A stretch of DNA of 64,000 bases, taken from assembly GCF_013201825.1 (NCBI RefSeq), contig NZ_CP053836.1, positions 2,666,001 through 2,730,000 of the forward strand, in the 5' to 3' direction. The position numbers were made by a program, and so were the translations under genes. Of the stretch, positions 1-64,000 are shown in pieces (position 1 is the first letter of the stretch; each line of letters begins with the position of its first letter). Below the pieces are notes generated by a model. That model was not told the DNA's origin and did no database searches. It saw nothing but the letters and a program-made list of their open reading frames with translations. The DNA is from Halarcobacter ebronensis (lineage in GTDB: Bacteria > Campylobacterota > Campylobacteria > Campylobacterales > Arcobacteraceae).

Positions 1-238
1 CAAAATGAGGATAATCATCAACAAGCTCTCTTAAACTTGCAATTGTTTCACCAATACCTTTTTTATACTGTTCATTTACTATTATTGGAATATTGTGAAG
101 TTTAAGCCCTTTTACCAAAGTGATAAGATTTTTTTCCAACTCTTGATTATTTAATATATGAGGGAAAAGTCTCTCTTGAATATCAACTTGTACAAAAATA
201 CAATCTTCAGCTTTTATTTTACCAGTCACTTTTATCAT
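1..238 (-). CDS. Isochorismatase-family (YcaC-like) cysteine hydrolase, N-terminal part only
   Basis: The gene is cut by the window's left edge; about 79 N-terminal residues are visible. It reads MIKVTGKIKAEDCIFVQVDI followed by QERLFPHI. The Asp of VDIQ and the later IPIIVNEQY strand fit the isochorismatase/YcaC hydrolase fold, where that Asp belongs to the Asp-Lys-Cys triad. The Lys and Cys lie outside the window, so catalysis cannot be judged. The start is the ATG at 236-238, preceded by an AAGGAG ribosome site. A second member of this superfamily lies at 20670-21230. Confidence 0.7.
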   Translation of the reverse strand, partial: MIKVTGKIKAEDCIFVQVDIQERLFPHILNNQELEKNLITLVKGLKLHNIPIIVNEQYKKGIGETIASLRELVDDYPHF

Positions 239-340
239 ACTTTACTCCTTGAAATAAATGTATGATACAAAATGAAAACAAAAATGTCTAGTAAAATTGA
301 TAAATTTATCTGTGATTTTTTTAAATTGTTTAAGATTTTT

Positions 341-367
341 TCATAAGGGAGCAAACTCCCTTAAAAA
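341..367. terminator. Hairpin downstream of hemC
   Basis: The arms AAGGGAG and CTCCCTT enclose a 4-base loop just past the hemC stop, with flanking T and A runs that could lengthen the stem. There is no long U-tract on the minus strand, so it may be a weak terminator or only an mRNA 3' stabilising hairpin. Confidence 0.4.
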
Positions 368-369
368 TG

Positions 370-1308
370 CTATTTGAATGCTACTTTTTCAGCTCTTTCA
401 AGTAACTCTTTTGCACCTTGATCTATAAAAGTTTGTGCTAAACTTTTACCTAATGTTTCATACTCTTCAATATTTGCAGTAATATCTTCTTCTATATATT
501 CACTACCGTCAGGCATTCCAACTATTGCTTGAACTCTAATTGATTTTTCATCCACAATAGTAGCTTTTACTCCAATTGGAACTTGACATCCACCTTGAAG
601 TGTATCAACAAAACTTCTTTCAACTGTAGCTTCAATATGTGCATTGTTATCATTTAAAACTGAAACTATCTCTAATACTTCTTTATTACCAGTTGTCTCT
701 ATTCCTAAAATTGCTTGTCCCATTGATGGAATCATTTTATCAGTTGATATTGGAAGAAAATTATTTACTTCATTCTCAATTTTTAGTTTCTGAACTCCCG
801 TTGCAGCTAAGATAATTGCATCATATTCACCTGCTTTTAACTTTGCAATTCTAGTATTGATATTTCCTCTTAAATCTTTTAATTCAATATCTGGTCTTAA
901 AATTTTAAGTTCCATTCTTCTTCTTAAGCTTGTAGTTCCTATTACTGCACCTTGTGGTAACTCATCCAAAGAGCTATATTTATCACTTAAAAAAGCGTCT
1001 CTTGCATCAAATCTTTTTGAAACAGCAGCTAATTGTAAACCCTCTTCAAATTGTGTAGGAACATCTTTTAGTGAGTGAACCGCTAAATGAGCCTCTCCAT
1101 TTAACATTGCAACCTCAAGCTCTTTTGTAAAAAGACCTTTCCCTCCAATTTTTGCCAAAGGAACGTCTAAAATCTTATCACCTTTTGTAGAAAACTCTTG
1201 TAACTCAATCTCTAAATCTGGATAGTGTTTGTTTAATTCCGCTTTTATATACTCACTTTGCCAAATTGCTAATTTACTTTTTCTTGTCGCTATTACTAGT
1301 TTTTCCAT
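370..1308 (-). CDS. hemC: Hydroxymethylbilane synthase (porphobilinogen deaminase)
   Basis: This cytosolic enzyme polymerises four porphobilinogens into hydroxymethylbilane in heme biosynthesis. The 312-residue length is normal for the family. Visible hallmarks are IATRKSKLAIWQ at the N terminus, the KGLFTKELE and HSLKDVPT motifs, the arginine-rich GTTSLRRR, the DLRGNINTR motif, and GGCQVPIG, whose Cys carries the dipyrromethane cofactor. It lies 3 bases after the stop of the upstream disulfide-protein gene, so the two are probably cotranscribed. Confidence 0.97.
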   Translation of the reverse strand: MEKLVIATRKSKLAIWQSEYIKAELNKHYPDLEIELQEFSTKGDKILDVPLAKIGGKGLFTKELEVAMLNGEAHLAVHSLKDVPTQFEEGLQLAAVSKRFDARDAFLSDKYSSLDELPQGAVIGTTSLRRRMELKILRPDIELKDLRGNINTRIAKLKAGEYDAIILAATGVQKLKIENEVNNFLPISTDKMIPSMGQAILGIETTGNKEVLEIVSVLNDNNAHIEATVERSFVDTLQGGCQVPIGVKATIVDEKSIRVQAIVGMPDGSEYIEEDITANIEEYETLGKSLAQTFIDQGAKELLERAEKVAFK

Positions 1309-1311
1309 TTA

Positions 1312-2151
1312 TTACATTCCTAACTCTTGATATTTTAATTTTGATTTATCATATTCACCATTTACAAAAATTGTAGGTGTTCCTTGAACTAAAGCCTCTT
1401 CACCCATAGATATATCTTGTGCAACTTCTGCTGAAATCTCTTTGCTATCTAACTCTTCAAGGGTAATTTTTGTCTCAAATACTTTGTTAAAGGCATCTAA
1501 AATCTTTTTTTGATTTGTCTCTTTTGGTTCAAAATAGATGTCCCAATCAGCTTTATAAACTTTTAGTTCAATATCTTTTATCCCTTTTTTCTTTCCAATA
1601 ACCATAAGTTTTGTTAAGGCATTTGATGCTGGATGAATTCTAAGTAGTGGGAAATGATAATAATATAGTGCTATAGAATCTTTATGCTCATTTGCATATT
1701 TTGCAATATCTGGCACATAATCCATACAAAAAGGGCATAAAGGATCAGAAAAAACAACTAATTTGTTTTTTGCACTGCTACTTCCTGCAATTAGCTTACC
1801 ACTATCATAATATTTTGAACTTAAATTAGGTCTAATCAACTCTTTTAAAGAGTCTCCACTTTTTACATCAAAAAGCTCTGGCGATATAACATTCCCATCT
1901 GAAAAAATTACATCTTTTGCTTTTACATCTTTCCCTGCAAATTTAATATCCAAATCAACAATATAACCATACCAACCCTTTTGAGGCAGCTCTTTTTTCA
2001 TATTAATTGAGATATTTTTTATTTCAACTCTCTCATTTTTTGAAAACCTACTTTTCTCAAACTCTATAACGCTTTTATCAATACTGTTATTTGCAAAAAC
2101 TGCTGTTGTAATAACAAAAGAGATAATAGAAACTCTTTTAATTAATTTCAT
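1312..2151 (-). CDS. Periplasmic thiol:disulfide interchange protein (DsbC/DsbG-like)
   Basis: This 279-residue protein has an N-terminal signal peptide (KRVSIISFVITTAVFA, cleavage near residue 20), an N-terminal region of about 110 residues, and a thioredoxin-fold domain. The active site is CPFC at residues 139-142 in FSDPLCPFC, and the cis-Pro loop is GTPTIFVNGEY. An N-terminal domain followed by a thioredoxin domain resembles the DsbC/DsbG isomerase arrangement, but dimerisation cannot be judged by eye. It probably acts on exported cysteine proteins. It is separate from the DsbL-like protein at 35631. Confidence 0.8.
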   Translation of the reverse strand: MKLIKRVSIISFVITTAVFANNSIDKSVIEFEKSRFSKNERVEIKNISINMKKELPQKGWYGYIVDLDIKFAGKDVKAKDVIFSDGNVISPELFDVKSGDSLKELIRPNLSSKYYDSGKLIAGSSSAKNKLVVFSDPLCPFCMDYVPDIAKYANEHKDSIALYYYHFPLLRIHPASNALTKLMVIGKKKGIKDIELKVYKADWDIYFEPKETNQKKILDAFNKVFETKITLEELDSKEISAEVAQDISMGEEALVQGTPTIFVNGEYDKSKLKYQELGM

Positions 2152-2221
2152 AATAATATCCTCATTGAAAGTTCATTCATATCTAAACTCGTGCTAATTA
2201 TAATGTTTAAAGACTTAAATG

Positions 2222-4231
2222 TTAAGTTTTGGTCTTAACCGTAATTTTCTTAACTCTTAGAAGCTCTTTGGCTGCATTTAATTGGGCAGAATTAAGAATA
2301 TCATTTAACTCTAACTCTTTTTGAGAAGGTGCTGGATTGTTTATTTTATTCATATCAGCAACACAACCAGCACCAATTTCAACATCCTCTATCATTGAAC
2401 CCGCTTCATCATTTCCATTCTCTTCCAAAACAGCAGGTTCTTCCTCTTTTATTTTGTTTTGGATATCAGACTTTTTTTCAGTATCTTCCTCTTTGACAAA
2501 CTCTATTTCAATATCATTGCCAAAAATATCATAGATAAAAACTTTAATTATCCCATAGTGTTTAAGAAGAAATTTTCTATCTTCCCCTTGGGCAAAAGTA
2601 GTAATTATAAGTTTTTTGTCTTCAAAATTTTTATAAACAAAATTTGTTTCAAAAACCTCTCCTAACTCATAATCCCTTTCATACACTTTTTCAATGAGTT
2701 TTTTATATAAAACCTCATTTGCATCAAGTTTTTTCACCTGTTCTTTTGGTTCTTCTATTTGAGGAATTGGTTCATAAATCACCTCTTCTATCTCATCTTC
2801 TACTTCTTGAAGTTCCTCTTCTTTAGGCTGTTTTGTTACCTCTTCCACATAACAATTATCCTCTTGGGCTATCTCATCAAAAGGTGTCTGAAAAGGTAAA
2901 GTTTGGTTTGTCTCTTCTTCTTTTTCTTCTTTAACTATTGGTTCAATACTCTCTTCAATTGGAGAGACCACTTCAACAGCTCCTTCTAAAATATCCAAAG
3001 ATACTTCATCATGTAAAGGTTGGTTTTCAGCTCTTTTATTTTCAAAATATTGTTTATTTAAAACTACATCTTGATCATCATAGGCATGGTTTACATCATG
3101 ATGAGAGTGTTCAATAACTTTCTCAACAGAGATAGCCTCTTTTACAACCGCTTGGACTTCTAAGTTTTCCACATGGTTAATAATCTCATCAATTGTTCTA
3201 ATATTTGTTGCTTCAACCATTTTCATTAAAGTTAAGATAAGAACAAACCCTCCATCAGAGTTCATTGATAGAAGATGTTTTGCATCACTTAAAATTCTAA
3301 AAAATCTATCAAATAAAAGTAAATCAAATTTTGCATCTTTTTCAAGCATTTTTTGTTTTAAATAGATTGTCATTTCGTCACAAACCTGTGAAATCTCATA
3401 GTTTTCCAACTCTTTTGCAACTTTTAAAATGTCACCTTTTTTTAAAATAATATCAAAAAGTTCATCCATTAGTTTTGGTTCAATAAGTCCTAGCATATCC
3501 ACAACTGCTGTTGTAGTTACTTTTCCTTTTGAGAAGATAATAGCTTGATCAAGTAGAGTTAGAGTATCTCTTAAACTTCCTTGTCCACTTCTTGTAAGTA
3601 TCTCTAAAGCAGGAGTTTCAAAATCAATATTCTCTTCATGTAAAATATGAGAAAGGTGGTGCAAAACATCACTTGGTGCAATTTTATTAAATCTAAAATG
3701 TTGCGTTCTACTTAAAATTGTTGCTGGAAGTTTTAGAGGATCAGTAGTTGCAAGAATAAATTTTACAAAGCCTGGAGGTTCTTCTAAAGTCTTTAAAAGG
3801 GCATTAAAAGCTTGAGGCGTAAGCATATGAACCTCATCAATGATAAAGACTTTAAATCTTGCACTGCTTGGTTTGTATTTTGTATGTTCTATTAAATCTT
3901 TAATGTCATCAATACCTCTATTTGAAGCCGCATCCATCTCTATAATATCAAGATGTCTATTTGAATTTGCACTTTTACAGTTTTCACAAACATCACAAGG
4001 TTTTGATGTGGGTCCATTTGAACATAAAAGAGCTTTTGCCATAATTCTTGCTGTACTTGTTTTTCCCGAACCTCTAAGTCCTGAAAAAAGGTAAGCATGA
4101 GATAATCTACTAGAATCCAAAGCCAAAGAGAGTGTTTGAGAAATTGTAGCTTGACCTACTAAATCTTCAAATCTCTTGGGCCTATACTTTAGCGCTAAAA
4201 CCTTCTTCTCTACTATTTGTTCATCACTCAT
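2222..4231 (-). CDS. dnaX: DNA polymerase III subunit gamma/tau
   Basis: This is the clamp-loader ATPase of the replicative polymerase. The N-terminal 370 residues show YRPKRFEDLVGQ, the Walker A GLRGSGKTSTAR, a four-Cys zinc site (CSNGPTSKPCDVCENC), Walker B IIDEVHM, and SRTQHFRFNK near the sensor region. Residues ~370-530 are a long Glu-rich linker, followed by a conserved C-terminal segment. The protein is 669 residues. The gene overlaps murI by 8 bases. I did not see a convincing programmed-frameshift site, so whether a short gamma form is made is open. Confidence 0.96.
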   Translation of the reverse strand: MSDEQIVEKKVLALKYRPKRFEDLVGQATISQTLSLALDSSRLSHAYLFSGLRGSGKTSTARIMAKALLCSNGPTSKPCDVCENCKSANSNRHLDIIEMDAASNRGIDDIKDLIEHTKYKPSSARFKVFIIDEVHMLTPQAFNALLKTLEEPPGFVKFILATTDPLKLPATILSRTQHFRFNKIAPSDVLHHLSHILHEENIDFETPALEILTRSGQGSLRDTLTLLDQAIIFSKGKVTTTAVVDMLGLIEPKLMDELFDIILKKGDILKVAKELENYEISQVCDEMTIYLKQKMLEKDAKFDLLLFDRFFRILSDAKHLLSMNSDGGFVLILTLMKMVEATNIRTIDEIINHVENLEVQAVVKEAISVEKVIEHSHHDVNHAYDDQDVVLNKQYFENKRAENQPLHDEVSLDILEGAVEVVSPIEESIEPIVKEEKEEETNQTLPFQTPFDEIAQEDNCYVEEVTKQPKEEELQEVEDEIEEVIYEPIPQIEEPKEQVKKLDANEVLYKKLIEKVYERDYELGEVFETNFVYKNFEDKKLIITTFAQGEDRKFLLKHYGIIKVFIYDIFGNDIEIEFVKEEDTEKKSDIQNKIKEEEPAVLEENGNDEAGSMIEDVEIGAGCVADMNKINNPAPSQKELELNDILNSAQLNAAKELLRVKKITVKTKT

Positions 4232-5021
4232 TAACTTCCTTTATTGAGATTTTTCCGCAATCTTTCCATCTATTTAAAATTACATTAATCATATCTTTTT
4301 TTATTTCGCCAGTGTAATAAACTTCCACTTCTATCTCTTTATTATCACAATAACCACTCTTTTTACATAGTTCATCTAATCTTCTAGCAATAGCTTCACC
4401 AGTTTCAATTAAAATGGTATCTTTGCCCATAATTTGTAAAATAACCTCTGAAACCAAAGGATAATGAGTACAACCTAAAACAATTGTATCAACACATCTT
4501 TTTTTCATTGGTCCAAGCCACTTTTCAAGCATATTGTAGGTATCTTCATGGAATATTTTTCCATTTTCTATTTGTTCAACTAAACCTGCACATGCAACTT
4601 CATAAACTGAAAAATCATGTTCAAATGATAGTTTTGTAAGAAGTTCTTTGTATTTATCGCCACTAAGTGTCGCAGGAGTTGCCAAAACTCCTATTCTTTT
4701 ACTTTTTGTTGCTTTTACTGCTGGTTTTATTCCTGGTTCAGTTCCTATTACTATTAAATTCTTAAAAAGTTCTCTTAACTCTTTAATAGCTGCGGAAGTT
4801 GCTGTATTACAAGCAACAATTAACACTTCAATTTTAAAATTTGCAATTAAATATTCAGTAATGTTAATACTTCTTTGTAAAATCTGTTCTTTTGATTTTT
4901 CACCATATGGAGCAAATTTAGTGTCAGCTACATAAAAAATATCTGCACCCTTAAAAGATTTTGTAATTGCTTGAACAACAGTTAGACCACCAAGTCCAGA
5001 ATCAAAAACACCAACTCTCAA
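4224..5021 (-). CDS. murI: Glutamate racemase
   Basis: This enzyme makes D-glutamate for peptidoglycan. The 265-residue protein has the family hallmarks: FDSGLGGLTV at the N terminus, the first catalytic Cys in VACNTATSAA, and the second in VLGCTHYPL. It is the upstream gene of a murI-dnaX pair overlapping by 8 bases, so translation is probably coupled. It is divergent from the UDG-like gene at 5109, with an 87-base shared promoter region. Confidence 0.96.
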   Translation of the reverse strand: MRVGVFDSGLGGLTVVQAITKSFKGADIFYVADTKFAPYGEKSKEQILQRSINITEYLIANFKIEVLIVACNTATSAAIKELRELFKNLIVIGTEPGIKPAVKATKSKRIGVLATPATLSGDKYKELLTKLSFEHDFSVYEVACAGLVEQIENGKIFHEDTYNMLEKWLGPMKKRCVDTIVLGCTHYPLVSEVILQIMGKDTILIETGEAIARRLDELCKKSGYCDNKEIEVEVYYTGEIKKDMINVILNRWKDCGKISIKEVNE

Positions 5022-5108
5022 AAAAAGACCTTTATATAAACTTGAAAAATTATATCAAAAAAGTTATAACTAATATGTTAAAATAAGCTCTTTTAAAAAA
5101 GGATTCTT

Positions 5109-5768
5109 TTGTTTTTCCACTACCATCCATATAAGCCATTTTTATATAATGATACTAAAGCAATTATTGTAGGAACCCTCCCTCCTCCAAGATTTTGTAC
5201 AAAAGAGTATAAAGAGGAAGATGTGCTGTTTTGTTATGGTTCAAAAGATAATCTTTTGTGGAAAGCTCTTGATGAAATCTACTCTTTAAATCTTCTTTAT
5301 GATAATTCACAAGAAGCGATTGAACAAAGAAAAGAGTTTTTAATAAAGAAAAAAATAGGAATATGTGATATTGTTGAATCATGTTATAGAGAAAAAATTG
5401 ATGCCAGTGATTTAGGAATGAAAGATATAGAGCTTAGAGATATTTTGGGTTTTCTAAACAGATATAAAGAGATAAAAACAATTATATTTACAGGAAGTTT
5501 ATCTAAAAATTCACCTGAATATCTCTTTAGACAAGTACTTAAACAAAATAATATCACTTATCTTAAAATATCAGAAGAAACACCTAAAAAACATATGTTT
5601 ATATTAGATAGAAATATTACTACTATTAGTCTAACCTCTCCCTCAAATGCAGCAAATAGATATATTGGCTCAACACAAGAGTTTAAAGAGAAAAGAAAAA
5701 TTAATTCAAACTACTCAACCTTTGATTTTAGAGTAAATCAATACAAAAATATCTTCAATAATTTATAA
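5109..5768 (+). CDS. Uracil-DNA glycosylase superfamily protein
   Basis: The 219-residue product has the N-terminal motif IIVGTLPPPRF, an FCYGSKDNLLW segment and a C-terminal LTSPSNAANR. These match the layout of the Mug/TDG-like and family-6 (hypoxanthine-DNA glycosylase) branches: a GxxPxxxS-like active-site loop, Y-G-x(3)-N-x-(F/L)-W, and a late S-P-S loop. The likely role is removal of deaminated bases, but the substrate cannot be told from sequence. The start is TTG at 5109-5111: an AAAAAGGA ribosome site lies about 7 bases upstream and no upstream ATG fits. Confidence 0.65.
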   Translation: MFFHYHPYKPFLYNDTKAIIVGTLPPPRFCTKEYKEEDVLFCYGSKDNLLWKALDEIYSLNLLYDNSQEAIEQRKEFLIKKKIGICDIVESCYREKIDASDLGMKDIELRDILGFLNRYKEIKTIIFTGSLSKNSPEYLFRQVLKQNNITYLKISEETPKKHMFILDRNITTISLTSPSNAANRYIGSTQEFKEKRKINSNYSTFDFRVNQYKNIFNNL

Positions 5769-5854
5769 CTGAAATCAGACTTAAGAATATTTTTAATATT
5801 TTTCTATTAAAATTATGAATGATTATTCATTTATAGATATGCAGGAGAAGAACA

Positions 5855-5950
5855 ATGTATGTTACTGAAATAATGTTATTCGTGGTTGCAGGATTGGCTC
5901 TTTTTACTTTAGTTTCTTGGGGAATTACATTTTTTGTAAAACAAGACTAA
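5855..5950 (+). CDS. 31-residue single-pass membrane mini-protein (paralog of 8636-8728)
   Basis: This short frame begins MYVTEIMLFVVAGL and ends FFVKQD; most of it is one hydrophobic helix. GGAGAAG lies about 6 bases before the ATG. A strong rho-independent terminator follows at 5976-6015, which supports a real short transcript. It aligns without gaps over 20 residues with the mini-protein at 8636 (shared M-x-x-TEI, FV, GL, FT and S positions). The function is unknown; small stabilising subunits of membrane complexes look like this, but no partner gene is adjacent. Confidence 0.65.
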   Translation: MYVTEIMLFVVAGLALFTLVSWGITFFVKQD

Positions 5951-5975
5951 ATTAAATTCATTTTTACTCCACTTT

Positions 5976-6015
5976 AAAGTCCAGTCGTACGTACACTTTT
6001 GACTGGACTTTTTTT
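5976..6015 (+). terminator. Rho-independent terminator
   Basis: The perfect 11-bp arms AAAGTCCAGTC and GACTGGACTTT surround a 14-base loop and are followed by a T-run. It ends the small transcript of 5855-5950 on the plus strand and may also weakly stop metQ transcription from the other side. Confidence 0.85.
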
Positions 6016-6022
6016 ATTGCTA

Positions 6023-6844
6023 TTAAAAAGCCTCTATAATAGCGCCTTTATACTTTTCTTGAATAAAATTTTTAACAGTTTCTGAAGTAATTGCTTCATC
6101 TAATGCTTTAATATAATCTTTATCTTCATTCCCTTTTTTTACTACAACAATATTTGCATAAGGAGAATCTTTTGATTCAAGTACTATTGCATCATTTAAA
6201 GGATTTAATCCAGCAGGAAGTGCATAATTTGTATTAATAACAGCTGCATCAACCTCTTCTAAAACTCTTGGTAATTGAGGAGCATCTAACTCTTTGATTG
6301 TAATATTTTTTGGATTTTCAACAATATCAAGTGCTGTTTTAAAAGGAACATTTTTGAAAGTTAAAAGACCTTGTTTAGCTAATATATCTAAAGCTCTACT
6401 CTCATTTGTTGGATCATTTGGAACAGCAATTACTGCATTATCAGCTAATTCATTAATTGCAGTAATTTTTCTAGAATATATTCCCATTGGCTCTAAATGA
6501 ACATTAACTGTTTTTACTAAACTTGTATTTTTATTTGCATTAAATTCATTTAAATAAGGTTCATGTTGGAAAAAGTTTGCATCAAGCTCACCTTCATCAA
6601 CTGCAATATTTGGTGTAACATAATCAGTAAACTCAACTATTTGTAACTCATACCCTTTCTCTTTTAAAAGAGGTTTAATTACTTCTAAAATTTCCGCATG
6701 GGGAACTGGTGTTGCTCCAACTTTTATAACAGTTTTTGTTGGAACTGAAGCCACTTTATTCTCTTCTTTTTTCTCATTTGAACAAGCAGTAAGAGTTAAA
6801 GCTAATGCTCCCACAGCTGTGATTTTTAATAGATTTTTAAACAT
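6023..6844 (-). CDS. metQ: D-/L-methionine ABC transporter substrate-binding lipoprotein
   Basis: This is a 273-residue NlpA-family protein. The lipoprotein signal is clear: AVGALALTLTACS, with the lipid-modified Cys near residue 21. Family motifs include IKVGATPVPHAEIL, LQIVEFTDYVTPN, GELDANFFQHEPYL and AVPNDPTNESRAL. It binds methionine in the periplasm and delivers it to MetI/MetN. It is the last gene of the metN-metI-metQ operon, 9 bases after metI. Confidence 0.93.
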   Translation of the reverse strand: MFKNLLKITAVGALALTLTACSNEKKEENKVASVPTKTVIKVGATPVPHAEILEVIKPLLKEKGYELQIVEFTDYVTPNIAVDEGELDANFFQHEPYLNEFNANKNTSLVKTVNVHLEPMGIYSRKITAINELADNAVIAVPNDPTNESRALDILAKQGLLTFKNVPFKTALDIVENPKNITIKELDAPQLPRVLEEVDAAVINTNYALPAGLNPLNDAIVLESKDSPYANIVVVKKGNEDKDYIKALDEAITSETVKNFIQEKYKGAIIEAF

Positions 6845-6853
6845 ATATATCCT

Positions 6854-7492
6854 TTATTTTTTAGTAATTTTATATAAATAGTCTCCTAAAGTTTGAACCA
6901 CCTGGACAAGAACTATTAATATAATAACTGTATAAATCATTGTGTCAGTTTGGAATCTGTAGTACCCATATTTTATAGCTACATCTCCTAAACCTCCACC
7001 ACCAACGGCTCCAGCCATAGCTGAAAAACCAATAACTGTAATCAATGTTAGTGTAATAGCAGAGATTATGCTAGGAAGTGCTTCAACTAACATAACTTTA
7101 AAAATAATCTGCCAATCACTTGCTCCAAAAGATTTTGCAGCCTCAATTACTCCCTCTTCCACCTCTTTTAATGCACTCTCAATAAGTCTAGCGATAAATG
7201 GTGCCGCACCAATTGTAAGAGGTATAATTGCAGCAGTTGTTCCTATACTTTTTCCTATTAAAAATTTAGTTAAAGGGAAAAGAACAATCATCAAAATGAT
7301 AAAAGGGAACGATCTAAAAGTATTTATAATCACATCTAACACTGAGTAAATTTTCAAATTCTCTTTTAATCCACCCTTTGAGGTAAGAATTAAAACTATT
7401 GCAAAAATAAATCCAATAACAACTGCAAAAAAAGTTGAAACAAATGACATATAAATTGTCTCTACTAAGGCAGGTAATAAAATATCAACCAT
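6854..7492 (-). CDS. metI: Methionine ABC transporter permease
   Basis: The 212-residue inner-membrane permease has about five hydrophobic helices and the EAA loop motif (EAAKSFGASDWQIIFKVMLVEA), which docks on the ATPase. I chose the ATG at 7490-7492 rather than an in-frame start five codons upstream. GGGAGG lies 7 bases ahead of it, and the ATG overlaps the metN stop by one base (TAATG), typical of translational coupling. Confidence 0.92.
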   Translation of the reverse strand: MVDILLPALVETIYMSFVSTFFAVVIGFIFAIVLILTSKGGLKENLKIYSVLDVIINTFRSFPFIILMIVLFPLTKFLIGKSIGTTAAIIPLTIGAAPFIARLIESALKEVEEGVIEAAKSFGASDWQIIFKVMLVEALPSIISAITLTLITVIGFSAMAGAVGGGGLGDVAIKYGYYRFQTDTMIYTVIILIVLVQVVQTLGDYLYKITKK

Positions 7493-8448
7493 TACAAAAC
7501 CTCCCAAACAATATCATGCTGTTTTATATACTCTGTAACTTTTTCTTTATCCTTTTTATCAATGTTTATTACCATATTTCCAACAATGTGAGTGTTAATC
7601 TCTTCAAGTTTTCCCCATACAATATTAAAGTCCATATCAAGTTCCCTTGCCATTGTGGTTATAAAAGCTTGATATACATTATCTTTAGGAAAATACAATT
7701 TTATATTAACTCCCTCTTTTGGTACAACTTCAACTTCACCTAAAAACTCTTTCATTTTTTCATCAGGTTTCAAAAAAAGTTCCTCAGTATCATCAATACC
7801 AATTACATTTCCATGTTCTAATAAAAGAGCTCTTTTTGCAATCTGTTTTACAACTTCCATCTCATGGGTAACTAAAACAATTGTAATATTTAACTTCTCA
7901 TTAATCTTTTTTAAAAGATTTAAAATTGAAATAGTTGTATTTGGATCAAGTGCAGAAGTAGCTTCATCAGATAAAAGAATTTTTGGTTCTAAAGTCAAAG
8001 CTCTAGCTATTGCAACTCTTTGCTTCTGCCCTCCACTTAACTGATTTGGATAGGCTTTCTCTTTATCTTCTAATCCAACTAAAGATAAAAGCTCTCTAAC
8101 TTTTCTCTCAATTGCACTTTTTTCATAACCCCAAAGTTGCATTGGAAGTGCAATATTTTCATACACACTCTTTCTTTGAATAAGTGAAAAGTGTTGAAAT
8201 ATCATTCCTATATTTTTTCTAAAACTTCTTAGCTGCTCTTTTGATAGCTCTTTTATCTCTTTTGAATCAACTTCTAAAGAACCTGTACTATACTCTTCAA
8301 GCCCATTTAAGCACCTAAGAAGTGTAGATTTACCTGCTCCACTATGACCAACAATAGCAAAAATTTCCCCAGCTTTTATATCAATAGAGATATCATTTAA
8401 AACTTTTGACTCTCCATAATATTTATTAAGTTTTTTGATACTTATCAT
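7492..8448 (-). CDS. metN: Methionine ABC transporter ATP-binding protein
   Basis: The 318-residue ATPase shows Walker [11 protein letters not shown]-loop IFQHFSL, signature LSGGQKQR, Walker [13 protein letters not shown], the H-loop VTHE, and a C-terminal NIL-type domain after residue ~240. In MetN that domain binds methionine and inhibits transport when the cell is replete. It is the first gene of metNIQ. The ribosome-binding sequence lies inside a small palindrome (8455-8467). Confidence 0.94.
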
Positions 8449-8454
8449 AAAACA

Positions 8455-8467
8455 TCCTTATTAAGGA
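8455..8467 (-). promoter_or_regulatory. metN: Palindrome covering the metN ribosome-binding site
   Basis: TCCTTATTAAGGA is an inverted repeat whose AAGGA arm, read on the minus strand, is the metN Shine-Dalgarno, six bases before the ATG. It could fold back over the ribosome site or be a protein operator; it could also be chance in AT-rich DNA. Confidence 0.3.
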
Positions 8468-8635
8468 CGCTATGGTAGTAAATTTTTTATAAAGATAATG
8501 TTAAGTATCAATATAAATCTATAAATTATAGCTTAGAATCAATCTTTATAAAATCTTCAAATTACTTCAAAATAAACTAATCAAAAATGATTTATACTTC
8601 CTTTAGCTAAACAAATTTTGAAGAAAGGACTAAAG

Positions 8636-8728
8636 ATGTTTCTTACAGAGATTGCTATATTTGTAGCGTGTGGTCTTGTTGTATTTACAATCTTAAGTGG
8701 AATTGTAAGTGCTTTTGTTAGGGATTGA
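8636..8728 (+). CDS. 30-residue single-pass membrane mini-protein (paralog of 5855-5950)
   Basis: The frame begins MFLTEIAIFVACGL and ends SAFVRD. GAAAGGAC lies shortly before the ATG. One hydrophobic helix fills residues ~5-27, ending in a short charged tail. It shares the T-E-I, F-V, G-L, F-T and S positions with the mini-protein at 5855. The two flank the metNIQ operon in the same orientation. No known family is recognised. Confidence 0.6.
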   Translation: MFLTEIAIFVACGLVVFTILSGIVSAFVRD

Positions 8729-8800
8729 TTTGTAAAAATATTTTACAACTATTTAAAAGGTAAAAGCCTAAAAAGCTTGAGAATTAAGATATTTTGTTAT

Positions 8801-8910
8801 AAATCAAGGCGAAGAGAATTTTTTGTGAAGGAGCATACATATAGTATGTGACTGAATAAAAAATTTTATTCAACGAAGAGAAAGAGCAAAAGAGCTTGAT
8901 AAATCAAGCT
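8801..8910. repeat. REP/MITE-like structured intergenic element
   Basis: A palindromic core (CATAC-ATATA-GTATG, 8834-8848) sits inside longer partly complementary T- and A-rich arms. Two direct CGAAGAGA copies (8810-8817 and 8874-8881) bracket it. At the right end a second hairpin (AGCTTGA/TCAAGCT, 8893-8910, then TTTTT) lies against the rho stop codon. There is no coding potential. The layout resembles dispersed REP or MITE elements; copy number cannot be assessed from one window. Confidence 0.45.
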
Positions 8911-8915
8911 TTTTA
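8893..8915. terminator. Hairpin at the rho 3' end
   Basis: The 7-bp arms AGCTTGA and TCAAGCT enclose a 4-base loop. The U-tract is on the plus-strand side; on the minus strand, where rho is transcribed, the stem is followed by CTTTTGCTCTTT, so it may work in both directions. Confidence 0.5.
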
Positions 8916-10253
8916 CTCGTTCATAGAAGCAAAAAACTCCTCATTATTTTTAGTTTTTTGCATTTTTGAGTATAAGAATTTAAGAGCTTCAACTTCATCC
9001 ATTTGAGAAATTGCATTTCTTAAAATCCAAGTTTTTTGTAAAATATCTGGTGTTAATAAAAGTTCTTCTTTTCTTGTACCTGATTTAATTATGTCAAGGG
9101 CTGGATATACTCTTCTATTTGCCGCATTTCTACTTAGTACAACCTCAGAGTTACCAGTACCTTTAAACTCTTCAAAAATAACTTCATCCATTTTTGAACC
9201 AGTTTCAATAAGTGCAGTTGAAATAATAGTTAAAGAACCACCCTCTTCTATATTTCTAGCAGCTCCAAAAAATCTTTTTGGTTTATGTAATGCATTTGCA
9301 TCAACTCCACCACTTAGTACTTTTCCTGAACTAGGAGTTACAGTATTGTATGCTCTTGCCAATCTTGTAATAGAGTCAAGTAATATAACTACATCTTTTT
9401 TCATCTCTACAAGTCTTTTTGCTTTTTCTATTACAATCTCTGCAACTCTTACATGGTTGTGTGCTGGAAGGTCAAATGTTGATGAGTAAACTTCCCCTTT
9501 AACAGATCTTTGCATATCTGTAACCTCTTCTGGTCTCTCATCAATAAGTAAAACCATAAGGTGAGTATCTGGATGATTCCTCGTAATACCGTGAGCTAAC
9601 TCTTTTAAAAGTTCTGTTTTACCAGTTTTTGGAGGTGCAACTATAAGTCCCCTTTGTCCTTTACCCATTGGAGCAAAAAGATCAAGCATTCTACCTGTCA
9701 TTCTTGTTTGTTCATATTCAAAAGTGAATCTCTCTGTTGAATATAGTGGAGTTAGGTTATCAAAAAGTGGTCTGTTTTTTGATTCATTTATAGGAAGATA
9801 GTTTATCGCTTCAATCTTAAGAAGTGCATTATATTTTTCACTCTCTTTATTTGGAGGTCTAACTTGACCAGTTACAATATCTCCAGTTCTTAATGCAAAT
9901 TTTCTAATTTGTGTTGCAGATACATAAGAGTCATTTGAAGTATCAGAAAAGTTTCCATCTATTGCTCTTAAAAATCCAAATCCACCATCTTTTATCTCTA
10001 AAATACCTGTAAAAAGAATAAAACCGCCTTGATCTATTTGTGAACTTAAGATATTAAAGATAAGGTCTTGTCTTTTTAGTTCTTGTGGGTTTTCAACATC
10101 TAAATCTTTTGCTATTTTTAAAAGTTCTTCAAGGGGAAGTTCTCTTAATTGTTCAATCTTATATCCCTCTACGGGCACATGAGTTCTACTTTTCTTGCTA
10201 CCATTTACAGCTTTCGTAGTTTTTGTTTTAGTTTGAGTTTTTGACTCTTCCAT
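8913..10253 (-). CDS. rho: Transcription termination factor Rho
   Basis: This hexameric RNA-dependent helicase ends Rho-dependent transcripts. In 446 residues it shows the N-terminal helical domain ([16 protein letters not shown]), the RNA-binding cold-shock-like domain ([14 protein letters not shown]), Walker [12 protein letters not shown], Walker [17 protein letters not shown], and the Q/R-loop region [21 protein letters not shown]. The N-terminal ~30 residues are Lys/Thr-rich and variable. It is a separate unit from the peroxiredoxin gene upstream, which has its own terminator. Confidence 0.98.
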
Positions 10254-10380
10254 CAGATTTTTTTGCCTTTTAGATTACATATAAGTTATGTAGTTTTTTA
10301 TGTAGTTAACGTTCAGTGTTTTTTAAGTAGCGTAATTTTAGTCTTTATTTTTAAATTTGTCAATAAAAAGAGTAAACAAA

Positions 10381-10410
10381 TAAAAAAAGGTGTCTAAAAA
10401 TAGACACCTT
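10381..10410 (-). terminator. Rho-independent terminator of the peroxiredoxin gene
   Basis: Arms AGGTGTCTA and TAGACACCT form a perfect 9-bp stem with a 4-base loop. On the minus strand it is followed by seven U's. Confidence 0.9.
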
Positions 10411-10433
10411 GTGTTTAATTTATAGAGAGATTA

Positions 10434-11030
10434 TTATAAATCAGCTTCGTGTTTTCCTAAGTATTCAGCAACACCAGCAGTAGAAGCTTTCATACCTTCG
10501 TCACCTTTAGTCCAACCAGCAGGACAAACTTCACCATGTTCATTAGTAAAAATCATAGTATCAACCATTCTAATCATTTCATCAATATTTCTTCCTAATG
10601 GTAAGTCATTGATAACTGCATGTCTAATTGTTCCATCTTTGTCTATTAAAAAAGATCCTCTTAAAGCAACTGATTCTCCAAATAATACATCATAATCTTT
10701 TGAAATTTGTTTTGAAAGGTCTGCAACTAATGGGAATTTAACTCTTCCAATACCACCATTTTCAACTGGTGTTTCTCTCCAAGCAAAGTGAGAGAATTGA
10801 GAGTCAACTGAACAACCAATTACTTGAATACCTCTTGAAGAGAATTCTTCAATTCTTTTTGAGAATGCAATAATCTCAGATGGACAAACAAATGTGAAAT
10901 CTAGTGGGTAGAAAAATAGTACAGCACCTTTTTCACCAATATTATCATATAAATTAAAATCTTCAACGATTGAACCATCTGCTAATACAGCTGTTGCTGT
11001 AAAATCTGGAGCTTTTTTTGTTACTAACAT
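10434..11030 (-). CDS. Typical 2-Cys peroxiredoxin (AhpC/TSA family)
   Basis: The 198-residue protein reduces H2O2, organic peroxides and possibly peroxynitrite. The peroxidatic Cys49 lies in FYPLDFTFVCPSE and the resolving Cys in HGEVCPAGW near residue 171; both are intact. Thioredoxin is the usual reductant, and no ahpF is adjacent. It is a monocistronic unit with its own terminator, divergent from the ferredoxin gene. Confidence 0.95.
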   Translation of the reverse strand: MLVTKKAPDFTATAVLADGSIVEDFNLYDNIGEKGAVLFFYPLDFTFVCPSEIIAFSKRIEEFSSRGIQVIGCSVDSQFSHFAWRETPVENGGIGRVKFPLVADLSKQISKDYDVLFGESVALRGSFLIDKDGTIRHAVINDLPLGRNIDEMIRMVDTMIFTNEHGEVCPAGWTKGDEGMKASTAGVAEYLGKHEADL

Positions 11031-11297
11031 GTAATTTCCTTTTATTATAATTTGTTTTGTGGGAATAATTATAATATAATAAATTTAAAAAAAATAGAGT
11101 TTATTATTCCAGTTTCAAAACTTAAGATATGTTTTATTTTTGGAAAAAAATTATCCATTACTAGAATAGTGTCAATTTTTAATAAGTGTTAATTATAGTT
11201 AATAGTTAATATTAACTTAACTTATGTATGGACAATTTAAAGTAAAATTTAATTTTTTATGTGATAAAGTTTACTAAAATTTACAAGGAGTCAAAAA

Positions 11298-11555
11298 ATG
11301 GCAGTAAGAATTACTGATATTTGTATTAACTGTGACGCATGTTTAGATGAGTGTCCTACTGAATCAATCGTTGATAATGATGAAAACCCAACTGGTGAAG
11401 ATATTTATTATGTAAATCCTGAGACTTGTACAGAGTGCGTTGGGGATAATGATTCTCCTGCATGTGCTGATGCATGTCCAACTGAAGGGTGTATTGTATG
11501 GAGTAACCCATCAACTGATGGTGCGGTTGACGGACAACCAGTAGTAGAAGACTAA
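11298..11555 (+). CDS. 2[4Fe-4S] ferredoxin, YfhL-like
   Basis: The 85-residue ferredoxin starts AVRITDICINCDACLDECPT. The first cluster motif is CINCDACLDECP. The second is split by an insertion (CTECVGDNDSPACADACP), as in the YfhL/Alvin-type ferredoxins. The C-terminal tail is acidic. The redox partner is unknown. An ACAAGGAG ribosome site precedes the ATG and a strong terminator follows, so it is a single-gene transcript. Confidence 0.92.
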   Translation: MAVRITDICINCDACLDECPTESIVDNDENPTGEDIYYVNPETCTECVGDNDSPACADACPTEGCIVWSNPSTDGAVDGQPVVED

Positions 11556-11581
11556 TCTATAAATATAATTAAAATTTTAAG

Positions 11582-11619
11582 AAGGCAAGTAGTATTTTTC
11601 AAACTACTTGCCTTTTTTT
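11582..11619 (+). terminator. Rho-independent terminator after the ferredoxin gene
   Basis: AAGGCAAGTAGT pairs with ACTACTTGCCTT over a 9-base loop and is followed by a T-run. Confidence 0.92.
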
Positions 11620-11624
11620 ATTTT

Positions 11625-11636
11625 TTTAGATATAAT
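11625..11636 (+). promoter_or_regulatory. ndk: Probable sigma-70 -10 element for ndk
   Basis: TTTAGATATAAT ends in a consensus TATAAT at 11631-11636, directly after the preceding terminator and 33 bases before the ndk start. A near-identical TTAGATATAATC precedes argD. Confidence 0.55.
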
Positions 11637-11669
11637 CCGCGGCTTAAAAATTAAAAGAGGAATTTACCT

Positions 11670-12083
11670 ATGGAACAAACATTATCAATAATCAAACCAG
11701 ATGCAGTAGCAAAGAATGTAGTTGGTAAAATTTTAGACAGATTTGAATCAGCTGGATTAAGAATTGCAGCAACTAAAAAAATTCAACTATCAAGAGCTGA
11801 TGCAGAGGCTTTTTATGCAGTACACGCACAAAGACCTTTCTTTGGTGAGTTAGTAGAGTTTATGATCTCAGGACCAGTTGTAGTTTCAGTTTTAGAAGGT
11901 GAAAATGCAATGGCAAAAAATAGAGAGCTAATGGGTGCAACTAATCCAAAAGAAGCTGCTGCTGGAACAATCAGAGCAGATTTTGCAGATTCTATTGATG
12001 CAAATGCAGTTCACGGTTCTGACTCTTTAGAAAACGCGGCTGTTGAAATTAAATTCTTCTTCTCTGATAGAGAAATTTGTTAA
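11670..12083 (+). CDS. ndk: Nucleoside-diphosphate kinase
   Basis: It balances NTP pools by ping-pong phosphate transfer. The 137-residue protein shows the N-terminal [13 protein letters not shown] and the active-site motif [12 protein letters not shown], with the phosphorylated His. It appears to head an operon ndk-yceD-rpmF-plsX-fabH, with gaps of 18, 13, -1 and 25 bases. Confidence 0.97.
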
Positions 12084-12101
12084 GAATTTTGATTTTCAAT
12101 A

Positions 12102-12479
12102 ATGAAGATTGAGTTTAAAAAAGTACCAACAACTCCTAAAGAGTTTATTAATGAATTTAGTTCAGTTAAAATTGAAGGTACTTTTTGTAAAATGTCGCCA
12201 TCTTTAGTCAAAATTGAGGCAAAGCTTGTAGGAGAGATTCCTATAGTTTGCTCAAGATGCGGGGAAGAGCATACTATATCATTAAATGATGAGTTAAACT
12301 TCCTACTAAGTGATGGCATTTATAAATCTAATTCTGATAGTGATGAGTTAGTTATAGAAGTTGAAGAGAGTCTAATTGACTTCGATGAAATTTTAGAGAG
12401 TGAAATTTCATCTATACAAAGTGACTATTACATTTGTCAAAAATGTGAAGATGGTGACTTTGTTGAAAAAGAATATTAA
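12102..12479 (+). CDS. DUF177/YceD-family protein
   Basis: The 125-residue protein is placed by position and motifs: it directly precedes rpmF, as yceD does in many bacteria. It carries a CSRCGEE motif and a C-terminal CQKCED, a likely paired-Cys metal site. YceD is implicated in 23S rRNA biogenesis in other bacteria and chloroplasts; here that role is inferred from family and context. Confidence 0.85.
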   Translation: MKIEFKKVPTTPKEFINEFSSVKIEGTFCKMSPSLVKIEAKLVGEIPIVCSRCGEEHTISLNDELNFLLSDGIYKSNSDSDELVIEVEESLIDFDEILESEISSIQSDYYICQKCEDGDFVEKEY

Positions 12480-12492
12480 ATAAGGAGAGAAA

Positions 12493-12645
12493 ATGGCAGT
12501 ACCTAAGAGAAGAGTATCACATACTAGATCGGCTAAAAGAAGAACTCACTATAAAGTTACTTTAAAAAGACCTGTAAAAGATAGTGACGGTAGTTGGAAA
12601 ATGCCTCATATGGTTAATCCAAATACTGGTGAATATAAAAACTAA
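12493..12645 (+). CDS. rpmF: 50S ribosomal protein L32
   Basis: The 50-residue frame begins [20 protein letters not shown], typical of bacterial L32, and ends with a [10 protein letters not shown] tail. The zinc-finger cysteines of some L32 proteins are absent (a Cys-minus form). TAAGGAG precedes the ATG, and the stop overlaps the plsX start by one base. Confidence 0.96.
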
Positions 12646-13637
12646 TGCTAAAAATAGCTATTGACGCAATGGGTGGGGACTTCGGTCCCGAACCTATTAT
12701 GGAGGGGTTAATTCTAGCCCTAAGAAACAATAATACTTTCACTGCTATTGCAGTTGGTGATGAAAATCAACTTAAACCTTTAATCCCAAACAGTCTTGCT
12801 AATAGAATTGAAATCTTACATACAACAGATGTAATTAAGATGTCAGATTCTGCTACTGATGCGCTAAAAAGAAAAGAATCAACAATATTTAAAGCTATTG
12901 AACTTGTAAAAGAGGGACAGGCTGATGCTATTGTATCTGCAGGACATTCTGGAGCTTCAATGTCTTTAGCAACACTTAGAATTGGAAGAATAAAAGGTGT
13001 TAGTAGACCAGCAATTGCAACACTTATGCCAACAAGTGAAAACCAAAATACTTTGGTTATGGATGTTGGAGCGAATGTTGATTGCGAGGCAAAAAACCTT
13101 TTTGAGTTTGCAGTTATGGGACAAGTTTATGCACAAGATGTATTACAACTTGATGAACCTTTAGTTGGATTACTTAGTAATGGTGAAGAGGAAAGTAAAG
13201 GTAATGAAGTTACAAAAGAGGCATTTAAACTAATTTCAAAAATACCAAACTTCGCTGGAAATGTTGAGGGAAGTGATGTATTTAAAGGAACAGTTGATGT
13301 TGTTATTTGTGATGGATTTATTGGAAATATTTTACTTAAAACTGCAGAAGGTGTAGCAGATACAATAGGTAAAATAATCAAAAAAAATCTAAAAAGATCT
13401 CTAATATCAATTGCTGGTGCAGTTTTAATGAGAAAAGTTTTTAAAAACTTAAAAGTTAAAGTTGACTACGCAGAATATGGTGGAGCTCCACTTCTAGGAG
13501 TAAAATCACCAGTTATTATTGCCCATGGAAAATCTAATCCTAAAGCGATTCAAAACGCAATTTTTCAAGCAATAAATAGTGCAAGTTCTAACTTGAACAA
13601 TGATATTGAAGAGAAACTAAAACACTACAGTTTATAA
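12645..13637 (+). CDS. plsX: Phosphate acyltransferase
   Basis: This enzyme converts acyl-ACP to acyl-phosphate at the start of phospholipid synthesis. The 330-residue protein shows the opening [28 protein letters not shown], the MDVGANVDC motif and [12 protein letters not shown]. The ATG overlaps the rpmF stop (TAATG). The rpmF-plsX-fabH order is widely conserved. Confidence 0.97.
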
Positions 13638-13662
13638 GACTTTTGTTTTTTAAGGAAAATTA

Positions 13663-14661
13663 ATGGCATATGCAGCATTTAGATCAATTGGAGCTTATAT
13701 CCCTCCTAAAATCATGACTAATTTTGATTTTGAAAAAATCATTGATACCTCAGACGAATGGATTACAAAAAGAACAGGTATCAAAGAGAGAAGACTGGCA
13801 GAGGATAATGAAGCTTCATCAGATTTAGGAGCAAGAGCAGCCGAACAAGCAATACAAAGAGCTGGAATTTCAAAAGAAGAGATTGATTTAGTTATCTGTG
13901 CAACAGTAACACCAGACTACTTATGTATGCCTTCAACAGCTTGCTTAATAGCTTCAAAACTTGAACTTCCACCTGTTCAAGCTTTTGATATAAGTGCTGC
14001 ATGTACAGGTTTTGTATATGCAACATCACTTGCAAAAGCTTTTATTGAATCAGGTATGAAAAAGTGTGTATTGATAATTGGAGCAGAGAAATATAGCTCT
14101 ATTTTAGACTACACAGATAGATCAACTTGTTTTATTTTTGGAGATGGTGCAGGTGCTGCAATTATCTCTGCTACTGATAAAAAAGAGGAAGCTATAATTG
14201 ATGTATCTTGTAATAGTGATGGAAATTACGATGATTTGATACAAACTCCAGGGGGAGGAAGTAAAAATCCTTGTTCACAAGAGGTTCTGGATAATAAAAT
14301 GGCGTGTATTAGGATGAAAGGAAATGAAACTTTCAAACTTGCTGTTAAAACATTGACATCAGATGTTAAAGAGCTTCTTGCAAAGAATAATCTATCAAAT
14401 GAAGATATAACTCACTTTATACCACATCAGGCAAACTATAGAATTATCAAAGCTGTTGGTGATGCATTAAAATTAAATGATAAGCAAACGGTTGTAACAG
14501 TTGATAAATATGGTAATACTTCAGCTGCATCAATACCTATGGCAATGAATTATGCTTATGAAGAGGGTAGAATAAAAGCAGGAGATAATATTCTTTTTGA
14601 TGCTTTTGGTGCAGGACTTACTTGGGGAAGTGCACTATTCCCATTTTCACCTAAAAAATAG
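13663..14661 (+). CDS. fabH: Beta-ketoacyl-ACP synthase III
   Basis: It starts fatty-acid synthesis by condensing acetyl-CoA with malonyl-ACP. The catalytic triad is visible: Cys114 in DISAACTGF, the His of FIPHQANYRI and the Asn of KYGNTSAASIP. TSDEWITKRTGIKER is also characteristic. The 332-residue length is normal. It is the last gene of the operon and is followed at once by a terminator. Confidence 0.97.
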   Translation: MAYAAFRSIGAYIPPKIMTNFDFEKIIDTSDEWITKRTGIKERRLAEDNEASSDLGARAAEQAIQRAGISKEEIDLVICATVTPDYLCMPSTACLIASKLELPPVQAFDISAACTGFVYATSLAKAFIESGMKKCVLIIGAEKYSSILDYTDRSTCFIFGDGAGAAIISATDKKEEAIIDVSCNSDGNYDDLIQTPGGGSKNPCSQEVLDNKMACIRMKGNETFKLAVKTLTSDVKELLAKNNLSNEDITHFIPHQANYRIIKAVGDALKLNDKQTVVTVDKYGNTSAASIPMAMNYAYEEGRIKAGDNILFDAFGAGLTWGSALFPFSPKK

Positions 14662-14693
14662 AGTATAAAAAAGCAATAGCTTTTTATACTTTT
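14662..14693 (+). terminator. Rho-independent terminator after fabH
   Basis: AGTATAAAAAAGC and GCTTTTTATACT form a 12-bp stem around AATA, then TTT. It begins one base after the fabH stop. The remaining ~270 bases to the next gene are AT-rich with no gene seen. Confidence 0.85.
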
Positions 14694-14961
14694 AAGAAAT
14701 AATCTAAACTCTTTATACTATTCTTTTAATTATTAATTTAAAATTACAAGTATCTAAAAATAATAAATAACTAAAAACTCAAAAAACATATCTTTGCAAA
14801 ACATCTTTTTTATGGTCTTTATTTAAACTACCTTTTTAAGGATTTAAAAAAATAATATTATTATGAATTTATATTCTTATATAGGCATAAATTAGGGATT
14901 TTATACAATCTAAATTTAAGATTTTTTAATTAAAATATTACATTAATCTGTAGGGAAAAAC

Positions 14962-16869
14962 ATGAAATCAATCACTATAAAATTTAAAACTATTATGCTA
15001 ATTGTTGGAATTATAATTGCAATGTCAATAATTATTCTTATTCTTTCAATTTATGAAACCAATGCCTTAACAAAAATTCAAACAACACAAATTGAAAAAG
15101 AAGCATTATCTCAAAAAGCAAAAGAGTTAAAAAACTACACTGATATTATAAAAAGTATTTTAGAAAAGAAAAATGAACAAGATAGTGAAGACAAAAAGAT
15201 TAAAGCAATTGAACAGATAAAAAATATTAAATTTGGTGATACAGGATATTTTTGGATACATGATCTAAATCTTAAAATGGTTATGCACCCAACAAGGGAA
15301 GATTTAACTAATAAGGATATATCAGACTTAAAAGATGCAAATGGTTTATATATCTTTAAAGAGATGAATAAATTAGTATTAGAAAAAAAAGAGGGAATAG
15401 TCTCATATAAAGTTCCAAAACCGGGAGAAAAAGTAGCAACAAACAAATTTTCATATGTATTTCTATTTGAACCTTGGGGTTGGGTTATTGGAACAGGTGC
15501 TTATGTGGATGATATAGAAAAAAATATAATAGATATGGAAAAAAGAAGTTCAGAAAAAATAGAAAGTTTAGTTATTAAAATAACCCTATTAACTCTATCT
15601 ATTATTGTTCTTTCATATTTTCTAATGATACTTGCTTTTAATCAATTAATGAAAAAACCCCTAGATATATTTAAAGAGTATTTCTCTCAATTTTTAAAAT
15701 TTGTAAGTATGGAAAATAATAGATATACTCCTGCAACAGTTACAAATAAAGATGAGATAAATGAACTTCTTTTAATGATAAATGAGACAGCTATAGAATT
15801 TGATAAAAAATTAAAAGATGATATGAGAGTTATGGGGGAAGTTGTACTTACAGCTGATAGAATTGAAAAAGGGATCTATAATTGTAGAATACACTCGGAT
15901 TCAAAAAATCCTATGATTATGACACTAAAAAAATCTTTAAACAAGATGTTAGATGTTTTAGATAATACAATGCAAAATATTAAAAATAGCCTAGAAGCCT
16001 ATGAAAATCACGACTACACCAGAAGAGTAAAAATTAATAAAGATCTAAAAGCTACAATGTTGTCAGTTATGGAATCAATTAACAAATTAGGAAGCTCATT
16101 AAGTGAGAACGCAAAAACAAACCTAGAGAATGGACAAGTGTTAGAAGAGAACTCAAATATAATGACAAGCTCAATGGAAAACTTGGCAAAAAAAGCGAAT
16201 GATCAAGCAGCAAGCCTAGAAGAGACAGCAGCAGCAGTAGAAGAGATAACCTCAATAACAAGAAGTAACGCAGAAAACGCATCAAAAATGGCAAACCTAG
16301 GTAAAACAGTAAGAAGCTCTGTTACAATAGGTGAAGATTTGGCTTCTAAAACAGCCCTCTCAATGGATGAGATAAATGAGAAAGTAACAGCTATTAATGA
16401 AGCTATTAATGTTATTGATCAAATAGCTTTCCAAACTAATATCCTTTCTTTAAATGCAGCAGTAGAAGCAGCAACGGCAGGTGAAGCAGGTAAAGGATTT
16501 GCCGTTGTAGCTCAAGAAGTAAGAAACCTTGCAAGTAGAAGTGCCCAAGCAGCAAAAGAGATAAAAGCCTTGGTAGAAGATGCAAATCAAAAAGCTAATG
16601 ATGGTAAAATAATCTCTGATAAAATGAAAGATGGATATAAAGAGTTAAATACCCATATAAGTGAAACAATACATATAATAGAAGATGTAAGTACGGCATC
16701 AAAAGAACAGATGAGTGGTATAGAACAAATAAATCATGCCGTAACAATGTTAGATAGAGTAACACAAGAGAATGCAAATGAAGCGAATCAAGTGAAAAAA
16801 ATTGCAAATGAAGTTGCAACAATAGCTCAAGAGTTAGTAAATGATGCTAAAAGTAAGAAATTTAACTAA
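14962..16869 (+). CDS. Methyl-accepting chemotaxis protein with a periplasmic Cache sensor
   Basis: The 635-residue chemoreceptor has TM1 at residues ~10-30, a periplasmic single-Cache domain to ~190 ([20 protein letters not shown] and [17 protein letters not shown] are its signature segments), TM2 at ~200-220, a ~150-residue linker, and a C-terminal signalling domain. The CheA/CheW tip reads [20 protein letters not shown]. The linker does not show a clear HAMP. It lies 10 bases before a PAS gene, the CetA/CetB arrangement of Campylobacter energy taxis. A clean TAGGG site precedes the ATG. Confidence 0.93.
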
Positions 16870-16879
16870 GGAGTAAAGT

Positions 16880-17284
16880 ATGGCAGTAGGACAAGAGACA
16901 GTTTTAGATGAGTACGCATTCTTAGTTAGTGAGACAGATGAAAAAGGTATAATAAGATTTGCAAATGATGATTTTTGTAAAATAGCAGAGTTTAGCTTGG
17001 ATGAATTGATAGGACAACCACATAGTAAAGTAAGACATAAAGATATGCCAAAGAAGGCATTTAAATCTTTGTGGGATACAATACAAAAAGGAGAGGTTTG
17101 GACAGGATATGTAAAAAATGCTACTAAATCAGGAGGATATTATTGGGTTTTTGCCACAATATATCCGTTTGAAAGTTGTGATGGTTCTAAAGGTTATCTT
17201 TCTTGTAGAAGAAAACCTTCTAAAGAAGAAATTACTTCTATTCAGGAAGTTTACAAACTATGGAATAAAGAAGAGGGAAAATAA
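16880..17284 (+). CDS. Single-domain PAS sensor (CetB/Aer-like)
   Basis: The 134-residue protein is essentially one PAS domain. It contains SETDEKGIIRFANDDFCKIA, the VRHKDMPKKAF segment and WTGYVKNATKSGGYYWV, all typical of the Aer/CetB PAS that binds FAD. It has no membrane segment. In Campylobacter jejuni the CetB PAS protein passes redox information to the receptor CetA; the same job for the adjacent Cache receptor is inferred. FAD binding is not proven by sequence. Confidence 0.85.
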   Translation: MAVGQETVLDEYAFLVSETDEKGIIRFANDDFCKIAEFSLDELIGQPHSKVRHKDMPKKAFKSLWDTIQKGEVWTGYVKNATKSGGYYWVFATIYPFESCDGSKGYLSCRRKPSKEEITSIQEVYKLWNKEEGK

Positions 17285-17296
17285 GACCTCTCTTTC

Positions 17297-17617
17297 TTAT
17301 AAATACTGAACTAATCCCATATAAAAAATTGTTCCAAAAAATATAGAGATAAGATAGTTTTTTAGTCCCAAATGCAAAACTATAGTAAATAAAATTGCTC
17401 CTAGCTCTTTTATTCCATAAGGATAAAGGGAAAAATCAATCTCTTTTAAAGTATAGAAAATCAGAATTGTTAATATTATAGAAGGAAAATATTTTCCTAC
17501 AAATTCCAAAGAAGAGGGAAGTTCAGCCTTTTTGAAAAACAAAAAAGGAAAAATTCTTGTAAATAAATTTACCAAAGACATTACTGCAATTGCAATCATA
17601 ATCTCTGTATTACTCAT
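17297..17617 (-). CDS. azlD: Branched-chain amino acid exporter small subunit (AzlD family)
   Basis: The 106-residue protein has about four hydrophobic helices (TEIMIAIAVMSLVNLFTRIFP at the start) and fits AzlD. The ATG at 17615-17617 is preferred over an in-frame TTG two codons upstream because GAAAGG lies 7 bases before it. Its start overlaps the azlC end by 8 bases. Together AzlCD export branched-chain amino acids or related compounds; the substrate here is inferred. Confidence 0.85.
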   Translation of the reverse strand: MSNTEIMIAIAVMSLVNLFTRIFPFLFFKKAELPSSLEFVGKYFPSIILTILIFYTLKEIDFSLYPYGIKELGAILFTIVLHLGLKNYLISIFFGTIFYMGLVQYL

Positions 17618-18296
17618 TTTCAACCTTTCTTTTAAAAATAAAAAGTAATATCAAAGATAAAACTATAGCTGTAATTAACATCTTATCAGTAGGTACTAAT
17701 AAAAAGGCAAAAATTGAAGTTACGGCACCAATTATAAAAGGACCTCTATTTTTTAGGTTTTTATACTGCTCAATACATAAAACAACAAATAGTGCAGTTA
17801 GAGAGAACTCCAATCCTGCTGTATCAAACTTTATATTTGCACCAAGAATTGCACCAAAAGTTGAACCAACAAACCAATAACTTTGATTTAAAGCACATAA
17901 AAAAAAGTAATACCATCTCTTTTTTAATTGTACATCATCTTTTATGGTTGTAAGAAGAGCATAAGTTTCATCTGTTAAAGCAAAAATCAAATAGGGTTTT
18001 AATTTACCTGTTTTTTTAAATCTTTTAAGTAAAGACAGCCCATAAAAAGATTGTCTTAAATTTACAAACCATGAGGCAATTGCAATATCTATTAATCCTG
18101 CTTTTACATTAAAAAAATTTATTGCAACAAACTGTAAGGCTCCCGCATATATAAACAAAGACATAAGTGGTGCGAAGTACCAATCATAACCAAAAGATAC
18201 AAGAAGTAATCCAAAGGCAAAACCCAAAACTGTATATCCCATCATTACAGGAATTGATATTTTAAATGCTGTTTTTAACTCTCTACTATACTTCAA
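17610..18296 (-). CDS. azlC: Branched-chain amino acid exporter large subunit (AzlC family)
   Basis: The 228-residue membrane protein has the AzlC hallmarks: an N-terminal FGLLLVSFGYDWYFAPLMSLFIYAGALQF-type segment and ALTDETYAL, with about six helices. The likely start is TTG (18294-18296), as the nearest ATG would remove residues normally present in AzlC. It lies 9 bases after the SspB-like gene. Confidence 0.87.
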   Translation of the reverse strand: MKYSRELKTAFKISIPVMMGYTVLGFAFGLLLVSFGYDWYFAPLMSLFIYAGALQFVAINFFNVKAGLIDIAIASWFVNLRQSFYGLSLLKRFKKTGKLKPYLIFALTDETYALLTTIKDDVQLKKRWYYFFLCALNQSYWFVGSTFGAILGANIKFDTAGLEFSLTALFVVLCIEQYKNLKNRGPFIIGAVTSIFAFLLVPTDKMLITAIVLSLILLFIFKRKVENE

Positions 18297-18305
18297 AAAA
18301 AACTC

Positions 18306-18743
18306 TTATTTTAATAAATTTTTATTATTTGGGTTATTTTTAAAAGCATTAAATGATTTTGATTTTGGATCTTTATTAAACTTGTCAACTGTTGCAACAG
18401 AGTTAATAAAAAGGATTGATTCATCCACAATAATCTGAAAAATAGAGTGCAATGGAATTTTTACATTTGAGCCAAAATTCTCACTTCCAAATCCAGCTTC
18501 AAAATAGATAAACTCTTCATCTAACTTAACTGTTGAGTATGTATAATTACTTAAAACAAAAAGCGAAAATTTTGAGAGTTGATTAAAAATTGTATTAGGC
18601 AAAGATGGCTCAAATCTAATAGGGTCAATATTGGCAGTTATTGCAAACTCTTGATTTTCTGCTAACAAAAATTCAATTGTCTCTTTCACTTGCTTAGAAA
18701 CTAGCTCTTTATAGTCGCTATTTTCAATTATTTTACTTATCAT
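18306..18743 (-). CDS. SspB-like protein (possible ClpXP adaptor)
   Basis: The 145-residue protein resembles the SspB core: DPIRFEPSLPN near the ligand groove, LFVLSNYTYSTVKLDEE, and a late IPLHSIFQIIVDES like the VPFxAIxxxxDPS of SspB. The tail (FNKDPKSKSFNAFKNNPNNKN) is flexible and polar, as in SspB, where the tail tethers to ClpX. If right, it would deliver ssrA-tagged proteins to ClpXP. The similarity is weak by eye and could reflect a distinct family. Confidence 0.45.
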   Translation of the reverse strand: MISKIIENSDYKELVSKQVKETIEFLLAENQEFAITANIDPIRFEPSLPNTIFNQLSKFSLFVLSNYTYSTVKLDEEFIYFEAGFGSENFGSNVKIPLHSIFQIIVDESILFINSVATVDKFNKDPKSKSFNAFKNNPNNKNLLK

Positions 18744-18784
18744 TATTTAATCCTAGCTTCATTTTGATTTTTGTATTATACCTT

Positions 18785-19426
18785 ATGAAACAGTTAATTC
18801 TTCTTATTCTCTTAGTATCTTCATTACTTGGTGCAAAAAGCATTATTTTAACACCCAATGATGTAAAAAATATAAATGAAAGCTACTATAAAAAAGCTAT
18901 TTACTTAAGACTTTTAGAATACATAAAACTAAAGAAAAAAGTAAAAGATTTTGAACTAATAAAAAAACTAAATTATGTTAACACTTTTTATAATAGAATA
19001 CTTCCTGTTTTAGATTCACAAAAATATAAAGTTGATGACCACTGGGCAACTCCAAAAGAGTTTTTAATACAAGGAAATGGAGATTGTGAAGATTATGCAA
19101 TAGCAAAATATTTTACTCTTTTAGAAGTTGGTGTGCCAAAAGACAAACTCTTTTTTTCAATAGTTAAAGTGCGTGGTGAAACAAATTATCATATGGTACT
19201 TTTATATATAGAAAACAAAACTTCAATGCCTCTTGTTATGGATAATCTAAGTTTTAAAATACTCCCTTTTGATAAAAGGAAAAGATTGGAACCAAAGGTT
19301 ATTTTTAATGAGAATATAGCCTATAAATTAAAAAATAAAAAAATAGAAAAAAGAGTAAAAATCGATTGGGGAAAAGTCAATAAATGGGAACTTTTATTGG
19401 ATAGAGTCTACAATAAAAATGAATAA
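18785..19426 (+). CDS. Transglutaminase-like cysteine peptidase (BTLCP/LapG-like)
   Basis: The protein is about 213 residues with a signal peptide (MKQLILLILLVSSLLGAKS). The catalytic Cys lies in GNGDCEDYAIAKY, the His in ETNYHMVLL and the Asp in MDNLSFK, the triad of periplasmic LapG peptidases. LapG cleaves large surface adhesins when c-di-GMP is low, but neither LapD nor an adhesin gene is nearby. The ATG at 18785 gives a clean signal peptide; an in-frame TTG lies seven codons upstream. No clear ribosome site is visible. Its 3' end overlaps pabC by 19 bases. Confidence 0.8.
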   Translation: MKQLILLILLVSSLLGAKSIILTPNDVKNINESYYKKAIYLRLLEYIKLKKKVKDFELIKKLNYVNTFYNRILPVLDSQKYKVDDHWATPKEFLIQGNGDCEDYAIAKYFTLLEVGVPKDKLFFSIVKVRGETNYHMVLLYIENKTSMPLVMDNLSFKILPFDKRKRLEPKVIFNENIAYKLKNKKIEKRVKIDWGKVNKWELLLDRVYNKNE

Positions 19427-19980
19427 TCTTCTAAAACATCAAAATCTATCATAGCATTCATAAGTGCAATTTTTTTAGCATCTTTTAACATTTGTAAAGT
19501 TATATCTTTTTCTATCAAAAATCCTTCTTGAAGGCATCTAGCTCTAGTTGTTCCTTGAAGTAGACAATTTTTTGAAGTAAGCCAATTACTTCCATCAAAA
19601 ATTGCAATATTAGCTATTGAAGTATCTGTTACAATACCATTTTTTACAATTATAATCTCATCAGCAAGTTCTTTTTTTCCAAAAAGTTTTTCTAGCTCTT
19701 CTCTGTTTACTCTTTTTTTTGAATACTCTATTGTCTCATCAATTATTATCTTAAAACTTCTTATCTCTCTTTTTTTATAAACAAAATAGTTTACATCTAA
19801 AATACCACTTTCATCATATATAACTTTGCATCTATAAAGTTTACTTGAAGGGGGATATATATAATCTTGCAAATTTAAATTCATTCCAATAGTTTTTGCT
19901 ACTCTTTGTTCATGGTAAAAAAGATTAAAAACTTCAAAATCTTCACACTTTATTGTTTCAAAAAAAATATTATCTTTCAC
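19408..19980 (-). CDS. pabC: Aminotransferase class IV protein, likely 4-amino-4-deoxychorismate lyase
   Basis: The 190-residue protein starts FFETIKCEDFEVFNLFYHEQR and contains the class IV motif GIVTDTSIANIAIF and LLQGTTRARCL. It is shorter than typical PabC. The cluster with pabB supports release of p-aminobenzoate from aminodeoxychorismate for folate. The pyridoxal lysine lies in the YSKKRV region by comparison and was not verified. Confidence 0.75.
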   Translation of the reverse strand: MKDNIFFETIKCEDFEVFNLFYHEQRVAKTIGMNLNLQDYIYPPSSKLYRCKVIYDESGILDVNYFVYKKREIRSFKIIIDETIEYSKKRVNREELEKLFGKKELADEIIIVKNGIVTDTSIANIAIFDGSNWLTSKNCLLQGTTRARCLQEGFLIEKDITLQMLKDAKKIALMNAMIDFDVLEDYSFLL

Positions 19981-19985
19981 TTTCT

Positions 19986-20666
19986 CTAATTTTCCGTTTC
20001 TAAGTTAAGTTTATAACCAATCCCTGAATAGTTTTTTAGTATTGTTTTATATGTTTTTTTTCTAAAATCTCTAATCAAAGATTTTAAAGCAGCTTGGGTG
20101 CTTTCATTATCCCAAATATGATATTCCAACTCCTCATAAGTTATAACTCTATTTGGATTTTGAATAAAAAGATTAATAAGAATACTCTCTTTTTTGTTTA
20201 AAACAAATAATTGAGAATCCTTAGTAATGGTTTGTGTTTGAAAATTAAAAATTATTGATTTACCTAATTTAACATTACTATAAATTCTTGTTTCTATTAC
20301 CTCTAAACACTTTTCTAAAGCAAAAAGTAGCTCTTCATTTTTTAATGGTTTCAAAATATATTTTGTAATATAAAGCTCCATTAACTCTAAAACGTATCTA
20401 TTTTCTTTATTATTGGTTAATAAAATAATTGCCGTTTTTATATCAATTGCTCTAATCTCTTTTAAAAAAGAGACAACTTCGCTATTTACAAAACTATCAT
20501 CTACTAAAATTATGCAAGGAGAGTATTTTTTATAAAACTTTTTTGCTAAAGATATACTATTTGCAGTAAAAACTTTTTTTAAATTATTATTCAAAATTGG
20601 TAAAACTTCACTACAACTTCCTTGTTTATCATAAACATAAAGTATTAGCAGATTATTTAATTTCAT
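19986..20666 (-). CDS. OmpR-type response regulator with an atypical receiver
   Basis: The 226-residue protein has an N-terminal receiver and a C-terminal winged helix (residues ~135-220, ending LKNYSGIGYKLN). The phosphoacceptor Asp (IILVDDSF), the Thr (IILLTNN) and the Lys (YILKPL) are present, but the acidic pocket normally reading VEDD is VYDK. It belongs to the same subfamily as the regulators at 26224 and 38229, sharing the recognition segment A-L-K-S-L-x-R. No kinase gene is adjacent; it sits between an isochorismatase-like gene and pabC with gaps of 3 and 5 bases. Confidence 0.8.
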   Translation of the reverse strand: MKLNNLLILYVYDKQGSCSEVLPILNNNLKKVFTANSISLAKKFYKKYSPCIILVDDSFVNSEVVSFLKEIRAIDIKTAIILLTNNKENRYVLELMELYITKYILKPLKNEELLFALEKCLEVIETRIYSNVKLGKSIIFNFQTQTITKDSQLFVLNKKESILINLFIQNPNRVITYEELEYHIWDNESTQAALKSLIRDFRKKTYKTILKNYSGIGYKLNLETEN

Positions 20667-20669
20667 TTA

Positions 20670-21230
20670 TCACAATTCCTCTAAAAGTTTATCAGTATTA
20701 ATCACTTTTGAATAAGCAAACTCTAATGCTGCCATTATAGTTGCATGAACAAACAATGAAGGAATCTCTACTGTATCATACTGCAAACTTTTTGTTGCAC
20801 AACTATCACTTACTACTGTGCAATCATATCCAAAATCACTTGCTGCTCTTACTGTTGCATCTATACACATATGAGACATTGCCCCAACTATTATTAACTT
20901 TTTTATACCTAGTTTATCTAAATACTCTTTTAACTCAGTATTTAAAAAAGAGTTTGGAAAATTTTTTGTGATAATTTTCTCTTTCTCTCTTGCAGCTACA
21001 TTTTTGTGAATCAGGGCACCTTGTGTATCTTTTTTAAAAAATGTCGCATTTTCACTATCTTTTTCATGTCTTATATGAACAATGTTGTACTTCTTTTCTC
21101 TAAACTTTGCTAATATTTTTGCAGCATTTAATGATGCTTCTTCACATCCAACCAAAGGAAATTTAGCTCCTTTGAAACTTGAAAAATAATCATTTTGAAA
21201 ATCAATAATAAGTAGTGCTGTTTTTTCCAT
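20670..21230 (-). CDS. Isochorismatase-family cysteine hydrolase
   Basis: The 186-residue protein has the triad of the superfamily: Asp in LLIIDFQNDYF, the Lys expected in the mid-protein REKEKIITKNFPNSF region, and Cys in GAMSHMCIDATVRAA. The fold also occurs in nicotinamidases and YcaC-like hydrolases, so the substrate is open. Its place between pabB and a regulator, next to pabC, hints at chorismate-derived chemistry, but that is inference only. Confidence 0.85.
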   Translation of the reverse strand: MEKTALLIIDFQNDYFSSFKGAKFPLVGCEEASLNAAKILAKFREKKYNIVHIRHEKDSENATFFKKDTQGALIHKNVAAREKEKIITKNFPNSFLNTELKEYLDKLGIKKLIIVGAMSHMCIDATVRAASDFGYDCTVVSDSCATKSLQYDTVEIPSLFVHATIMAALEFAYSKVINTDKLLEEL

Positions 21231-21294
21231 TTATAATCCTTTTTATCTGTTTAAAAAATTATAAATAAATATAGAAGGGAAAAAGAGGGATAAA

Positions 21295-22245
21295 TTAAAA
21301 TGGCAAATAAATTTTATCAAGAAGCTCTTCATACTCTAGTTTAGCATTGGAATCACAAGTTATTCCTCCACCACTTTTATAATACAGCTCTTCATTCTCT
21401 TTTTCAATAAATCTTATCATAACTGCACTATTCAGACTTTTCCCGTCAAAAACGCCAAACACTCCTGTGTAAAAACCTCTGTTGTAAGTCTCTACTTCTT
21501 TTAGAATCTCTACAGTTTTTCTTTTTGGAGTTCCTGTAACAGAACCAGCAGGCAAAAGTGAAACTAAAATATCCCCTACTCTTTCACTCCAAGTAGATTC
21601 TAATTTTCCACTTATTTTAGAGCTTACTTGTAAAAGCTCTTTTTTTCCTGCATTTATTTTATCAAGATATCTAAACTCTTCAACCCTAATATTTTTTGCC
21701 ACAATTCCCAAATCATTTCTTAGCAAATCAACAACCATAGTGTGTTCTGCCATCTCTTTTTCATTTTCCAAAATTTTCTTTTTGGCATTTTTTATACTGC
21801 TATCTATAGTTCCTTTCATGGGATAGGTATAGATTTTATTCTCTTTAATTTCAATAAATATTTCAGGGGAAAAACAGACAAACTCATCAAAATATTTTAG
21901 TTTGTATTTTGCTTTTGCATTTTTATAAATCTCATCCAAAGTTAGTTTAGTTTCAATTTTTGTTTTTGCTGTTAGATTTAGAAGATAACTGTTACCCTCT
22001 CTTATTTGCTCTTGTAAAATGTCAAAACTCTTTTTATACTCTGCAAATGGGATTGGATATTTTTTTAACTCTTCTTCTCTTTTAGATTTTGTTGTTTGAC
22101 TATCTATTGCAAACTCTATTTGAGGGGGTAAATCTTTTAAAGGTTTTACATAAAAGTTTGATAAGTCATAGGAGATTATAAACAAAAATGGCTCTTTTAA
22201 AGAGCCATAATAATTTAGTTTTTCTTTTAGGTTTTCTATATTCAA
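21295..22245 (-). CDS. pabB: Aminodeoxychorismate synthase component I
   Basis: The 316-residue protein covers the chorismate-binding catalytic domain and lacks most of the N-terminal TrpE-like domain, as in short PabB forms. Visible motifs are GNSYLLNLTAKT, the YPMKGTIDSS segment, HTMVVDLLRNDLG, PAGSVTGTPK and GFYTGVFGVFDG. It aminates chorismate. No pabA is next to it, so the amidotransferase must come from elsewhere or ammonia is used. Its start abuts the pyrB stop with no gap. Confidence 0.92.
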   Translation of the reverse strand: MNIENLKEKLNYYGSLKEPFLFIISYDLSNFYVKPLKDLPPQIEFAIDSQTTKSKREEELKKYPIPFAEYKKSFDILQEQIREGNSYLLNLTAKTKIETKLTLDEIYKNAKAKYKLKYFDEFVCFSPEIFIEIKENKIYTYPMKGTIDSSIKNAKKKILENEKEMAEHTMVVDLLRNDLGIVAKNIRVEEFRYLDKINAGKKELLQVSSKISGKLESTWSERVGDILVSLLPAGSVTGTPKRKTVEILKEVETYNRGFYTGVFGVFDGKSLNSAVMIRFIEKENEELYYKSGGGITCDSNAKLEYEELLDKIYLPF

Positions 22246-23127
22246 CTACTGCTTTAATACAAGTTTTTTAAGAACTGCCATTCTAACTGCAACTCCGTTT
22301 CTAACTTGTTCTAATACTTTACTTCTTGGATCTAATAACATCTCATCAGAGATATCAACATTTCTATTAACTGGACCTGGATGAAGAAGAATAATATCTC
22401 TATCTTGCATATTCTCTTTTGTAATACAATAATCAACTGCATACTCATTTAAAGATTGAAAATATACTTCGTTGTGTCTTTCAAGTTGAGTTCTTAAACT
22501 CATTACAACATCAACCTCATCTATTACATCAGAGATTTTATTATATTGTTTAAACTCATCTGTTTCATATTTAAAGCAATCAGGAGCTACAAAACATACT
22601 TCCATTCCAAATCTAGGAAGAAGTTTTTTATTAGAACCAGCTACCCTTGAAGATTTTACATCACCAATAATTGCAACTTTTTTCCCTTCAACTTCGCCAT
22701 TAAAATGTTCTCTTATAGTAAATAAATCTAATAAAGCTTGAGTTGGGTGTGCAGTTTTACCTGCACCTGCATTTATAATTGGGCAGTTTACATAATCAAC
22801 TAGTGTTCTGTGGAAGTTGCAATCTGAGTGTCTAATAACAATAGCATCTGGTCCCATTGCATTAATATTCATCACTGTATCAAAAATAGTTTCACCTTTG
22901 CTTGTTGAACTTGTACCAACATCCAATGAAATTACCTGAGCACCAAGTCTTTTTGCAGCCATTTCAAAAGCACTTCTTGTTCTTGTAGAGTTTTCAAAGA
23001 ATAAGTTAACAATAACTTTACCCTTTAAAACTTGGCTACTTTCCATATCTAAAAAGATTTTAGCATCATCAAAAATTTTAAGAATCTCTTCTTTTGTAAA
23101 GTCACTTGTTGTAATCAAATGCTGCAT
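22246..23127 (-). CDS. pyrB: Aspartate carbamoyltransferase catalytic subunit
   Basis: It catalyses the first committed step of pyrimidine synthesis. The 293-residue protein shows the carbamoyl-phosphate loop FENSTRTRSAF, the HPTQALLDLF motif, an Asp-rich DVKSSRVAGSN segment and the C-terminal HPGPVNRNV. No regulatory pyrI is present. It heads the operon into pabB. Confidence 0.97.
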   Translation of the reverse strand: MQHLITTSDFTKEEILKIFDDAKIFLDMESSQVLKGKVIVNLFFENSTRTRSAFEMAAKRLGAQVISLDVGTSSTSKGETIFDTVMNINAMGPDAIVIRHSDCNFHRTLVDYVNCPIINAGAGKTAHPTQALLDLFTIREHFNGEVEGKKVAIIGDVKSSRVAGSNKKLLPRFGMEVCFVAPDCFKYETDEFKQYNKISDVIDEVDVVMSLRTQLERHNEVYFQSLNEYAVDYCITKENMQDRDIILLHPGPVNRNVDISDEMLLDPRSKVLEQVRNGVAVRMAVLKKLVLKQ

Positions 23128-23236
23128 TTTCTTCCTTTAATTTTGATTTTGATTTTAGCTAAATGCAGTTTAATAACTATTTACGTAAGGGAAGAAAAAA
23201 ATAGAATTTTTGAAGAAAAAAAAGAAGAAAAAATAT

Positions 23237-23443
23237 TTAAGAATAAACTTTTTTTATTGCCTTTAAAGTATTTGCAATAGCACCTTTCCTACTACTTGAA
23301 ATACCTCTAAAACACTCTGTTTCAGAACTCATTTGAATAAAGTGTAAATTCTCTTTGTATTTAATATCTATTATTAAAATATTATCACCTATATATTTAT
23401 CCAAACCTTTCACATCATTTGAGTTTATAATAGAGATATCCAT
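23237..23443 (-). CDS. Small hypothetical protein, 68 residues
   Basis: The frame begins MDISIINSNDVKGLDKYIGD. AAAGGA lies 6 bases before the ATG, which supports translation. It has no signal peptide or membrane helix, and I recognise no domain. It stands alone between pyrB and the divergent ccoG, with the ccoG promoter region just beyond its start. Confidence 0.5.
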   Translation of the reverse strand: MDISIINSNDVKGLDKYIGDNILIIDIKYKENLHFIQMSSETECFRGISSSRKGAIANTLKAIKKVYS

Positions 23444-23578
23444 ATCAAATCCTTTATTTTTTAATTCTACATCAAAAAGATAAAAAAATATGAATAAATA
23501 AAAATTAATAAATTTTTTAAGTGTGACACTTTTATGACACTTTTTAAAAATATATTTTCATCAATTAAAGGAGTTTAT

Positions 23579-24922
23579 ATGAGCTATACAAAAAAACGAT
23601 ATTTGACTTATGGGATTTTCACCCTGTTTATTTTAATTTTGCCATACATAACAGTAGATGGAAAACATATGCTAATGTTATCATTTGAATATTCTAAATT
23701 TCATTTTTTGGGATTTGTTTTTGACGTTAATGAGCTTTTTATTATGCCATTTTTGTTAATAATCTTGTTTATTGGTATCTTTGCCATTACTACAATTTTT
23801 GGTAGAGTTTGGTGTGGTTGGGCATGTCCACAAACAATTTTCAGAGTTGTATTTAGAGATTTAATTGAGACAAAACTTTTAGGTTTAAGAAGATTGAAAA
23901 ACAAACAAAAGGATATTGATTACAGCAAAAAATCAAATCAATTCAAAAAATATATTGCACTAATTATTTGGGCTTTTTTATGTTTAATTGCTGCTTCTAA
24001 TTTTATGTGGTATTTTATTCCTCCTGAAGATTTTTTTACTTATATTTTAAGTCCAAAAGAGCATAGTTTTATGATTTTATTTGTAATAACTATTGCTGGT
24101 TTTCTTTTTTATGATATTGTTTTTTGGAAAGAGGATTTCTGTACATATACTTGTCCTTATTCAAGAATTCAATCAGTTTTATATGATGATAATACTGTGC
24201 AAGTTGTTTATAATACAAATAGAGGTGGAGAGGTTTATAAAAACAATCAAAAATCTATTTTTGATGTAAAACAGTGGAGTTCAAATCAAGAGTGTACCAC
24301 TTGTGAAGCCTGCGTAAAAGTTTGTCCTACACATATAGATATTAGAAAAGGTTTGCAAGTTGAGTGTATAAACTGTTTGGAGTGTTCTGATGCTTGTAGC
24401 ACTGTTATGGGAAAACTTGGGAAGAGTTCTCTTATTGTTTGGGGAAGCACAAATAGTGTTATAAAAAAAGTTAAAACAAAACTATTCTCAAAACGAAATC
24501 TAGCTTATATGGCAAGTCTATTGGTCTGTGTTTTTTTTGCAACAGCAATGCTTGTTGAAAAAAAGGATTTTATTGTAAATATAAATAAAACAACACAGCT
24601 TTATAAAATTGCAGAAGATAAAACCGTTTCAAACAACTATCTTTTTACTTTTTCAAATAGCCAAGACAAAGAGCTTTTGATAAATATGCAGTTGGAAAAT
24701 AAAAAAGATTTCGAGATTAAAAGATTTGAATCTTTTATATTAAAACCAAATCAGAGAGTAAAAAAAGTAGTTGTGGTAAAAAGCAAAAAAAGACTCTTTT
24801 TATCTGATACAAAAGATACTGCTTTAAATCTAAAAGTAGATATTTTTGCAAATGAAAACAGAGATAAAAAACAGACTTGGGATCTATCTTTTATCTATCC
24901 AAGAGAGAGCCTTTTTAAATAA
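23579..24922 (+). CDS. ccoG: Cytochrome c oxidase accessory protein CcoG (FixG/RdxA family)
   Basis: This membrane ferredoxin-like protein supports copper delivery for cbb3 oxidase assembly. In 447 residues it has an N-terminal membrane region (with GRVWCGWACPQ and CTYTCPYSR Cys pairs), two 4Fe-4S motifs (CTTCEACVKVCP, CINCLECSDAC), a later helix near 320 and a C-terminal Ig-like domain. The start is the ATG at 23579 with AAAGGAG 6 bases upstream; a longer in-frame start lacks a ribosome site. Its end overlaps the convergent kinase gene by 8 bases. The cbb3 structural genes are not in this window. Confidence 0.93.
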   Translation: MSYTKKRYLTYGIFTLFILILPYITVDGKHMLMLSFEYSKFHFLGFVFDVNELFIMPFLLIILFIGIFAITTIFGRVWCGWACPQTIFRVVFRDLIETKLLGLRRLKNKQKDIDYSKKSNQFKKYIALIIWAFLCLIAASNFMWYFIPPEDFFTYILSPKEHSFMILFVITIAGFLFYDIVFWKEDFCTYTCPYSRIQSVLYDDNTVQVVYNTNRGGEVYKNNQKSIFDVKQWSSNQECTTCEACVKVCPTHIDIRKGLQVECINCLECSDACSTVMGKLGKSSLIVWGSTNSVIKKVKTKLFSKRNLAYMASLLVCVFFATAMLVEKKDFIVNINKTTQLYKIAEDKTVSNNYLFTFSNSQDKELLINMQLENKKDFEIKRFESFILKPNQRVKKVVVVKSKKRLFLSDTKDTALNLKVDIFANENRDKKQTWDLSFIYPRESLFK

Positions 24923-26234
24923 CTGCTTTTTCAATAAGAAGAGAGAAAACAACTCTCTTTTTGTTGTTAAAAACTTCAATTTTTCCATTAAAACTCTCTT
25001 CTATAATCTGCTTACATAAAAAAAGTCCCAAACCAGTGCCTTCCTCTTTTGTTGAAAAATAAGGTTTAAAAAGTTTTGATAGATTATTTTCTTCTATTTT
25101 AGGTCCATTATTTGATATTAAAATAGTCACCTCTGCACTTGAAGAGTTTACTTCTATCTCTATTTTTGGCTCTTCTACATTTTTAAGAGCATCTTTACTA
25201 TTTGATAAAATTGCCAAAAATACTTGAGATAATTCATTTTTTATTCCAAAAACTTTTATATTTTCATCTGTCTTATAAGATACATCAAGGCTAATATTGT
25301 ACTTTTTTAAATCTGCTTGTAAAATTGTTTGAACATTTAAGATTGCCTCCTTTACGGAGAAAATCTCTCTTTTTTTAGAAGGGGAATAAAACTCTTTGAA
25401 ATCATTTATAGTTTTTGATAAAAACTCAATTTGGTTATTTGCTTGTGAAATCTTTTTTTCAAAATACTCTTTATCTAACCCCTCTTTTAAAAATCTCTTT
25501 TTTAAATTTATCAAGATATATGAAAGATTGTTTAATGGTTGTCTAAATTGATGGGTAATATTAGCAATCATTTCCCCTGATTTTGCAAGTTTTGATTGCT
25601 GAAAAAGCATATTTTCAAACTCTTTTTTCTCTTGCTTTAAAGTATCATATTTATATGAAACAGAAACTGTAAACAAAATAGCCTCTATTGCAAAAGCAAG
25701 TAAAACCAAATCCATAAAACTTTTTTGTTCATAATAAGATTTAAAATCAAAAATAAAAAGGAGTAAACATAATATTGACCAGCCTAAAACATAGACTAAA
25801 GTTGGTTTAAAACTACTCTTTAAATTAAAAATAATAGAGGTAAAAAGTATTCCATAAATAATAGTATAAGGAAGATATTCAAAAAGCATATAGTGATAAA
25901 ATGAACTTAAAATAACTATATTTAATAACAGAGTATTAAAAACCAATTCTTTGTAATTTTTCATAATAGGTACAAATTTACCTTGAAAAAAGTTTATTGC
26001 AAAAACAAAGGCACTTAAACTGGCACAAATCAAAAAAAGATCTCTAAAAGGAAGACTAATATCCCAAAAGCCACTATATTGAACAATATAAAGAAGTGAA
26101 AAAATTTGCATAAAACAATAACTAATATAAAATATCTCTTTAGAGTAGGCATATCTAATAAAAGTGTAAACAATAGTCATCAAAACTATTCCAAAAGTCA
26201 TTCCATAAAAAAGAATATTATAACTAAAATGCAA
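24915..26234 (-). CDS. Membrane sensor histidine kinase (multi-helix sensor)
   Basis: The 439-residue kinase has about seven hydrophobic helices in residues 1-200, resembling the 7TM-DISM class, and no large periplasmic domain. The phospho-acceptor His lies in GEMIANITHQFRQPL, the N box in NELSQVFLAILSNSKDAL and the G box in KEEGTGLGLFLCK. Its start lies within the end of the upstream regulator gene (11-base overlap), so they form one operon and a cognate pair. The signal is unknown. Confidence 0.88.
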   Translation of the reverse strand: MHFSYNILFYGMTFGIVLMTIVYTFIRYAYSKEIFYISYCFMQIFSLLYIVQYSGFWDISLPFRDLFLICASLSAFVFAINFFQGKFVPIMKNYKELVFNTLLLNIVILSSFYHYMLFEYLPYTIIYGILFTSIIFNLKSSFKPTLVYVLGWSILCLLLFIFDFKSYYEQKSFMDLVLLAFAIEAILFTVSVSYKYDTLKQEKKEFENMLFQQSKLAKSGEMIANITHQFRQPLNNLSYILINLKKRFLKEGLDKEYFEKKISQANNQIEFLSKTINDFKEFYSPSKKREIFSVKEAILNVQTILQADLKKYNISLDVSYKTDENIKVFGIKNELSQVFLAILSNSKDALKNVEEPKIEIEVNSSSAEVTILISNNGPKIEENNLSKLFKPYFSTKEEGTGLGLFLCKQIIEESFNGKIEVFNNKKRVVFSLLIEKAVI

Positions 26235-26904
26235 GTTTATACCCTATTCCAGAGAGGTTCAAAATAAAATCCTTTGATACCTTTTTCTTAAGGTTTTTCA
26301 CTAAAGTTTTCAAAGCATCTTTTGTCATAACTTGTTCATCCCAAACAAAATTTTCAATCTCTTGATATGTAACATATCTACCTCTATTTTTTAACAGAAG
26401 TTTTATAAAATCAACCTCTTTTATTCTTAGTTTTATAAGCTCACCATCTTTTAACAAAACCAAATTAAACATATCAAAAACCAATCCATCTTGAAGTTTA
26501 ATAATATTTGTTTCATCATTTTTAAGGGCTTCAATTGAGTTTTTAATTGCCATATCAAACTCATATTCATTTATTGGTTTTATTAGATATTTCACAAGTT
26601 GCAGTTCTATTGCTTTTAAAAGATACTCTTTGTCACAAAAGGCTGTCAAGACTATAATCTGTACTTTTTTATCTTTTTGACGAACCCTTTTAATAAACTC
26701 CAAACCATTTAATCTTGGCATTTGTATATCACTGATTATAATATCAGGTTTTTTTGTTTCATAAATTTTTAAAGCATCCAATGCATTTGAAGCCTCAAAA
26801 ATATTTGAGAAATAGTCTTGAAGATATTCAACTGCATTTTCCCTTGCAATCTCATCATCTTCAACTATAAGCACTTTAATATCTTCATTAATCATCTTTT
26901 CCAT
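26224..26904 (-). CDS. OmpR-type response regulator
   Basis: The 226-residue protein has a complete receiver (VEDDE acidic pocket, phospho-Asp in IIISDIQMP, Thr in VLTAF, Lys in YLIKPI) and a C-terminal winged helix ending ILNLSGIGYKLAF. It is the partner of the overlapping kinase at 24915. It belongs to the paralog set that includes 19986 and 38229. Two starts three codons apart are possible. Confidence 0.88.
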   Translation of the reverse strand: MEKMINEDIKVLIVEDDEIARENAVEYLQDYFSNIFEASNALDALKIYETKKPDIIISDIQMPRLNGLEFIKRVRQKDKKVQIIVLTAFCDKEYLLKAIELQLVKYLIKPINEYEFDMAIKNSIEALKNDETNIIKLQDGLVFDMFNLVLLKDGELIKLRIKEVDFIKLLLKNRGRYVTYQEIENFVWDEQVMTKDALKTLVKNLKKKVSKDFILNLSGIGYKLAF

Positions 26905-26996
26905 ATAACATTATAGCCTATATAGTTTTACACTTTAAAACTAACTAATTTTTGCTGTTTTTTTTGATTATCTATTAATAAAGTGTTTAAGAAAAT

Positions 26997-27006
26997 TAGA
27001 TATAAT
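26997..27006 (+). promoter_or_regulatory. argD: Probable sigma-70 -10 element for argD
   Basis: TTAGATATAATC contains a consensus TATAAT (27001-27006) 26 bases before the argD ATG. The same context precedes ndk. Confidence 0.55.
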
Positions 27007-27032
27007 CTTAGCACTTAAATTTAGGAAATGAA

Positions 27033-28217
27033 ATGATTGAAGAATTAGACAAAAAGTTCGTTTTACACACATATGCAAGAAATTATGTAAACTTTAAAAA
27101 AGGTATAAATGCAACACTTTTTGATGATAAAGATAGAGATTATATAGATTTCACTTCAGGGATTGGAGTTGTATCTGTTGGACATGGTAATAAAGAGGTT
27201 GCGGAAGCTATTTGCAAACAAGCTCAAAATATCATGCACATTTCAAATCTTTATGCAATAGAACCACAAGCAAAACTTGGTGAAAAGATAGCAAAACTCT
27301 CTAATATGGATGTTAGAACATTTTTTGCAAACTCAGGAGCGGAAGCAAATGAGGGTGCAATTAAAATTGCAAGAAAATATGGAAAAACTAAATATGATGG
27401 GAAAAGATATAAAGTTATAACTTTAGAGCACTCTTTTCATGGAAGAACAATAACAACAGTTAAAGCAACGGGTCAAAGCTCTTTTCACAGTCCAAACTTT
27501 GCTCCATATCCAGAAGGATTCTCTTATAACTCAGCAATTGATGATATTTACAACTCAATTGATGACGAAACAGTTGCAGTTATGATTGAACTTGTTCAAG
27601 GAGAAGGTGGAGTTCAACCTTTTAAAAAAGAGGCAGTTCAGGAGTTAGCAAAATTTTTAAAAGAGAGAGATATTCTTTTAATAATTGATGAAGTTCAAAC
27701 GGGAGCTTATAGAACAGGTGAGTTTTTAGCTTCAAATCTTTATGAGATAGAACCAGATGTTATAACAATGGCAAAAGGTCTAGGTGGTGGTGTTCCAATT
27801 GGGGCAGTTATTACTACCCATAAAGATATTTTTGAAGCAGGAGACCATGGTTCAACTTTTGGAGGAAATTACCTCTGTACAGCAAGTGCAAACAAAGTTT
27901 TAGAACTTCTAGAAGCTTATAAAGATTCAGGAAAATTAGATGAGGCAATTATCTATTTTGGTGAAAAATTAAAAGAGACTTTTGAAAAAAATCAAAATAT
28001 CTTTACAGAGCAAGTTGGTCTTGGTCTTATGAGAGGACTTAGAGTAAAAGATGCAGATCACCTAAAAGAGGTAATAAAAAAAGCATTTGAAGAGGGTGTT
28101 TTAGTTTTAAAAGCTGGAAGAAATACCCTAAGATTACTTCCCCCTTTAACAATCTCAAAAGAGGAGATTGATGAGGGATTCAAGAGATTAAATAATGCAC
28201 TTTCAAAAATCAGCTAA
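27033..28217 (+). CDS. argD: Acetylornithine aminotransferase
   Basis: This PLP enzyme acts in arginine synthesis and possibly also in lysine synthesis as succinyl-DAP aminotransferase. The 394-residue protein shows FTSGIGVVSVGH, the FFANSGAEANEGAIK phosphate-binding motif, EHSFHGRTITT, LLIIDEVQTGAYRTG and the PLP lysine in TMAKGLGGGVPIG. Its 3' end overlaps the tolC-like gene by 23 bases. Confidence 0.95.
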   Translation: MIEELDKKFVLHTYARNYVNFKKGINATLFDDKDRDYIDFTSGIGVVSVGHGNKEVAEAICKQAQNIMHISNLYAIEPQAKLGEKIAKLSNMDVRTFFANSGAEANEGAIKIARKYGKTKYDGKRYKVITLEHSFHGRTITTVKATGQSSFHSPNFAPYPEGFSYNSAIDDIYNSIDDETVAVMIELVQGEGGVQPFKKEAVQELAKFLKERDILLIIDEVQTGAYRTGEFLASNLYEIEPDVITMAKGLGGGVPIGAVITTHKDIFEAGDHGSTFGGNYLCTASANKVLELLEAYKDSGKLDEAIIYFGEKLKETFEKNQNIFTEQVGLGLMRGLRVKDADHLKEVIKKAFEEGVLVLKAGRNTLRLLPPLTISKEEIDEGFKRLNNALSKIS

Positions 28218-29382
28218 GATAGTATTTTTTACTATCTTTTGCCCTTTATTTCTTTTTTCACAAGAGAACAAAGTTGATGAAAAGATTCTCTCAGATGATA
28301 GGCTAAAACTATTTGATTATAGTAAAAAACAAAATGAAGAGAGTAGTAGTAAGTTAAGAAAAGATTGGATTAACCCTATTACTTTTTCATATGAAAAGAG
28401 TAAATCAGATACAAATGACACACTAAAAAGTGCCATTAATATAAGCCAGCCAATTTTTAAAAGTGGTGGGATTTACAGTGCTATAAAATATGCAAATGCA
28501 ACATTTGATTATACAAAATACGATATTGAACAGCAAAGAAAAGAGTTGATAAAAGAGGCAACAACAATGCTTTTTAATCTTCACATTTTGGATTTGAATA
28601 TCAAAAAAAATGAACTTTTGTTAAAAAATGCCCAAATTGATGTTTTTACAAAAAAAGAACAAGTATTAAATGGTTTTATAGATACTTCAACTTTAGATAA
28701 TGCTATTTTGGATGCAAACGTTATAAAAAACAATCTTGCAGATTTATATTATGAAAAAGATGAACTTGTAAACAATTTTGAAAATATTGCAAGTGGTGAA
28801 TATACAAGCTTTGAATTACCATTTTTAAACCTAGTTGATGAACAAAGTTTTTTAAAAAGGAACCTTGAGTTATCAAAAGCAAAAGCAAATGTTACTAAAA
28901 ATGACTATTTTAGTGATATGACTGTTGCAAAATATCTACCAACAGTTAGTTTTGAGGCAAACCATACCCAATATCACCAAGACAAAAAAGAGAAACTTTC
29001 AAATGAAAATATCTATAGTTATGGATTATCTGTATCTATGCCTTTTGATATAAGGGCTTTAAATGATATTGAAGTTGAAAAGATTAACTATTTAAGTTCA
29101 AAATTAAATCTAAAAAATTCAGAACTTGAAGAGAAAAACTACTATAAAACAAAACTCTCTAAACTTAAAATGTTGGAAAACAAAAAGAAAATTGCTCAAG
29201 ATGACTATAAACTATATGACTCTTTATTGCAAGTCATAGTTGAAGAAAAAAATGCAGAACTAAAAACACAAAGTGATGTTGATATTTTACAAAACTCTCA
29301 AAAAATAAAATCTATTGAATTAAAAATCTATGAATTAGAAAAACAAATAGAGCTTTTAGAACTCTATTCAAAAATCAGCTAA
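28195..29382 (+). CDS. TolC-family outer-membrane efflux protein
   Basis: The 395-residue protein has a signal peptide (AKIVFFTIFCPLFLFSQ) and two helical halves with strand-forming segments (PITFSYEKSK and TVSFEANHTQYH), as in outer-membrane efflux proteins. No membrane-fusion or pump gene is adjacent, so its partner must be encoded elsewhere. The start lies inside the argD end, and the argD-type terminator hairpin falls inside its signal-peptide codons. An 18-bp direct repeat brackets the gene (28202-28219 and 29367-29384). Confidence 0.8.
   Translation: MHFQKSAKIVFFTIFCPLFLFSQENKVDEKILSDDRLKLFDYSKKQNEESSSKLRKDWINPITFSYEKSKSDTNDTLKSAINISQPIFKSGGIYSAIKYANATFDYTKYDIEQQRKELIKEATTMLFNLHILDLNIKKNELLLKNAQIDVFTKKEQVLNGFIDTSTLDNAILDANVIKNNLADLYYEKDELVNNFENIASGEYTSFELPFLNLVDEQSFLKRNLELSKAKANVTKNDYFSDMTVAKYLPTVSFEANHTQYHQDKKEKLSNENIYSYGLSVSMPFDIRALNDIEVEKINYLSSKLNLKNSELEEKNYYKTKLSKLKMLENKKKIAQDDYKLYDSLLQVIVEEKNAELKTQSDVDILQNSQKIKSIELKIYELEKQIELLELYSKIS
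28202..28219 (+). repeat. 18-bp direct repeat, copy 1 (end of argD)
   Basis: TTCAAAAATCAGCTAAGA is identical to 29367-29384. It encodes the last residues SKIS and the stop of argD, and is followed by a hairpin (GATAGT/ACTATC) with TTTT. Confidence 0.9.
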
Positions 29383-29384
29383 GA
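29367..29384 (+). repeat. 18-bp direct repeat, copy 2 (end of the tolC-like gene)
   Basis: It is an exact copy of 28202-28219 and again encodes SKIS plus the stop codon. It also runs into a hairpin (29379-29404). Confidence 0.9.
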
Positions 29385-29404
29385 AGAGTTTTACTTCTTC
29401 TTAG
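29379..29404. terminator. Shared hairpin between the convergent tolC-like gene and pyk
   Basis: CTAAGAAG and CTTCTTAG pair over a 10-base loop. The stem overlaps both stop codons, so it may serve as a bidirectional terminator; U-tracts are short on both sides. Confidence 0.5.
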
Positions 29405-30842
29405 TTTCCGATAGATTAAGATAATACTCCATCTCTGAAGGAGTTAATATTTTAATTGTATTTGTACTTCCTGGTTGACCAACTGGATATCCAAAAGTTG
29501 CAATATATGTTGCTTCTTTATCTAAATACCCTCTAATTTCTAGATGTTTTAACATCACTTGAATCATTCTTGAAGCTCCTGCTTCTTTTATTTTTGCAAC
29601 AGGAACAACTCCCCAAAGTGCGCACATTGGATTTAAAACTCTTCTTTTGTGAGTAAATACAAAGATATTTGTTTTTGGTCTATATCTTGATATTTTCATA
29701 CCAGATAATCCTGAACTTGTAAGGGCAATAATCCCTTTTGCACCAATATCATCTGCAAGTTTTGTTGCAGTTGCTTGAATAACATCAAACTGATCATGAT
29801 AAGATAGTTTTTCATGTTTATCAAAAGGATAAATCTCTTCAGTTTTTGCAATAATGTTTGCCATAGTTTTTACTGTATTAACTGGATCAATACCAACAGC
29901 ACTCTCTTCACTTAACATAACAGCATCAGTACCATCTAAAACAGCATTTGCAACGTCTGAAATTTCTGCTCTTGTTGCTCTTTCATTGTGAGTCATAGAT
30001 AGAAGCATTTGAGTTGCAGTAATTACAGGGATACAAGCCTCATTTGCTTTTCTAATAAGTCTTTTTTGAATAGTAGGAACCTCATAATATGGCACTTCAA
30101 TTCCTAAATCTCCCCTTGCAACCATAAGTCCATCACTAGCTTCAATTATCTCATCAATATTCTCAACAGCATCAAATTTTTCAATTTTTGCTATTAGTTT
30201 CCCTTTATAGTTTCCTAATAGTTTTCTTGCATTTTGCATATCTTTTGCATTTTGAACAAATGAGATTGCAAAATAATCAACTTTATTTTTAACTCCCCAA
30301 GCAATATCATCTTTGTCTTTTTGAGTTATTACATCAATATCAATTACTGTATTTGGAAAATTTATACCTTTTTTTGAACTCAAAATTCCTTGATTTTCAA
30401 CAAGTGCTTTAATCTCTTTACCCACTTCAATAACTTTTGCTCTAATTGTTCCATCGTATAAATAGATATATTCATCAACTTTTACTTTATCTAATAGTTC
30501 TGGGTAATTTGTAGATACTATATATTTTTTATCTGCTACTTTGTGTCCTACTATTTCCTCTTTTACAAAAGTTATTTCATCACCTCTAAAAAGTTCAAAC
30601 TCCTCTTTTAAGTCTCCAATTCTAACTTTTGGACCTGAAATATCTTGTAAAACAGAGATTGTTGCATTTAAACTATCCATTGCGATTCTAATATTTTTTA
30701 ATGTTTCACTATGATATTCATGTGTTCCATGGGAAAAATTTAGTCGAAATACATTTGCTCCTGCTTTTATAAGCCCTTCTATCATCTCTATACTATTACT
30801 TGCTGGCCCTAAAGTCGCTATTATTTTTGTTTTTTTATTCAT
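29391..30842 (-). CDS. pyk: Pyruvate kinase
   Basis: It converts phosphoenolpyruvate and ADP to pyruvate and ATP. The 483-residue protein shows KIIATLGPASN, FRLNFSHGTHEYH, the catalytic-Lys region KLIAKIEKFDAVENID, MVARGDLGIEVP, and TATQMLLSMTHNERATRAEISDVANA-type active-site segments, plus a C-terminal regulatory domain. It is a single-gene unit, divergent from the OmpA-like lipoprotein. Confidence 0.97.
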   Translation of the reverse strand: MNKKTKIIATLGPASNSIEMIEGLIKAGANVFRLNFSHGTHEYHSETLKNIRIAMDSLNATISVLQDISGPKVRIGDLKEEFELFRGDEITFVKEEIVGHKVADKKYIVSTNYPELLDKVKVDEYIYLYDGTIRAKVIEVGKEIKALVENQGILSSKKGINFPNTVIDIDVITQKDKDDIAWGVKNKVDYFAISFVQNAKDMQNARKLLGNYKGKLIAKIEKFDAVENIDEIIEASDGLMVARGDLGIEVPYYEVPTIQKRLIRKANEACIPVITATQMLLSMTHNERATRAEISDVANAVLDGTDAVMLSEESAVGIDPVNTVKTMANIIAKTEEIYPFDKHEKLSYHDQFDVIQATATKLADDIGAKGIIALTSSGLSGMKISRYRPKTNIFVFTHKRRVLNPMCALWGVVPVAKIKEAGASRMIQVMLKHLEIRGYLDKEATYIATFGYPVGQPGSTNTIKILTPSEMEYYLNLSETKKK

Positions 30843-30951
30843 GGGCTTCTCTCCTTATTTGCTTAATGGTTTTTATTATACCTAAAAATATTCCACAATA
30901 AAGTTACAGTGGTGTTTAATAAAATTACACAATTCGTTAATATTACAGTTG

Positions 30952-30957
30952 TATAAT
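30952..30957 (+). promoter_or_regulatory. Probable -10 element for the OmpA-like lipoprotein
   Basis: TATAAT followed by TGC lies 25 bases before the ATG, and AAAGGAG sits between. The implied leader is very short. Confidence 0.5.
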
Positions 30958-30981
30958 TGCAAATATTAAAGGAGTTTTTTT

Positions 30982-31713
30982 ATGAAAAAAAATACAATGA
31001 AAAAAGCTACAGTAGTTTTATTAACTTCAACAATTCTATTTACAGGATGCGCACAAAAAGATCCTGAACGATATAATAACTATGAAAATACTCAAAAAGG
31101 TGTGGGAATAGGAGCCTTTTTAGGAGCACTTATTGGAGCAGTAGCAAGTGGGGGAAATCACGCAAAAGGAGCTGTAATAGGTGGCGTAGTTGGTGGTGCA
31201 CTTGGTGGAACTATTGGTTACTCTATGGATGAACAAGCTGGGCAAATAGCAAAAGAACTTGATGAAAAAGTTGATAATACTCCTCAAGCAGTGGTAAATC
31301 CAGATAATGATATAGTTATTTCAAATACCCAAAAGTACGTAAAAATCATGCTAAGAGATAAAATGGTATTTGATACAAACTCTTCAATCCCTACCCAAGA
31401 AGCTGCAAGAAAAATTGAAAAAATCTCTAATGTATTAACAAAATATCCAGATACAATAGTTCAAGTTGTAGGTTTTACAGATAGTAGAGGAACTTATGAA
31501 TATAACCAAAAACTATCAGAACAAAGAGCAAAAAGTGTTGGAGATATTTTTTATAACAATGGCATCCAAAATCAAATATATTCAAAAGGGTGTTCTTACA
31601 ACAAACCAATAGTTCCAAATAAAACAAAAGAGGATATGGCATTAAATAGAAGAGTGGAGATATATTTATATCCAAATACTGAATCAGTAATTGATACTTG
31701 CAGTAATCAATAA
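30982..31713 (+). CDS. OmpA-like lipoprotein with a glycine-zipper domain
   Basis: The 243-residue protein has a lipoprotein signal (TVVLLTSTILFTGCA, lipid Cys near 23), a glycine-zipper membrane-active segment at residues ~40-85 (GVGIGAFLGALIGAV and GGVVGGALGGTIGYS), and a C-terminal OmpA domain (~125-235) with VVGFTDSRGTYEYNQKLSEQRA and the late NRRVEIYL. It probably tethers the outer membrane to peptidoglycan. It is followed by a terminator at 31745. Confidence 0.92.
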   Translation: MKKNTMKKATVVLLTSTILFTGCAQKDPERYNNYENTQKGVGIGAFLGALIGAVASGGNHAKGAVIGGVVGGALGGTIGYSMDEQAGQIAKELDEKVDNTPQAVVNPDNDIVISNTQKYVKIMLRDKMVFDTNSSIPTQEAARKIEKISNVLTKYPDTIVQVVGFTDSRGTYEYNQKLSEQRAKSVGDIFYNNGIQNQIYSKGCSYNKPIVPNKTKEDMALNRRVEIYLYPNTESVIDTCSNQ

Positions 31714-31744
31714 AAAAGTTTTAGGAAATAAATTTAAGTTGATT

Positions 31745-31775
31745 AGCTATAGAATTGCCCACTGTAGCTTTTTTA
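31745..31775 (+). terminator. Terminator of the OmpA-like lipoprotein gene
   Basis: AGCTATAG and CTGTAGCT pair (one G-U) over a 9-base loop, then TTTTTTA. The homologous hairpin at 39228-39258 has a longer, perfect stem. Confidence 0.75.
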
Positions 31776-31831
31776 TCTCTTTTTATATTATAGAAAATAT
31801 ATTACAATCGATAAATAAGATTATATCTGAT

Positions 31832-31862
31832 ACGGTAAGGCTAGGAGAGAACCTTACCATAA
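31832..31862 (-). ncRNA. Porin 3'-UTR hairpin with a C/U-rich loop, copy A
   Basis: On the minus strand TATGGTAAGG pairs with CCTTACCGTA, using one U-G wobble, around a loop containing TTCTCTCC. It lies about 25 bases after the porin A stop. The same hairpin follows porin B. There is no U-tract, so it is not a standard terminator. Confidence 0.5.
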
Positions 31863-31885
31863 CAGAGTACATAAGTTTTTATTTT

Positions 31886-33043
31886 TTAAAATTTATATAC
31901 TAATTTTGCCCATAATTCTTTAAAATCACTTGCATCTAAATCATGATCTCTCTCTTCATAAACTAAAGAAGCTTTAAGACCTTTTAATGCACCATTAAAT
32001 TTATAATCTGCATATGCGATTTTAAAGTTTGCATCATAATTTGTTGCATAATCAATATCAATATATCTTGCACCAATTTTTAAACCTACATTTTGAAAAG
32101 TATAATTTAAATCAACTGCATAGTGATCTGATTCAGAATATGTCCCTGATTCGATTATTGCTGTAGTAAAGATTGTTGGTCTTGATCCGCCACCAACTAC
32201 ACCCCATTGTGCAGTTCCATCTCTAACTTCTGCATATGCAACATATGCATTTAGTCCACCTAGACCAATTCCAGCTTTTAAACCATAAAAGTCCGCATCT
32301 TTTGTAGCACTATCTTTGTAATCTGTGTCACCATATTGAACTGCTAAATTATAAGTAATATCATCATACTTATTTTTATAATTTGCCTCTAAATAATACA
32401 TGTCATGTGATAAATCAGCTTCACCGTAAGCAAAGGTTAATGTTGTATTTGGAATTGATTGATTTATAATACCTGTAGTATAGGCATAATCACCCTTTAA
32501 ATCTTTAAACTCAGCTATATCTCCAAAACCATCTGTTCTGTTTTGGAACTTATCAATATATGCCATAAAAAGTGTTGTATCTGGCACATCTTTACTTATT
32601 AATGTTGAACCTTCAAAAGATTGTTTAATAAGTCTTGAACTACTACTTTTCATTAAGGGCAAGGCTATGTATTGTCTACCAACTTTTAATGTAGTTTTAC
32701 TTAAGGTATAACTCAAATATGCTTGTGATAAAACTGCCCCATTACCATACATATCACTAGAAAATGCATTTTTTGCTTCATCATCTGCATTTACTGCATT
32801 AGAACTTTGAAATCCAAATCCTAGTTTAAATCCATAAAAGAAATTTGATTCATAATTTAAATCAATCCCTAAATTTAAAATGCTACCTTTTTTTGTGCCA
32901 TGCCCTATATCTCTATCAAAATAATAAGCATTTAATGCTCCATCATATTTACCAGTTGTTAAAGCCTCTTGCAAAGTATCTGATGCAAAACTTACAGTTC
33001 CCAGTGCAACTATTGCAATTAATGATAATTTTAATGTTTTCAT
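31886..33043 (-). CDS. Outer-membrane porin, copy A
   Basis: The 385-residue beta-barrel protein has a signal peptide (LSLIAIVALGTVSFASD), alternating amphipathic strands throughout and a C-terminal LWAKLVYKF ending in Phe, the usual outer-membrane insertion signal. It resembles the OprD-like/Campylobacterota porin group (YFDRDIGHGTKKGSILNLG). It is highly similar along its length to the porin at 39404. It is the last gene of the dsbL-dsbI-assT-porin set and could admit aryl sulfates to the periplasm, which is inference. Confidence 0.88.
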   Translation of the reverse strand: MKTLKLSLIAIVALGTVSFASDTLQEALTTGKYDGALNAYYFDRDIGHGTKKGSILNLGIDLNYESNFFYGFKLGFGFQSSNAVNADDEAKNAFSSDMYGNGAVLSQAYLSYTLSKTTLKVGRQYIALPLMKSSSSRLIKQSFEGSTLISKDVPDTTLFMAYIDKFQNRTDGFGDIAEFKDLKGDYAYTTGIINQSIPNTTLTFAYGEADLSHDMYYLEANYKNKYDDITYNLAVQYGDTDYKDSATKDADFYGLKAGIGLGGLNAYVAYAEVRDGTAQWGVVGGGSRPTIFTTAIIESGTYSESDHYAVDLNYTFQNVGLKIGARYIDIDYATNYDANFKIAYADYKFNGALKGLKASLVYEERDHDLDASDFKELWAKLVYKF

Positions 33044-33100
33044 AATGTATCCATTTAATTATTTTTCTAAAATAGGGATTAATTCCCTATTTTAAGTTGG

Positions 33101-34873
33101 TTATTTTCCAAATAATAAATCTGGTTTAACAATTCCTGTTCTATATCCAAACTCTTTTGCGCTTGAGTAATTAACTTTAATCTCATTAGCTAAATATGGT
33201 TTACCATTTTTATCTAATTTAATTTCATCAATAAAACCACCATTTGCTTTGTTGAATTTCATCAAATATGTATTAAGACTTGCAACATGAAATGAATCTT
33301 TTTCTTTATCATAATTAACATTTCCAGTTACAATAGAGAACCAATCAAATCCTCTATCTTTTCCATATTCCCAAAGTTGTTTAACAGTCATATTATTTTC
33401 ATCAATTTTATATGCAACTGCTCTTGAGTATTTATCTTCTACCATTGCAGGTTGTTCATTTCCTCTACCTTCACCATTATCAAATACAGTCAAATATCCT
33501 TTTCCTAATTCAGGATTTAAATAAGCTGTATGTTGAGTAAATGACCAGTCAAAATCTGTATTTTCGCAAGAGTTAGGTCCACATTCAAGTTTTTTCCCAT
33601 TTTTATCAACAGGAATTAATACTTTTTTAGCAAGTTCACCTTTCCATCCATTAAAAGAAGATAAAATCCATTTAACTTTTTTATCTCTTGTGATTTTTGC
33701 CATACCTTGGTGTCTTAAAGATACAACAATACTATCATCACTATCATTATAGTATACAGAGTTTGTATGTGCCCAGTTTCTTCCAGCACCTACACCAGGT
33801 ACATCTCCCCAAGGTGCACTATCATCAATTTCAGTATGTTTTGCATTTTCATCAACACTCATACAAACAGCTCTTTGATCTAATGCTTTTAATAAAACAT
33901 CTCTACCATTATCAAGAATTTTATTTAAATCCCATACATCAACAACTTGTCCTGTTTGATCAATTTCAATAATATGATCTTTTAAAGTATGTACAATTTT
34001 CCCATCTGGTCTTAAATAGTTTTGTTTACCAACACGAATAAATACATCACCGTTTGATGCTTCTACAATTTCATGAGCACCATCTGAAAATCCTCTTGGT
34101 AATCTTCTGTCATAAACTTTTCTTCCCATGATGTCATATCTCATATATCTTTGACCTTGCATAAAAAGAATATCTCCATTTTTTAGCTGTCTATAAGACA
34201 TACTGAAACCTAATTTATCTACATTCCAGCTATCTTTTTGAAATAATTTTGTTGTATCAAGATGCCATCTAATGTCACCATTTTGGTCAATAATCTCTGC
34301 TGTACTTGGATAAGAGAAAGGCATTGCTCCACCAGGTCTTCTCCAATTAATGTCAGGATGAAATTCATAATATATATTGTTTACAAAATATAATCTATCT
34401 TTAAACTCTTTTGATGATTTAACTGGAGTATATGTAGTTGTGTTATTTGTTCTATACTCACCTGGAAATGTAACAATTGGATTAATATAAAGTTTATATG
34501 TCTCTTTAATCTCTTTACCTTGATATTTATATGTTACATTAATTTTATTATTGTAATCAGCATATAGACCAAATACTGGAATCCCATCATGTGTTCTAAT
34601 TGCTTGTTGTGGAACTTTATACGAAAGAGCCGCTCCTCCGTTTTTAGGTTCTATTGAAACACTAACATCTGTAATTGCTTTTCCATTTAACCCAATAATA
34701 GCTGTTTGCGGAGCCATTTCATAAGGATTTGAGATAATAGCTCCCAATTGCCCTTGAGATTTTTCTGCATCAAAATACAGTCCATAATCTCCTTTAGCCA
34801 TACTAAAAGTTGGAGAAACGCTTACAACCATACTTGCAAGTACAAGACTTGAAACAATTTTTGAAATTTTCAT
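33101..34873 (-). CDS. assT: Periplasmic arylsulfate sulfotransferase
   Basis: AssT moves sulfate between phenolic compounds without PAPS, through a sulfo-histidine. The 590-residue protein has a signal peptide (VSSLVLASMVVSVSPTFSMA) and an Ig-like N-terminal domain, then a propeller. Residues matching the Escherichia coli active site are visible: His267 (GAHEIVEASNG), His369 (NWAHTNSVYY), Arg387 (VSLRHQG) and the catalytic His448 (SFTQHTAYL). Cys431 and Cys436 match the conserved disulfide pair, a target of DsbL. It lies 50 bases after dsbI. Confidence 0.92.
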   Translation of the reverse strand: MKISKIVSSLVLASMVVSVSPTFSMAKGDYGLYFDAEKSQGQLGAIISNPYEMAPQTAIIGLNGKAITDVSVSIEPKNGGAALSYKVPQQAIRTHDGIPVFGLYADYNNKINVTYKYQGKEIKETYKLYINPIVTFPGEYRTNNTTTYTPVKSSKEFKDRLYFVNNIYYEFHPDINWRRPGGAMPFSYPSTAEIIDQNGDIRWHLDTTKLFQKDSWNVDKLGFSMSYRQLKNGDILFMQGQRYMRYDIMGRKVYDRRLPRGFSDGAHEIVEASNGDVFIRVGKQNYLRPDGKIVHTLKDHIIEIDQTGQVVDVWDLNKILDNGRDVLLKALDQRAVCMSVDENAKHTEIDDSAPWGDVPGVGAGRNWAHTNSVYYNDSDDSIVVSLRHQGMAKITRDKKVKWILSSFNGWKGELAKKVLIPVDKNGKKLECGPNSCENTDFDWSFTQHTAYLNPELGKGYLTVFDNGEGRGNEQPAMVEDKYSRAVAYKIDENNMTVKQLWEYGKDRGFDWFSIVTGNVNYDKEKDSFHVASLNTYLMKFNKANGGFIDEIKLDKNGKPYLANEIKVNYSSAKEFGYRTGIVKPDLLFGK

Positions 34874-34923
34874 TTTTTATCCTTTGTTTTGTAATATTAT
34901 TTCTATAATCAAAATATAAATAA

Positions 34924-35619
34924 CTAATTTATATCTTCAATAGTTTGATTATTATCTTTTCTAAAAAGATCTCTAATAATCCAAGAGATACACATAGCAC
35001 CAAGTAAAATGAAACAAACAATAAAAGCAAAAAGACAAGCTTGAGCCATATTTACTAAATGCATAGATGGAATTAAATACCACCCCTCTGAATAAAAGTC
35101 TATTAACCATTGTTGTAAAGCACTAAACTCTACACCTTCTGGTGGAATTGGATTATCAAATCCACAAGCTCCAGTTGGTAAAAACCAATCAGGAAACCAA
35201 CTATCTAATGGCAATCCCAATGGAAAACTTGGCTCTGCTGAACATCCTTGCACACCAAATGGATCATCTCCATGTGCTGCATGGTGGATTGTATTTAGTT
35301 TAATGCTATACATAATCCCTTGGATAATTCCCCAAAAACCTAAGATATAACCTACTATTTTTAATACAATTTGAGAAGGTTTAATTGATGCAATAATCCC
35401 TCCAAAAACCATACAAAAAAATGCAAATCTTATATATACACATTGTTCACAAGGTGCCATATATACATAGTGTTGAAAAAGATTATGTGCAGTTAAAAGA
35501 AGCATCATCGCTGCTGCTGCCATAACTATCCACAAAAATCTTGCATCTTGCCATCTTGCAATGGTATTTATTGGAGAGGTTTTTAAATCTCTCCAAAAAT
35601 CTGTTATTTTACAATTCAT
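34924..35619 (-). CDS. dsbI: DsbI/DsbB-like disulfide-generating membrane protein
   Basis: The 231-residue protein has about five membrane helices. One Cys pair is in APCEQCVYIRF (CxxC at the first periplasmic loop). Further cysteines are in VQGCSAEP and TGACGFDNP, in the long second periplasmic loop. This fits DsbB/DsbI, which passes electrons from a DsbA-type oxidase to quinone. It lies 11 bases after dsbL and before assT, as in the assT-dsbL-dsbI locus of enterobacteria. It is larger than DsbB because of extended loops. Confidence 0.88.
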   Translation of the reverse strand: MNCKITDFWRDLKTSPINTIARWQDARFLWIVMAAAAMMLLLTAHNLFQHYVYMAPCEQCVYIRFAFFCMVFGGIIASIKPSQIVLKIVGYILGFWGIIQGIMYSIKLNTIHHAAHGDDPFGVQGCSAEPSFPLGLPLDSWFPDWFLPTGACGFDNPIPPEGVEFSALQQWLIDFYSEGWYLIPSMHLVNMAQACLFAFIVCFILLGAMCISWIIRDLFRKDNNQTIEDIN

Positions 35620-35630
35620 CTTTTATCTCC

Positions 35631-36290
35631 TTATTTTTTTAGAAGATATTCAACTAACTCAACCATATAATCTCTTGATTTTATAGCTTGTGTTTTTAGT
35701 AAATATTTACCATTTACTACAAATGCTGGAATCCCTTGGATTTTTGCAATTGGGTATGCAGGCTCCCATCTTTTTAGTAACTCTTGTACTTCTGGTGATG
35801 CAACTTCTTTCTCAAAATCTGCTTTACTTGAAATCCCTAAAATCTCAAATCCTGCTTTATAGAAATCATCTTCACCACTATCCCATCTTTGATTTTTATC
35901 ATGGTATGCTTTATAGTATGTAAATTTCATTTTTTTAAGTAATCCATGTTTATCAAACACACTTGTGATTCCTGCTTTTATATCTCTTGCACGTGCTACT
36001 GCCATTAGGTTTGAACCTTGTTGTCCATATTTACCTTTTGAATACAAATGCCATACTTCAAAGCTTGCCTCTGGTTTATCTTTAAGTACTTGTGTAATTA
36101 CTGGTTCTGTTACTGCTTTATCATATTTATAACAAAACGGACAAGTAAAACTAAATACTTTTACTATTGTGTTTTTTTCCACATTTAGAGGTTGATCTAA
36201 TTTAGTATAATTTACTCCCTCTTGAAAATCCGCTCCTAATAGTGCTACTGCTGTTATTAGCAATGCTCCTACTTTTCTTTTTAACATCAT
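35631..36290 (-). CDS. dsbL: DsbL/DsbA-like thiol oxidase
   Basis: The 219-residue periplasmic protein has a signal peptide (VGALLITAVALLGAD) and a thioredoxin fold with an inserted helical domain. Active site CPFC is at residues 50-53 (FSFTCPFCYKYDK) and the cis-Pro loop is IQGIPAFVVNG. Its context marks it as the dedicated oxidase of AssT. The TTTTACTCC complement supplies a GGAGT ribosome site before the double ATG. An eroded copy of its 5' end lies at 40985-41147. Confidence 0.9.
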   Translation of the reverse strand: MMLKRKVGALLITAVALLGADFQEGVNYTKLDQPLNVEKNTIVKVFSFTCPFCYKYDKAVTEPVITQVLKDKPEASFEVWHLYSKGKYGQQGSNLMAVARARDIKAGITSVFDKHGLLKKMKFTYYKAYHDKNQRWDSGEDDFYKAGFEILGISSKADFEKEVASPEVQELLKRWEPAYPIAKIQGIPAFVVNGKYLLKTQAIKSRDYMVELVEYLLKK

Positions 36291-36408
36291 TTTTTACTCC
36301 TTTTTTTCTATTATGATGAAAGTATAAACAAAAGGAGTAATAAATTTATCAAAAAAAGATATAAAAAAAATTTTTTCTTAAATTTTAATTTTAATTTTTG
36401 AAATAAAG

Positions 36409-38223
36409 CTATATTTCAATTATAAAGATGGCACCATCATGGCCATTTTCAACGGTTATTTTACCTTTGAGAAGATTGTTAGCAAGTATTTTAGCAGTAT
36501 ATAATCCAAGTCCTGTGCCAAATTTTTTATCTTTTGTACTAAAATATGGATCAAAGATATAGGGCAAAATATTTTCAGGAATACCTCCAGCATTGTCACT
36601 TATTATAATTTTATTCTGTTCAATCATTATATCTATTCGTCTATTTTCTACGCTATTTTGCATCAAAGCATCAATTGCATTATTCAAAACAATAATCAAG
36701 ATTTGAATTAGTTCATTTTTATAGCTTTCATAATAATCAAAGTTGTTTATATCTAAAAAAACTTTTATTGAATACTTTTTACAACGATTATCTATCAAAT
36801 CTAATGAATATTTACAAACGTCTTCAAGCTTAAAGCGTTCTACTATACCTTTTTTTGAGAAAAAACTACTAAAATCTTCAATAGTATTAGACATATATTT
36901 AAGTTGTAAATTTGCTTCATTAACTTTCTTGTTTAGATAATTATTTGTTAATTTGTTAGTCTCAAAGGCTAACTGAAGATTTGCAAGTATCATGGTTAAA
37001 TGATTTAAGGGTTGCCTCCATTGATGAGCAATAGAAGCTATCATTTCACCCATTGTTGCAAACTTTGATTGTGTAAGCATTATTTTCTCTTGTTTGATAT
37101 ATTCTTGTTTTGCTTGTTCTCTTTCCTCTATAATAGAACGTATTTTAAGGTATAAAGCCATTGTTAAAGCAAAAGATTCTATACACGTAAAAATCTGTTT
37201 TGCATACAAAAATTCAAAATAAAAATCTAACATTAAAAGCTTTGAGATATTTAATACAATTAAATATATTGTAAATCCTAAAAATCCCAAAGTATAAAAA
37301 AGTGCAGAATAGTTTTTGTGAGTAAAGGCATAAATTCCTGCCATTACATAAACAACATAAAGGAATGATGAGTAGTCAATAGAAGAATGTATCTCAGTTA
37401 GTGGTATTAATAAAACCATTGTAAAATTTAAAAATAAATTCAATTTTGGCATATCTCTTTTAGTATTTAAAAACTCTTTTGTAAAAATTATTGAAAAGAG
37501 CATCATACTATAAGACACCATCTCTTTTAAAAAGAAGTTTCCTAAATTAGGATAATCTTTCAATAAAATAAAAAAATATTGAAAGAGATCAGAAGTTACA
37601 ATAATAACCCATGTCTGATATAGACCTAAATATAGATACCCTTTATCTTTCATCGATAAATACATAAAAAAACTATACATTGCCATAGTTAATAAAATAC
37701 CAAAAAACAAACCGTTATGATATAACCTCTCTTTTGATATTATAAAATCATCAACACTATTTTTATCAATTATATACATATAACTAAACTGATCAAGAAT
37801 TTTTTTTGTCTCAGCATGAATATAGATTGTCACTTTGTCATAAGCTGGAATGGTAAATATAGATGATTTTTTAATATACTTATTATTATTAATATTCTCT
37901 TTTAAAATAGTTTTACTACCATGAACTACATAAAAATTTATTGAAGCTCTTTCCCATCTAAAAAGAAATATTCTATCAAGAGGAGTACTACTATTATTTT
38001 CTAAATCTAGTTTCATCCACAAATTATTATCTTTATTACGATGTAAGATTCTCCTAAATCTCTTTATCTCTTGAAACTTAGAAGGATCATTCAAGGCTTC
38101 ATTAAGATTCTCTATATTATAAGAAAGACCAATCTCTTTATAAATAGGAACAGTTGAAGGTGAAATATCTATAGCTTTTAAATTAAATAAAAATAGTACA
38201 ACAAATAATAATAAAAATCTCAT
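36409..38223 (-). CDS. 7TM-DISM sensor histidine kinase
   Basis: The 604-residue kinase has a signal peptide, a periplasmic 7TMR-DISMED2-like beta domain (~25-165; RFRRILHRNKDNNLWMKLDLENN and FLFRWERASINFYVVHG fit carbohydrate-binding-like folds), seven helices (~170-365), and a kinase core. The core shows His in GEMIASIAHQWRQPL, N box NELIQILIIVLNNAIDAL and G2 box FGTGLGLYTAK. It lies 5 bases after the regulator gene and is their downstream partner. Its position next to dsbL suggests control of the sulfotransferase genes, by inference. Confidence 0.88.
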   Translation of the reverse strand: MRFLLLFVVLFLFNLKAIDISPSTVPIYKEIGLSYNIENLNEALNDPSKFQEIKRFRRILHRNKDNNLWMKLDLENNSSTPLDRIFLFRWERASINFYVVHGSKTILKENINNNKYIKKSSIFTIPAYDKVTIYIHAETKKILDQFSYMYIIDKNSVDDFIISKERLYHNGLFFGILLTMAMYSFFMYLSMKDKGYLYLGLYQTWVIIVTSDLFQYFFILLKDYPNLGNFFLKEMVSYSMMLFSIIFTKEFLNTKRDMPKLNLFLNFTMVLLIPLTEIHSSIDYSSFLYVVYVMAGIYAFTHKNYSALFYTLGFLGFTIYLIVLNISKLLMLDFYFEFLYAKQIFTCIESFALTMALYLKIRSIIEEREQAKQEYIKQEKIMLTQSKFATMGEMIASIAHQWRQPLNHLTMILANLQLAFETNKLTNNYLNKKVNEANLQLKYMSNTIEDFSSFFSKKGIVERFKLEDVCKYSLDLIDNRCKKYSIKVFLDINNFDYYESYKNELIQILIIVLNNAIDALMQNSVENRRIDIMIEQNKIIISDNAGGIPENILPYIFDPYFSTKDKKFGTGLGLYTAKILANNLLKGKITVENGHDGAIFIIEI

Positions 38224-38228
38224 ATTGT

Positions 38229-38894
38229 TTATTTTATATCAATTCTATAGCCCATTTTTGAGATATTAGAAATAATATCTTCTGGTAATTTTTGTCTTAG
38301 ATTCCTAACTAAAGATCTAAGGGCTGCATTACTCATTCCATCTTCCCAAATAGTACTTTCAATTTGTTCATAAGATACTACGTGATTTCTATATTTTAAT
38401 AATAATTCAAGGAGTTGTCGCTCATGTGCATCCAATTTTTTTTCTTTACCCTCAACTATTAAAATATGGTTATATAAATCATAAGTAGAACAGCTATTTA
38501 AAGATATTATAGATGTAGTGTCTTTTAAATTTTCAATACATTTATTAAGAGTGTTTTTTAAGTCTATTAATGTAATAGGCTTTAAAAGATATTTTATTAA
38601 CTGCAATTCTACAGCTTTTAAAAAATACTCTACATTAGTGTACGCAGTGGTAATTACAATTGGTGTTTTATTATCGACTTTTCTAATTTTTTCAGCAAGT
38701 TCTAAACCATTCATTCCAGGCATCTCTATATCAGTAATTATAATATTAGGTTTTTGTTTTAGATATTCAACATATGCTTCATAACCATCTTTAACTGCAA
38801 TTACATTGATACGCATAAATTCCAATGCTTCAACAACATTTTCCCTAATAAAATCTTCATCTTCAGCATATAAAACTGTTAAATTTTCAAACAT
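38229..38894 (-). CDS. OmpR-type response regulator of the sulfotransferase locus
   Basis: The 221-residue protein has a complete receiver (AEDED acidic pocket, phospho-Asp in IIITDIEMPG, Thr in ITTAY, Lys in YLLKPI) and a winged-helix domain ending ISNISKMGYRIDIK. It shares the recognition segment NAALRSLVRNLRQK with the regulators at 19986 and 26224. It heads the operon with the kinase at 36409. Confidence 0.88.
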   Translation of the reverse strand: MFENLTVLYAEDEDFIRENVVEALEFMRINVIAVKDGYEAYVEYLKQKPNIIITDIEMPGMNGLELAEKIRKVDNKTPIVITTAYTNVEYFLKAVELQLIKYLLKPITLIDLKNTLNKCIENLKDTTSIISLNSCSTYDLYNHILIVEGKEKKLDAHERQLLELLLKYRNHVVSYEQIESTIWEDGMSNAALRSLVRNLRQKLPEDIISNISKMGYRIDIK

Positions 38895-39053
38895 ATTAAA
38901 CTCCTACATATCTATAAAGATTTTATCAAAAAAAAATATATAAACTCTTTAATAATTTATACTATTTTCTAAAGAGTTTTTTATTTCACTTTTTTCACAC
39001 TATTTTTTTTTACAATTTCTTATAGATTTTTAACCCTATTATAAAATCTATTT

Positions 39054-39258
39054 TAAAGATGTATGGTAAAGTTCTCTCCATCGACACGAATTAGTATCCA
39101 TACATCTTTAAATAATTATACCCTTGTGTAATAATTGTTTTCAGTATTTAGGCTTATCTAGTAAATATTTTATTGAACGATAAAACAACACATTAACTAT
39201 ATTAAAAAAAATAAATTTAAATCAATTAGCTACAGAGCTGCCTCTCTGTAGCTTTTTT
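39054..39258 (+). ncRNA. Candidate small RNA between the sulfotransferase regulator and porin B
   Basis: No coding frame is visible in this 0.5-kb gap. It begins with a perfect 13-bp stem (TAAAGATGTATGG at 39054-39066 with CCATACATCTTTA at 39098-39110) around a 31-base loop containing GTTCTCTCC. It ends at a strong rho-independent terminator at 39228-39258. C/U-rich loops of this kind are used by the Helicobacter sRNA RepG to bind G-rich mRNA leaders. The promoter and transcription are unproven. Confidence 0.4.
39228..39258 (+). terminator. Rho-independent terminator, plus strand
   Basis: AGCTACAGAG pairs perfectly with CTCTGTAGCT over a 6-base loop, followed by TTTTTT. It is the duplicate of the hairpin that ends the OmpA-like gene at 31745, yet no plus-strand protein gene precedes it here. 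Confidence 0.85.
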
Positions 39259-39344
39259 ATTTTATAGAACTGATTTTATCGCTTCTAATCCTGCATACAA
39301 ATTTTTTAATATTCTATTTATATTTACTAGAAAGCTTAGGGTTT

Positions 39345-39379
39345 GTTATGGCAAGGATAGGAGAGAACCTTACCATAAC
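39345..39379 (-). ncRNA. Porin 3'-UTR hairpin with a C/U-rich loop, copy B
   Basis: On the minus strand GTTATGGTAAGG pairs with CCTTGCCATAAC through one U-G wobble around TTCTCTCCTAT. It lies about 25 bases after the porin B stop and matches the hairpin after porin A. Confidence 0.5.
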
Positions 39380-39403
39380 ATAATATATGAGCTTCTATTT
39401 TTT

Positions 39404-40561
39404 TTAAAATTTATATATTAATTTTGCCCATAATTCTTTAAAATCATTCGCGTCCAAGTCATGATTTTCCTCTTCATAAACTAAAGATGCAGTAAGACCT
39501 TTTAAAGCACCTTTGAATTTATAATCAGTATATGCAAGTTTATAATCTGCACTATAGTTAGTTGCAAAATCTATATCAATATATCTTGCTCCAACTTTTA
39601 AACCTAAATCTTGAAAAGTATAATTCACATCTATTGCATATTGTTCAGATTCAGAATATATCCCTGCATCAATTATAGAAGAAGTATAAAGTACTACCTT
39701 TCCTCCTCCTCCAAGAACGCCCCATTGAGCGGTGCCATCATTAACTTCAGCATATGCTACATATGCATTTACTCCACCAATACCAAAATCAGCTTTTAAT
39801 CCATAAAAATTTCCATCTTTTGTGTTACTATTGTCATAATCTGTTTCACTATATTGAGCTGAAAGACCATAAGAGATATCATTATATTTATTTTTATAAT
39901 TTGCTTCTAAATAGCTCATATCATATGACTCATCTAATTCACCATATGCTACTGTTAAAATTGTATTTGGAATAGATTTATTTATAACACCTGTAGTATA
40001 AGCATAATCACCTGTTAAATCTGCAAAATCTGCAATTTTTCCAGCACCATCTGTTCTGTTTTGATATTTATTTACATATGCCACAAATAGTGTTGTGTCT
40101 GGGATATCATTACTTATTAAAGTTGAACCTTCATATGATTGTCTAATAAGTCTTGAACCACTACTTTGCATTAATGGTAAATGAATATATTGTCTACCAA
40201 CTTTTAATGTAGTTTTACTTAATGTGTAACTCAAATATGCTTGAGATAATACTGCCCCATTACCATACATATCCCATGATAATGCTTTTTTACCATCATC
40301 ATCTGCATTTACTGCATTTGAACTTTGAAATCCAAATCCTACTTTAAATCCATAAAATGAATTTGATTCATAATCTAAATCAATTCCTAGATTTATAATG
40401 CTACCTTTTGATGTCCCGTGTCCAATATCTCTATCAAAATAATAAGCTCTTAAAGCACCTTCATATGTACCACTTGTTAAGGCCTCTTGTAGAGACTCAG
40501 AGGCAAAAGAACATGTTCCCATTGCCATAATTGCAACAATTGATAATTTTAATGTTTTCAT
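39404..40561 (-). CDS. Outer-membrane porin, copy B
   Basis: This 385-residue protein is the same length as the porin at 31886 and closely similar throughout. It has a signal peptide (LSIVAIMAMGTCSFASE) and the C-terminal LWAKLIYKF. It keeps an open frame although the other genes of its duplicated unit are destroyed, so it has probably been kept by selection or given another role. Differences cluster in the presumed loops (for example the VVLYTSSIIDAG segment). What drives its transcription is unclear, because only remnants lie upstream. Confidence 0.87.
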   Translation of the reverse strand: MKTLKLSIVAIMAMGTCSFASESLQEALTSGTYEGALRAYYFDRDIGHGTSKGSIINLGIDLDYESNSFYGFKVGFGFQSSNAVNADDDGKKALSWDMYGNGAVLSQAYLSYTLSKTTLKVGRQYIHLPLMQSSGSRLIRQSYEGSTLISNDIPDTTLFVAYVNKYQNRTDGAGKIADFADLTGDYAYTTGVINKSIPNTILTVAYGELDESYDMSYLEANYKNKYNDISYGLSAQYSETDYDNSNTKDGNFYGLKADFGIGGVNAYVAYAEVNDGTAQWGVLGGGGKVVLYTSSIIDAGIYSESEQYAIDVNYTFQDLGLKVGARYIDIDFATNYSADYKLAYTDYKFKGALKGLTASLVYEEENHDLDANDFKELWAKLIYKF

Positions 40562-40617
40562 TATATTTCCATTTAACTATTTTATAAAATAGGGAACCTT
40601 CTCCCTATAATAAATAC

Positions 40618-40708
40618 ATTATTTCCAAATTGTAAATCTGGTCTAACCATACTTTTTGTATACAAACTCTTTAGGATTTAAGTACTTAACTTTAATTAGT
40701 AAACCCTA
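40618..40708 (-). pseudogene. assT: assT remnant (C-terminal end only)
   Basis: Read on the minus strand, this stretch gives IKVKYLNPKEFVYK, then after a frameshift MVRPDLQFGN. It matches the AssT C terminus IKVNYSSAKEFGYRTG...IVKPDLLFGK. All upstream assT sequence is missing. It sits next to porin B exactly as assT sits next to porin A. Confidence 0.85.
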
Positions 40709-40960
40709 CAATCTTTAATACAATTTAAGATAGTTTTTTTACAGCGACGATTCCACCTAAAATCATACAAAAAAATGTAAATCTAATATAACTATACTGC
40801 CTACTAAAAGGTTATATTGATTAATACTAAAATAATTTATGTGCAGTAAATTGTCACAACTGTCACATAATCAACTTCCTTGTCATCTTGCCATTATTAT
40901 TTTGAGAGTTCTTATATCTCTTTACACTCGTTTTAGAGTTAATATTTTGTCTATTATTAA
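40709..40960 (-). pseudogene. dsbI: dsbI remnant (N-terminal half)
   Basis: This stretch aligns with 35345-35619 of the complete copy. Shared strings include TTTAATACAATTT, ATCATACAAAAAAATG-like sequence, TTATGTGCAGT and CTTGCCAT. The reading frame is broken by indels, and the first CxxC codons are lost. It directly follows the assT remnant after a large deletion. Confidence 0.75.
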
Positions 40961-40984
40961 GTAGTTGTATAATTATTGATTTTA

Positions 40985-41147
40985 TTAATACTTTATATTT
41001 TTAACAAAATGGACAAGTAAAACTAAATACTTTTTTGATAGATTAAGAGAGATTATTTTGTCTTAAAAAATTGCTCCTCTTAAACCTCGTTCCTATGAGT
41101 ATTACCATTGCTGTCAACAATACTTAAACTCCGTTTTTTAACATCAT
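40985..41147 (-). pseudogene. dsbL: dsbL remnant (N-terminal end with the active-site CPFC)
   Basis: The minus strand still reads VFSFTCPFC, identical around the active site to DsbL at 35631, but the next codon is now TAA where DsbL has Tyr (TAT). The start region (TTTTTTAACATCAT complement) and leader also align with 36230-36330. The rest of the gene is deleted. Confidence 0.85.
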
Positions 41148-41314
41148 CTTCAACTCCTTTCTTCCTGTTATAATAAAATCATATCAGAAAGAAATCTAAA
41201 AAAAATTTTATTCTTAATTTAAAATATTAATTTATAAAATAAATCTATTTTAAAGTTTTATAGGTAGAAAAATGCATATAGATTTACAAAGATATATTTG
41301 GATAAACTCCATTT

Positions 41315-42325
41315 ATGAAAAGAGAAAAATTTAGTTTTTATTTTAACAACTGGCTTTATGGCAATGATGGCTACTATGCAAACTATAAAAATATAGGTAA
41401 AGAGGGAGATTTTTATACCTCTGTTTCAACCTCAGCATTTTTTGGTGGAACCATTGGCAAAAAGATTGTTGATACAATAAAAAATAAAGAATTACCAAAA
41501 GATACTACTATCTTGGAAATTGGTGCACATCATGGTTATTTATTGGCAGACATAATACAATTTATTTATACTTTAGAACCAACACTTTTAGAAACACTAA
41601 ATTTTGCAATCGTTGAAAGATTTGAAAATCTTCAAACTCAACAGAAAAAATATTTGCAAGACTCTTTTGGTGATGCCATAAGATTAAAACACTACAATGA
41701 TATTTCTGAAGTTAAATTACCAAATGCTTTTATTGTAGCAAATGAAATTTTTGATGCTTTTGCTTGTGAACTTGTTTTTACAAAAGAGAAAGAACTTCAA
41801 ATAGCTTATGTAAAAAATCACAAAATAACATTTGAGCCTTGTAATGATGAGATAATTAAAAAACACTGTGAGAAATATAAAATCAAAAAAGGGGAAATCG
41901 CCGTTGGTTATGAAGAGTTTGCAAAAACTCTTTATGAAAATATAGATAATTTTGTTTTTCTTACTTTTGATTATGGAGATAGAGTTCCACGAAATGATTT
42001 TTCAACTAGGATATATTCAAAACATGAAGTATTTCCTATCTTTGAAAAAGGGCTAGATTTAGAAAAGTATTATAAAAAAGCAGATATTACTTATGATGTC
42101 TTTTTTGTTCATTTAATTGACTGTTTTAAAGCTCTTGGAGTAGAAAAAGTTTTGTTTAAAACTCAAGTTGAAGCTTTAATAGAGTTTGGAATTACTGAAC
42201 TTCTTGAAATTTTACAAAAAAATGTTGATGATACAACCTATTTAAGGGAGGCTCAAAAGGTGAAAACCTTAATTGAACCTACAGGAATGGGAGATAGATT
42301 TAAGATGTTACTTGTAAAAAAATAG
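41315..42325 (+). CDS. Class I SAM-dependent methyltransferase, MidA/NDUFAF7 family
   Basis: The 336-residue protein fits COG1565 (DUF185). It has an N-terminal YFNNWLYGNDGYYANYKNIGKEGDFYTSVS, the SAM-binding ILEIGAHHGYLLADI, and a central VANEIFDAFACE motif. The mitochondrial homolog methylates an arginine of complex I subunit NDUFS2, so a role in NuoD modification is plausible. It sits just beyond the eroded duplication and starts at an ATG with no strong ribosome site. Confidence 0.85.
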   Translation: MKREKFSFYFNNWLYGNDGYYANYKNIGKEGDFYTSVSTSAFFGGTIGKKIVDTIKNKELPKDTTILEIGAHHGYLLADIIQFIYTLEPTLLETLNFAIVERFENLQTQQKKYLQDSFGDAIRLKHYNDISEVKLPNAFIVANEIFDAFACELVFTKEKELQIAYVKNHKITFEPCNDEIIKKHCEKYKIKKGEIAVGYEEFAKTLYENIDNFVFLTFDYGDRVPRNDFSTRIYSKHEVFPIFEKGLDLEKYYKKADITYDVFFVHLIDCFKALGVEKVLFKTQVEALIEFGITELLEILQKNVDDTTYLREAQKVKTLIEPTGMGDRFKMLLVKK

Positions 42326-42329
42326 TATT

Positions 42330-42707
42330 TTAAGCCTCAAGTTTTTGAAGCTCTTTATACTCTTCATCACTAAAAATTCTAGACCTTGTTATAAATTGAT
42401 ATCCATGGTCAATCTCTAAAGAAAAAGAGTTTCCAAAGGCAGCTTTCTCCTCTCTTACATCAATTATGATTTGAGAGTGCCTGAAATACTCAAACTGATC
42501 TTTATCAATAAAAAATTCACAACCACAGATTTCTCCTAGTTTTACATTTCTACTAGGTACATAAAAATCGCCTTTCTCATAGCACATAGGTGCTGTTCCA
42601 TCACAACAACCGCCACTTTGGTTAAAGACTAAATCTCCATGCTCTTTTTTTAACATCTCAACAACTTTTTGTGCTTCAGCTGTTACAACTACTCTTCTTG
42701 TATCCAT
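42330..42707 (-). CDS. DUF779 protein associated with aldehyde dehydrogenase
   Basis: The 125-residue protein carries a Cys-rich segment (QSGGCCDGTAPMCYE and GEICGCEFFI) that probably binds a metal. DUF779 genes are regularly found beside acetaldehyde dehydrogenases, as here: it is 38 bases downstream of the aldehyde dehydrogenase. Its biochemical role is not established. Confidence 0.88.
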   Translation of the reverse strand: MDTRRVVVTAEAQKVVEMLKKEHGDLVFNQSGGCCDGTAPMCYEKGDFYVPSRNVKLGEICGCEFFIDKDQFEYFRHSQIIIDVREEKAAFGNSFSLEIDHGYQFITRSRIFSDEEYKELQKLEA

Positions 42708-42745
42708 TTTAATATCCTTTAATATAGGGCTATGCCCTATATCTA

Positions 42746-44251
42746 TTAAAAAAATCCTAAAGCATTTTTGCTGTAAGAAGTTAAAATATTTTTTGTATGT
42801 CTATAAGAGTTTAACATCATCATATGTGTTTCTCTACCAATTCCTGATTTTTTGTATCCACCAAAAGAGGCATGTGAAGGGTACATATGATAGCAGTTTA
42901 CCCAAACTCTACCTGCTTGAATAGCTCTTGATACTTTATGTAATTGGTGTGCATCTCTTGACCAAACACCAGAACCAAGTCCATATACAGTGTCATTTGC
43001 AATCTCAATTGCTTCTGCTTCATCTTTAAAAGTTGTAACAGCAAGTACTGGTCCAAAAATCTCCTCTTGGAAGATTCTCATTTTATTGTGTCCTTTGAAG
43101 ATTGTTGGTTGAATATAGAATCCATTTGGATGTTTTTTAGACTCATAAACATCTCCACCAATTAAACACTCTGCTCCCTCTTCTTTACCAATTTTAATAT
43201 AATCTAAAATTTTCTCTTTTTGGTTAAGTGAGCATTGTGCACCCATCATATTTTCAACATCAAGTGGATCTCCTAATTTGATAGCTTTTACTCTTTCTAA
43301 TACTCTTTTCATAAATGGCTCATAAATTGATTCTTGAATAAGTGCTCTTGAAGGGCAAGTACAAACTTCACCTGAGTTAAATGCGAAAAGAACTAAACCT
43401 TCAATTGCTTTATCAAAAAAATCATCATCTGCATCCATAATAGATTCAAAGAATATATTTGGAGATTTACCACCAAGCTCTAAAGTTGAAGGAATAATAT
43501 TTTCAGTTGCATATTGCATAATCAACTGTCCAGTTGTAGTTTCACCTGTAAATCCAACTTTTTTGATATCTGGGTGAGTTGCCAAATATTTACCAATTTT
43601 TCCACCTGAACCATTAATAATATTTACAACACCTTTTGGTAATACATTTTGAATCACTTCCATTAATATTAAAATTGATTTTGGAGTTGCACTTGCTGGT
43701 TTCATAACAATACAATTTCCAGCTGCTAATGCAGGTGCAAGTTTCCAAGCTGCCATTAAAAGTGGGAAATTCCAAGGAATAATTTGAGCTACAACACCAT
43801 ATGGCTCATAAATCTCTTGTGAAACTGTATCTTCATCAAGATCAGCAACACTTCCTGATTCAGCTCTAATTACCGATGCAAAATATCTAAAATGGTCAAC
43901 AACTAAAGGTACATCAGCATTTAATGTCTCTCTAATAGTTTTACCATTATCTAAAGTTTCAGCAAGAGCCAATGCTTCTAAATTTGCTTCAATAGCATCA
44001 GCTACTTTATTTAACATTGTACTTCTTTGGATAACTGAAGTATGTTTATAAGATTCAAAAGCTGTTTTTGCAGCTTGAATAGCTAACTCAACATCTTCTT
44101 CATTTGATCTTGGAATTCTTGTTAAAACATCCCCATCAACAGGAGATATATTTTCAAAATACTCACCACTTTTTGGGGCAACCCACTCTCCACCTATAAA
44201 ATTCTCATATTGAGGTTTAAATTTAGGTTTTTCATAAATTTTTGCAGACAT
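42746..44251 (-). CDS. NAD-dependent aldehyde dehydrogenase (acetaldehyde-type)
   Basis: The 501-residue enzyme shows the catalytic Cys297 in [11 protein letters not shown], the general-base Glu258 in [11 protein letters not shown], Asn161 in IIPWNFPLL and the GFTGETTTG nucleotide site. It oxidises an aldehyde (in DUF779-linked families usually acetaldehyde) to the acid. It is divergent from a FIST-domain kinase, with four 11-bp direct repeats between them. Confidence 0.93.
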
Positions 44252-44336
44252 GTTTTTCCTTTTGTAAATTAAATTTATGAAAAAATCAGTATTAAAAGTA
44301 CTAATTCTCTCTTAAAGAAATTCTACAAAAAAAGTT

Positions 44337-44380
44337 TAGCGTGAATATAGCATGAGTATAGCGTGAATATAGCGCGAATT
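44337..44380. repeat. Four tandem 11-bp direct repeats in a divergent promoter region
   Basis: TAGCGTGAATA, TAGCATGAGTA, TAGCGTGAATA and TAGCGCGAATT follow one another exactly (44337, 44348, 44359, 44370). The 11-bp spacing is about one helical turn, which places the copies on one face of the DNA. They lie 86 bases before the aldehyde dehydrogenase start and 80 before the FIST-kinase start. This looks like an operator array. Confidence 0.75.
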
Positions 44381-44460
44381 TAAAAAATTGTTACTTTAAC
44401 TATAAAATGGGATTTTCTCGTAAAAAATAATTTGAAAAAAATTTTGAAAAAAATTAAGTT

Positions 44461-46371
44461 ATGTTACAATTTTACATGAAAACATACAATTATAATTTAA
44501 AAGATAAAACTCTTGAAAAGAGTATTAATCTAAACCAATTTAAAAATTCAAAAAATATTCTTATTCAAATCTTTTGTGGTGAAGGGGAGGGAAAACTAAA
44601 AGAGATAACAAATGCTCTATTAATAAATCTTCCACAAAGTATTATTATAGGAACAACCACAGATGGAGAGATAAAAGATAAAAAGATTTCAATACTAAAT
44701 ACAGTACTTTCAATCTCAATATTTGATAAAACAGAGATTTTAGCTTCCTATGAAGACGGTAAAAACTCTTTTGACAATGGATACAACCTTGCAAAAAAAA
44801 TTGTAACTAAGGATACAAAACTACTTATACTTTTTGCAGATGGCACCAGTACAAATGGTGAAAACTTTTTAAAAGGGATTGAAGCTTTTGATAACAGTGT
44901 TCCTATATGTGGTGGTATGGCAGGGGATAATGGAAAATTTATTCAAACTTTTGTTTCTTATCAAAATATTTTAATTAAAAATGGAGCTGTAGGTGTATCT
45001 TTAAATTCAGACTATCTAAAAGTTCACAATGATTACCGTTTTAATTGGTCTCCAATTGGAATTGAACACACTATTGACAAAGTTGAAGATAATAGAGTTT
45101 ATAGTATAAATGGTATGTTACCTATTGATTTTTATGCTAAATATCTTGGGGAAGATGTTGCAAGTACGCTACCTACAACTGGTATAGAGTTCCCTTTAAT
45201 TAGTGAGAAAGATGGTTTCCAAATAGCAAGGGCAATTATTGCAAAACATAAAGATGGAAGTATAAGTTTTGCAGGAAATCTACAAAAAGGAGATAAAGTT
45301 AAACTTGGGTTTGGAAATGCAGAACTTATTATGCAAAATCCAATTGAGAGTTTTGATAAAAATAGTTCAATCAAACCTGAAACTTTCTTTTTATACTCTT
45401 GTATGGCAAGAAGACGGTATATGCCAAATTTTATTCAAGTTGAAGTGGAACCCTTTGCAAAAATTGCCCCAACTTCTGGTTTTTTTACCTATGCAGAGTT
45501 TTTCCATTATAATAATAAAAATCTTCTCCTAAACCAAACTTTAACTATTATTGCTTTAACAGAAGAACCAACAAAAATAAGCAAAATGTGTTTTTTACCA
45601 GAGAGCCTTCAAAAAAATGAACACTCAAGGGTAATAAGAGCATTAACCCATCTTATACAACAATCAACTAAAGATTATGATGAACAGACAAAAAAATTAA
45701 ACCAAGAAAAACAGTATTCCCATGACTTGCTCTCAGCACAAAGACAGTTTTTAAGACACACTGTGCATGAAACAAATACTCCACTCTCTTCAATTATGTG
45801 GAATATTGAACTTCATGAGATGGAATTTGGCAAAAATAGATATCTTACAAATATTGAAGTTGCAATGAAAAACCTATTTTCTATATATGATGATTTAAGT
45901 TATCTAATAAAGAAAGACCAAATTATCTATACAAAACAACAAATTGATTTGGTGGATTATACAAGAACCAGAATTGATTTCTTTTCTCAAGTAGCAATAA
46001 AAGCCCACTCAAGACTTATTTTCCAAACTTCTCAAAATCAAAAGATAATAAATTTCAATGAAACAAAATTGCAAAGAATAATTGACAATAATCTAACAAA
46101 TGCAATAAAATATAGCTTTGAAAATGAAGACATATATATTATAATACTAGAGACTAAAAACCATTATAAACTTCAATTTACAAGTCACTCAACCTTGATT
46201 CAAGACCCTAAAAAAGTCTTTGAAGAGTATTACAGAGAAGAGAAAATAAAAGAGGGATTTGGTTTAGGACTAAATTTGGTAAAAAGAATATGTGATGAAG
46301 AAGAGGTTGAAATAGACCTTGAATCAAATAAAAATTTTACAACCTTTACCTACCATTTTAAAAAGGATTAA
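44461..46371 (+). CDS. FIST-domain sensor histidine kinase
   Basis: The 636-residue soluble kinase has FIST_N (~30-220; IIIGTTTDGEIKD and VPICGGMAGDNGKF) and FIST_C (~225-370; SCMARRRYMPNFIQVEVEPF), a coiled linker, a phospho-acceptor region RHTVHETNTPLSS and an ATPase domain (GFGLGLNLVKR). FIST domains are thought to bind small metabolites. It has no membrane helix. It lies 5 bases before a response regulator. An alternative start five codons in (44476) is possible. Confidence 0.87.
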   Translation: MLQFYMKTYNYNLKDKTLEKSINLNQFKNSKNILIQIFCGEGEGKLKEITNALLINLPQSIIIGTTTDGEIKDKKISILNTVLSISIFDKTEILASYEDGKNSFDNGYNLAKKIVTKDTKLLILFADGTSTNGENFLKGIEAFDNSVPICGGMAGDNGKFIQTFVSYQNILIKNGAVGVSLNSDYLKVHNDYRFNWSPIGIEHTIDKVEDNRVYSINGMLPIDFYAKYLGEDVASTLPTTGIEFPLISEKDGFQIARAIIAKHKDGSISFAGNLQKGDKVKLGFGNAELIMQNPIESFDKNSSIKPETFFLYSCMARRRYMPNFIQVEVEPFAKIAPTSGFFTYAEFFHYNNKNLLLNQTLTIIALTEEPTKISKMCFLPESLQKNEHSRVIRALTHLIQQSTKDYDEQTKKLNQEKQYSHDLLSAQRQFLRHTVHETNTPLSSIMWNIELHEMEFGKNRYLTNIEVAMKNLFSIYDDLSYLIKKDQIIYTKQQIDLVDYTRTRIDFFSQVAIKAHSRLIFQTSQNQKIINFNETKLQRIIDNNLTNAIKYSFENEDIYIIILETKNHYKLQFTSHSTLIQDPKKVFEEYYREEKIKEGFGLGLNLVKRICDEEEVEIDLESNKNFTTFTYHFKKD

Positions 46372-46376
46372 TAAAT

Positions 46377-47036
46377 ATGAAAATCTTACTTCTAGAAGAT
46401 GATTTAATGTTAAATGATGCCATAGCTCAATATTTAACCTCTGTAGGTCATTTAATAGTATCCACAAAAGATGGTAAAAGTTGTCTAGAAATTCTAAAAA
46501 ATGAGAAGTTTGATATGTTAATTCTTGATATAAATCTTCCAGATATAAATGGTTTTACAATCTTAGAACAGATGCATGAGAATAAGAGAATGATACCAAC
46601 TATTTTCATCTCTGCACTGCTTGACATTGAAGATATTTCAAGAGCTTTTGACATTGGTTGCCATGACTATTTAAAAAAACCTTTTCACTTAAAAGAGCTA
46701 AACCTTCGTATCAATAAAATTTTAAAAAATAGTGTTGTTCCACAAAATCATAAAAGATTATCCTCTTCATATAGTTTTGACCATGATACAATGACTCTGT
46801 ATTTTGATAACGAACCACACATTTTGCCTAAAAGACAACTTTTAATAATCTCATTACTTTCAAAAAATAGAAGTTTAGTTGTAAATTATGATATGTTTAG
46901 AGAGTATGCTTACAATGGAGAAAATATTGATACAGCAACAATTAGGGCAGAAGTTAATAGAGTAAAAAAAGTTTTAAAAGAGGATTTTATTATCAATATT
47001 AGAGGAATTGGATATATGGTTGAACGACCTAAATAG
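46377..47036 (+). CDS. OmpR-type response regulator
   Basis: The 219-residue protein has a receiver (LLEDD acidic pocket, phospho-Asp in MLILDINLPD, Ser in FISAL at the Thr position, Lys in YLKKPF) and a winged helix ending NIRGIGYMVER. It is the partner of the FIST kinase and the best candidate to bind the 11-bp repeats. Its 3' end overlaps the convergent CHASE-PAS kinase by 8 bases. It is less close to the three other regulators in the window. Confidence 0.88.
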   Translation: MKILLLEDDLMLNDAIAQYLTSVGHLIVSTKDGKSCLEILKNEKFDMLILDINLPDINGFTILEQMHENKRMIPTIFISALLDIEDISRAFDIGCHDYLKKPFHLKELNLRINKILKNSVVPQNHKRLSSSYSFDHDTMTLYFDNEPHILPKRQLLIISLLSKNRSLVVNYDMFREYAYNGENIDTATIRAEVNRVKKVLKEDFIINIRGIGYMVERPK

Positions 47037-48987
47037 GAAGTTCTATAAAAAATTTAGCCCCATGTGCTGTATTTTTTGCATAAATATTACCATTTAGACT
47101 TTCACATATAATTTTGTAACTCATACTAAGACCAAGTCCTGTTCCCAAAGTTTGATGTTTTGTTGTAAAGTATGGTTCAAAAATATGTGGCATTACTTCA
47201 TCTTTGATTCCGCCACCATTATCTTCTATTGAGATTATAACTATTTTCTCTTTTTTCTCAATTCTAATTTTTATCCAAGGATCAACTATTTGGTTTTCAA
47301 GTAAAGCATCCTTTGAATTATTAAATAGATTTAATAAAACTTGTTCAAGTTGTCCCACAACCAAATCTATCTCAACTTTATTATCATAATCTACTTCATC
47401 AATTAAATTTATACCTTTATCTTTTAGTGTTGCATTGATTATCATCAATGATGCTACAATTCTATCTTGCAAAACAGTCTTTTCAGGATTTTTTTGAACC
47501 CTTAAAAAACTTCTAAAAGTATCTATTGTTTTTGAGAGATATTTTGTATTCTCAACAATATTTTCAAGTTTTCTAAACATCTCTTCGTCATCAATAATAT
47601 CTGCTTTTTTTTCAAGAATTATTCCACTTGCTAACATACTTATTGCACTTAGAGGTTGTCTCCATTGGTGGGCAATATTTCCTATCATCTCTCCCATTGC
47701 TATAAGTTTTGCATTTTGGAAATACTCAAATTGGTGCTCTTCAAAACTCTTTTTTGCAGTTATATCATGTCGTACTGACATATATCCTATCAGTTCATTA
47801 TCTTTATTATACTCAGGAGTAATTACAGAACTAATCCAAAAAGTGTGTCCAGATTTTGCTACATTCTTAATCTCACCATTCCAAATTTTGCCATCTTCTA
47901 TTGTTTCCCAAAGATTTTTATAATACTCATCAGAATAGTCTGGATGTCTTAAGATATTGTGAGATTTACCTATTAGTTCTTCCCTATCATATCCAGTTAA
48001 TTTACAAAAAGCATCACTGGCTTCAGTAATTATTCCCTCTTTATTTGTTTTTGAATATAAAACATATTTACCTATTAAATTAAGATTATTCTCTATTTTT
48101 CTAGTCTGTTCTTTTACTTTTTCCTCTAATAGTTCATTTACACTTTCTAACTCTTTTGGTCTAATTAAGATTGTAAAAAGAAGATAACCTAAAAGAGAAG
48201 AGATTATAATTGAAGTTATATAAAGTATTGCAATAAAACTGTTTGAGATATAAGCGCCCATATATTGGATATCTAAATACCAAGTTGCATTTGGAACTTC
48301 AACACTTTTTGTAAATACTTTTTTATCTTGTGAAAATTCACAACTACTATAAAATATATCCATTTTGTTTGTATCAGGATGAACTCTTTTTAATCTAAAG
48401 ATATAGTTTTTATCTTTGAGTTCTAATAGATTAGCATTTTTTATTAAATCATCTAAGATTATAAGGGCAGAGGCAAATCCCCAAAATTTATCATCAATAT
48501 AAATAGGTTTTCTAGCAATAATTCCAATGCCACCTTGAAGTAGTTTAAATGGTCCTGCCAAAGTTAACTCTTGGCTTTTTTGGGCTAAAAAAGCCTCTTT
48601 TTTTCTGGCATTGTCTTTAAATAAATCATGCCCAATTGCTTTTTCATTTCCCTTTAGTGGATATATTTTTGTTACAATAGCATTAGGAGCTAATTGAAGA
48701 TTACTTACTCCTCTTGATTCCGATAAAAGCATCTTTGAAAAACTATCAAAACTACTCATATCTCCTCTAACTAATGATATATGTTCGCCCAAAATTGTTG
48801 CACTTCTTGTATTTCTTAATATAGTTCTTTCTAAGACATTTGCTTGGGAATTTAAAACTTCAGTAGATAGTTTATCAATATTGCTTTCAATAAAATAGTT
48901 ATTGCTCTCTATTAGTTTATGAAAAGTAAAGATTAAAATTAAAGTTACAAAAATTGAGATTAATTTCTCTTTTTTAAACATACACAT
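47029..48987 (-). CDS. CHASE-PAS membrane sensor histidine kinase
   Basis: The 652-residue kinase has TM1 (~8-25), a periplasmic CHASE-like domain (~45-235; GVSNLQLAPNAIVTKIYPLKGNE), TM2 (~250-275), a coiled coil, a PAS domain with PAC (~300-415; TDA-like SDAFCKLTGYDREELIGKSHNILRHPDY), and a kinase core. The core shows His in GEMIGNIAHQWRQPL, an N box in NLFNNSKDAL and a G box in LGTGLGLSMS. It faces the FIST operon tail to tail and has no regulator of its own nearby. Confidence 0.88.
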   Translation of the reverse strand: MCMFKKEKLISIFVTLILIFTFHKLIESNNYFIESNIDKLSTEVLNSQANVLERTILRNTRSATILGEHISLVRGDMSSFDSFSKMLLSESRGVSNLQLAPNAIVTKIYPLKGNEKAIGHDLFKDNARKKEAFLAQKSQELTLAGPFKLLQGGIGIIARKPIYIDDKFWGFASALIILDDLIKNANLLELKDKNYIFRLKRVHPDTNKMDIFYSSCEFSQDKKVFTKSVEVPNATWYLDIQYMGAYISNSFIAILYITSIIISSLLGYLLFTILIRPKELESVNELLEEKVKEQTRKIENNLNLIGKYVLYSKTNKEGIITEASDAFCKLTGYDREELIGKSHNILRHPDYSDEYYKNLWETIEDGKIWNGEIKNVAKSGHTFWISSVITPEYNKDNELIGYMSVRHDITAKKSFEEHQFEYFQNAKLIAMGEMIGNIAHQWRQPLSAISMLASGIILEKKADIIDDEEMFRKLENIVENTKYLSKTIDTFRSFLRVQKNPEKTVLQDRIVASLMIINATLKDKGINLIDEVDYDNKVEIDLVVGQLEQVLLNLFNNSKDALLENQIVDPWIKIRIEKKEKIVIISIEDNGGGIKDEVMPHIFEPYFTTKHQTLGTGLGLSMSYKIICESLNGNIYAKNTAHGAKFFIELPI

Positions 48988-49127
48988 ACCTATCTTTTTA
49001 ATTGATTTTAATTATAGTAAAAGTATTTAAAATTACGATTATAAAAATTATCAATTTTAATTTTTATAGAAAACTCAAATATAATAAACTTTTTGATAAA
49101 ATCTGCAAAATTAAAAGGGCAATTATT

Positions 49128-49328
49128 ATGAACATAATAGTAAATGGAGAAAACAAAGAGTTTGATAATGAATCAACTTTACAAAATATTATTAGGGAAC
49201 TAAAAATTGAAGATAAAGTAATGGCCGCAGCTGTTAACATGGAGATTGTAAAAAAAGACCAATGGGGTAATTTTGTTATAAGAGAAGATGACAAACTAGA
49301 GTTATTACAATTTGTAGGTGGTGGCTGA
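49128..49328 (+). CDS. thiS: Sulfur carrier protein ThiS
   Basis: The 66-residue beta-grasp protein ends in QFVGGG, the thiocarboxylate-forming Gly-Gly tail. It starts MNIIVNGENKEFDNESTLQN at the ATG at 49128, preceded by AAAAGGG. In thiamine synthesis ThiS carries sulfur for the thiazole ring. Here it sits 2 bases before a molybdopterin oxidoreductase gene rather than with thi genes. A MoaD-like carrier is possible, but the size and N-terminal NG motif favour ThiS. Confidence 0.85.
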   Translation: MNIIVNGENKEFDNESTLQNIIRELKIEDKVMAAAVNMEIVKKDQWGNFVIREDDKLELLQFVGGG

Positions 49329-49330
49329 AG

Positions 49331-51415
49331 ATGATTGCAGATATAAACTCTGTATGTACTTATTGTGGTGTTGGATGTGATATTACAGGACAAGTACAAG
49401 ATAATAAAATATTAAAAATATACGCACAAAATGATGGTTATGTAAGTCAAGGGAAACTCTGTATCAAAGGTGCAAAAGGTTTTAATTTTGTTCACTCAGA
49501 ACAAAGAATCAGAAACTGTAGAGTTAAAAAATCTTTTGTAACTAATAATTTAGAAGCTCTTCCTAGGGAATTAAAAGCAAGAGTTAAAACTCTTAAAGAG
49601 TTTGATGAAGAGTATTTTGAAGCACCTTATGAGTTTACAACTTCCCTTGCAGCTTGGAAGCTGATGCAGATAAAAGAGAAGTATGGAAGACATAGTTTTT
49701 GTGGAATGGGAGGAGCTAGAACTTCATGTGAAAGCTCTTATATGTTCCAAAAATTTATCCGTGAAGGTATGGATTCTCCACATGTTGATTGCTGTGCAAG
49801 AGTTTGTCATAGTCCAAGTTTAAAAGGGATGAAACCCCTAATTGGAGAGGGAGCTGCAACAAACCCTTTTGATGATATTTTTGAGACTGAAAATATTATT
49901 ATTATGGGTTCAAATACAACAGAAGCCCATCCTATTGTTGCAAATAGAATAATAAAAGCCTCAAAGGCTAAAACTGCAACAGTAACAGTAATTGATGTAA
50001 GAAATATCCAAATAGGAAAATATGGTAAAGAGTTAGTAATCCCATATGAAGCAAATCTTCTTATTTTAAATATGATGGCTTATGTAATACTTTCTGAAAA
50101 ACTATATGATAATGACTTTATAGATTCAAGATGTGTAGGATTTGAAGAGTATAAGGAATCAATTTTAAATGACCCTTTTGCAAATCCAGAATATCTAAGA
50201 AATATAAAAGGTTATGAAGAGTTAGCAGATACTCTTCCTCAAGTTGCAAGGGAATATGCCACTAAAAAATCTATGTTTTTTTGGGGATTAGGAATTACAG
50301 AGCATCTTGATGGCTCATATGCTGTTATGGCAATTGTTCATTTGGCTCTTTTAACAGGAAATGTTGGTAAAAGAGGAACAGGACTTATGCCTCTAAGAGG
50401 ACAAAATAATGTTCAAGGAGCCTGTGATACTGGTTGTTTGCCATATTATAATCCAGATTATGAAGAGCCTAAAGAGATTGGTTTTATGACTCCTCAACTA
50501 ATAGATGAAATGTTAAAAGGAAATATAAAAGCTATGTACGTAATGGGAGAGGATATTGCCCATATTCACCCAAATCAAAATAAAGTACACAAAGCTTTAG
50601 AAAATCTTGAAGTTATTATCTCAAATGAACTTTTTATGAATGAAATAACAAAAAAAGCAGACATAATTTTTGGAGTTAAATCAGCCTATGAAAAAACTGG
50701 TGTTTATGTAAATGCCATGAGAAGACTTCATCTATCTCAACCTCTTGTTGATTCAGATTTACCAGATGACTGGGAAGTTTTAAGGGATATTGAAAACAAA
50801 ATAAATGGCGAATTTATCTATGAAAATAGTGAAGATGTTTGGAATGAAACAAAAGAGAGAGTAAAATCAAGATTTAGTGGAGCTACTTACCATAAATTAT
50901 CAAAAAATAGAAATAGAGGTATGCAGTGGCCAATAGAAAAAGATGATACTCCTATTTTACACCTTGAGAAATTCAGAACACAAGATGGAAAAGCTAACTT
51001 TCAATATCACCAATACAACATAAGAGAGCAAGTAAAAAAACTTGTTCAAAATGAAACTTTTGCAAAAAATGAGTTTTATTTAACAACTGGAAGAACAATA
51101 GTTCATTACAATAATGCAGCCCAAACAATAAGAAGTGAAGCTTTAAACTCAAGATATGATGTGGATATTGTATTGGCTTCAAAAGAGGATGAAGAGAGAA
51201 TTGGAAGTTCACATATTATTTTAAAAACCCAATATGGACAGACTGCTATTTTGCCTGTAAAATACTCAAAAGCTATAAGAGCTGGAACTTTATACACAAC
51301 ATTCCACCATCCCCAATCAAAAATCAATTTTATCTTTGGAGATGAGGCAGATGAGCTTATTTTAACTGCAAGATTCAAATCTATTAGAGTTGAAATTGAG
51401 CCGATTAAAGGGTGA
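49331..51415 (+). CDS. Molybdopterin oxidoreductase, formate dehydrogenase-like (Cys type)
   Basis: The 694-residue protein has an N-terminal 4Fe-4S site (Cys9, Cys12, Cys16, Cys44), then the FDH active-site motif CARVCHSPS with Cys159 in the place of selenocysteine and His160 beside it. PLRGQNNVQGACD and TTGRTIVHYNNAAQT are further FDH-family segments. The Cys159 codon is TGT, so no recoding is needed. No twin-arginine signal is seen, so it is cytoplasmic. No partner subunits are adjacent. The start is two bases from the thiS stop. Confidence 0.85.
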   Translation: MIADINSVCTYCGVGCDITGQVQDNKILKIYAQNDGYVSQGKLCIKGAKGFNFVHSEQRIRNCRVKKSFVTNNLEALPRELKARVKTLKEFDEEYFEAPYEFTTSLAAWKLMQIKEKYGRHSFCGMGGARTSCESSYMFQKFIREGMDSPHVDCCARVCHSPSLKGMKPLIGEGAATNPFDDIFETENIIIMGSNTTEAHPIVANRIIKASKAKTATVTVIDVRNIQIGKYGKELVIPYEANLLILNMMAYVILSEKLYDNDFIDSRCVGFEEYKESILNDPFANPEYLRNIKGYEELADTLPQVAREYATKKSMFFWGLGITEHLDGSYAVMAIVHLALLTGNVGKRGTGLMPLRGQNNVQGACDTGCLPYYNPDYEEPKEIGFMTPQLIDEMLKGNIKAMYVMGEDIAHIHPNQNKVHKALENLEVIISNELFMNEITKKADIIFGVKSAYEKTGVYVNAMRRLHLSQPLVDSDLPDDWEVLRDIENKINGEFIYENSEDVWNETKERVKSRFSGATYHKLSKNRNRGMQWPIEKDDTPILHLEKFRTQDGKANFQYHQYNIREQVKKLVQNETFAKNEFYLTTGRTIVHYNNAAQTIRSEALNSRYDVDIVLASKEDEERIGSSHIILKTQYGQTAILPVKYSKAIRAGTLYTTFHHPQSKINFIFGDEADELILTARFKSIRVEIEPIKG

Positions 51416-51728
51416 TATAGCTGAAACAAAAGCTTGTGAGTTTTTAAGCTCACAAGGCTTTACAATAGTTGAAAAAAATTTCTATGCGAAAAAACTAGGA
51501 GAAATTGATTTAATTGCAACAAAAGATTCTACCTATCACTTTATAGAGGTAAAATCTGCAAAAGATTATGAAACAGCAGTTAATAATATAAATCCTTCAA
51601 AACTCTCAAAACTAAAAAGAAGTGTTGATTATTATCTACAGACCAAAAAGATTTTTCCAGATTTTTGTATTGATGCAATAATAGTTGTAGATGAAAAAAT
51701 AGAGTTTTTAGAGAATATTACTCTCTAA
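51390..51728 (+). CDS. YraN/UPF0102-family predicted nuclease
   Basis: The 112-residue protein has the restriction-endonuclease-like core of YraN: KGDIAETKACEFLSSQGFTIVEKNF, then GEIDLIATKD and HFIEVKSAK, the D-x(n)-E-x-K nuclease signature. It overlaps the end of the upstream gene by 26 bases and starts at TTG (51390-51392), with no usable ATG. Its end overlaps the convergent ClC gene by 11 bases. Its role is thought to lie in DNA processing. Confidence 0.88.
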   Translation: MKLSRLKGDIAETKACEFLSSQGFTIVEKNFYAKKLGEIDLIATKDSTYHFIEVKSAKDYETAVNNINPSKLSKLKRSVDYYLQTKKIFPDFCIDAIIVVDEKIEFLENITL

Positions 51729-53136
51729 CTCTTCTTCTTTTCTTTCTAAAGGCTCTTCTTGTTTTTATATTAATAATTCTATATACTCTTCTAATATTTC
51801 CAAAAAATCTTGTGGTATAGGTTGCGTCAGCATTTGAGATCTCTTGACCTAGTTTAACATCAATTGCATCTGATTTTTTCATAGATAAAACCTGAGAAGG
51901 GAAAACACTTCTATGTCCTGTCATCAAAAATGCAATTATAATTGAAAGTGCCGCATAGTGAGCAACATTTACCCCGAAAAGTTCAACTGCCATAATCATA
52001 GCTGCGATTGGAGCACTTGTAGCACCTGCTAATACACTTACAAATCCTAAAGCCGCAAAAAGAGGAATATACCCATCAACTAAAGCACCAAAAAAGTTTC
52101 CACTTGTTGCACCTATATAAAATACAGGAGTAATAACTCCACCACTTCCTCCAAAACCAAGAGTAAGAGAAGTAAAGATTGTCTTTAATATAAAAGCATA
52201 CCAAGGTACACCTTCATGATCATGAAAATTTGGAGAGAGTGACTCTTTTATGGTTTCAAAACCTAAACCTAAATAATCATCTCCTACTATTAAAGTTAAT
52301 ATAACTAAAATCACTCCACCTATAAAAGCTTTTAATACATAGTGTAAATCAATTGATTTTACATAAGAGTGAATATATCGTAAGACTGTAATTATAAAAT
52401 CTGCTACAAGTCCAAAAAATATTCCTGCTAAAATAACTTTTGCAATAAGTACATAGTTGAAATTAAAAGTTACATAATAAGCTATATCAAAATAGGTGTA
52501 ACTAATACCAACCATTTTTGCAACAAAAAAAGCAGCAAATCCTGCAACAATTGATGGCAACAAAATATCATACATCAAAGCACCAACAATTAGTATTTCA
52601 ACACCAAAAATTGCTCCTGCTAATGGAGTTCCAAATACAGAAGCAAATCCTGCACTAATACCACAAATTACAACTTTTTTTCTATCTCTACTTGTAAATT
52701 TAAATAGTGTTGCCACAAAAGAAGCAGCAGCAGCTCCAATTTGTGCTCCAGGTCCCTCTTTACCAACTGACCCACCGGCAAATATTGTAATAACTGTTGC
52801 AATAAGTTTAACTGGGATAACTGAGAGTTTCATCTCTCCTGAATTTTTATGTACTGCTTCAATTACTTTTTCAGTTCCATGTCCTTCTGCTGATGGTGCA
52901 AATTTTTTTACAATTATAACTGTAGCAACCAAAGCAAATGGAAGTAAATAGTAATAATCAAAAGGAAGCAATGAACGTGAGTTTTCACAATACTCTAAAA
53001 ATTTTAGGAAAAATGCCACAATTAGTCCAACAAATGCACCTATTGAAGAAGAGATTAAGATCCATTTGGTGATTGTTGCGAACATTACAGTCTGTTCTGC
53101 TAAGTGACTTGATACTTGTTTATTATTTTTTGGCAT
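51718..53136 (-). CDS. ClC-family chloride channel or H+/Cl- antiporter
   Basis: The 472-residue membrane protein shows the ClC selectivity motifs GSVGKEGPGAQIG, with the gating Glu retained, and GFGGSGGVITPVFYIG. The segment PLAGAIFGVEIL keeps a Glu near the internal proton-site position, which favours an exchanger over a pure channel. The C-terminal ~50 residues are Arg/Lys-rich and cytoplasmic, without CBS domains. Confidence 0.88.
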   Translation of the reverse strand: MPKNNKQVSSHLAEQTVMFATITKWILISSSIGAFVGLIVAFFLKFLEYCENSRSLLPFDYYYLLPFALVATVIIVKKFAPSAEGHGTEKVIEAVHKNSGEMKLSVIPVKLIATVITIFAGGSVGKEGPGAQIGAAAASFVATLFKFTSRDRKKVVICGISAGFASVFGTPLAGAIFGVEILIVGALMYDILLPSIVAGFAAFFVAKMVGISYTYFDIAYYVTFNFNYVLIAKVILAGIFFGLVADFIITVLRYIHSYVKSIDLHYVLKAFIGGVILVILTLIVGDDYLGLGFETIKESLSPNFHDHEGVPWYAFILKTIFTSLTLGFGGSGGVITPVFYIGATSGNFFGALVDGYIPLFAALGFVSVLAGATSAPIAAMIMAVELFGVNVAHYAALSIIIAFLMTGHRSVFPSQVLSMKKSDAIDVKLGQEISNADATYTTRFFGNIRRVYRIINIKTRRAFRKKRRRVRE

Positions 53137-53246
53137 TTAATCTACTTTTAAAGAGTTTCTATAGTATAAGGTTACCATAAAATAAAATAAAATTCCTTTG
53201 TAAAAAGTACTATTTTTTTAATATTATTAAAATTTCTTAAAAGAAT

Positions 53247-53942
53247 TTAACCAATACTACTTTTATTCCTTTCTAATTTGTTCAAATAATTATTTAATGT
53301 GTCAAGTTCATCTATTGATTTTGGTTCAACTTTTAAAATTTCAGCAAGAGATTTTACTCCCATTGACAAAAGATATTGAAGGTTACTATCAAAAGTTGCC
53401 TCTTCTATTATCCAAATTTTATCTTTGTGTACTTCAAACATATATCCACCATTTGGAATTGGAGTCATAGATAAAACTACAGTATAGTGATCTTTCACAA
53501 TAGACTCTTTTGTTGAGTACATAAGTCCTATATTGTAATCTTTTTTAGAAAAACCTCTAATTAAAACAACTAATACTTTTTTTTCACCAGATTTAGAGGT
53601 ATTAAATATATTAACTAGCTCTTTTATAGTTGAATAACCTGGTACCTTTGAATACAATTTTTGAACAAAATTAACAAGTCCCGTCTCTACAAAAATTCCT
53701 AAAACATAAGCCAAAAAAGCTAAAAGTGCAACACCAAACAAAGTCCAAAGAACAGGAAACTGATTTGGCTCAAAACCAACTAATGTAAAAAGATAAGCTG
53801 TCAAAGAATTAAATTTTTCATATACCCAAATAACTATAATAGTTACCGCTGCAATTGGAGCAAGCCAAAATAGTCCTTTTAAGATAACTGTTATTATATG
53901 ATCCTTACCATGACCTAAAAACTCTTTAATATTATCAATCAT
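53247..53942 (-). CDS. DUF502-family membrane protein
   Basis: The 231-residue protein has two membrane helices (~20-45 and ~65-90) and a cytoplasmic domain with KVPGYSTIKELVNIFNTSKSGEK and VLSMTPIPNGGYMFEV, typical of DUF502. The function of this widespread family is not established. It is a single-gene unit, divergent from dgkA. Confidence 0.85.
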   Translation of the reverse strand: MIDNIKEFLGHGKDHIITVILKGLFWLAPIAAVTIIVIWVYEKFNSLTAYLFTLVGFEPNQFPVLWTLFGVALLAFLAYVLGIFVETGLVNFVQKLYSKVPGYSTIKELVNIFNTSKSGEKKVLVVLIRGFSKKDYNIGLMYSTKESIVKDHYTVVLSMTPIPNGGYMFEVHKDKIWIIEEATFDSNLQYLLSMGVKSLAEILKVEPKSIDELDTLNNYLNKLERNKSSIG

Positions 53943-54032
53943 TTATTACTCCTTAAACTTATATATTATAACCTTTTAGTAACTCTTTTTAACTAAAATA
54001 AAAAGATTATTAAAGACAAAACAAGGGACTTG

Positions 54033-54401
54033 ATGAGAAATCAACCAAAATATCACTTTTTTAAAAATACAATTTATGCTCTTAAAGGATTAAAAGATAT
54101 TATTAAAACTGAAAGCTCTTTTAGAATAGAACTTACACTCTTTTTTATCTCTATTCCAATTTTGATTTTTATTGAAACAACACTTACAAATAAACTTCTT
54201 CTTTTTATAACTTTAAGTTTAGTTCTTTTAACAGAAGCAATGAACTCTGCAATTGAAAGAGCTGTTGATTTAGTTACATTAGAGCACCAAAGAATGGCAG
54301 GTATGGCAAAAGATGCAGGAAGTGCAGCAGTATTCATCTCTGTTGTTATTGCACTTACAACTTGGGGCTTTATTCTTTTGGATAGTTTTAAGCTCATTTA
54401 A
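54033..54401 (+). CDS. dgkA: Diacylglycerol kinase
   Basis: The 122-residue protein recycles diacylglycerol to phosphatidic acid. It has three membrane helices and the family signature TEAMNSAIERAVDLVT, followed by KDAGSAAVFISV. The ATG at 54033 is preferred over a TTG one codon earlier, because AAGGGA sits 5 bases ahead of it. Confidence 0.95.
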   Translation: MRNQPKYHFFKNTIYALKGLKDIIKTESSFRIELTLFFISIPILIFIETTLTNKLLLFITLSLVLLTEAMNSAIERAVDLVTLEHQRMAGMAKDAGSAAVFISVVIALTTWGFILLDSFKLI

Positions 54402-54450
54402 TATACAAGTTTTTATCTATACAGTTGTATATATTGGCTAAAATACCAAA

Positions 54451-56079
54451 ATGGAAACAACACTATTAATATTATTTACATCTTTAGCCCTTGCAACAGT
54501 GCTAAATATCATACTAAAAAAGTTATCTATGTCCCATATTATAGGATATATTATAACAGGGACAATAATTGCAACAATTTTTAATCTTAGTTCTACAACA
54601 ACCTTAGATACTTTAGATTTAATAGCAGAATTTGGAATAGTTTTTTTAATGTTTACAATAGGTTTGGAGATGCCTTTTAATAAACTAAAAAAGATGAAAG
54701 ATATTCTTTTTGTTGATGGAGTTTTACAAGTTGGAGCAAGTTCAATAATTATCTTTTTGGTTTCAACTTTTCTTTTTAAAATTGATACAACCTCATCGAT
54801 AATTATTGCCCTTGCTTTTTCTCTCTCTTCAACAGCAATTGTATTAACTTATCTTAAACAATCAAAAGATATCTATACACCATATGGAGAGAAATCAACA
54901 GCAATTTTGGTATTTCAAGATTTGGCAGTAATCCCTATACTTTTACTTATCTCATTTTTATCAAATGATACTTTAAGTCTAAGTGAAATATTGATTAAAA
55001 CCATACTTGCAGCAATAGCAATTAGTGCTTTTATGTTTACAATAGGAAGAAAACTTTTAAAATGGTTTTTGGATTTTTCTTCAAGAACAAGATTGGAAGA
55101 GCTCTTTTTAGCTTCAGTTCTTGCTATTGTAATAGGAACCTCTCTTTTGGCTCATACTATTGGTTTTACCTACTCTCTTGGAGCTTTTATAGCAGGGATG
55201 ATTATTGCAGAAACAAATTATCATATAAAAGTTGAATCTGATATTGCTTCATATAAAGATCTGCTTTTAGGAACTTTTTTCTTCTCTGTTGGAACAAAAA
55301 TAGATGTGGTATATTTGGTTTCAAATTTGCACTATGTTCTTCTTATCTTCTTTGCAACAATGATTATAAAAGCCTTTGTTGTTTATCTAATAATGATAAG
55401 AAAATCAAACAAGAGTGATTCAGTTAAATCTGCCCTTGCTTTATGTCAAATTGGGGAGTTCTCTTTTGCCGTTTTTGCACTTGCAGCAAATGATAATATC
55501 TTAGATGAAGAGTTATCAAAGTTTTTGATTTTGGTTACAGTTTTATCTATGATAATCACACCTTTTATTGTAAACAATATCTATAAACTTGCTTCATATT
55601 TTGTAGTAGAGTTTTATGAATCAGATAAAATTACACCAATTAATAGAAAAAATCACACTATTATTTGTGGATACTCTATTTTAGGAAGAATTATTGCCCA
55701 TGAACTTATGAAAGAGGGAAGATCTTTTGTAATTATCTCAGATAACCTAAAACACGTTTTATTAGCAAGAAAAAATGGTTATATGGCATATTTTGGACAC
55801 CTTGAAAAACTGCCAGTTATGGAATCACTTAGAGTTGATGAAGCCTCTGATATTATCATTACTTTAAATAATCTAACACAAAAAAGACTTGTGTGTGAGG
55901 CGATATTAAACTATAGAAGTGATGCAAAACTAATTGTAAAGATTGATTCACTAGATGAGAAAAAAGAGTTAAAAGATCTAAATATTGCTCACTATGTTCA
56001 CTCTCAACTTGAAACTGCAAATCTAATGATTGAAAAGAGTTTAAATATAAATGCAGAAGATAAAAAAGAGCAAAATTAA
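54451..56079 (+). CDS. Kef-type monovalent cation:proton antiporter with an RCK domain
   Basis: The 542-residue protein has about 12 membrane helices (FLMFTIGLEMPFNKLKKMK and STAILVFQDLAVIPILLL are CPA2 hallmarks) and a C-terminal Rossmann TrkA-N domain from ~400 (NHTIICGYSILGRIIAHEL). It probably exchanges K+ or Na+ for H+. It is KefB-like in layout, but glutathione gating cannot be judged. It is followed by a terminator. Confidence 0.88.
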   Translation: METTLLILFTSLALATVLNIILKKLSMSHIIGYIITGTIIATIFNLSSTTTLDTLDLIAEFGIVFLMFTIGLEMPFNKLKKMKDILFVDGVLQVGASSIIIFLVSTFLFKIDTTSSIIIALAFSLSSTAIVLTYLKQSKDIYTPYGEKSTAILVFQDLAVIPILLLISFLSNDTLSLSEILIKTILAAIAISAFMFTIGRKLLKWFLDFSSRTRLEELFLASVLAIVIGTSLLAHTIGFTYSLGAFIAGMIIAETNYHIKVESDIASYKDLLLGTFFFSVGTKIDVVYLVSNLHYVLLIFFATMIIKAFVVYLIMIRKSNKSDSVKSALALCQIGEFSFAVFALAANDNILDEELSKFLILVTVLSMIITPFIVNNIYKLASYFVVEFYESDKITPINRKNHTIICGYSILGRIIAHELMKEGRSFVIISDNLKHVLLARKNGYMAYFGHLEKLPVMESLRVDEASDIIITLNNLTQKRLVCEAILNYRSDAKLIVKIDSLDEKKELKDLNIAHYVHSQLETANLMIEKSLNINAEDKKEQN

Positions 56080-56092
56080 TTGCTCTTTTCTC
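56064..56092 (+). terminator. Terminator overlapping the antiporter stop codon
   Basis: AAAAGAGCAA pairs with TTGCTCTTTT over a 6-base loop that includes the TAA stop; the right arm ends in TTTT. Confidence 0.7.
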
Positions 56093-56224
56093 TACTATGA
56101 AGGACGTTTAATTAGTAGGTAATGAAATTATAATTGATTAGCGTTGCAAAAGAGTAGCATTGAAAAAAATTTAACAATATTTAATTGATTTTTCTATAAA
56201 ATACAAAAATTGTTAGGAGCACTT

Positions 56225-57319
56225 TTGTATTCAAAAGAACTAAATTCTATAAAAAAATCCAACCGTTTTAGAACTAGAGAACTCTATGATGAAAATCTAA
56301 TCGACTTAGCATCAAACGACTATTTGGGACTAACTGCAAATAAAGAACTTTTCCAAAATGCTTACCAAAGAGTTTTAAAAAATAGTTACACTGCACCAAA
56401 AGCCTCTATGCTTGTAAATGGTTACTCAACCATTCATAAAGAGTTTGAAGATGCACTAAAAGAGGCAAATAGTTTTGAAGATGCCTTAATAGTTGGGAGT
56501 GGTTTTTTAGCAAATCTATCTATGATTGAAGCCCTTGTAAGAAAAGGTGATACTCTGTTTATAGATGAAGAGTACCATGCAAGTGGAATGGTTGCAACAA
56601 GGCTTTTAAGTAAAAATCAGGTTGTGATATTTAAACATAATGATACAAAAGATCTTTTAGAGAAAATATCAAATATTAAAACAAAAGGAAGAAAAATCAT
56701 TGCCATTGAGGGTGTTTATTCTATGGGTGGAGATTTGGCTTCAAAAGAGATATTTGATATTGCAAATGAATATGATGCTTTATTAATAGTTGATGAGGCG
56801 CACTCTTCTGGAGTAATAGGAGAAAATCTTCTTGGAATATTTGATTATTATGGCATAACTCCAAAAGAGAATCATATAAAAATGGGAACTTTAGGAAAAG
56901 CCTATGGAAGTTATGGGGCATATATTCTTGCAAGTTCAAATATTATTGCTTTTTTATTAAATAGAGCAAAAGCAGTTATATATACAACCGCACCTTCACT
57001 ATTTGATACAGCATTAGGTTTAGAGTCTTTAAAGTTTATTCAAAAAAACAAAAAACTTATAAAAAATAGAATCACTTCAAATTTAAAGGTGATAAAAGAG
57101 TCTTTGGGTATAACTTCAAATAGTTTAATCATTCCAATTGAAATTGGTGACAATAAAAAAGTTATTACAATTCAACAAAAATTAAAAAAAGATGGATATT
57201 TAGTTGGTGCAATTAGACAACCAACTGTAAAAAATGCCATAATTAGGCTAATTGCAAAAATAGATATAAGTGCAGAGCAGTTAGAAAAAGTTTGTAAAAA
57301 ATTAGAGGAATTAAGATGA
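56225..57319 (+). CDS. bioF: 8-amino-7-oxononanoate synthase-like alpha-oxoamine synthase
   Basis: The 364-residue PLP enzyme shows LASNDYLGL, APKASMLVNGYSTIHKEFE, VDEAHSSGVIGE and the PLP lysine in MGTLGKAYGSYG. It fits BioF, which joins pimeloyl thioester and alanine in biotin synthesis; a related acyl-CoA:amino acid condensation is possible because no other bio genes are near. The start is the TTG at 56225, five bases after TTAGGAG; a TTG at 56210 has no ribosome site. Confidence 0.82.
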   Translation: MYSKELNSIKKSNRFRTRELYDENLIDLASNDYLGLTANKELFQNAYQRVLKNSYTAPKASMLVNGYSTIHKEFEDALKEANSFEDALIVGSGFLANLSMIEALVRKGDTLFIDEEYHASGMVATRLLSKNQVVIFKHNDTKDLLEKISNIKTKGRKIIAIEGVYSMGGDLASKEIFDIANEYDALLIVDEAHSSGVIGENLLGIFDYYGITPKENHIKMGTLGKAYGSYGAYILASSNIIAFLLNRAKAVIYTTAPSLFDTALGLESLKFIQKNKKLIKNRITSNLKVIKESLGITSNSLIIPIEIGDNKKVITIQQKLKKDGYLVGAIRQPTVKNAIIRLIAKIDISAEQLEKVCKKLEELR

Positions 57320-57969
57320 TTCTTACAGAATTAATCAAGGGTAATGAAAATTTTAGAAAAAATAGTTTTATTGAGCTTGAAGAGGATTTAAAAAACCTAG
57401 TTATACATGGTCAAAAACCTGAAGTGATGTTTATTGGGTGTTCTGATAGTAGAGTAACTCCTGATTTAATGTTAGGAACTAAACCTGGGGATATGTTTAT
57501 TCTAAGAAATGTTGGTAATTTTGTTCCCCCTTTTAAACATGATGAAGATTTCCACGGAAGTGCCGCTGCTATTGAGTACGCAATAGCTGTTTTAAAGGTT
57601 AAACATATTATTATTTGTGGACATTCTCACTGTGGTGCTTGTAAAAGTTTATATGATGATATTCCAGATGATGGATCATTTATTCATATAAAAACCTGGT
57701 TGACTCTTGGTGCAAAGGCAAAAGAGAGAACTTTAAAAAATAAAAAGTTTACCACAAAAGAAGAGATGTATAGAGCAACAGAGAGAAACTCTATTAGACA
57801 TCAATTGGAAAACCTTCTTACCTATCCTGATGTTGCAAAACTTTGCAATGATGGCAAACTAAAGGTTCATGGCTGGTATTATGATATTGAGACAGCACAG
57901 ATTGATTATTATGATAAAAGAGATGATAAATTTAAACCATTAAATGAGATGACCTATGAAAAAGAGTGA
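57316..57969 (+). CDS. Beta-class carbonic anhydrase
   Basis: The 217-residue enzyme interconverts CO2 and bicarbonate. Zinc ligands are Cys in FIGCSDSRVTP, and His and Cys in ICGHSHCGACKS; the Asp-Arg dyad CSDSR is intact. Its ATG overlaps the bioF stop by 4 bases (ATGA), so the two are coupled. The C-terminal YDIETAQIDYYD segment is typical of the class. Confidence 0.95.
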   Translation: MILTELIKGNENFRKNSFIELEEDLKNLVIHGQKPEVMFIGCSDSRVTPDLMLGTKPGDMFILRNVGNFVPPFKHDEDFHGSAAAIEYAIAVLKVKHIIICGHSHCGACKSLYDDIPDDGSFIHIKTWLTLGAKAKERTLKNKKFTTKEEMYRATERNSIRHQLENLLTYPDVAKLCNDGKLKVHGWYYDIETAQIDYYDKRDDKFKPLNEMTYEKE

Positions 57970-58282
57970 AATAGAAGTTAGAAAATTACCTAAAAAAAGT
58001 ATTATTACCATTATTATAATGTCAGTTATTATAGTAATCGGTTTTACGTTTGAAGTTTTTACAATTAATTTGAAAATGGAAGAGGTGCTAGCAGATTTAG
58101 GGCATAAACACATTTCTAACATAAAAGTTGTAAATAAGATGAGAGTTGAAGATAATGAGACTAGATTAAAAAGTACTGTATACAAAGTTACGTTCTTTGA
58201 TGATGATTTAAAAAAAGAGTGTATAGGATTTGTTCATAGAAGTAACCATGGAGAATACAGCAAAGATATAGATTGTAATTAA
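57956..58282 (+). CDS. Small single-pass membrane protein of unknown function
   Basis: The 108-residue protein starts with a basic stretch (KKSEIEVRKLPKKS), then one strong membrane helix (~16-36), then a ~70-residue outer domain with two Cys (KKECIGFVHRS and DIDCN) that could form a disulfide. It overlaps the carbonic anhydrase gene by 14 bases and precedes mqnE by 12, so it is in the operon. No domain is recognised. Confidence 0.75.
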   Translation: MKKSEIEVRKLPKKSIITIIIMSVIIVIGFTFEVFTINLKMEEVLADLGHKHISNIKVVNKMRVEDNETRLKSTVYKVTFFDDDLKKECIGFVHRSNHGEYSKDIDCN

Positions 58283-58294
58283 AAAGAAGATAAG

Positions 58295-59356
58295 ATGAGT
58301 TTATTAGAAAAATTTGAAAATAAAGAAAAATATACATTTGAAGAGGCAGTAAAACTTTATGATTTGGAGCTTTTTGAACTAGCCCAGCTTGCAAATAAAA
58401 TTAGAGAAGAGAAACATGGTAAAAAAACCTATTTTAATATAAATAGACATATCAATCCAACAAATATCTGTAAAGATGTATGCCAATTCTGTGCTTATAG
58501 TGCAAGTAGAAAAAATCCACACCAATATACCATGAGCCATGAAGAGATTATGGAAGCAGTTGAGAGTTCTGTAAAACATGGAATCAAAGAGGTTCATGTG
58601 GTTTCAGCACATAATCCCCACACCGGATTACAATGGTACTTGGATATTTTTAGAAAAATAAAAGACAAACATCCCGATATACATGTAAAAGCTTTGACAG
58701 CAGCAGAGATTCACTTTTTATGTGAAAAGTATAATCTAAGCTATGAAGAGATGATTCAAAAAATGATTGAAAATGGTGTTGATTCAATGCCTGGCGGTGG
58801 TGCAGAAATTTTTGATGAACAGGTTCGAAAAAGAATTTGTGGTGGAAAAGTTAAATCTGATCAATGGCTAGAGATACATAGACTTTGGCACAAAGCAGGA
58901 CATGAGAGCAATGCAACAATGCTTTTTGGACATGTGGAGAGTAGAGAGCATAGAATTGACCATATGTTAAGACTAAGAAAACTTCAAGAAGAGACTGGTG
59001 GATTTAACGCTTTTATTCCTTTGGTTTATCAAAGAGAGAACAACTATTTAAAAGTAAAAGAGTTTTTAACAGGTCAAGAGATTTTAAAAACTATGGCAAT
59101 CTCTAGAATTCTTTTAGATAATATTGAAAATATTAAAGCCTATTGGGTTACCTCAACAACAAAATTAGCTCTTCTTGCTCAAGAGTTTGGGGCAAATGAT
59201 TTAGATGGAACAATTGAAAAAGAGTCTATTCAAAGTGCCGCAGGAGCAAAAAGTGCAAATGGTATTGCTTTGGAAAATTTTGTTGATTTAATAAAAAACT
59301 CTGGTTTTATTCCTGTTGAAAGAGACTCAGTTTATAATGAAATAAAGGTTTGGTAA
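58295..59356 (+). CDS. mqnE: Aminodeoxyfutalosine synthase (radical SAM)
   Basis: MqnE joins enolpyruvyl-benzoate to the adenosyl group in the futalosine route to menaquinone, the route used by Campylobacterota. The 353-residue protein shows the radical SAM CKDVCQFCAY (CxxxCxxC), HVVSAHNPHTGLQWY, SMPGGGAEIFDEQVR and AYWVTSTTKLA. Other mqn genes are not in this window. Confidence 0.93.
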   Translation: MSLLEKFENKEKYTFEEAVKLYDLELFELAQLANKIREEKHGKKTYFNINRHINPTNICKDVCQFCAYSASRKNPHQYTMSHEEIMEAVESSVKHGIKEVHVVSAHNPHTGLQWYLDIFRKIKDKHPDIHVKALTAAEIHFLCEKYNLSYEEMIQKMIENGVDSMPGGGAEIFDEQVRKRICGGKVKSDQWLEIHRLWHKAGHESNATMLFGHVESREHRIDHMLRLRKLQEETGGFNAFIPLVYQRENNYLKVKEFLTGQEILKTMAISRILLDNIENIKAYWVTSTTKLALLAQEFGANDLDGTIEKESIQSAAGAKSANGIALENFVDLIKNSGFIPVERDSVYNEIKVW

Positions 59357-59374
59357 CTTTAAATTAAAGTTGCC

Positions 59375-60955
59375 CTACTTTGGCTGATTAAACTCTACTG
59401 TAAACTCAACTTCAATTCCTGCATCAGTTTTTGCAAAGTTTATTGGATATGAGATATTTATTGAGTATAACTCTCTATTTAATCTATCAATTATCTCAAA
59501 AAACTCTAAAGGTTTTTGAATAACAATATTTACTAAATAACTAAAAATAATAACATCCTCTTTAGAACTATTTTTAAAAGTTACTACACTATTTTCAGGT
59601 AAAAGAATCTTCATCTGTTCAGTTACACTAATAATTGGCATAAACTCATTTTCTGTGTAGATATCTTTATAGTCTTTAGTTTTTATTACTCCTTTATCTT
59701 TTAAGCTAACTGCTTTTACAGTTGCTTCTTTAATAGCCTCTTTAGACTCTTTAAACTCTATATCAACATTTTCATATAAACTTTTTAGTTCTGGTTCAAG
59801 AACTTTTATATAACTATCTTTATTTAAAAGATTTAGTTGCATCTCCATGCTATTTACATCTAAAGTTAACTCTTTTAGAACCATATCATAAGGAATTGAT
59901 TCAAAAGCTTTTATAACTCTTGTTTCAACAATGCTATTACTTTGTATATGATTTGGCAACAATACAGGTTTTTTTATCACCTTCTCTTTTTTTACTTCAA
60001 CACTCTTTTGCACTTTTTTAGGTGGTGTCATCAGTTCTTGAATTTTTGGATAAAAGAGATATGCAATTGCAATTAGAAGCACTATAATTAGTGAAATTAT
60101 TAGTGCATTTTTAAGTCTATTGTTTGGTTTTTTTCTAGGTTTAATAAAACTTTTTTGTATATGAGAATCTTTTGAAAGTTCAAATAACTCTTCATCAACA
60201 GAGATTGGATGATATGAAACATTAATCATAAAATCATCACCCATTTTTGCAATCTGTTCCTCAGAGATAAGTCTTAGATTATAAAGAATTGATATCTTTT
60301 CAATAAAGACATTTTTCGAAATTAGGTAAAACTCTTCAATAGTCTCCTTAATAAGCTCATAAACTTCCAAAGCATAAATCTCATCAAATAGTTTTTGTCC
60401 CATCAACTCATTTTCATAAAAGTGACTATTTTTAATATCTTCAAAAGCAGTTAAATCAACTCTTTTATCAAATACAATTTCACTATTTGAATTTAGTATT
60501 ACACAAAAAGCTTGATTATTAAAAAGCAAAACAACAAAGTTGTTATTGCAAGGAGTTTTCTCAATATGTAGATTTAAAATATGATAAGCAGAAAAAATAT
60601 AATCAACTCCACATTTAGAGAAGTAGTTTCTTGTCTCAAAAAGTGCATTTCTAGAAACTGCAATATTATAGTCATTATTTAAAGATCTTGTTATAAAATC
60701 TCTTGGTCTTTGTTGATTTTTTCTTAATAGCTTTACATCTTCTTGTAGAAGAAGTGTTGAGATATAGGTATTATCAATCTCAGATTGCAAAGCAACAAAT
60801 TTTGTTGCAATATCTCTTCCCATAATCTCATCTTTTGCAATAAAAGTTGAAGTATTTGTCTCAGCAATATCATTATTACTTAATTTTTTAAAATTAACTT
60901 TTAGTTGTGATCTATATTTGATGGCATTTATATACAAAAACTCTTTTGAAAACAT
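59375..60955 (-). CDS. Bitopic protein resembling GspL/MshI-PilN pilus scaffolds
   Basis: The 526-residue protein has a cytoplasmic region (~1-285) with alternating strands suggestive of an actin-like fold, one membrane helix (~285-307), and a periplasmic region with a Lys-rich linker (~315-340) and a C-terminal alpha/beta domain (~430-525). This layout matches GspL, or a fused PilM-PilN, of type II secretion and type IV pilus machines. The resemblance is structural, not motif-based. It lies 15 bases after the acyltransferase gene. Confidence 0.4.
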   Translation of the reverse strand: MFSKEFLYINAIKYRSQLKVNFKKLSNNDIAETNTSTFIAKDEIMGRDIATKFVALQSEIDNTYISTLLLQEDVKLLRKNQQRPRDFITRSLNNDYNIAVSRNALFETRNYFSKCGVDYIFSAYHILNLHIEKTPCNNNFVVLLFNNQAFCVILNSNSEIVFDKRVDLTAFEDIKNSHFYENELMGQKLFDEIYALEVYELIKETIEEFYLISKNVFIEKISILYNLRLISEEQIAKMGDDFMINVSYHPISVDEELFELSKDSHIQKSFIKPRKKPNNRLKNALIISLIIVLLIAIAYLFYPKIQELMTPPKKVQKSVEVKKEKVIKKPVLLPNHIQSNSIVETRVIKAFESIPYDMVLKELTLDVNSMEMQLNLLNKDSYIKVLEPELKSLYENVDIEFKESKEAIKEATVKAVSLKDKGVIKTKDYKDIYTENEFMPIISVTEQMKILLPENSVVTFKNSSKEDVIIFSYLVNIVIQKPLEFFEIIDRLNRELYSINISYPINFAKTDAGIEVEFTVEFNQPK

Positions 60956-60970
60956 CTTAAATCAAAACCC

Positions 60971-61585
60971 TTACTTCATTGCATTTATAAGCATCTTTTC
61001 TTTAATTAACTCTTTTGCTTCTTCAACTGTATAAGAACTAATATCAAGTGGTTCTTGAATAAAAAACTCCAGTTTTCCAAAAGGCTTAGGGATAATAAAC
61101 TTATCCCAAGAATTAAATTGCCAATATCTTGTTGGTCTACAATTAAACACCAATATTCTAGCATTTGTTTTCTGTGAAATTGCTACAATTCCATCTGCAA
61201 CTGAGTGTCTTGGTCCTCTAGGTCCATCAGGCGTTATTGCAATATCATCACCTGCTTTTAACTCTTTTATTGCACCAATTAAAGCTTTGGCTCCACCTCT
61301 TGTACTTGAACCTCTTATTGAATCAATTCCAAGATACTCTACTGTTTTTGTAATAGCTTCGCCATCTTTGTGCTCACTTATCATGGCACTTACTTTTCCT
61401 TTAGGCTTTAATCTTTGATAATTAAAAGGTTGCATCAGAAGTTCCCCATGCCAAAAAGCCACAATAAATGGCTCTTTTGGGTTAACTTCTGGATGATGAA
61501 AAACTTTTTTATTGGTTAAATAGATAAATCTAACAATTAGTTGCATTATAAAAGGAACAACCCTTGTAACTAAAAAAAGTTTCAT
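60971..61585 (-). CDS. DUF374 lysophospholipid acyltransferase-like protein
   Basis: The 204-residue membrane-associated protein has the DUF374 pattern: [14 protein letters not shown] with the HG near residue 46, the [10 protein letters not shown] block, [11 protein letters not shown], and [14 protein letters not shown]. These mark a glycerolipid or lipid A-type acyltransferase relative. Its ATG overlaps the miaB stop by 4 bases. In Helicobacter the same three genes (HP0268, HP0269, HP0270) are adjacent, as I recall. Confidence 0.87.
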
Positions 61586-62901
61586 CTATTTATCACTTCA
61601 CCTTTTAGTGCTGTTCTTGTTGCTTCTGTAACTTTTACATCAACAAGTTGACCTAAAAGTTCATCACTTCCTTTTACAAAAACTTGGCAATAGTTATCAG
61701 TAAATCCTGCAACTTCACCATTTGGTTTTAGTGAATCAAAAAGTACAGTTACAACTTTTCCAATATTTGAGTCCATAAGTTCGCTTTGGTGCTCTTTATG
61801 AAGCTCAATTACCTCTATAAGTCTTTTGCTTCCTATCTCATCAGCTACTTCTATATCTTTTAACTCTAATGCTGCTGTATTTGGTCTAGGAGAGTATTTG
61901 AAATTAAAGATTTGATCAAATTTTACTTGCTTGATTACATCAATTGTATCTTCAAAATCCTCTTGGGTTTCACCTGGGAAAGCAACAATAATATCTGTTG
62001 TAATTCTAACATCAGGAACCATCTCTCTTATCTTTTTAGCCCTATTTAAAAACCACTCTTTTGTGTATCCTCTTTTCATAGCTTTTAGAATTTTTGTAGA
62101 ACCACTTTGTAGTGGCATATGAATACACTTAGAGATTTTAGGATTTTTTGCAAACTCCTCTATAAACTCATCATCCATATGAAGAGGGTGAGGAGAAGTA
62201 AATCTAATTCTCTCAACTTTCTCAATTTTTGAAACATCTTGCAAAAGTTTTGTAAAAGAGTATTTCTCTCTTTTGTCGCTAAATCTTCTTCCATAAGAGT
62301 TTACATTTTGCCCAAGTAAAGTTACCTCTTTAGCTCCTCTTAAAACATCTTTTTTTATCTGTTCAATTATCATTTCAGGAGGAATAGAGATTTCATCTCC
62401 TCTTGTTGCAGGAACAATACAATATGTACACTCCTTATCACAACCAATTGAGATGTTAACTGATGTTTTATACAAGTTATTTGAGTTTTGTGCAAATTGG
62501 TAAGTTGAATCATCATAATCTATATCAATCTCAACTGCACCTTTTTTTTCTATAACATCTTTTATTTTAGAGATATTTCTAGCTCCAAGTACAAAATCAA
62601 CATAAGGCGCTCTTTTTATAATATCGTTTCCCAAATGACTTGCAGTACATCCACATACACCTATTTTTGCACCATCTTTTTTCTTAACATTAAACTGACC
62701 AATCTCTGAAAAGAGTTTTGAAACAGGTTTTTCTCTAACAGAGCAGGTATTGATAATTATCAAATCTGCATCCTCTATATTATCTGTTGTGGTGTAGTTT
62801 TTATGCTCTTTAAGTTCTGCAATAATATGTTGGCTGTCTGTGTCGTTCATTTGACAGCCAAGGGTTTGTATAAATAGCTTTTTTTCTTCTTGTTTACTCA
62901 T
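61582..62901 (-). CDS. miaB: tRNA-2-methylthio-N6-dimethylallyladenosine synthase
   Basis: It adds the methylthio group at A37 of tRNAs. The 439-residue protein has the N-terminal UPF0004 domain with [15 protein letters not shown] and the auxiliary cluster Cys residues (NTCSVRE, CGCTASH), the radical SAM motif [11 protein letters not shown], and a C-terminal TRAM domain ([19 protein letters not shown]). It is in operon with the HP0268-like gene 20 bases upstream. Confidence 0.96.
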
Positions 62902-62921
62902 TAATACTTTTCACTAAAAAA

Positions 62922-63164
62922 TTATAGTGCATGAACCTCATACATATACTCTTCATCTGCAAGTCCGTATTTAACTTCTCTAAAGTATACGTTAAATCCC
63001 TCATCTTCAAAAGAGTCAACTAAAGACATCATATCTTTATGAGAGTTATCTCTATCAAAATAGAAAATTTTCTCCCCATCTTTTTTCAAATCCTCTTTAA
63101 GTTTATCAAGTTGAACTTTTTTTGGTTTTTCACTTAATTCAGTTCTTGCAAGTAATAATTCCAT
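62922..63164 (-). CDS. HP0268-family small protein (possible nuclease)
   Basis: The 80-residue protein (IFYFDRDNSHKDMMSLVDSFEDEGFNVYFREVKYG) looks like the Campylobacterota-specific HP0268 family. The Helicobacter pylori member has been described as a metal-dependent nuclease with a Smr-like fold. It heads the HP0268-miaB-DUF374 operon. The call is from memory of the family, without alignment. Confidence 0.75.
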   Translation of the reverse strand: MELLLARTELSEKPKKVQLDKLKEDLKKDGEKIFYFDRDNSHKDMMSLVDSFEDEGFNVYFREVKYGLADEEYMYEVHAL

Positions 63165-63318
63165 ATTATTTAACCTTTGTTTTTATAAATTAGCTAAATA
63201 GTCTATCTTAAAATTGCTTTAATTTCTATAAAAGCTCTTTTAAGATAAAATGGTGTTCTACTCTACATTGAAAATCAAAAACTTTACATTTCAATGTCAC
63301 AAAATAAAGAAGGTACAA

Positions 63319-64000
63319 ATGGATAAGATTATAGATATATTGGATTCTATTGCCTATGAAAAAGGCTTAAAAATTGATGATGTTGAAAACTCTTTAAAAG
63401 AGGCATTAATCAAGACTGCGGAAAAGATGGTTGATTCAACTTTGAGATTTGATGCAGAAATAGATAGACCAAATAAAAAATTAGAACTTTTTCAAAAAAT
63501 TGAAGTTGTTAAAAACGATGATGTGAGATTAAAAGAAGATGGTGTTGATAATTATGGGAATATCATCAGTAAAGAGAATTACATCTCAATAGAAGAAGCA
63601 AAAAAAATTGATGAAAGCTTAGAGATTGGTGATTTTGTAAACTATGACTTAGAGTTTGAAAATATGGGAAGAAATGCAGCAACAATTCTTCACAGCAATT
63701 TTGAATATAGAATACAAAGATTTCTAGAAGAGTCTCTTCTAAATAAATATAAAAATAAAATTGGAAAAACTATAAGCGGAAGTGTTACTAGAATAGATAG
63801 AGCAGAAAATACTTTCGTAGAGATTGGTGAAGTTAAAGGGATGTTACCAAGAAAGAGTAGAATTAAAGGTGAATCTTTTAGAGTTGGTGATACAGTTAAA
63901 GCTGTTGTTAAAAGTGTAAATATAGATAAAACAAATGGACTTATTGTTGAGATTTCAAGAACAAGTCCAAAATTTTTAGAATCACTTTTAAAATCTGAAG
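63319..64000 (+). CDS. nusA: Transcription termination/antitermination protein NusA, N-terminal part
   Basis: About 227 residues are visible before the window ends. The N-terminal RNA-polymerase-binding domain (MDKIIDILDSIAYEKGLKID) is followed by the S1 domain (GKTISGSVTRIDRAENTFVEIG, GMLPRKSRI) and the linker into KH1 (ISRTSPKFLESLLK). The start is the ATG at 63319, preceded by AAGAAGG. No rimP gene lies directly upstream. Confidence 0.95.
   Translation, partial: MDKIIDILDSIAYEKGLKIDDVENSLKEALIKTAEKMVDSTLRFDAEIDRPNKKLELFQKIEVVKNDDVRLKEDGVDNYGNIISKENYISIEEAKKIDESLEIGDFVNYDLEFENMGRNAATILHSNFEYRIQRFLEESLLNKYKNKIGKTISGSVTRIDRAENTFVEIGEVKGMLPRKSRIKGESFRVGDTVKAVVKSVNIDKTNGLIVEISRTSPKFLESLLKSE

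Follow-up and report, generated by a model that had tools for sequence, protein, structure and literature searches.

The locus described here lies in the window, a 64,000-nt stretch of the Halarcobacter ebronensis genome, and its genes are all on the minus strand. Across both copies of a repeated segment the gene order on this strand is porin 2, RR1, HK1, dsbL, dsbI, assT1 and porin 1, and all seven genes are intact and backed by Pfam matches. Copy 1 encodes both arylsulfotransferase domains (PF05935 and PF17425) in a single protein, with DsbB-like and CXXC DsbA-like proteins adjoining. The features are listed below by window position.

31726-31776, plus strand: terminator-like hairpin of copy 1; 85% identity to 39209-39260, weak fold (z -0.55)
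31834-31869, minus strand: porin 1 3' hairpin, loop containing UUCUCUCC; fold z -6.1 (31820-31880), 23 nt the same as in the copy-2 hairpin
31886-33043, minus strand: porin 1, OprD family, 385 aa; PF03573 E 6.4e-16
33101-34873, minus strand: assT1, predicted arylsulfate sulfotransferase, 590 aa; PF05935 E 1.4e-111, PF17425
34924-35619, minus strand: dsbI1, DsbB family; PF02600 E 2.7e-19
35631-36290, minus strand: dsbL1, DsbA-like, CPFC; PF01323 E 1.5e-9
34942-36302, minus strand: tract 99.3% identical to C1:715104-716464 (L009 11105-12465); differs at 10 of 1361 positions, identity falling to 47% and 35% in the flanks
36409-38223, minus strand: HK1, histidine kinase, between the copies; PF07695, PF02518, PF07696
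38229-38894, minus strand: RR1, response regulator; PF00072, PF00486
39056-39109, minus strand: hairpin upstream of RR1 with a loop complementary to the 3' hairpins of both porins; fold z -5.1 on the minus and -6.2 on the plus strand (39050-39115), duplex -30.0 kcal/mol
39209-39260, plus strand: terminator-like hairpin of copy 2; blastn homology, fold z -4.2 on the plus strand, terminator scan
39344-39380, minus strand: porin 2 3' hairpin; fold z -6.5 (39335-39390)
39404-40561, minus strand: porin 2, intact, OprD family, 385 aa; PF03573 E 1.8e-16, 76% aa identity to porin 1, dN/dS 0.28
40622-40696, minus strand: assT 3'-end remnant; 79% to 33105-33181, 65.3 bits against a shuffle maximum of 35.6
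40701-40847, minus strand: dsbI remnant, codons 43-91, with stops; tblastn E 1.6e-12, 66% DNA identity
40950-41147, minus strand: dsbL remnant, codons 1-72, with stops and indels, CPFC then a stop; tblastn E 3.6e-11
41148-41243, minus strand: homologue of the dsbL upstream region, ribosome-binding site retained, 22-nt gap; alignment, within the 95.1-bit block

The layout of copy 1 resembles the AssT-DsbL-DsbI operon of uropathogenic E. coli and Salmonella and the C. jejuni dsbA2-dsbB-astA genes, as outlined in a passage of PMC4460558, in that AssT is accompanied by a dedicated DsbA-like/DsbB-like pair. It differs from the operon described there in that an OprD-family porin gene is part of the unit and that the genome holds three dsb sets in total, one of them a relic. 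A literature search found no paper on this Halarcobacter locus.

Homology and decay in the second copy

The sequence-only reading had described the DNA beyond RR1 as an eroding second copy of the sulfotransferase locus in the same order and orientation, and alignment of the two segments bore this out. Using blastn, 39209-41243 matched 31726-36407 collinearly in plus/plus blocks: 31726-31776 to 39209-39260 (85% identity), 31828-33181 to 39344-40696 (81%), 35351-35436 to 40705-40790 (78%) and 36074-36407 to 40949-41243 (66%). That reading had named similarity in the porin gene alone as the result that would speak against a second copy; instead, three blocks outside the porin scored 95.1, 70.7 and 65.3 bits while the best of 500 dinucleotide shuffles reached 35.6. 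A fourth block (35547-35592 to 40879-40921) scored 32.8 bits, above the 95% point of the shuffles (31.9) and below their maximum, and was counted solely for collinearity, its score being within the shuffle range. All the predicted parts of copy 2 were located: the terminator, the 3' hairpin, the intact porin and the end of AssT, followed by a piece of dsbI and the start of dsbL. In translated searches, DsbI was recovered over codons 43-91 (tblastn E 1.6e-12) and DsbL over codons 1-72 (E 3.6e-11). The AssT C terminus, which the sequence-only reading had recognized from its peptide, held up as DNA (33105-33181, 79%) but was weak as protein (tblastn E 0.063), and the AssT part of copy 2 amounts to about 77 bp in all.

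Of the genes in copy 2, all but porin 2 have been broken by big deletions, indels and stops, much as had been proposed. The equivalent of 33182-35350, which in copy 1 spans the larger part of assT together with the 3' half of dsbI, is missing apparently in one piece, and most of 35593-36073 is also without an equivalent. In the dsbL remnant the CPFC motif is followed by a stop, and two further stops precede it, one at codon 8 and the other near codon 40. The 753 bp past porin 2 (40562-41314) have a G+C content of 23% and contain 16-26 stops per frame in all six frames, with a longest open run of at most 45 codons and a single ORF of at least 40 aa in the ORF list (41 aa). No intact assT, dsbI or dsbL reading frame was found in copy 2 in the ORF list, by tblastn or in the six-frame stop counts. 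Differences in the dsbI remnant fell on the three codon positions 16, 11 and 23 times (of about 50), and 111 of 212 differences between the porins were at third positions. Such codon-position profiles alone do not prove relaxed selection in the remnant, and our claim of decay is therefore based on the stops, indels and deletions.

Porin 2 is the sole intact gene of copy 2. It scored 60.7 bits against the OprD profile (Pfam cut-off 25), and comparison with porin 1 gave a dS of 0.53, a dN of 0.14 and a pairwise dN/dS of 0.28. The next-closest porin was 41% identical in the 15 other genus genomes (E 1e-20) and 52% identical in 397 other order genomes (E 1e-60). Porin 2 may have been retained because it takes up a different substrate or a further one, and it is probably transcribed alone, from a start inside or upstream of the relic.

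Competing explanations and related loci

Taken together, the alignments make it very probable that 39209-41243 is a decayed second porin-assT-dsbI-dsbL copy that arose by segmental duplication within this lineage. The second enzyme set would have decayed because it was redundant beside the AssT-DsbL-DsbI set that was kept alongside. Two related loci of this kind could also have been acquired horizontally side by side with one then decaying, and separate acquisition of two similar loci would leave the same appearance. AssT is indeed patchy, found in 2 of 16 genus genomes (E 1e-20; Halarcobacter ebronensis and G011) and in 38 of 398 genomes in a sample of the order (E 1e-50; at most 3 candidates scored per genome, with G011 absent from that sample's match list), 18 of which, our genome included, have two or three matches. 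However, porins 1 and 2 are far closer to one another than to any other porin found (76% as against at most 52%), and the terminator, hairpin and upstream region are common to both copies, so that we judge separate acquisition very unlikely. Chance likeness of AT-rich DNA as the source of the similarity outside the porin, for which the low G+C of the remnant might speak, has next to no probability: the 500-shuffle control, which the three blocks exceed by far, rules it out, and the blocks are also collinear and come with protein-level matches.

A further reading, compatible with duplication and decay, is that the 753-bp remnant is still alive as regulatory DNA, serving as the promoter and a long 5' leader of porin 2. 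Porin 2 needs a promoter now that the former operon genes are gone, and the region upstream of dsbL, along with its ribosome-binding site, aligns with that of copy 1. Against this, promoter-like matches in the scan were not enriched (64 against a shuffle mean of 70.1), the conserved upstream stretch is AT-rich, and a nearby promoter-like site at 40636-40607 would be enough for porin 2. We consider a living leader unlikely.

It had been suggested that related strains might carry both copies complete. Of the 16 regions with AssT annotated in 15 other genomes (9.4-19 kb each), not one held two complete units. These annotated regions are not a random set, as several were chosen for having more than one AssT and further AssT matches in the order sample fall outside of it; a contig search also found four distant loci in named relatives, again outside the annotated set. 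No close relative shows an intermediate state of copy-2 decay. Eight of the 16 regions (L069, L072-L076, L078 and L082, all from the same order) hold two or more assT genes or fragments near each other, resembling our locus in this respect, but there it is assT genes that are repeated whereas here it is the porin-assT-dsbI-dsbL unit. In three of the 16 (L072, L073 and L082; genomes G087 and G100) assT is split into several frames, for which sequencing error is a possible cause. In L073 a histidine kinase gene is split as well, and G087 and G100 belong to another family. Across the order, then, neither repeated nor broken assT genes are rare.

Decay of this kind of locus is also described in C. 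jejuni, where a passage of PMC4460558 reports that astA/dsbA2 have decayed in type A2 and A3 strains. The likeness is that the sulfotransferase is lost, with or without the oxidase, and the neighbours remain. The difference, going by the same passage, is that in the A2 and A3 strains the only locus decays, while in Halarcobacter a duplicate decays and a full copy stays. In its account of four screened Arcobacter strains, the same review (PMC4460558) gives them as lacking classical DsbA and DsbB.

The two-component system and a probable dsbL-dsbI exchange

The sequence-only reading had called the locus a former tandem duplication. The eroded second copy stands, but a simple tandem arrangement is left unsupported because the 2.8-kb HK1-RR1 segment (36408-39208), which is without a counterpart in copy 2, splits the copies. 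Homology between the copies ends beside the HK1 stop codon, and searches for traces of HK1 and RR1 beyond copy 2 gave no match in 40562-41314 (E 10) or 41101-41420 (E 1). HK1-RR1 would have been either inserted between tandem copies or entirely lost from copy 2. The system is of a different type from that of the assT2 locus and from that of the G011 assT locus, which has HK2/RR2-type genes. Of 103 other genomes of the family, none had an HK1 match at E 1e-90 (12 candidates scored per genome, among the matches listed), and the closest relatives found of HK1 and RR1, 49% and 56% identical, are elsewhere in the same genome (L095 6626-9221). These paralogues adjoin genes that by eye resemble a molybdenum-type reductase operon.

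Searching the genome itself uncovered a second complete assT locus about 2 Mb away (C1:709-716 kb; L009 5161-12453), with dsbL, dsbI, HK2, RR2, assT2 and a porin on a single strand. AssT1 and AssT2 are 46% identical (42% by tblastn) and the porins of the two loci are deeply diverged, whereas dsbL-dsbI of copy 1 and of the distant locus differ at 10 positions in 1361 bp, 8 of them synonymous (dS 0.04 and 0.02). The borders of this near-identical tract are sharp, with identity going from 99.3% over 1361 bp to 47% and 35% in the flanks. This pattern suggests gene conversion or copying between copy 1 and the distant assT locus, which would have taken place well after the duplication. Of the 31 informative dsbI sites, at which L1 and L2 agree against G011, the remnant has the L1/L2 base at 20, the G011 base at 9 and a base of its own at 2. 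As it sides mostly with L1/L2, the remnant appears to have split off before the intact pairs separated from each other, which places the duplication before the exchange. Two observations bear on the course of the exchange: many related loci hold a dsb pair nearby, which matters for conversion versus insertion at the recipient, and outgroup genomes polarise the dsb differences both ways, which matters for the donor. At the three dsb differences that can be aligned with the remnant, the remnant carries the base of the distant locus at all three. The dating of the locus that had been proposed is not supported, since the dsb pair of copy 1 seems to have been exchanged later and its divergence from the remnant cannot simply be used for this.

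Porin 3' hairpins and the regulator leader

Each porin gene is followed by a strong hairpin (z -6.1 for porin 1 and -6.5 for porin 2). Over 23 nt of the 5' arm and loop the two hairpins are identical, while the 3' arm has diverged. When the genome was searched with a 15-nt core allowing at most one mismatch, four sites were found, three of which are exact and at this locus. The third exact site is inverted and lies inside the hairpin 5' of RR1, directly after a promoter-like site of a kind not enriched relative to shuffles. The exact 15-nt motif occurred in 1 of 104 family genomes, our own, and in none of the 103 others. The 10-nt core GGTTCTCTCC had six matches in the genome, two of them the porin hairpins, one in an open frame and three in one common context, which we take to be 23S rRNA. 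An Rfam search of 31000-42000 returned one match, below the curated threshold (E 0.27). On the plus strand, 39056-39257 holds AT-rich promoter-like DNA, a hairpin and a terminator with no long ORF, and could encode a small RNA.

The porin hairpin and the RR1-leader hairpin can pair over 18 nt, one of these pairs being G-U. The predicted duplex of -30.0 kcal/mol was the best non-self pairing among 8526 window tiles, ahead of a runner-up at -22.1, and 2000 shuffles produced no value as low. Against pairing, the site is some 160 nt away from the start codon of RR1, and cofolding of the full hairpins left both separate, with energies equal to the separate values (-41.4 for porin 1 and -38.1 for porin 2), in a model that has loop-loop contacts outside its scope. 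A tentative reading, which we consider unlikely, is that the 3' hairpins of the porin mRNAs make a first loop-loop contact and then pair with the hairpin that probably begins the RR1 mRNA, and that porin transcripts so tune their own regulator in trans. The shared hairpin element may be a reason for keeping the porin end of copy 2. A DNA element copied in inverted orientation, or a site bound by a protein, would give a similar picture, and from the sequence alone antisense pairing is possible and is a lead.

No accepted equivalent of the pairing was found in 14 other porin loci (exact words of at least 11 nt, the ten longest per locus), two of which, L009 and L054, are from the same genome. 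In L092 a 17-nt match (6022-6038 and 7444-7460) was rejected as an equivalent. It is a direct repeat with one copy in the kinase-porin intergenic DNA, before the porin gene and the adjoining kinase gene, and the other downstream of the porin and before the next gene; because this downstream copy sits beyond the porin's terminator-like hairpin, a shared operator is likelier than RNA pairing. A 126-nt repeat in L054 was rejected as well, as it stems from two similar kinase-like genes in tandem. These genes face a porin gene (7219-11655) and carry the exact repeat at their ends.

A precedent is the CJnc180/CJnc190 antisense sRNA pair of C. jejuni, a species without Hfq and ProQ, for which PMC8687705 describes pairing of the two RNAs and their processing by RNase III. 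In that account both partners are sRNAs, encoded on opposite strands at a single locus, while here they would putatively be a porin 3' hairpin and a regulator leader hairpin (PMC8687705).

Overall, the decay of copy 2 follows an ordinary course of genome evolution, in which two details were unexpected. It gives a view of the turnover of a sulfotransferase-porin set: the enzyme is lost along with its folding helpers, the porin persists, and the helper pair that is left comes to match the pair of a distant locus almost exactly. The 753-bp relic could pass for plain intergenic DNA, and the dsb divergence could be misapplied for dating. The kept porin ends, complementary to the regulator leader, offer a lead on possible control by RNA in this group that would be cheap to test.
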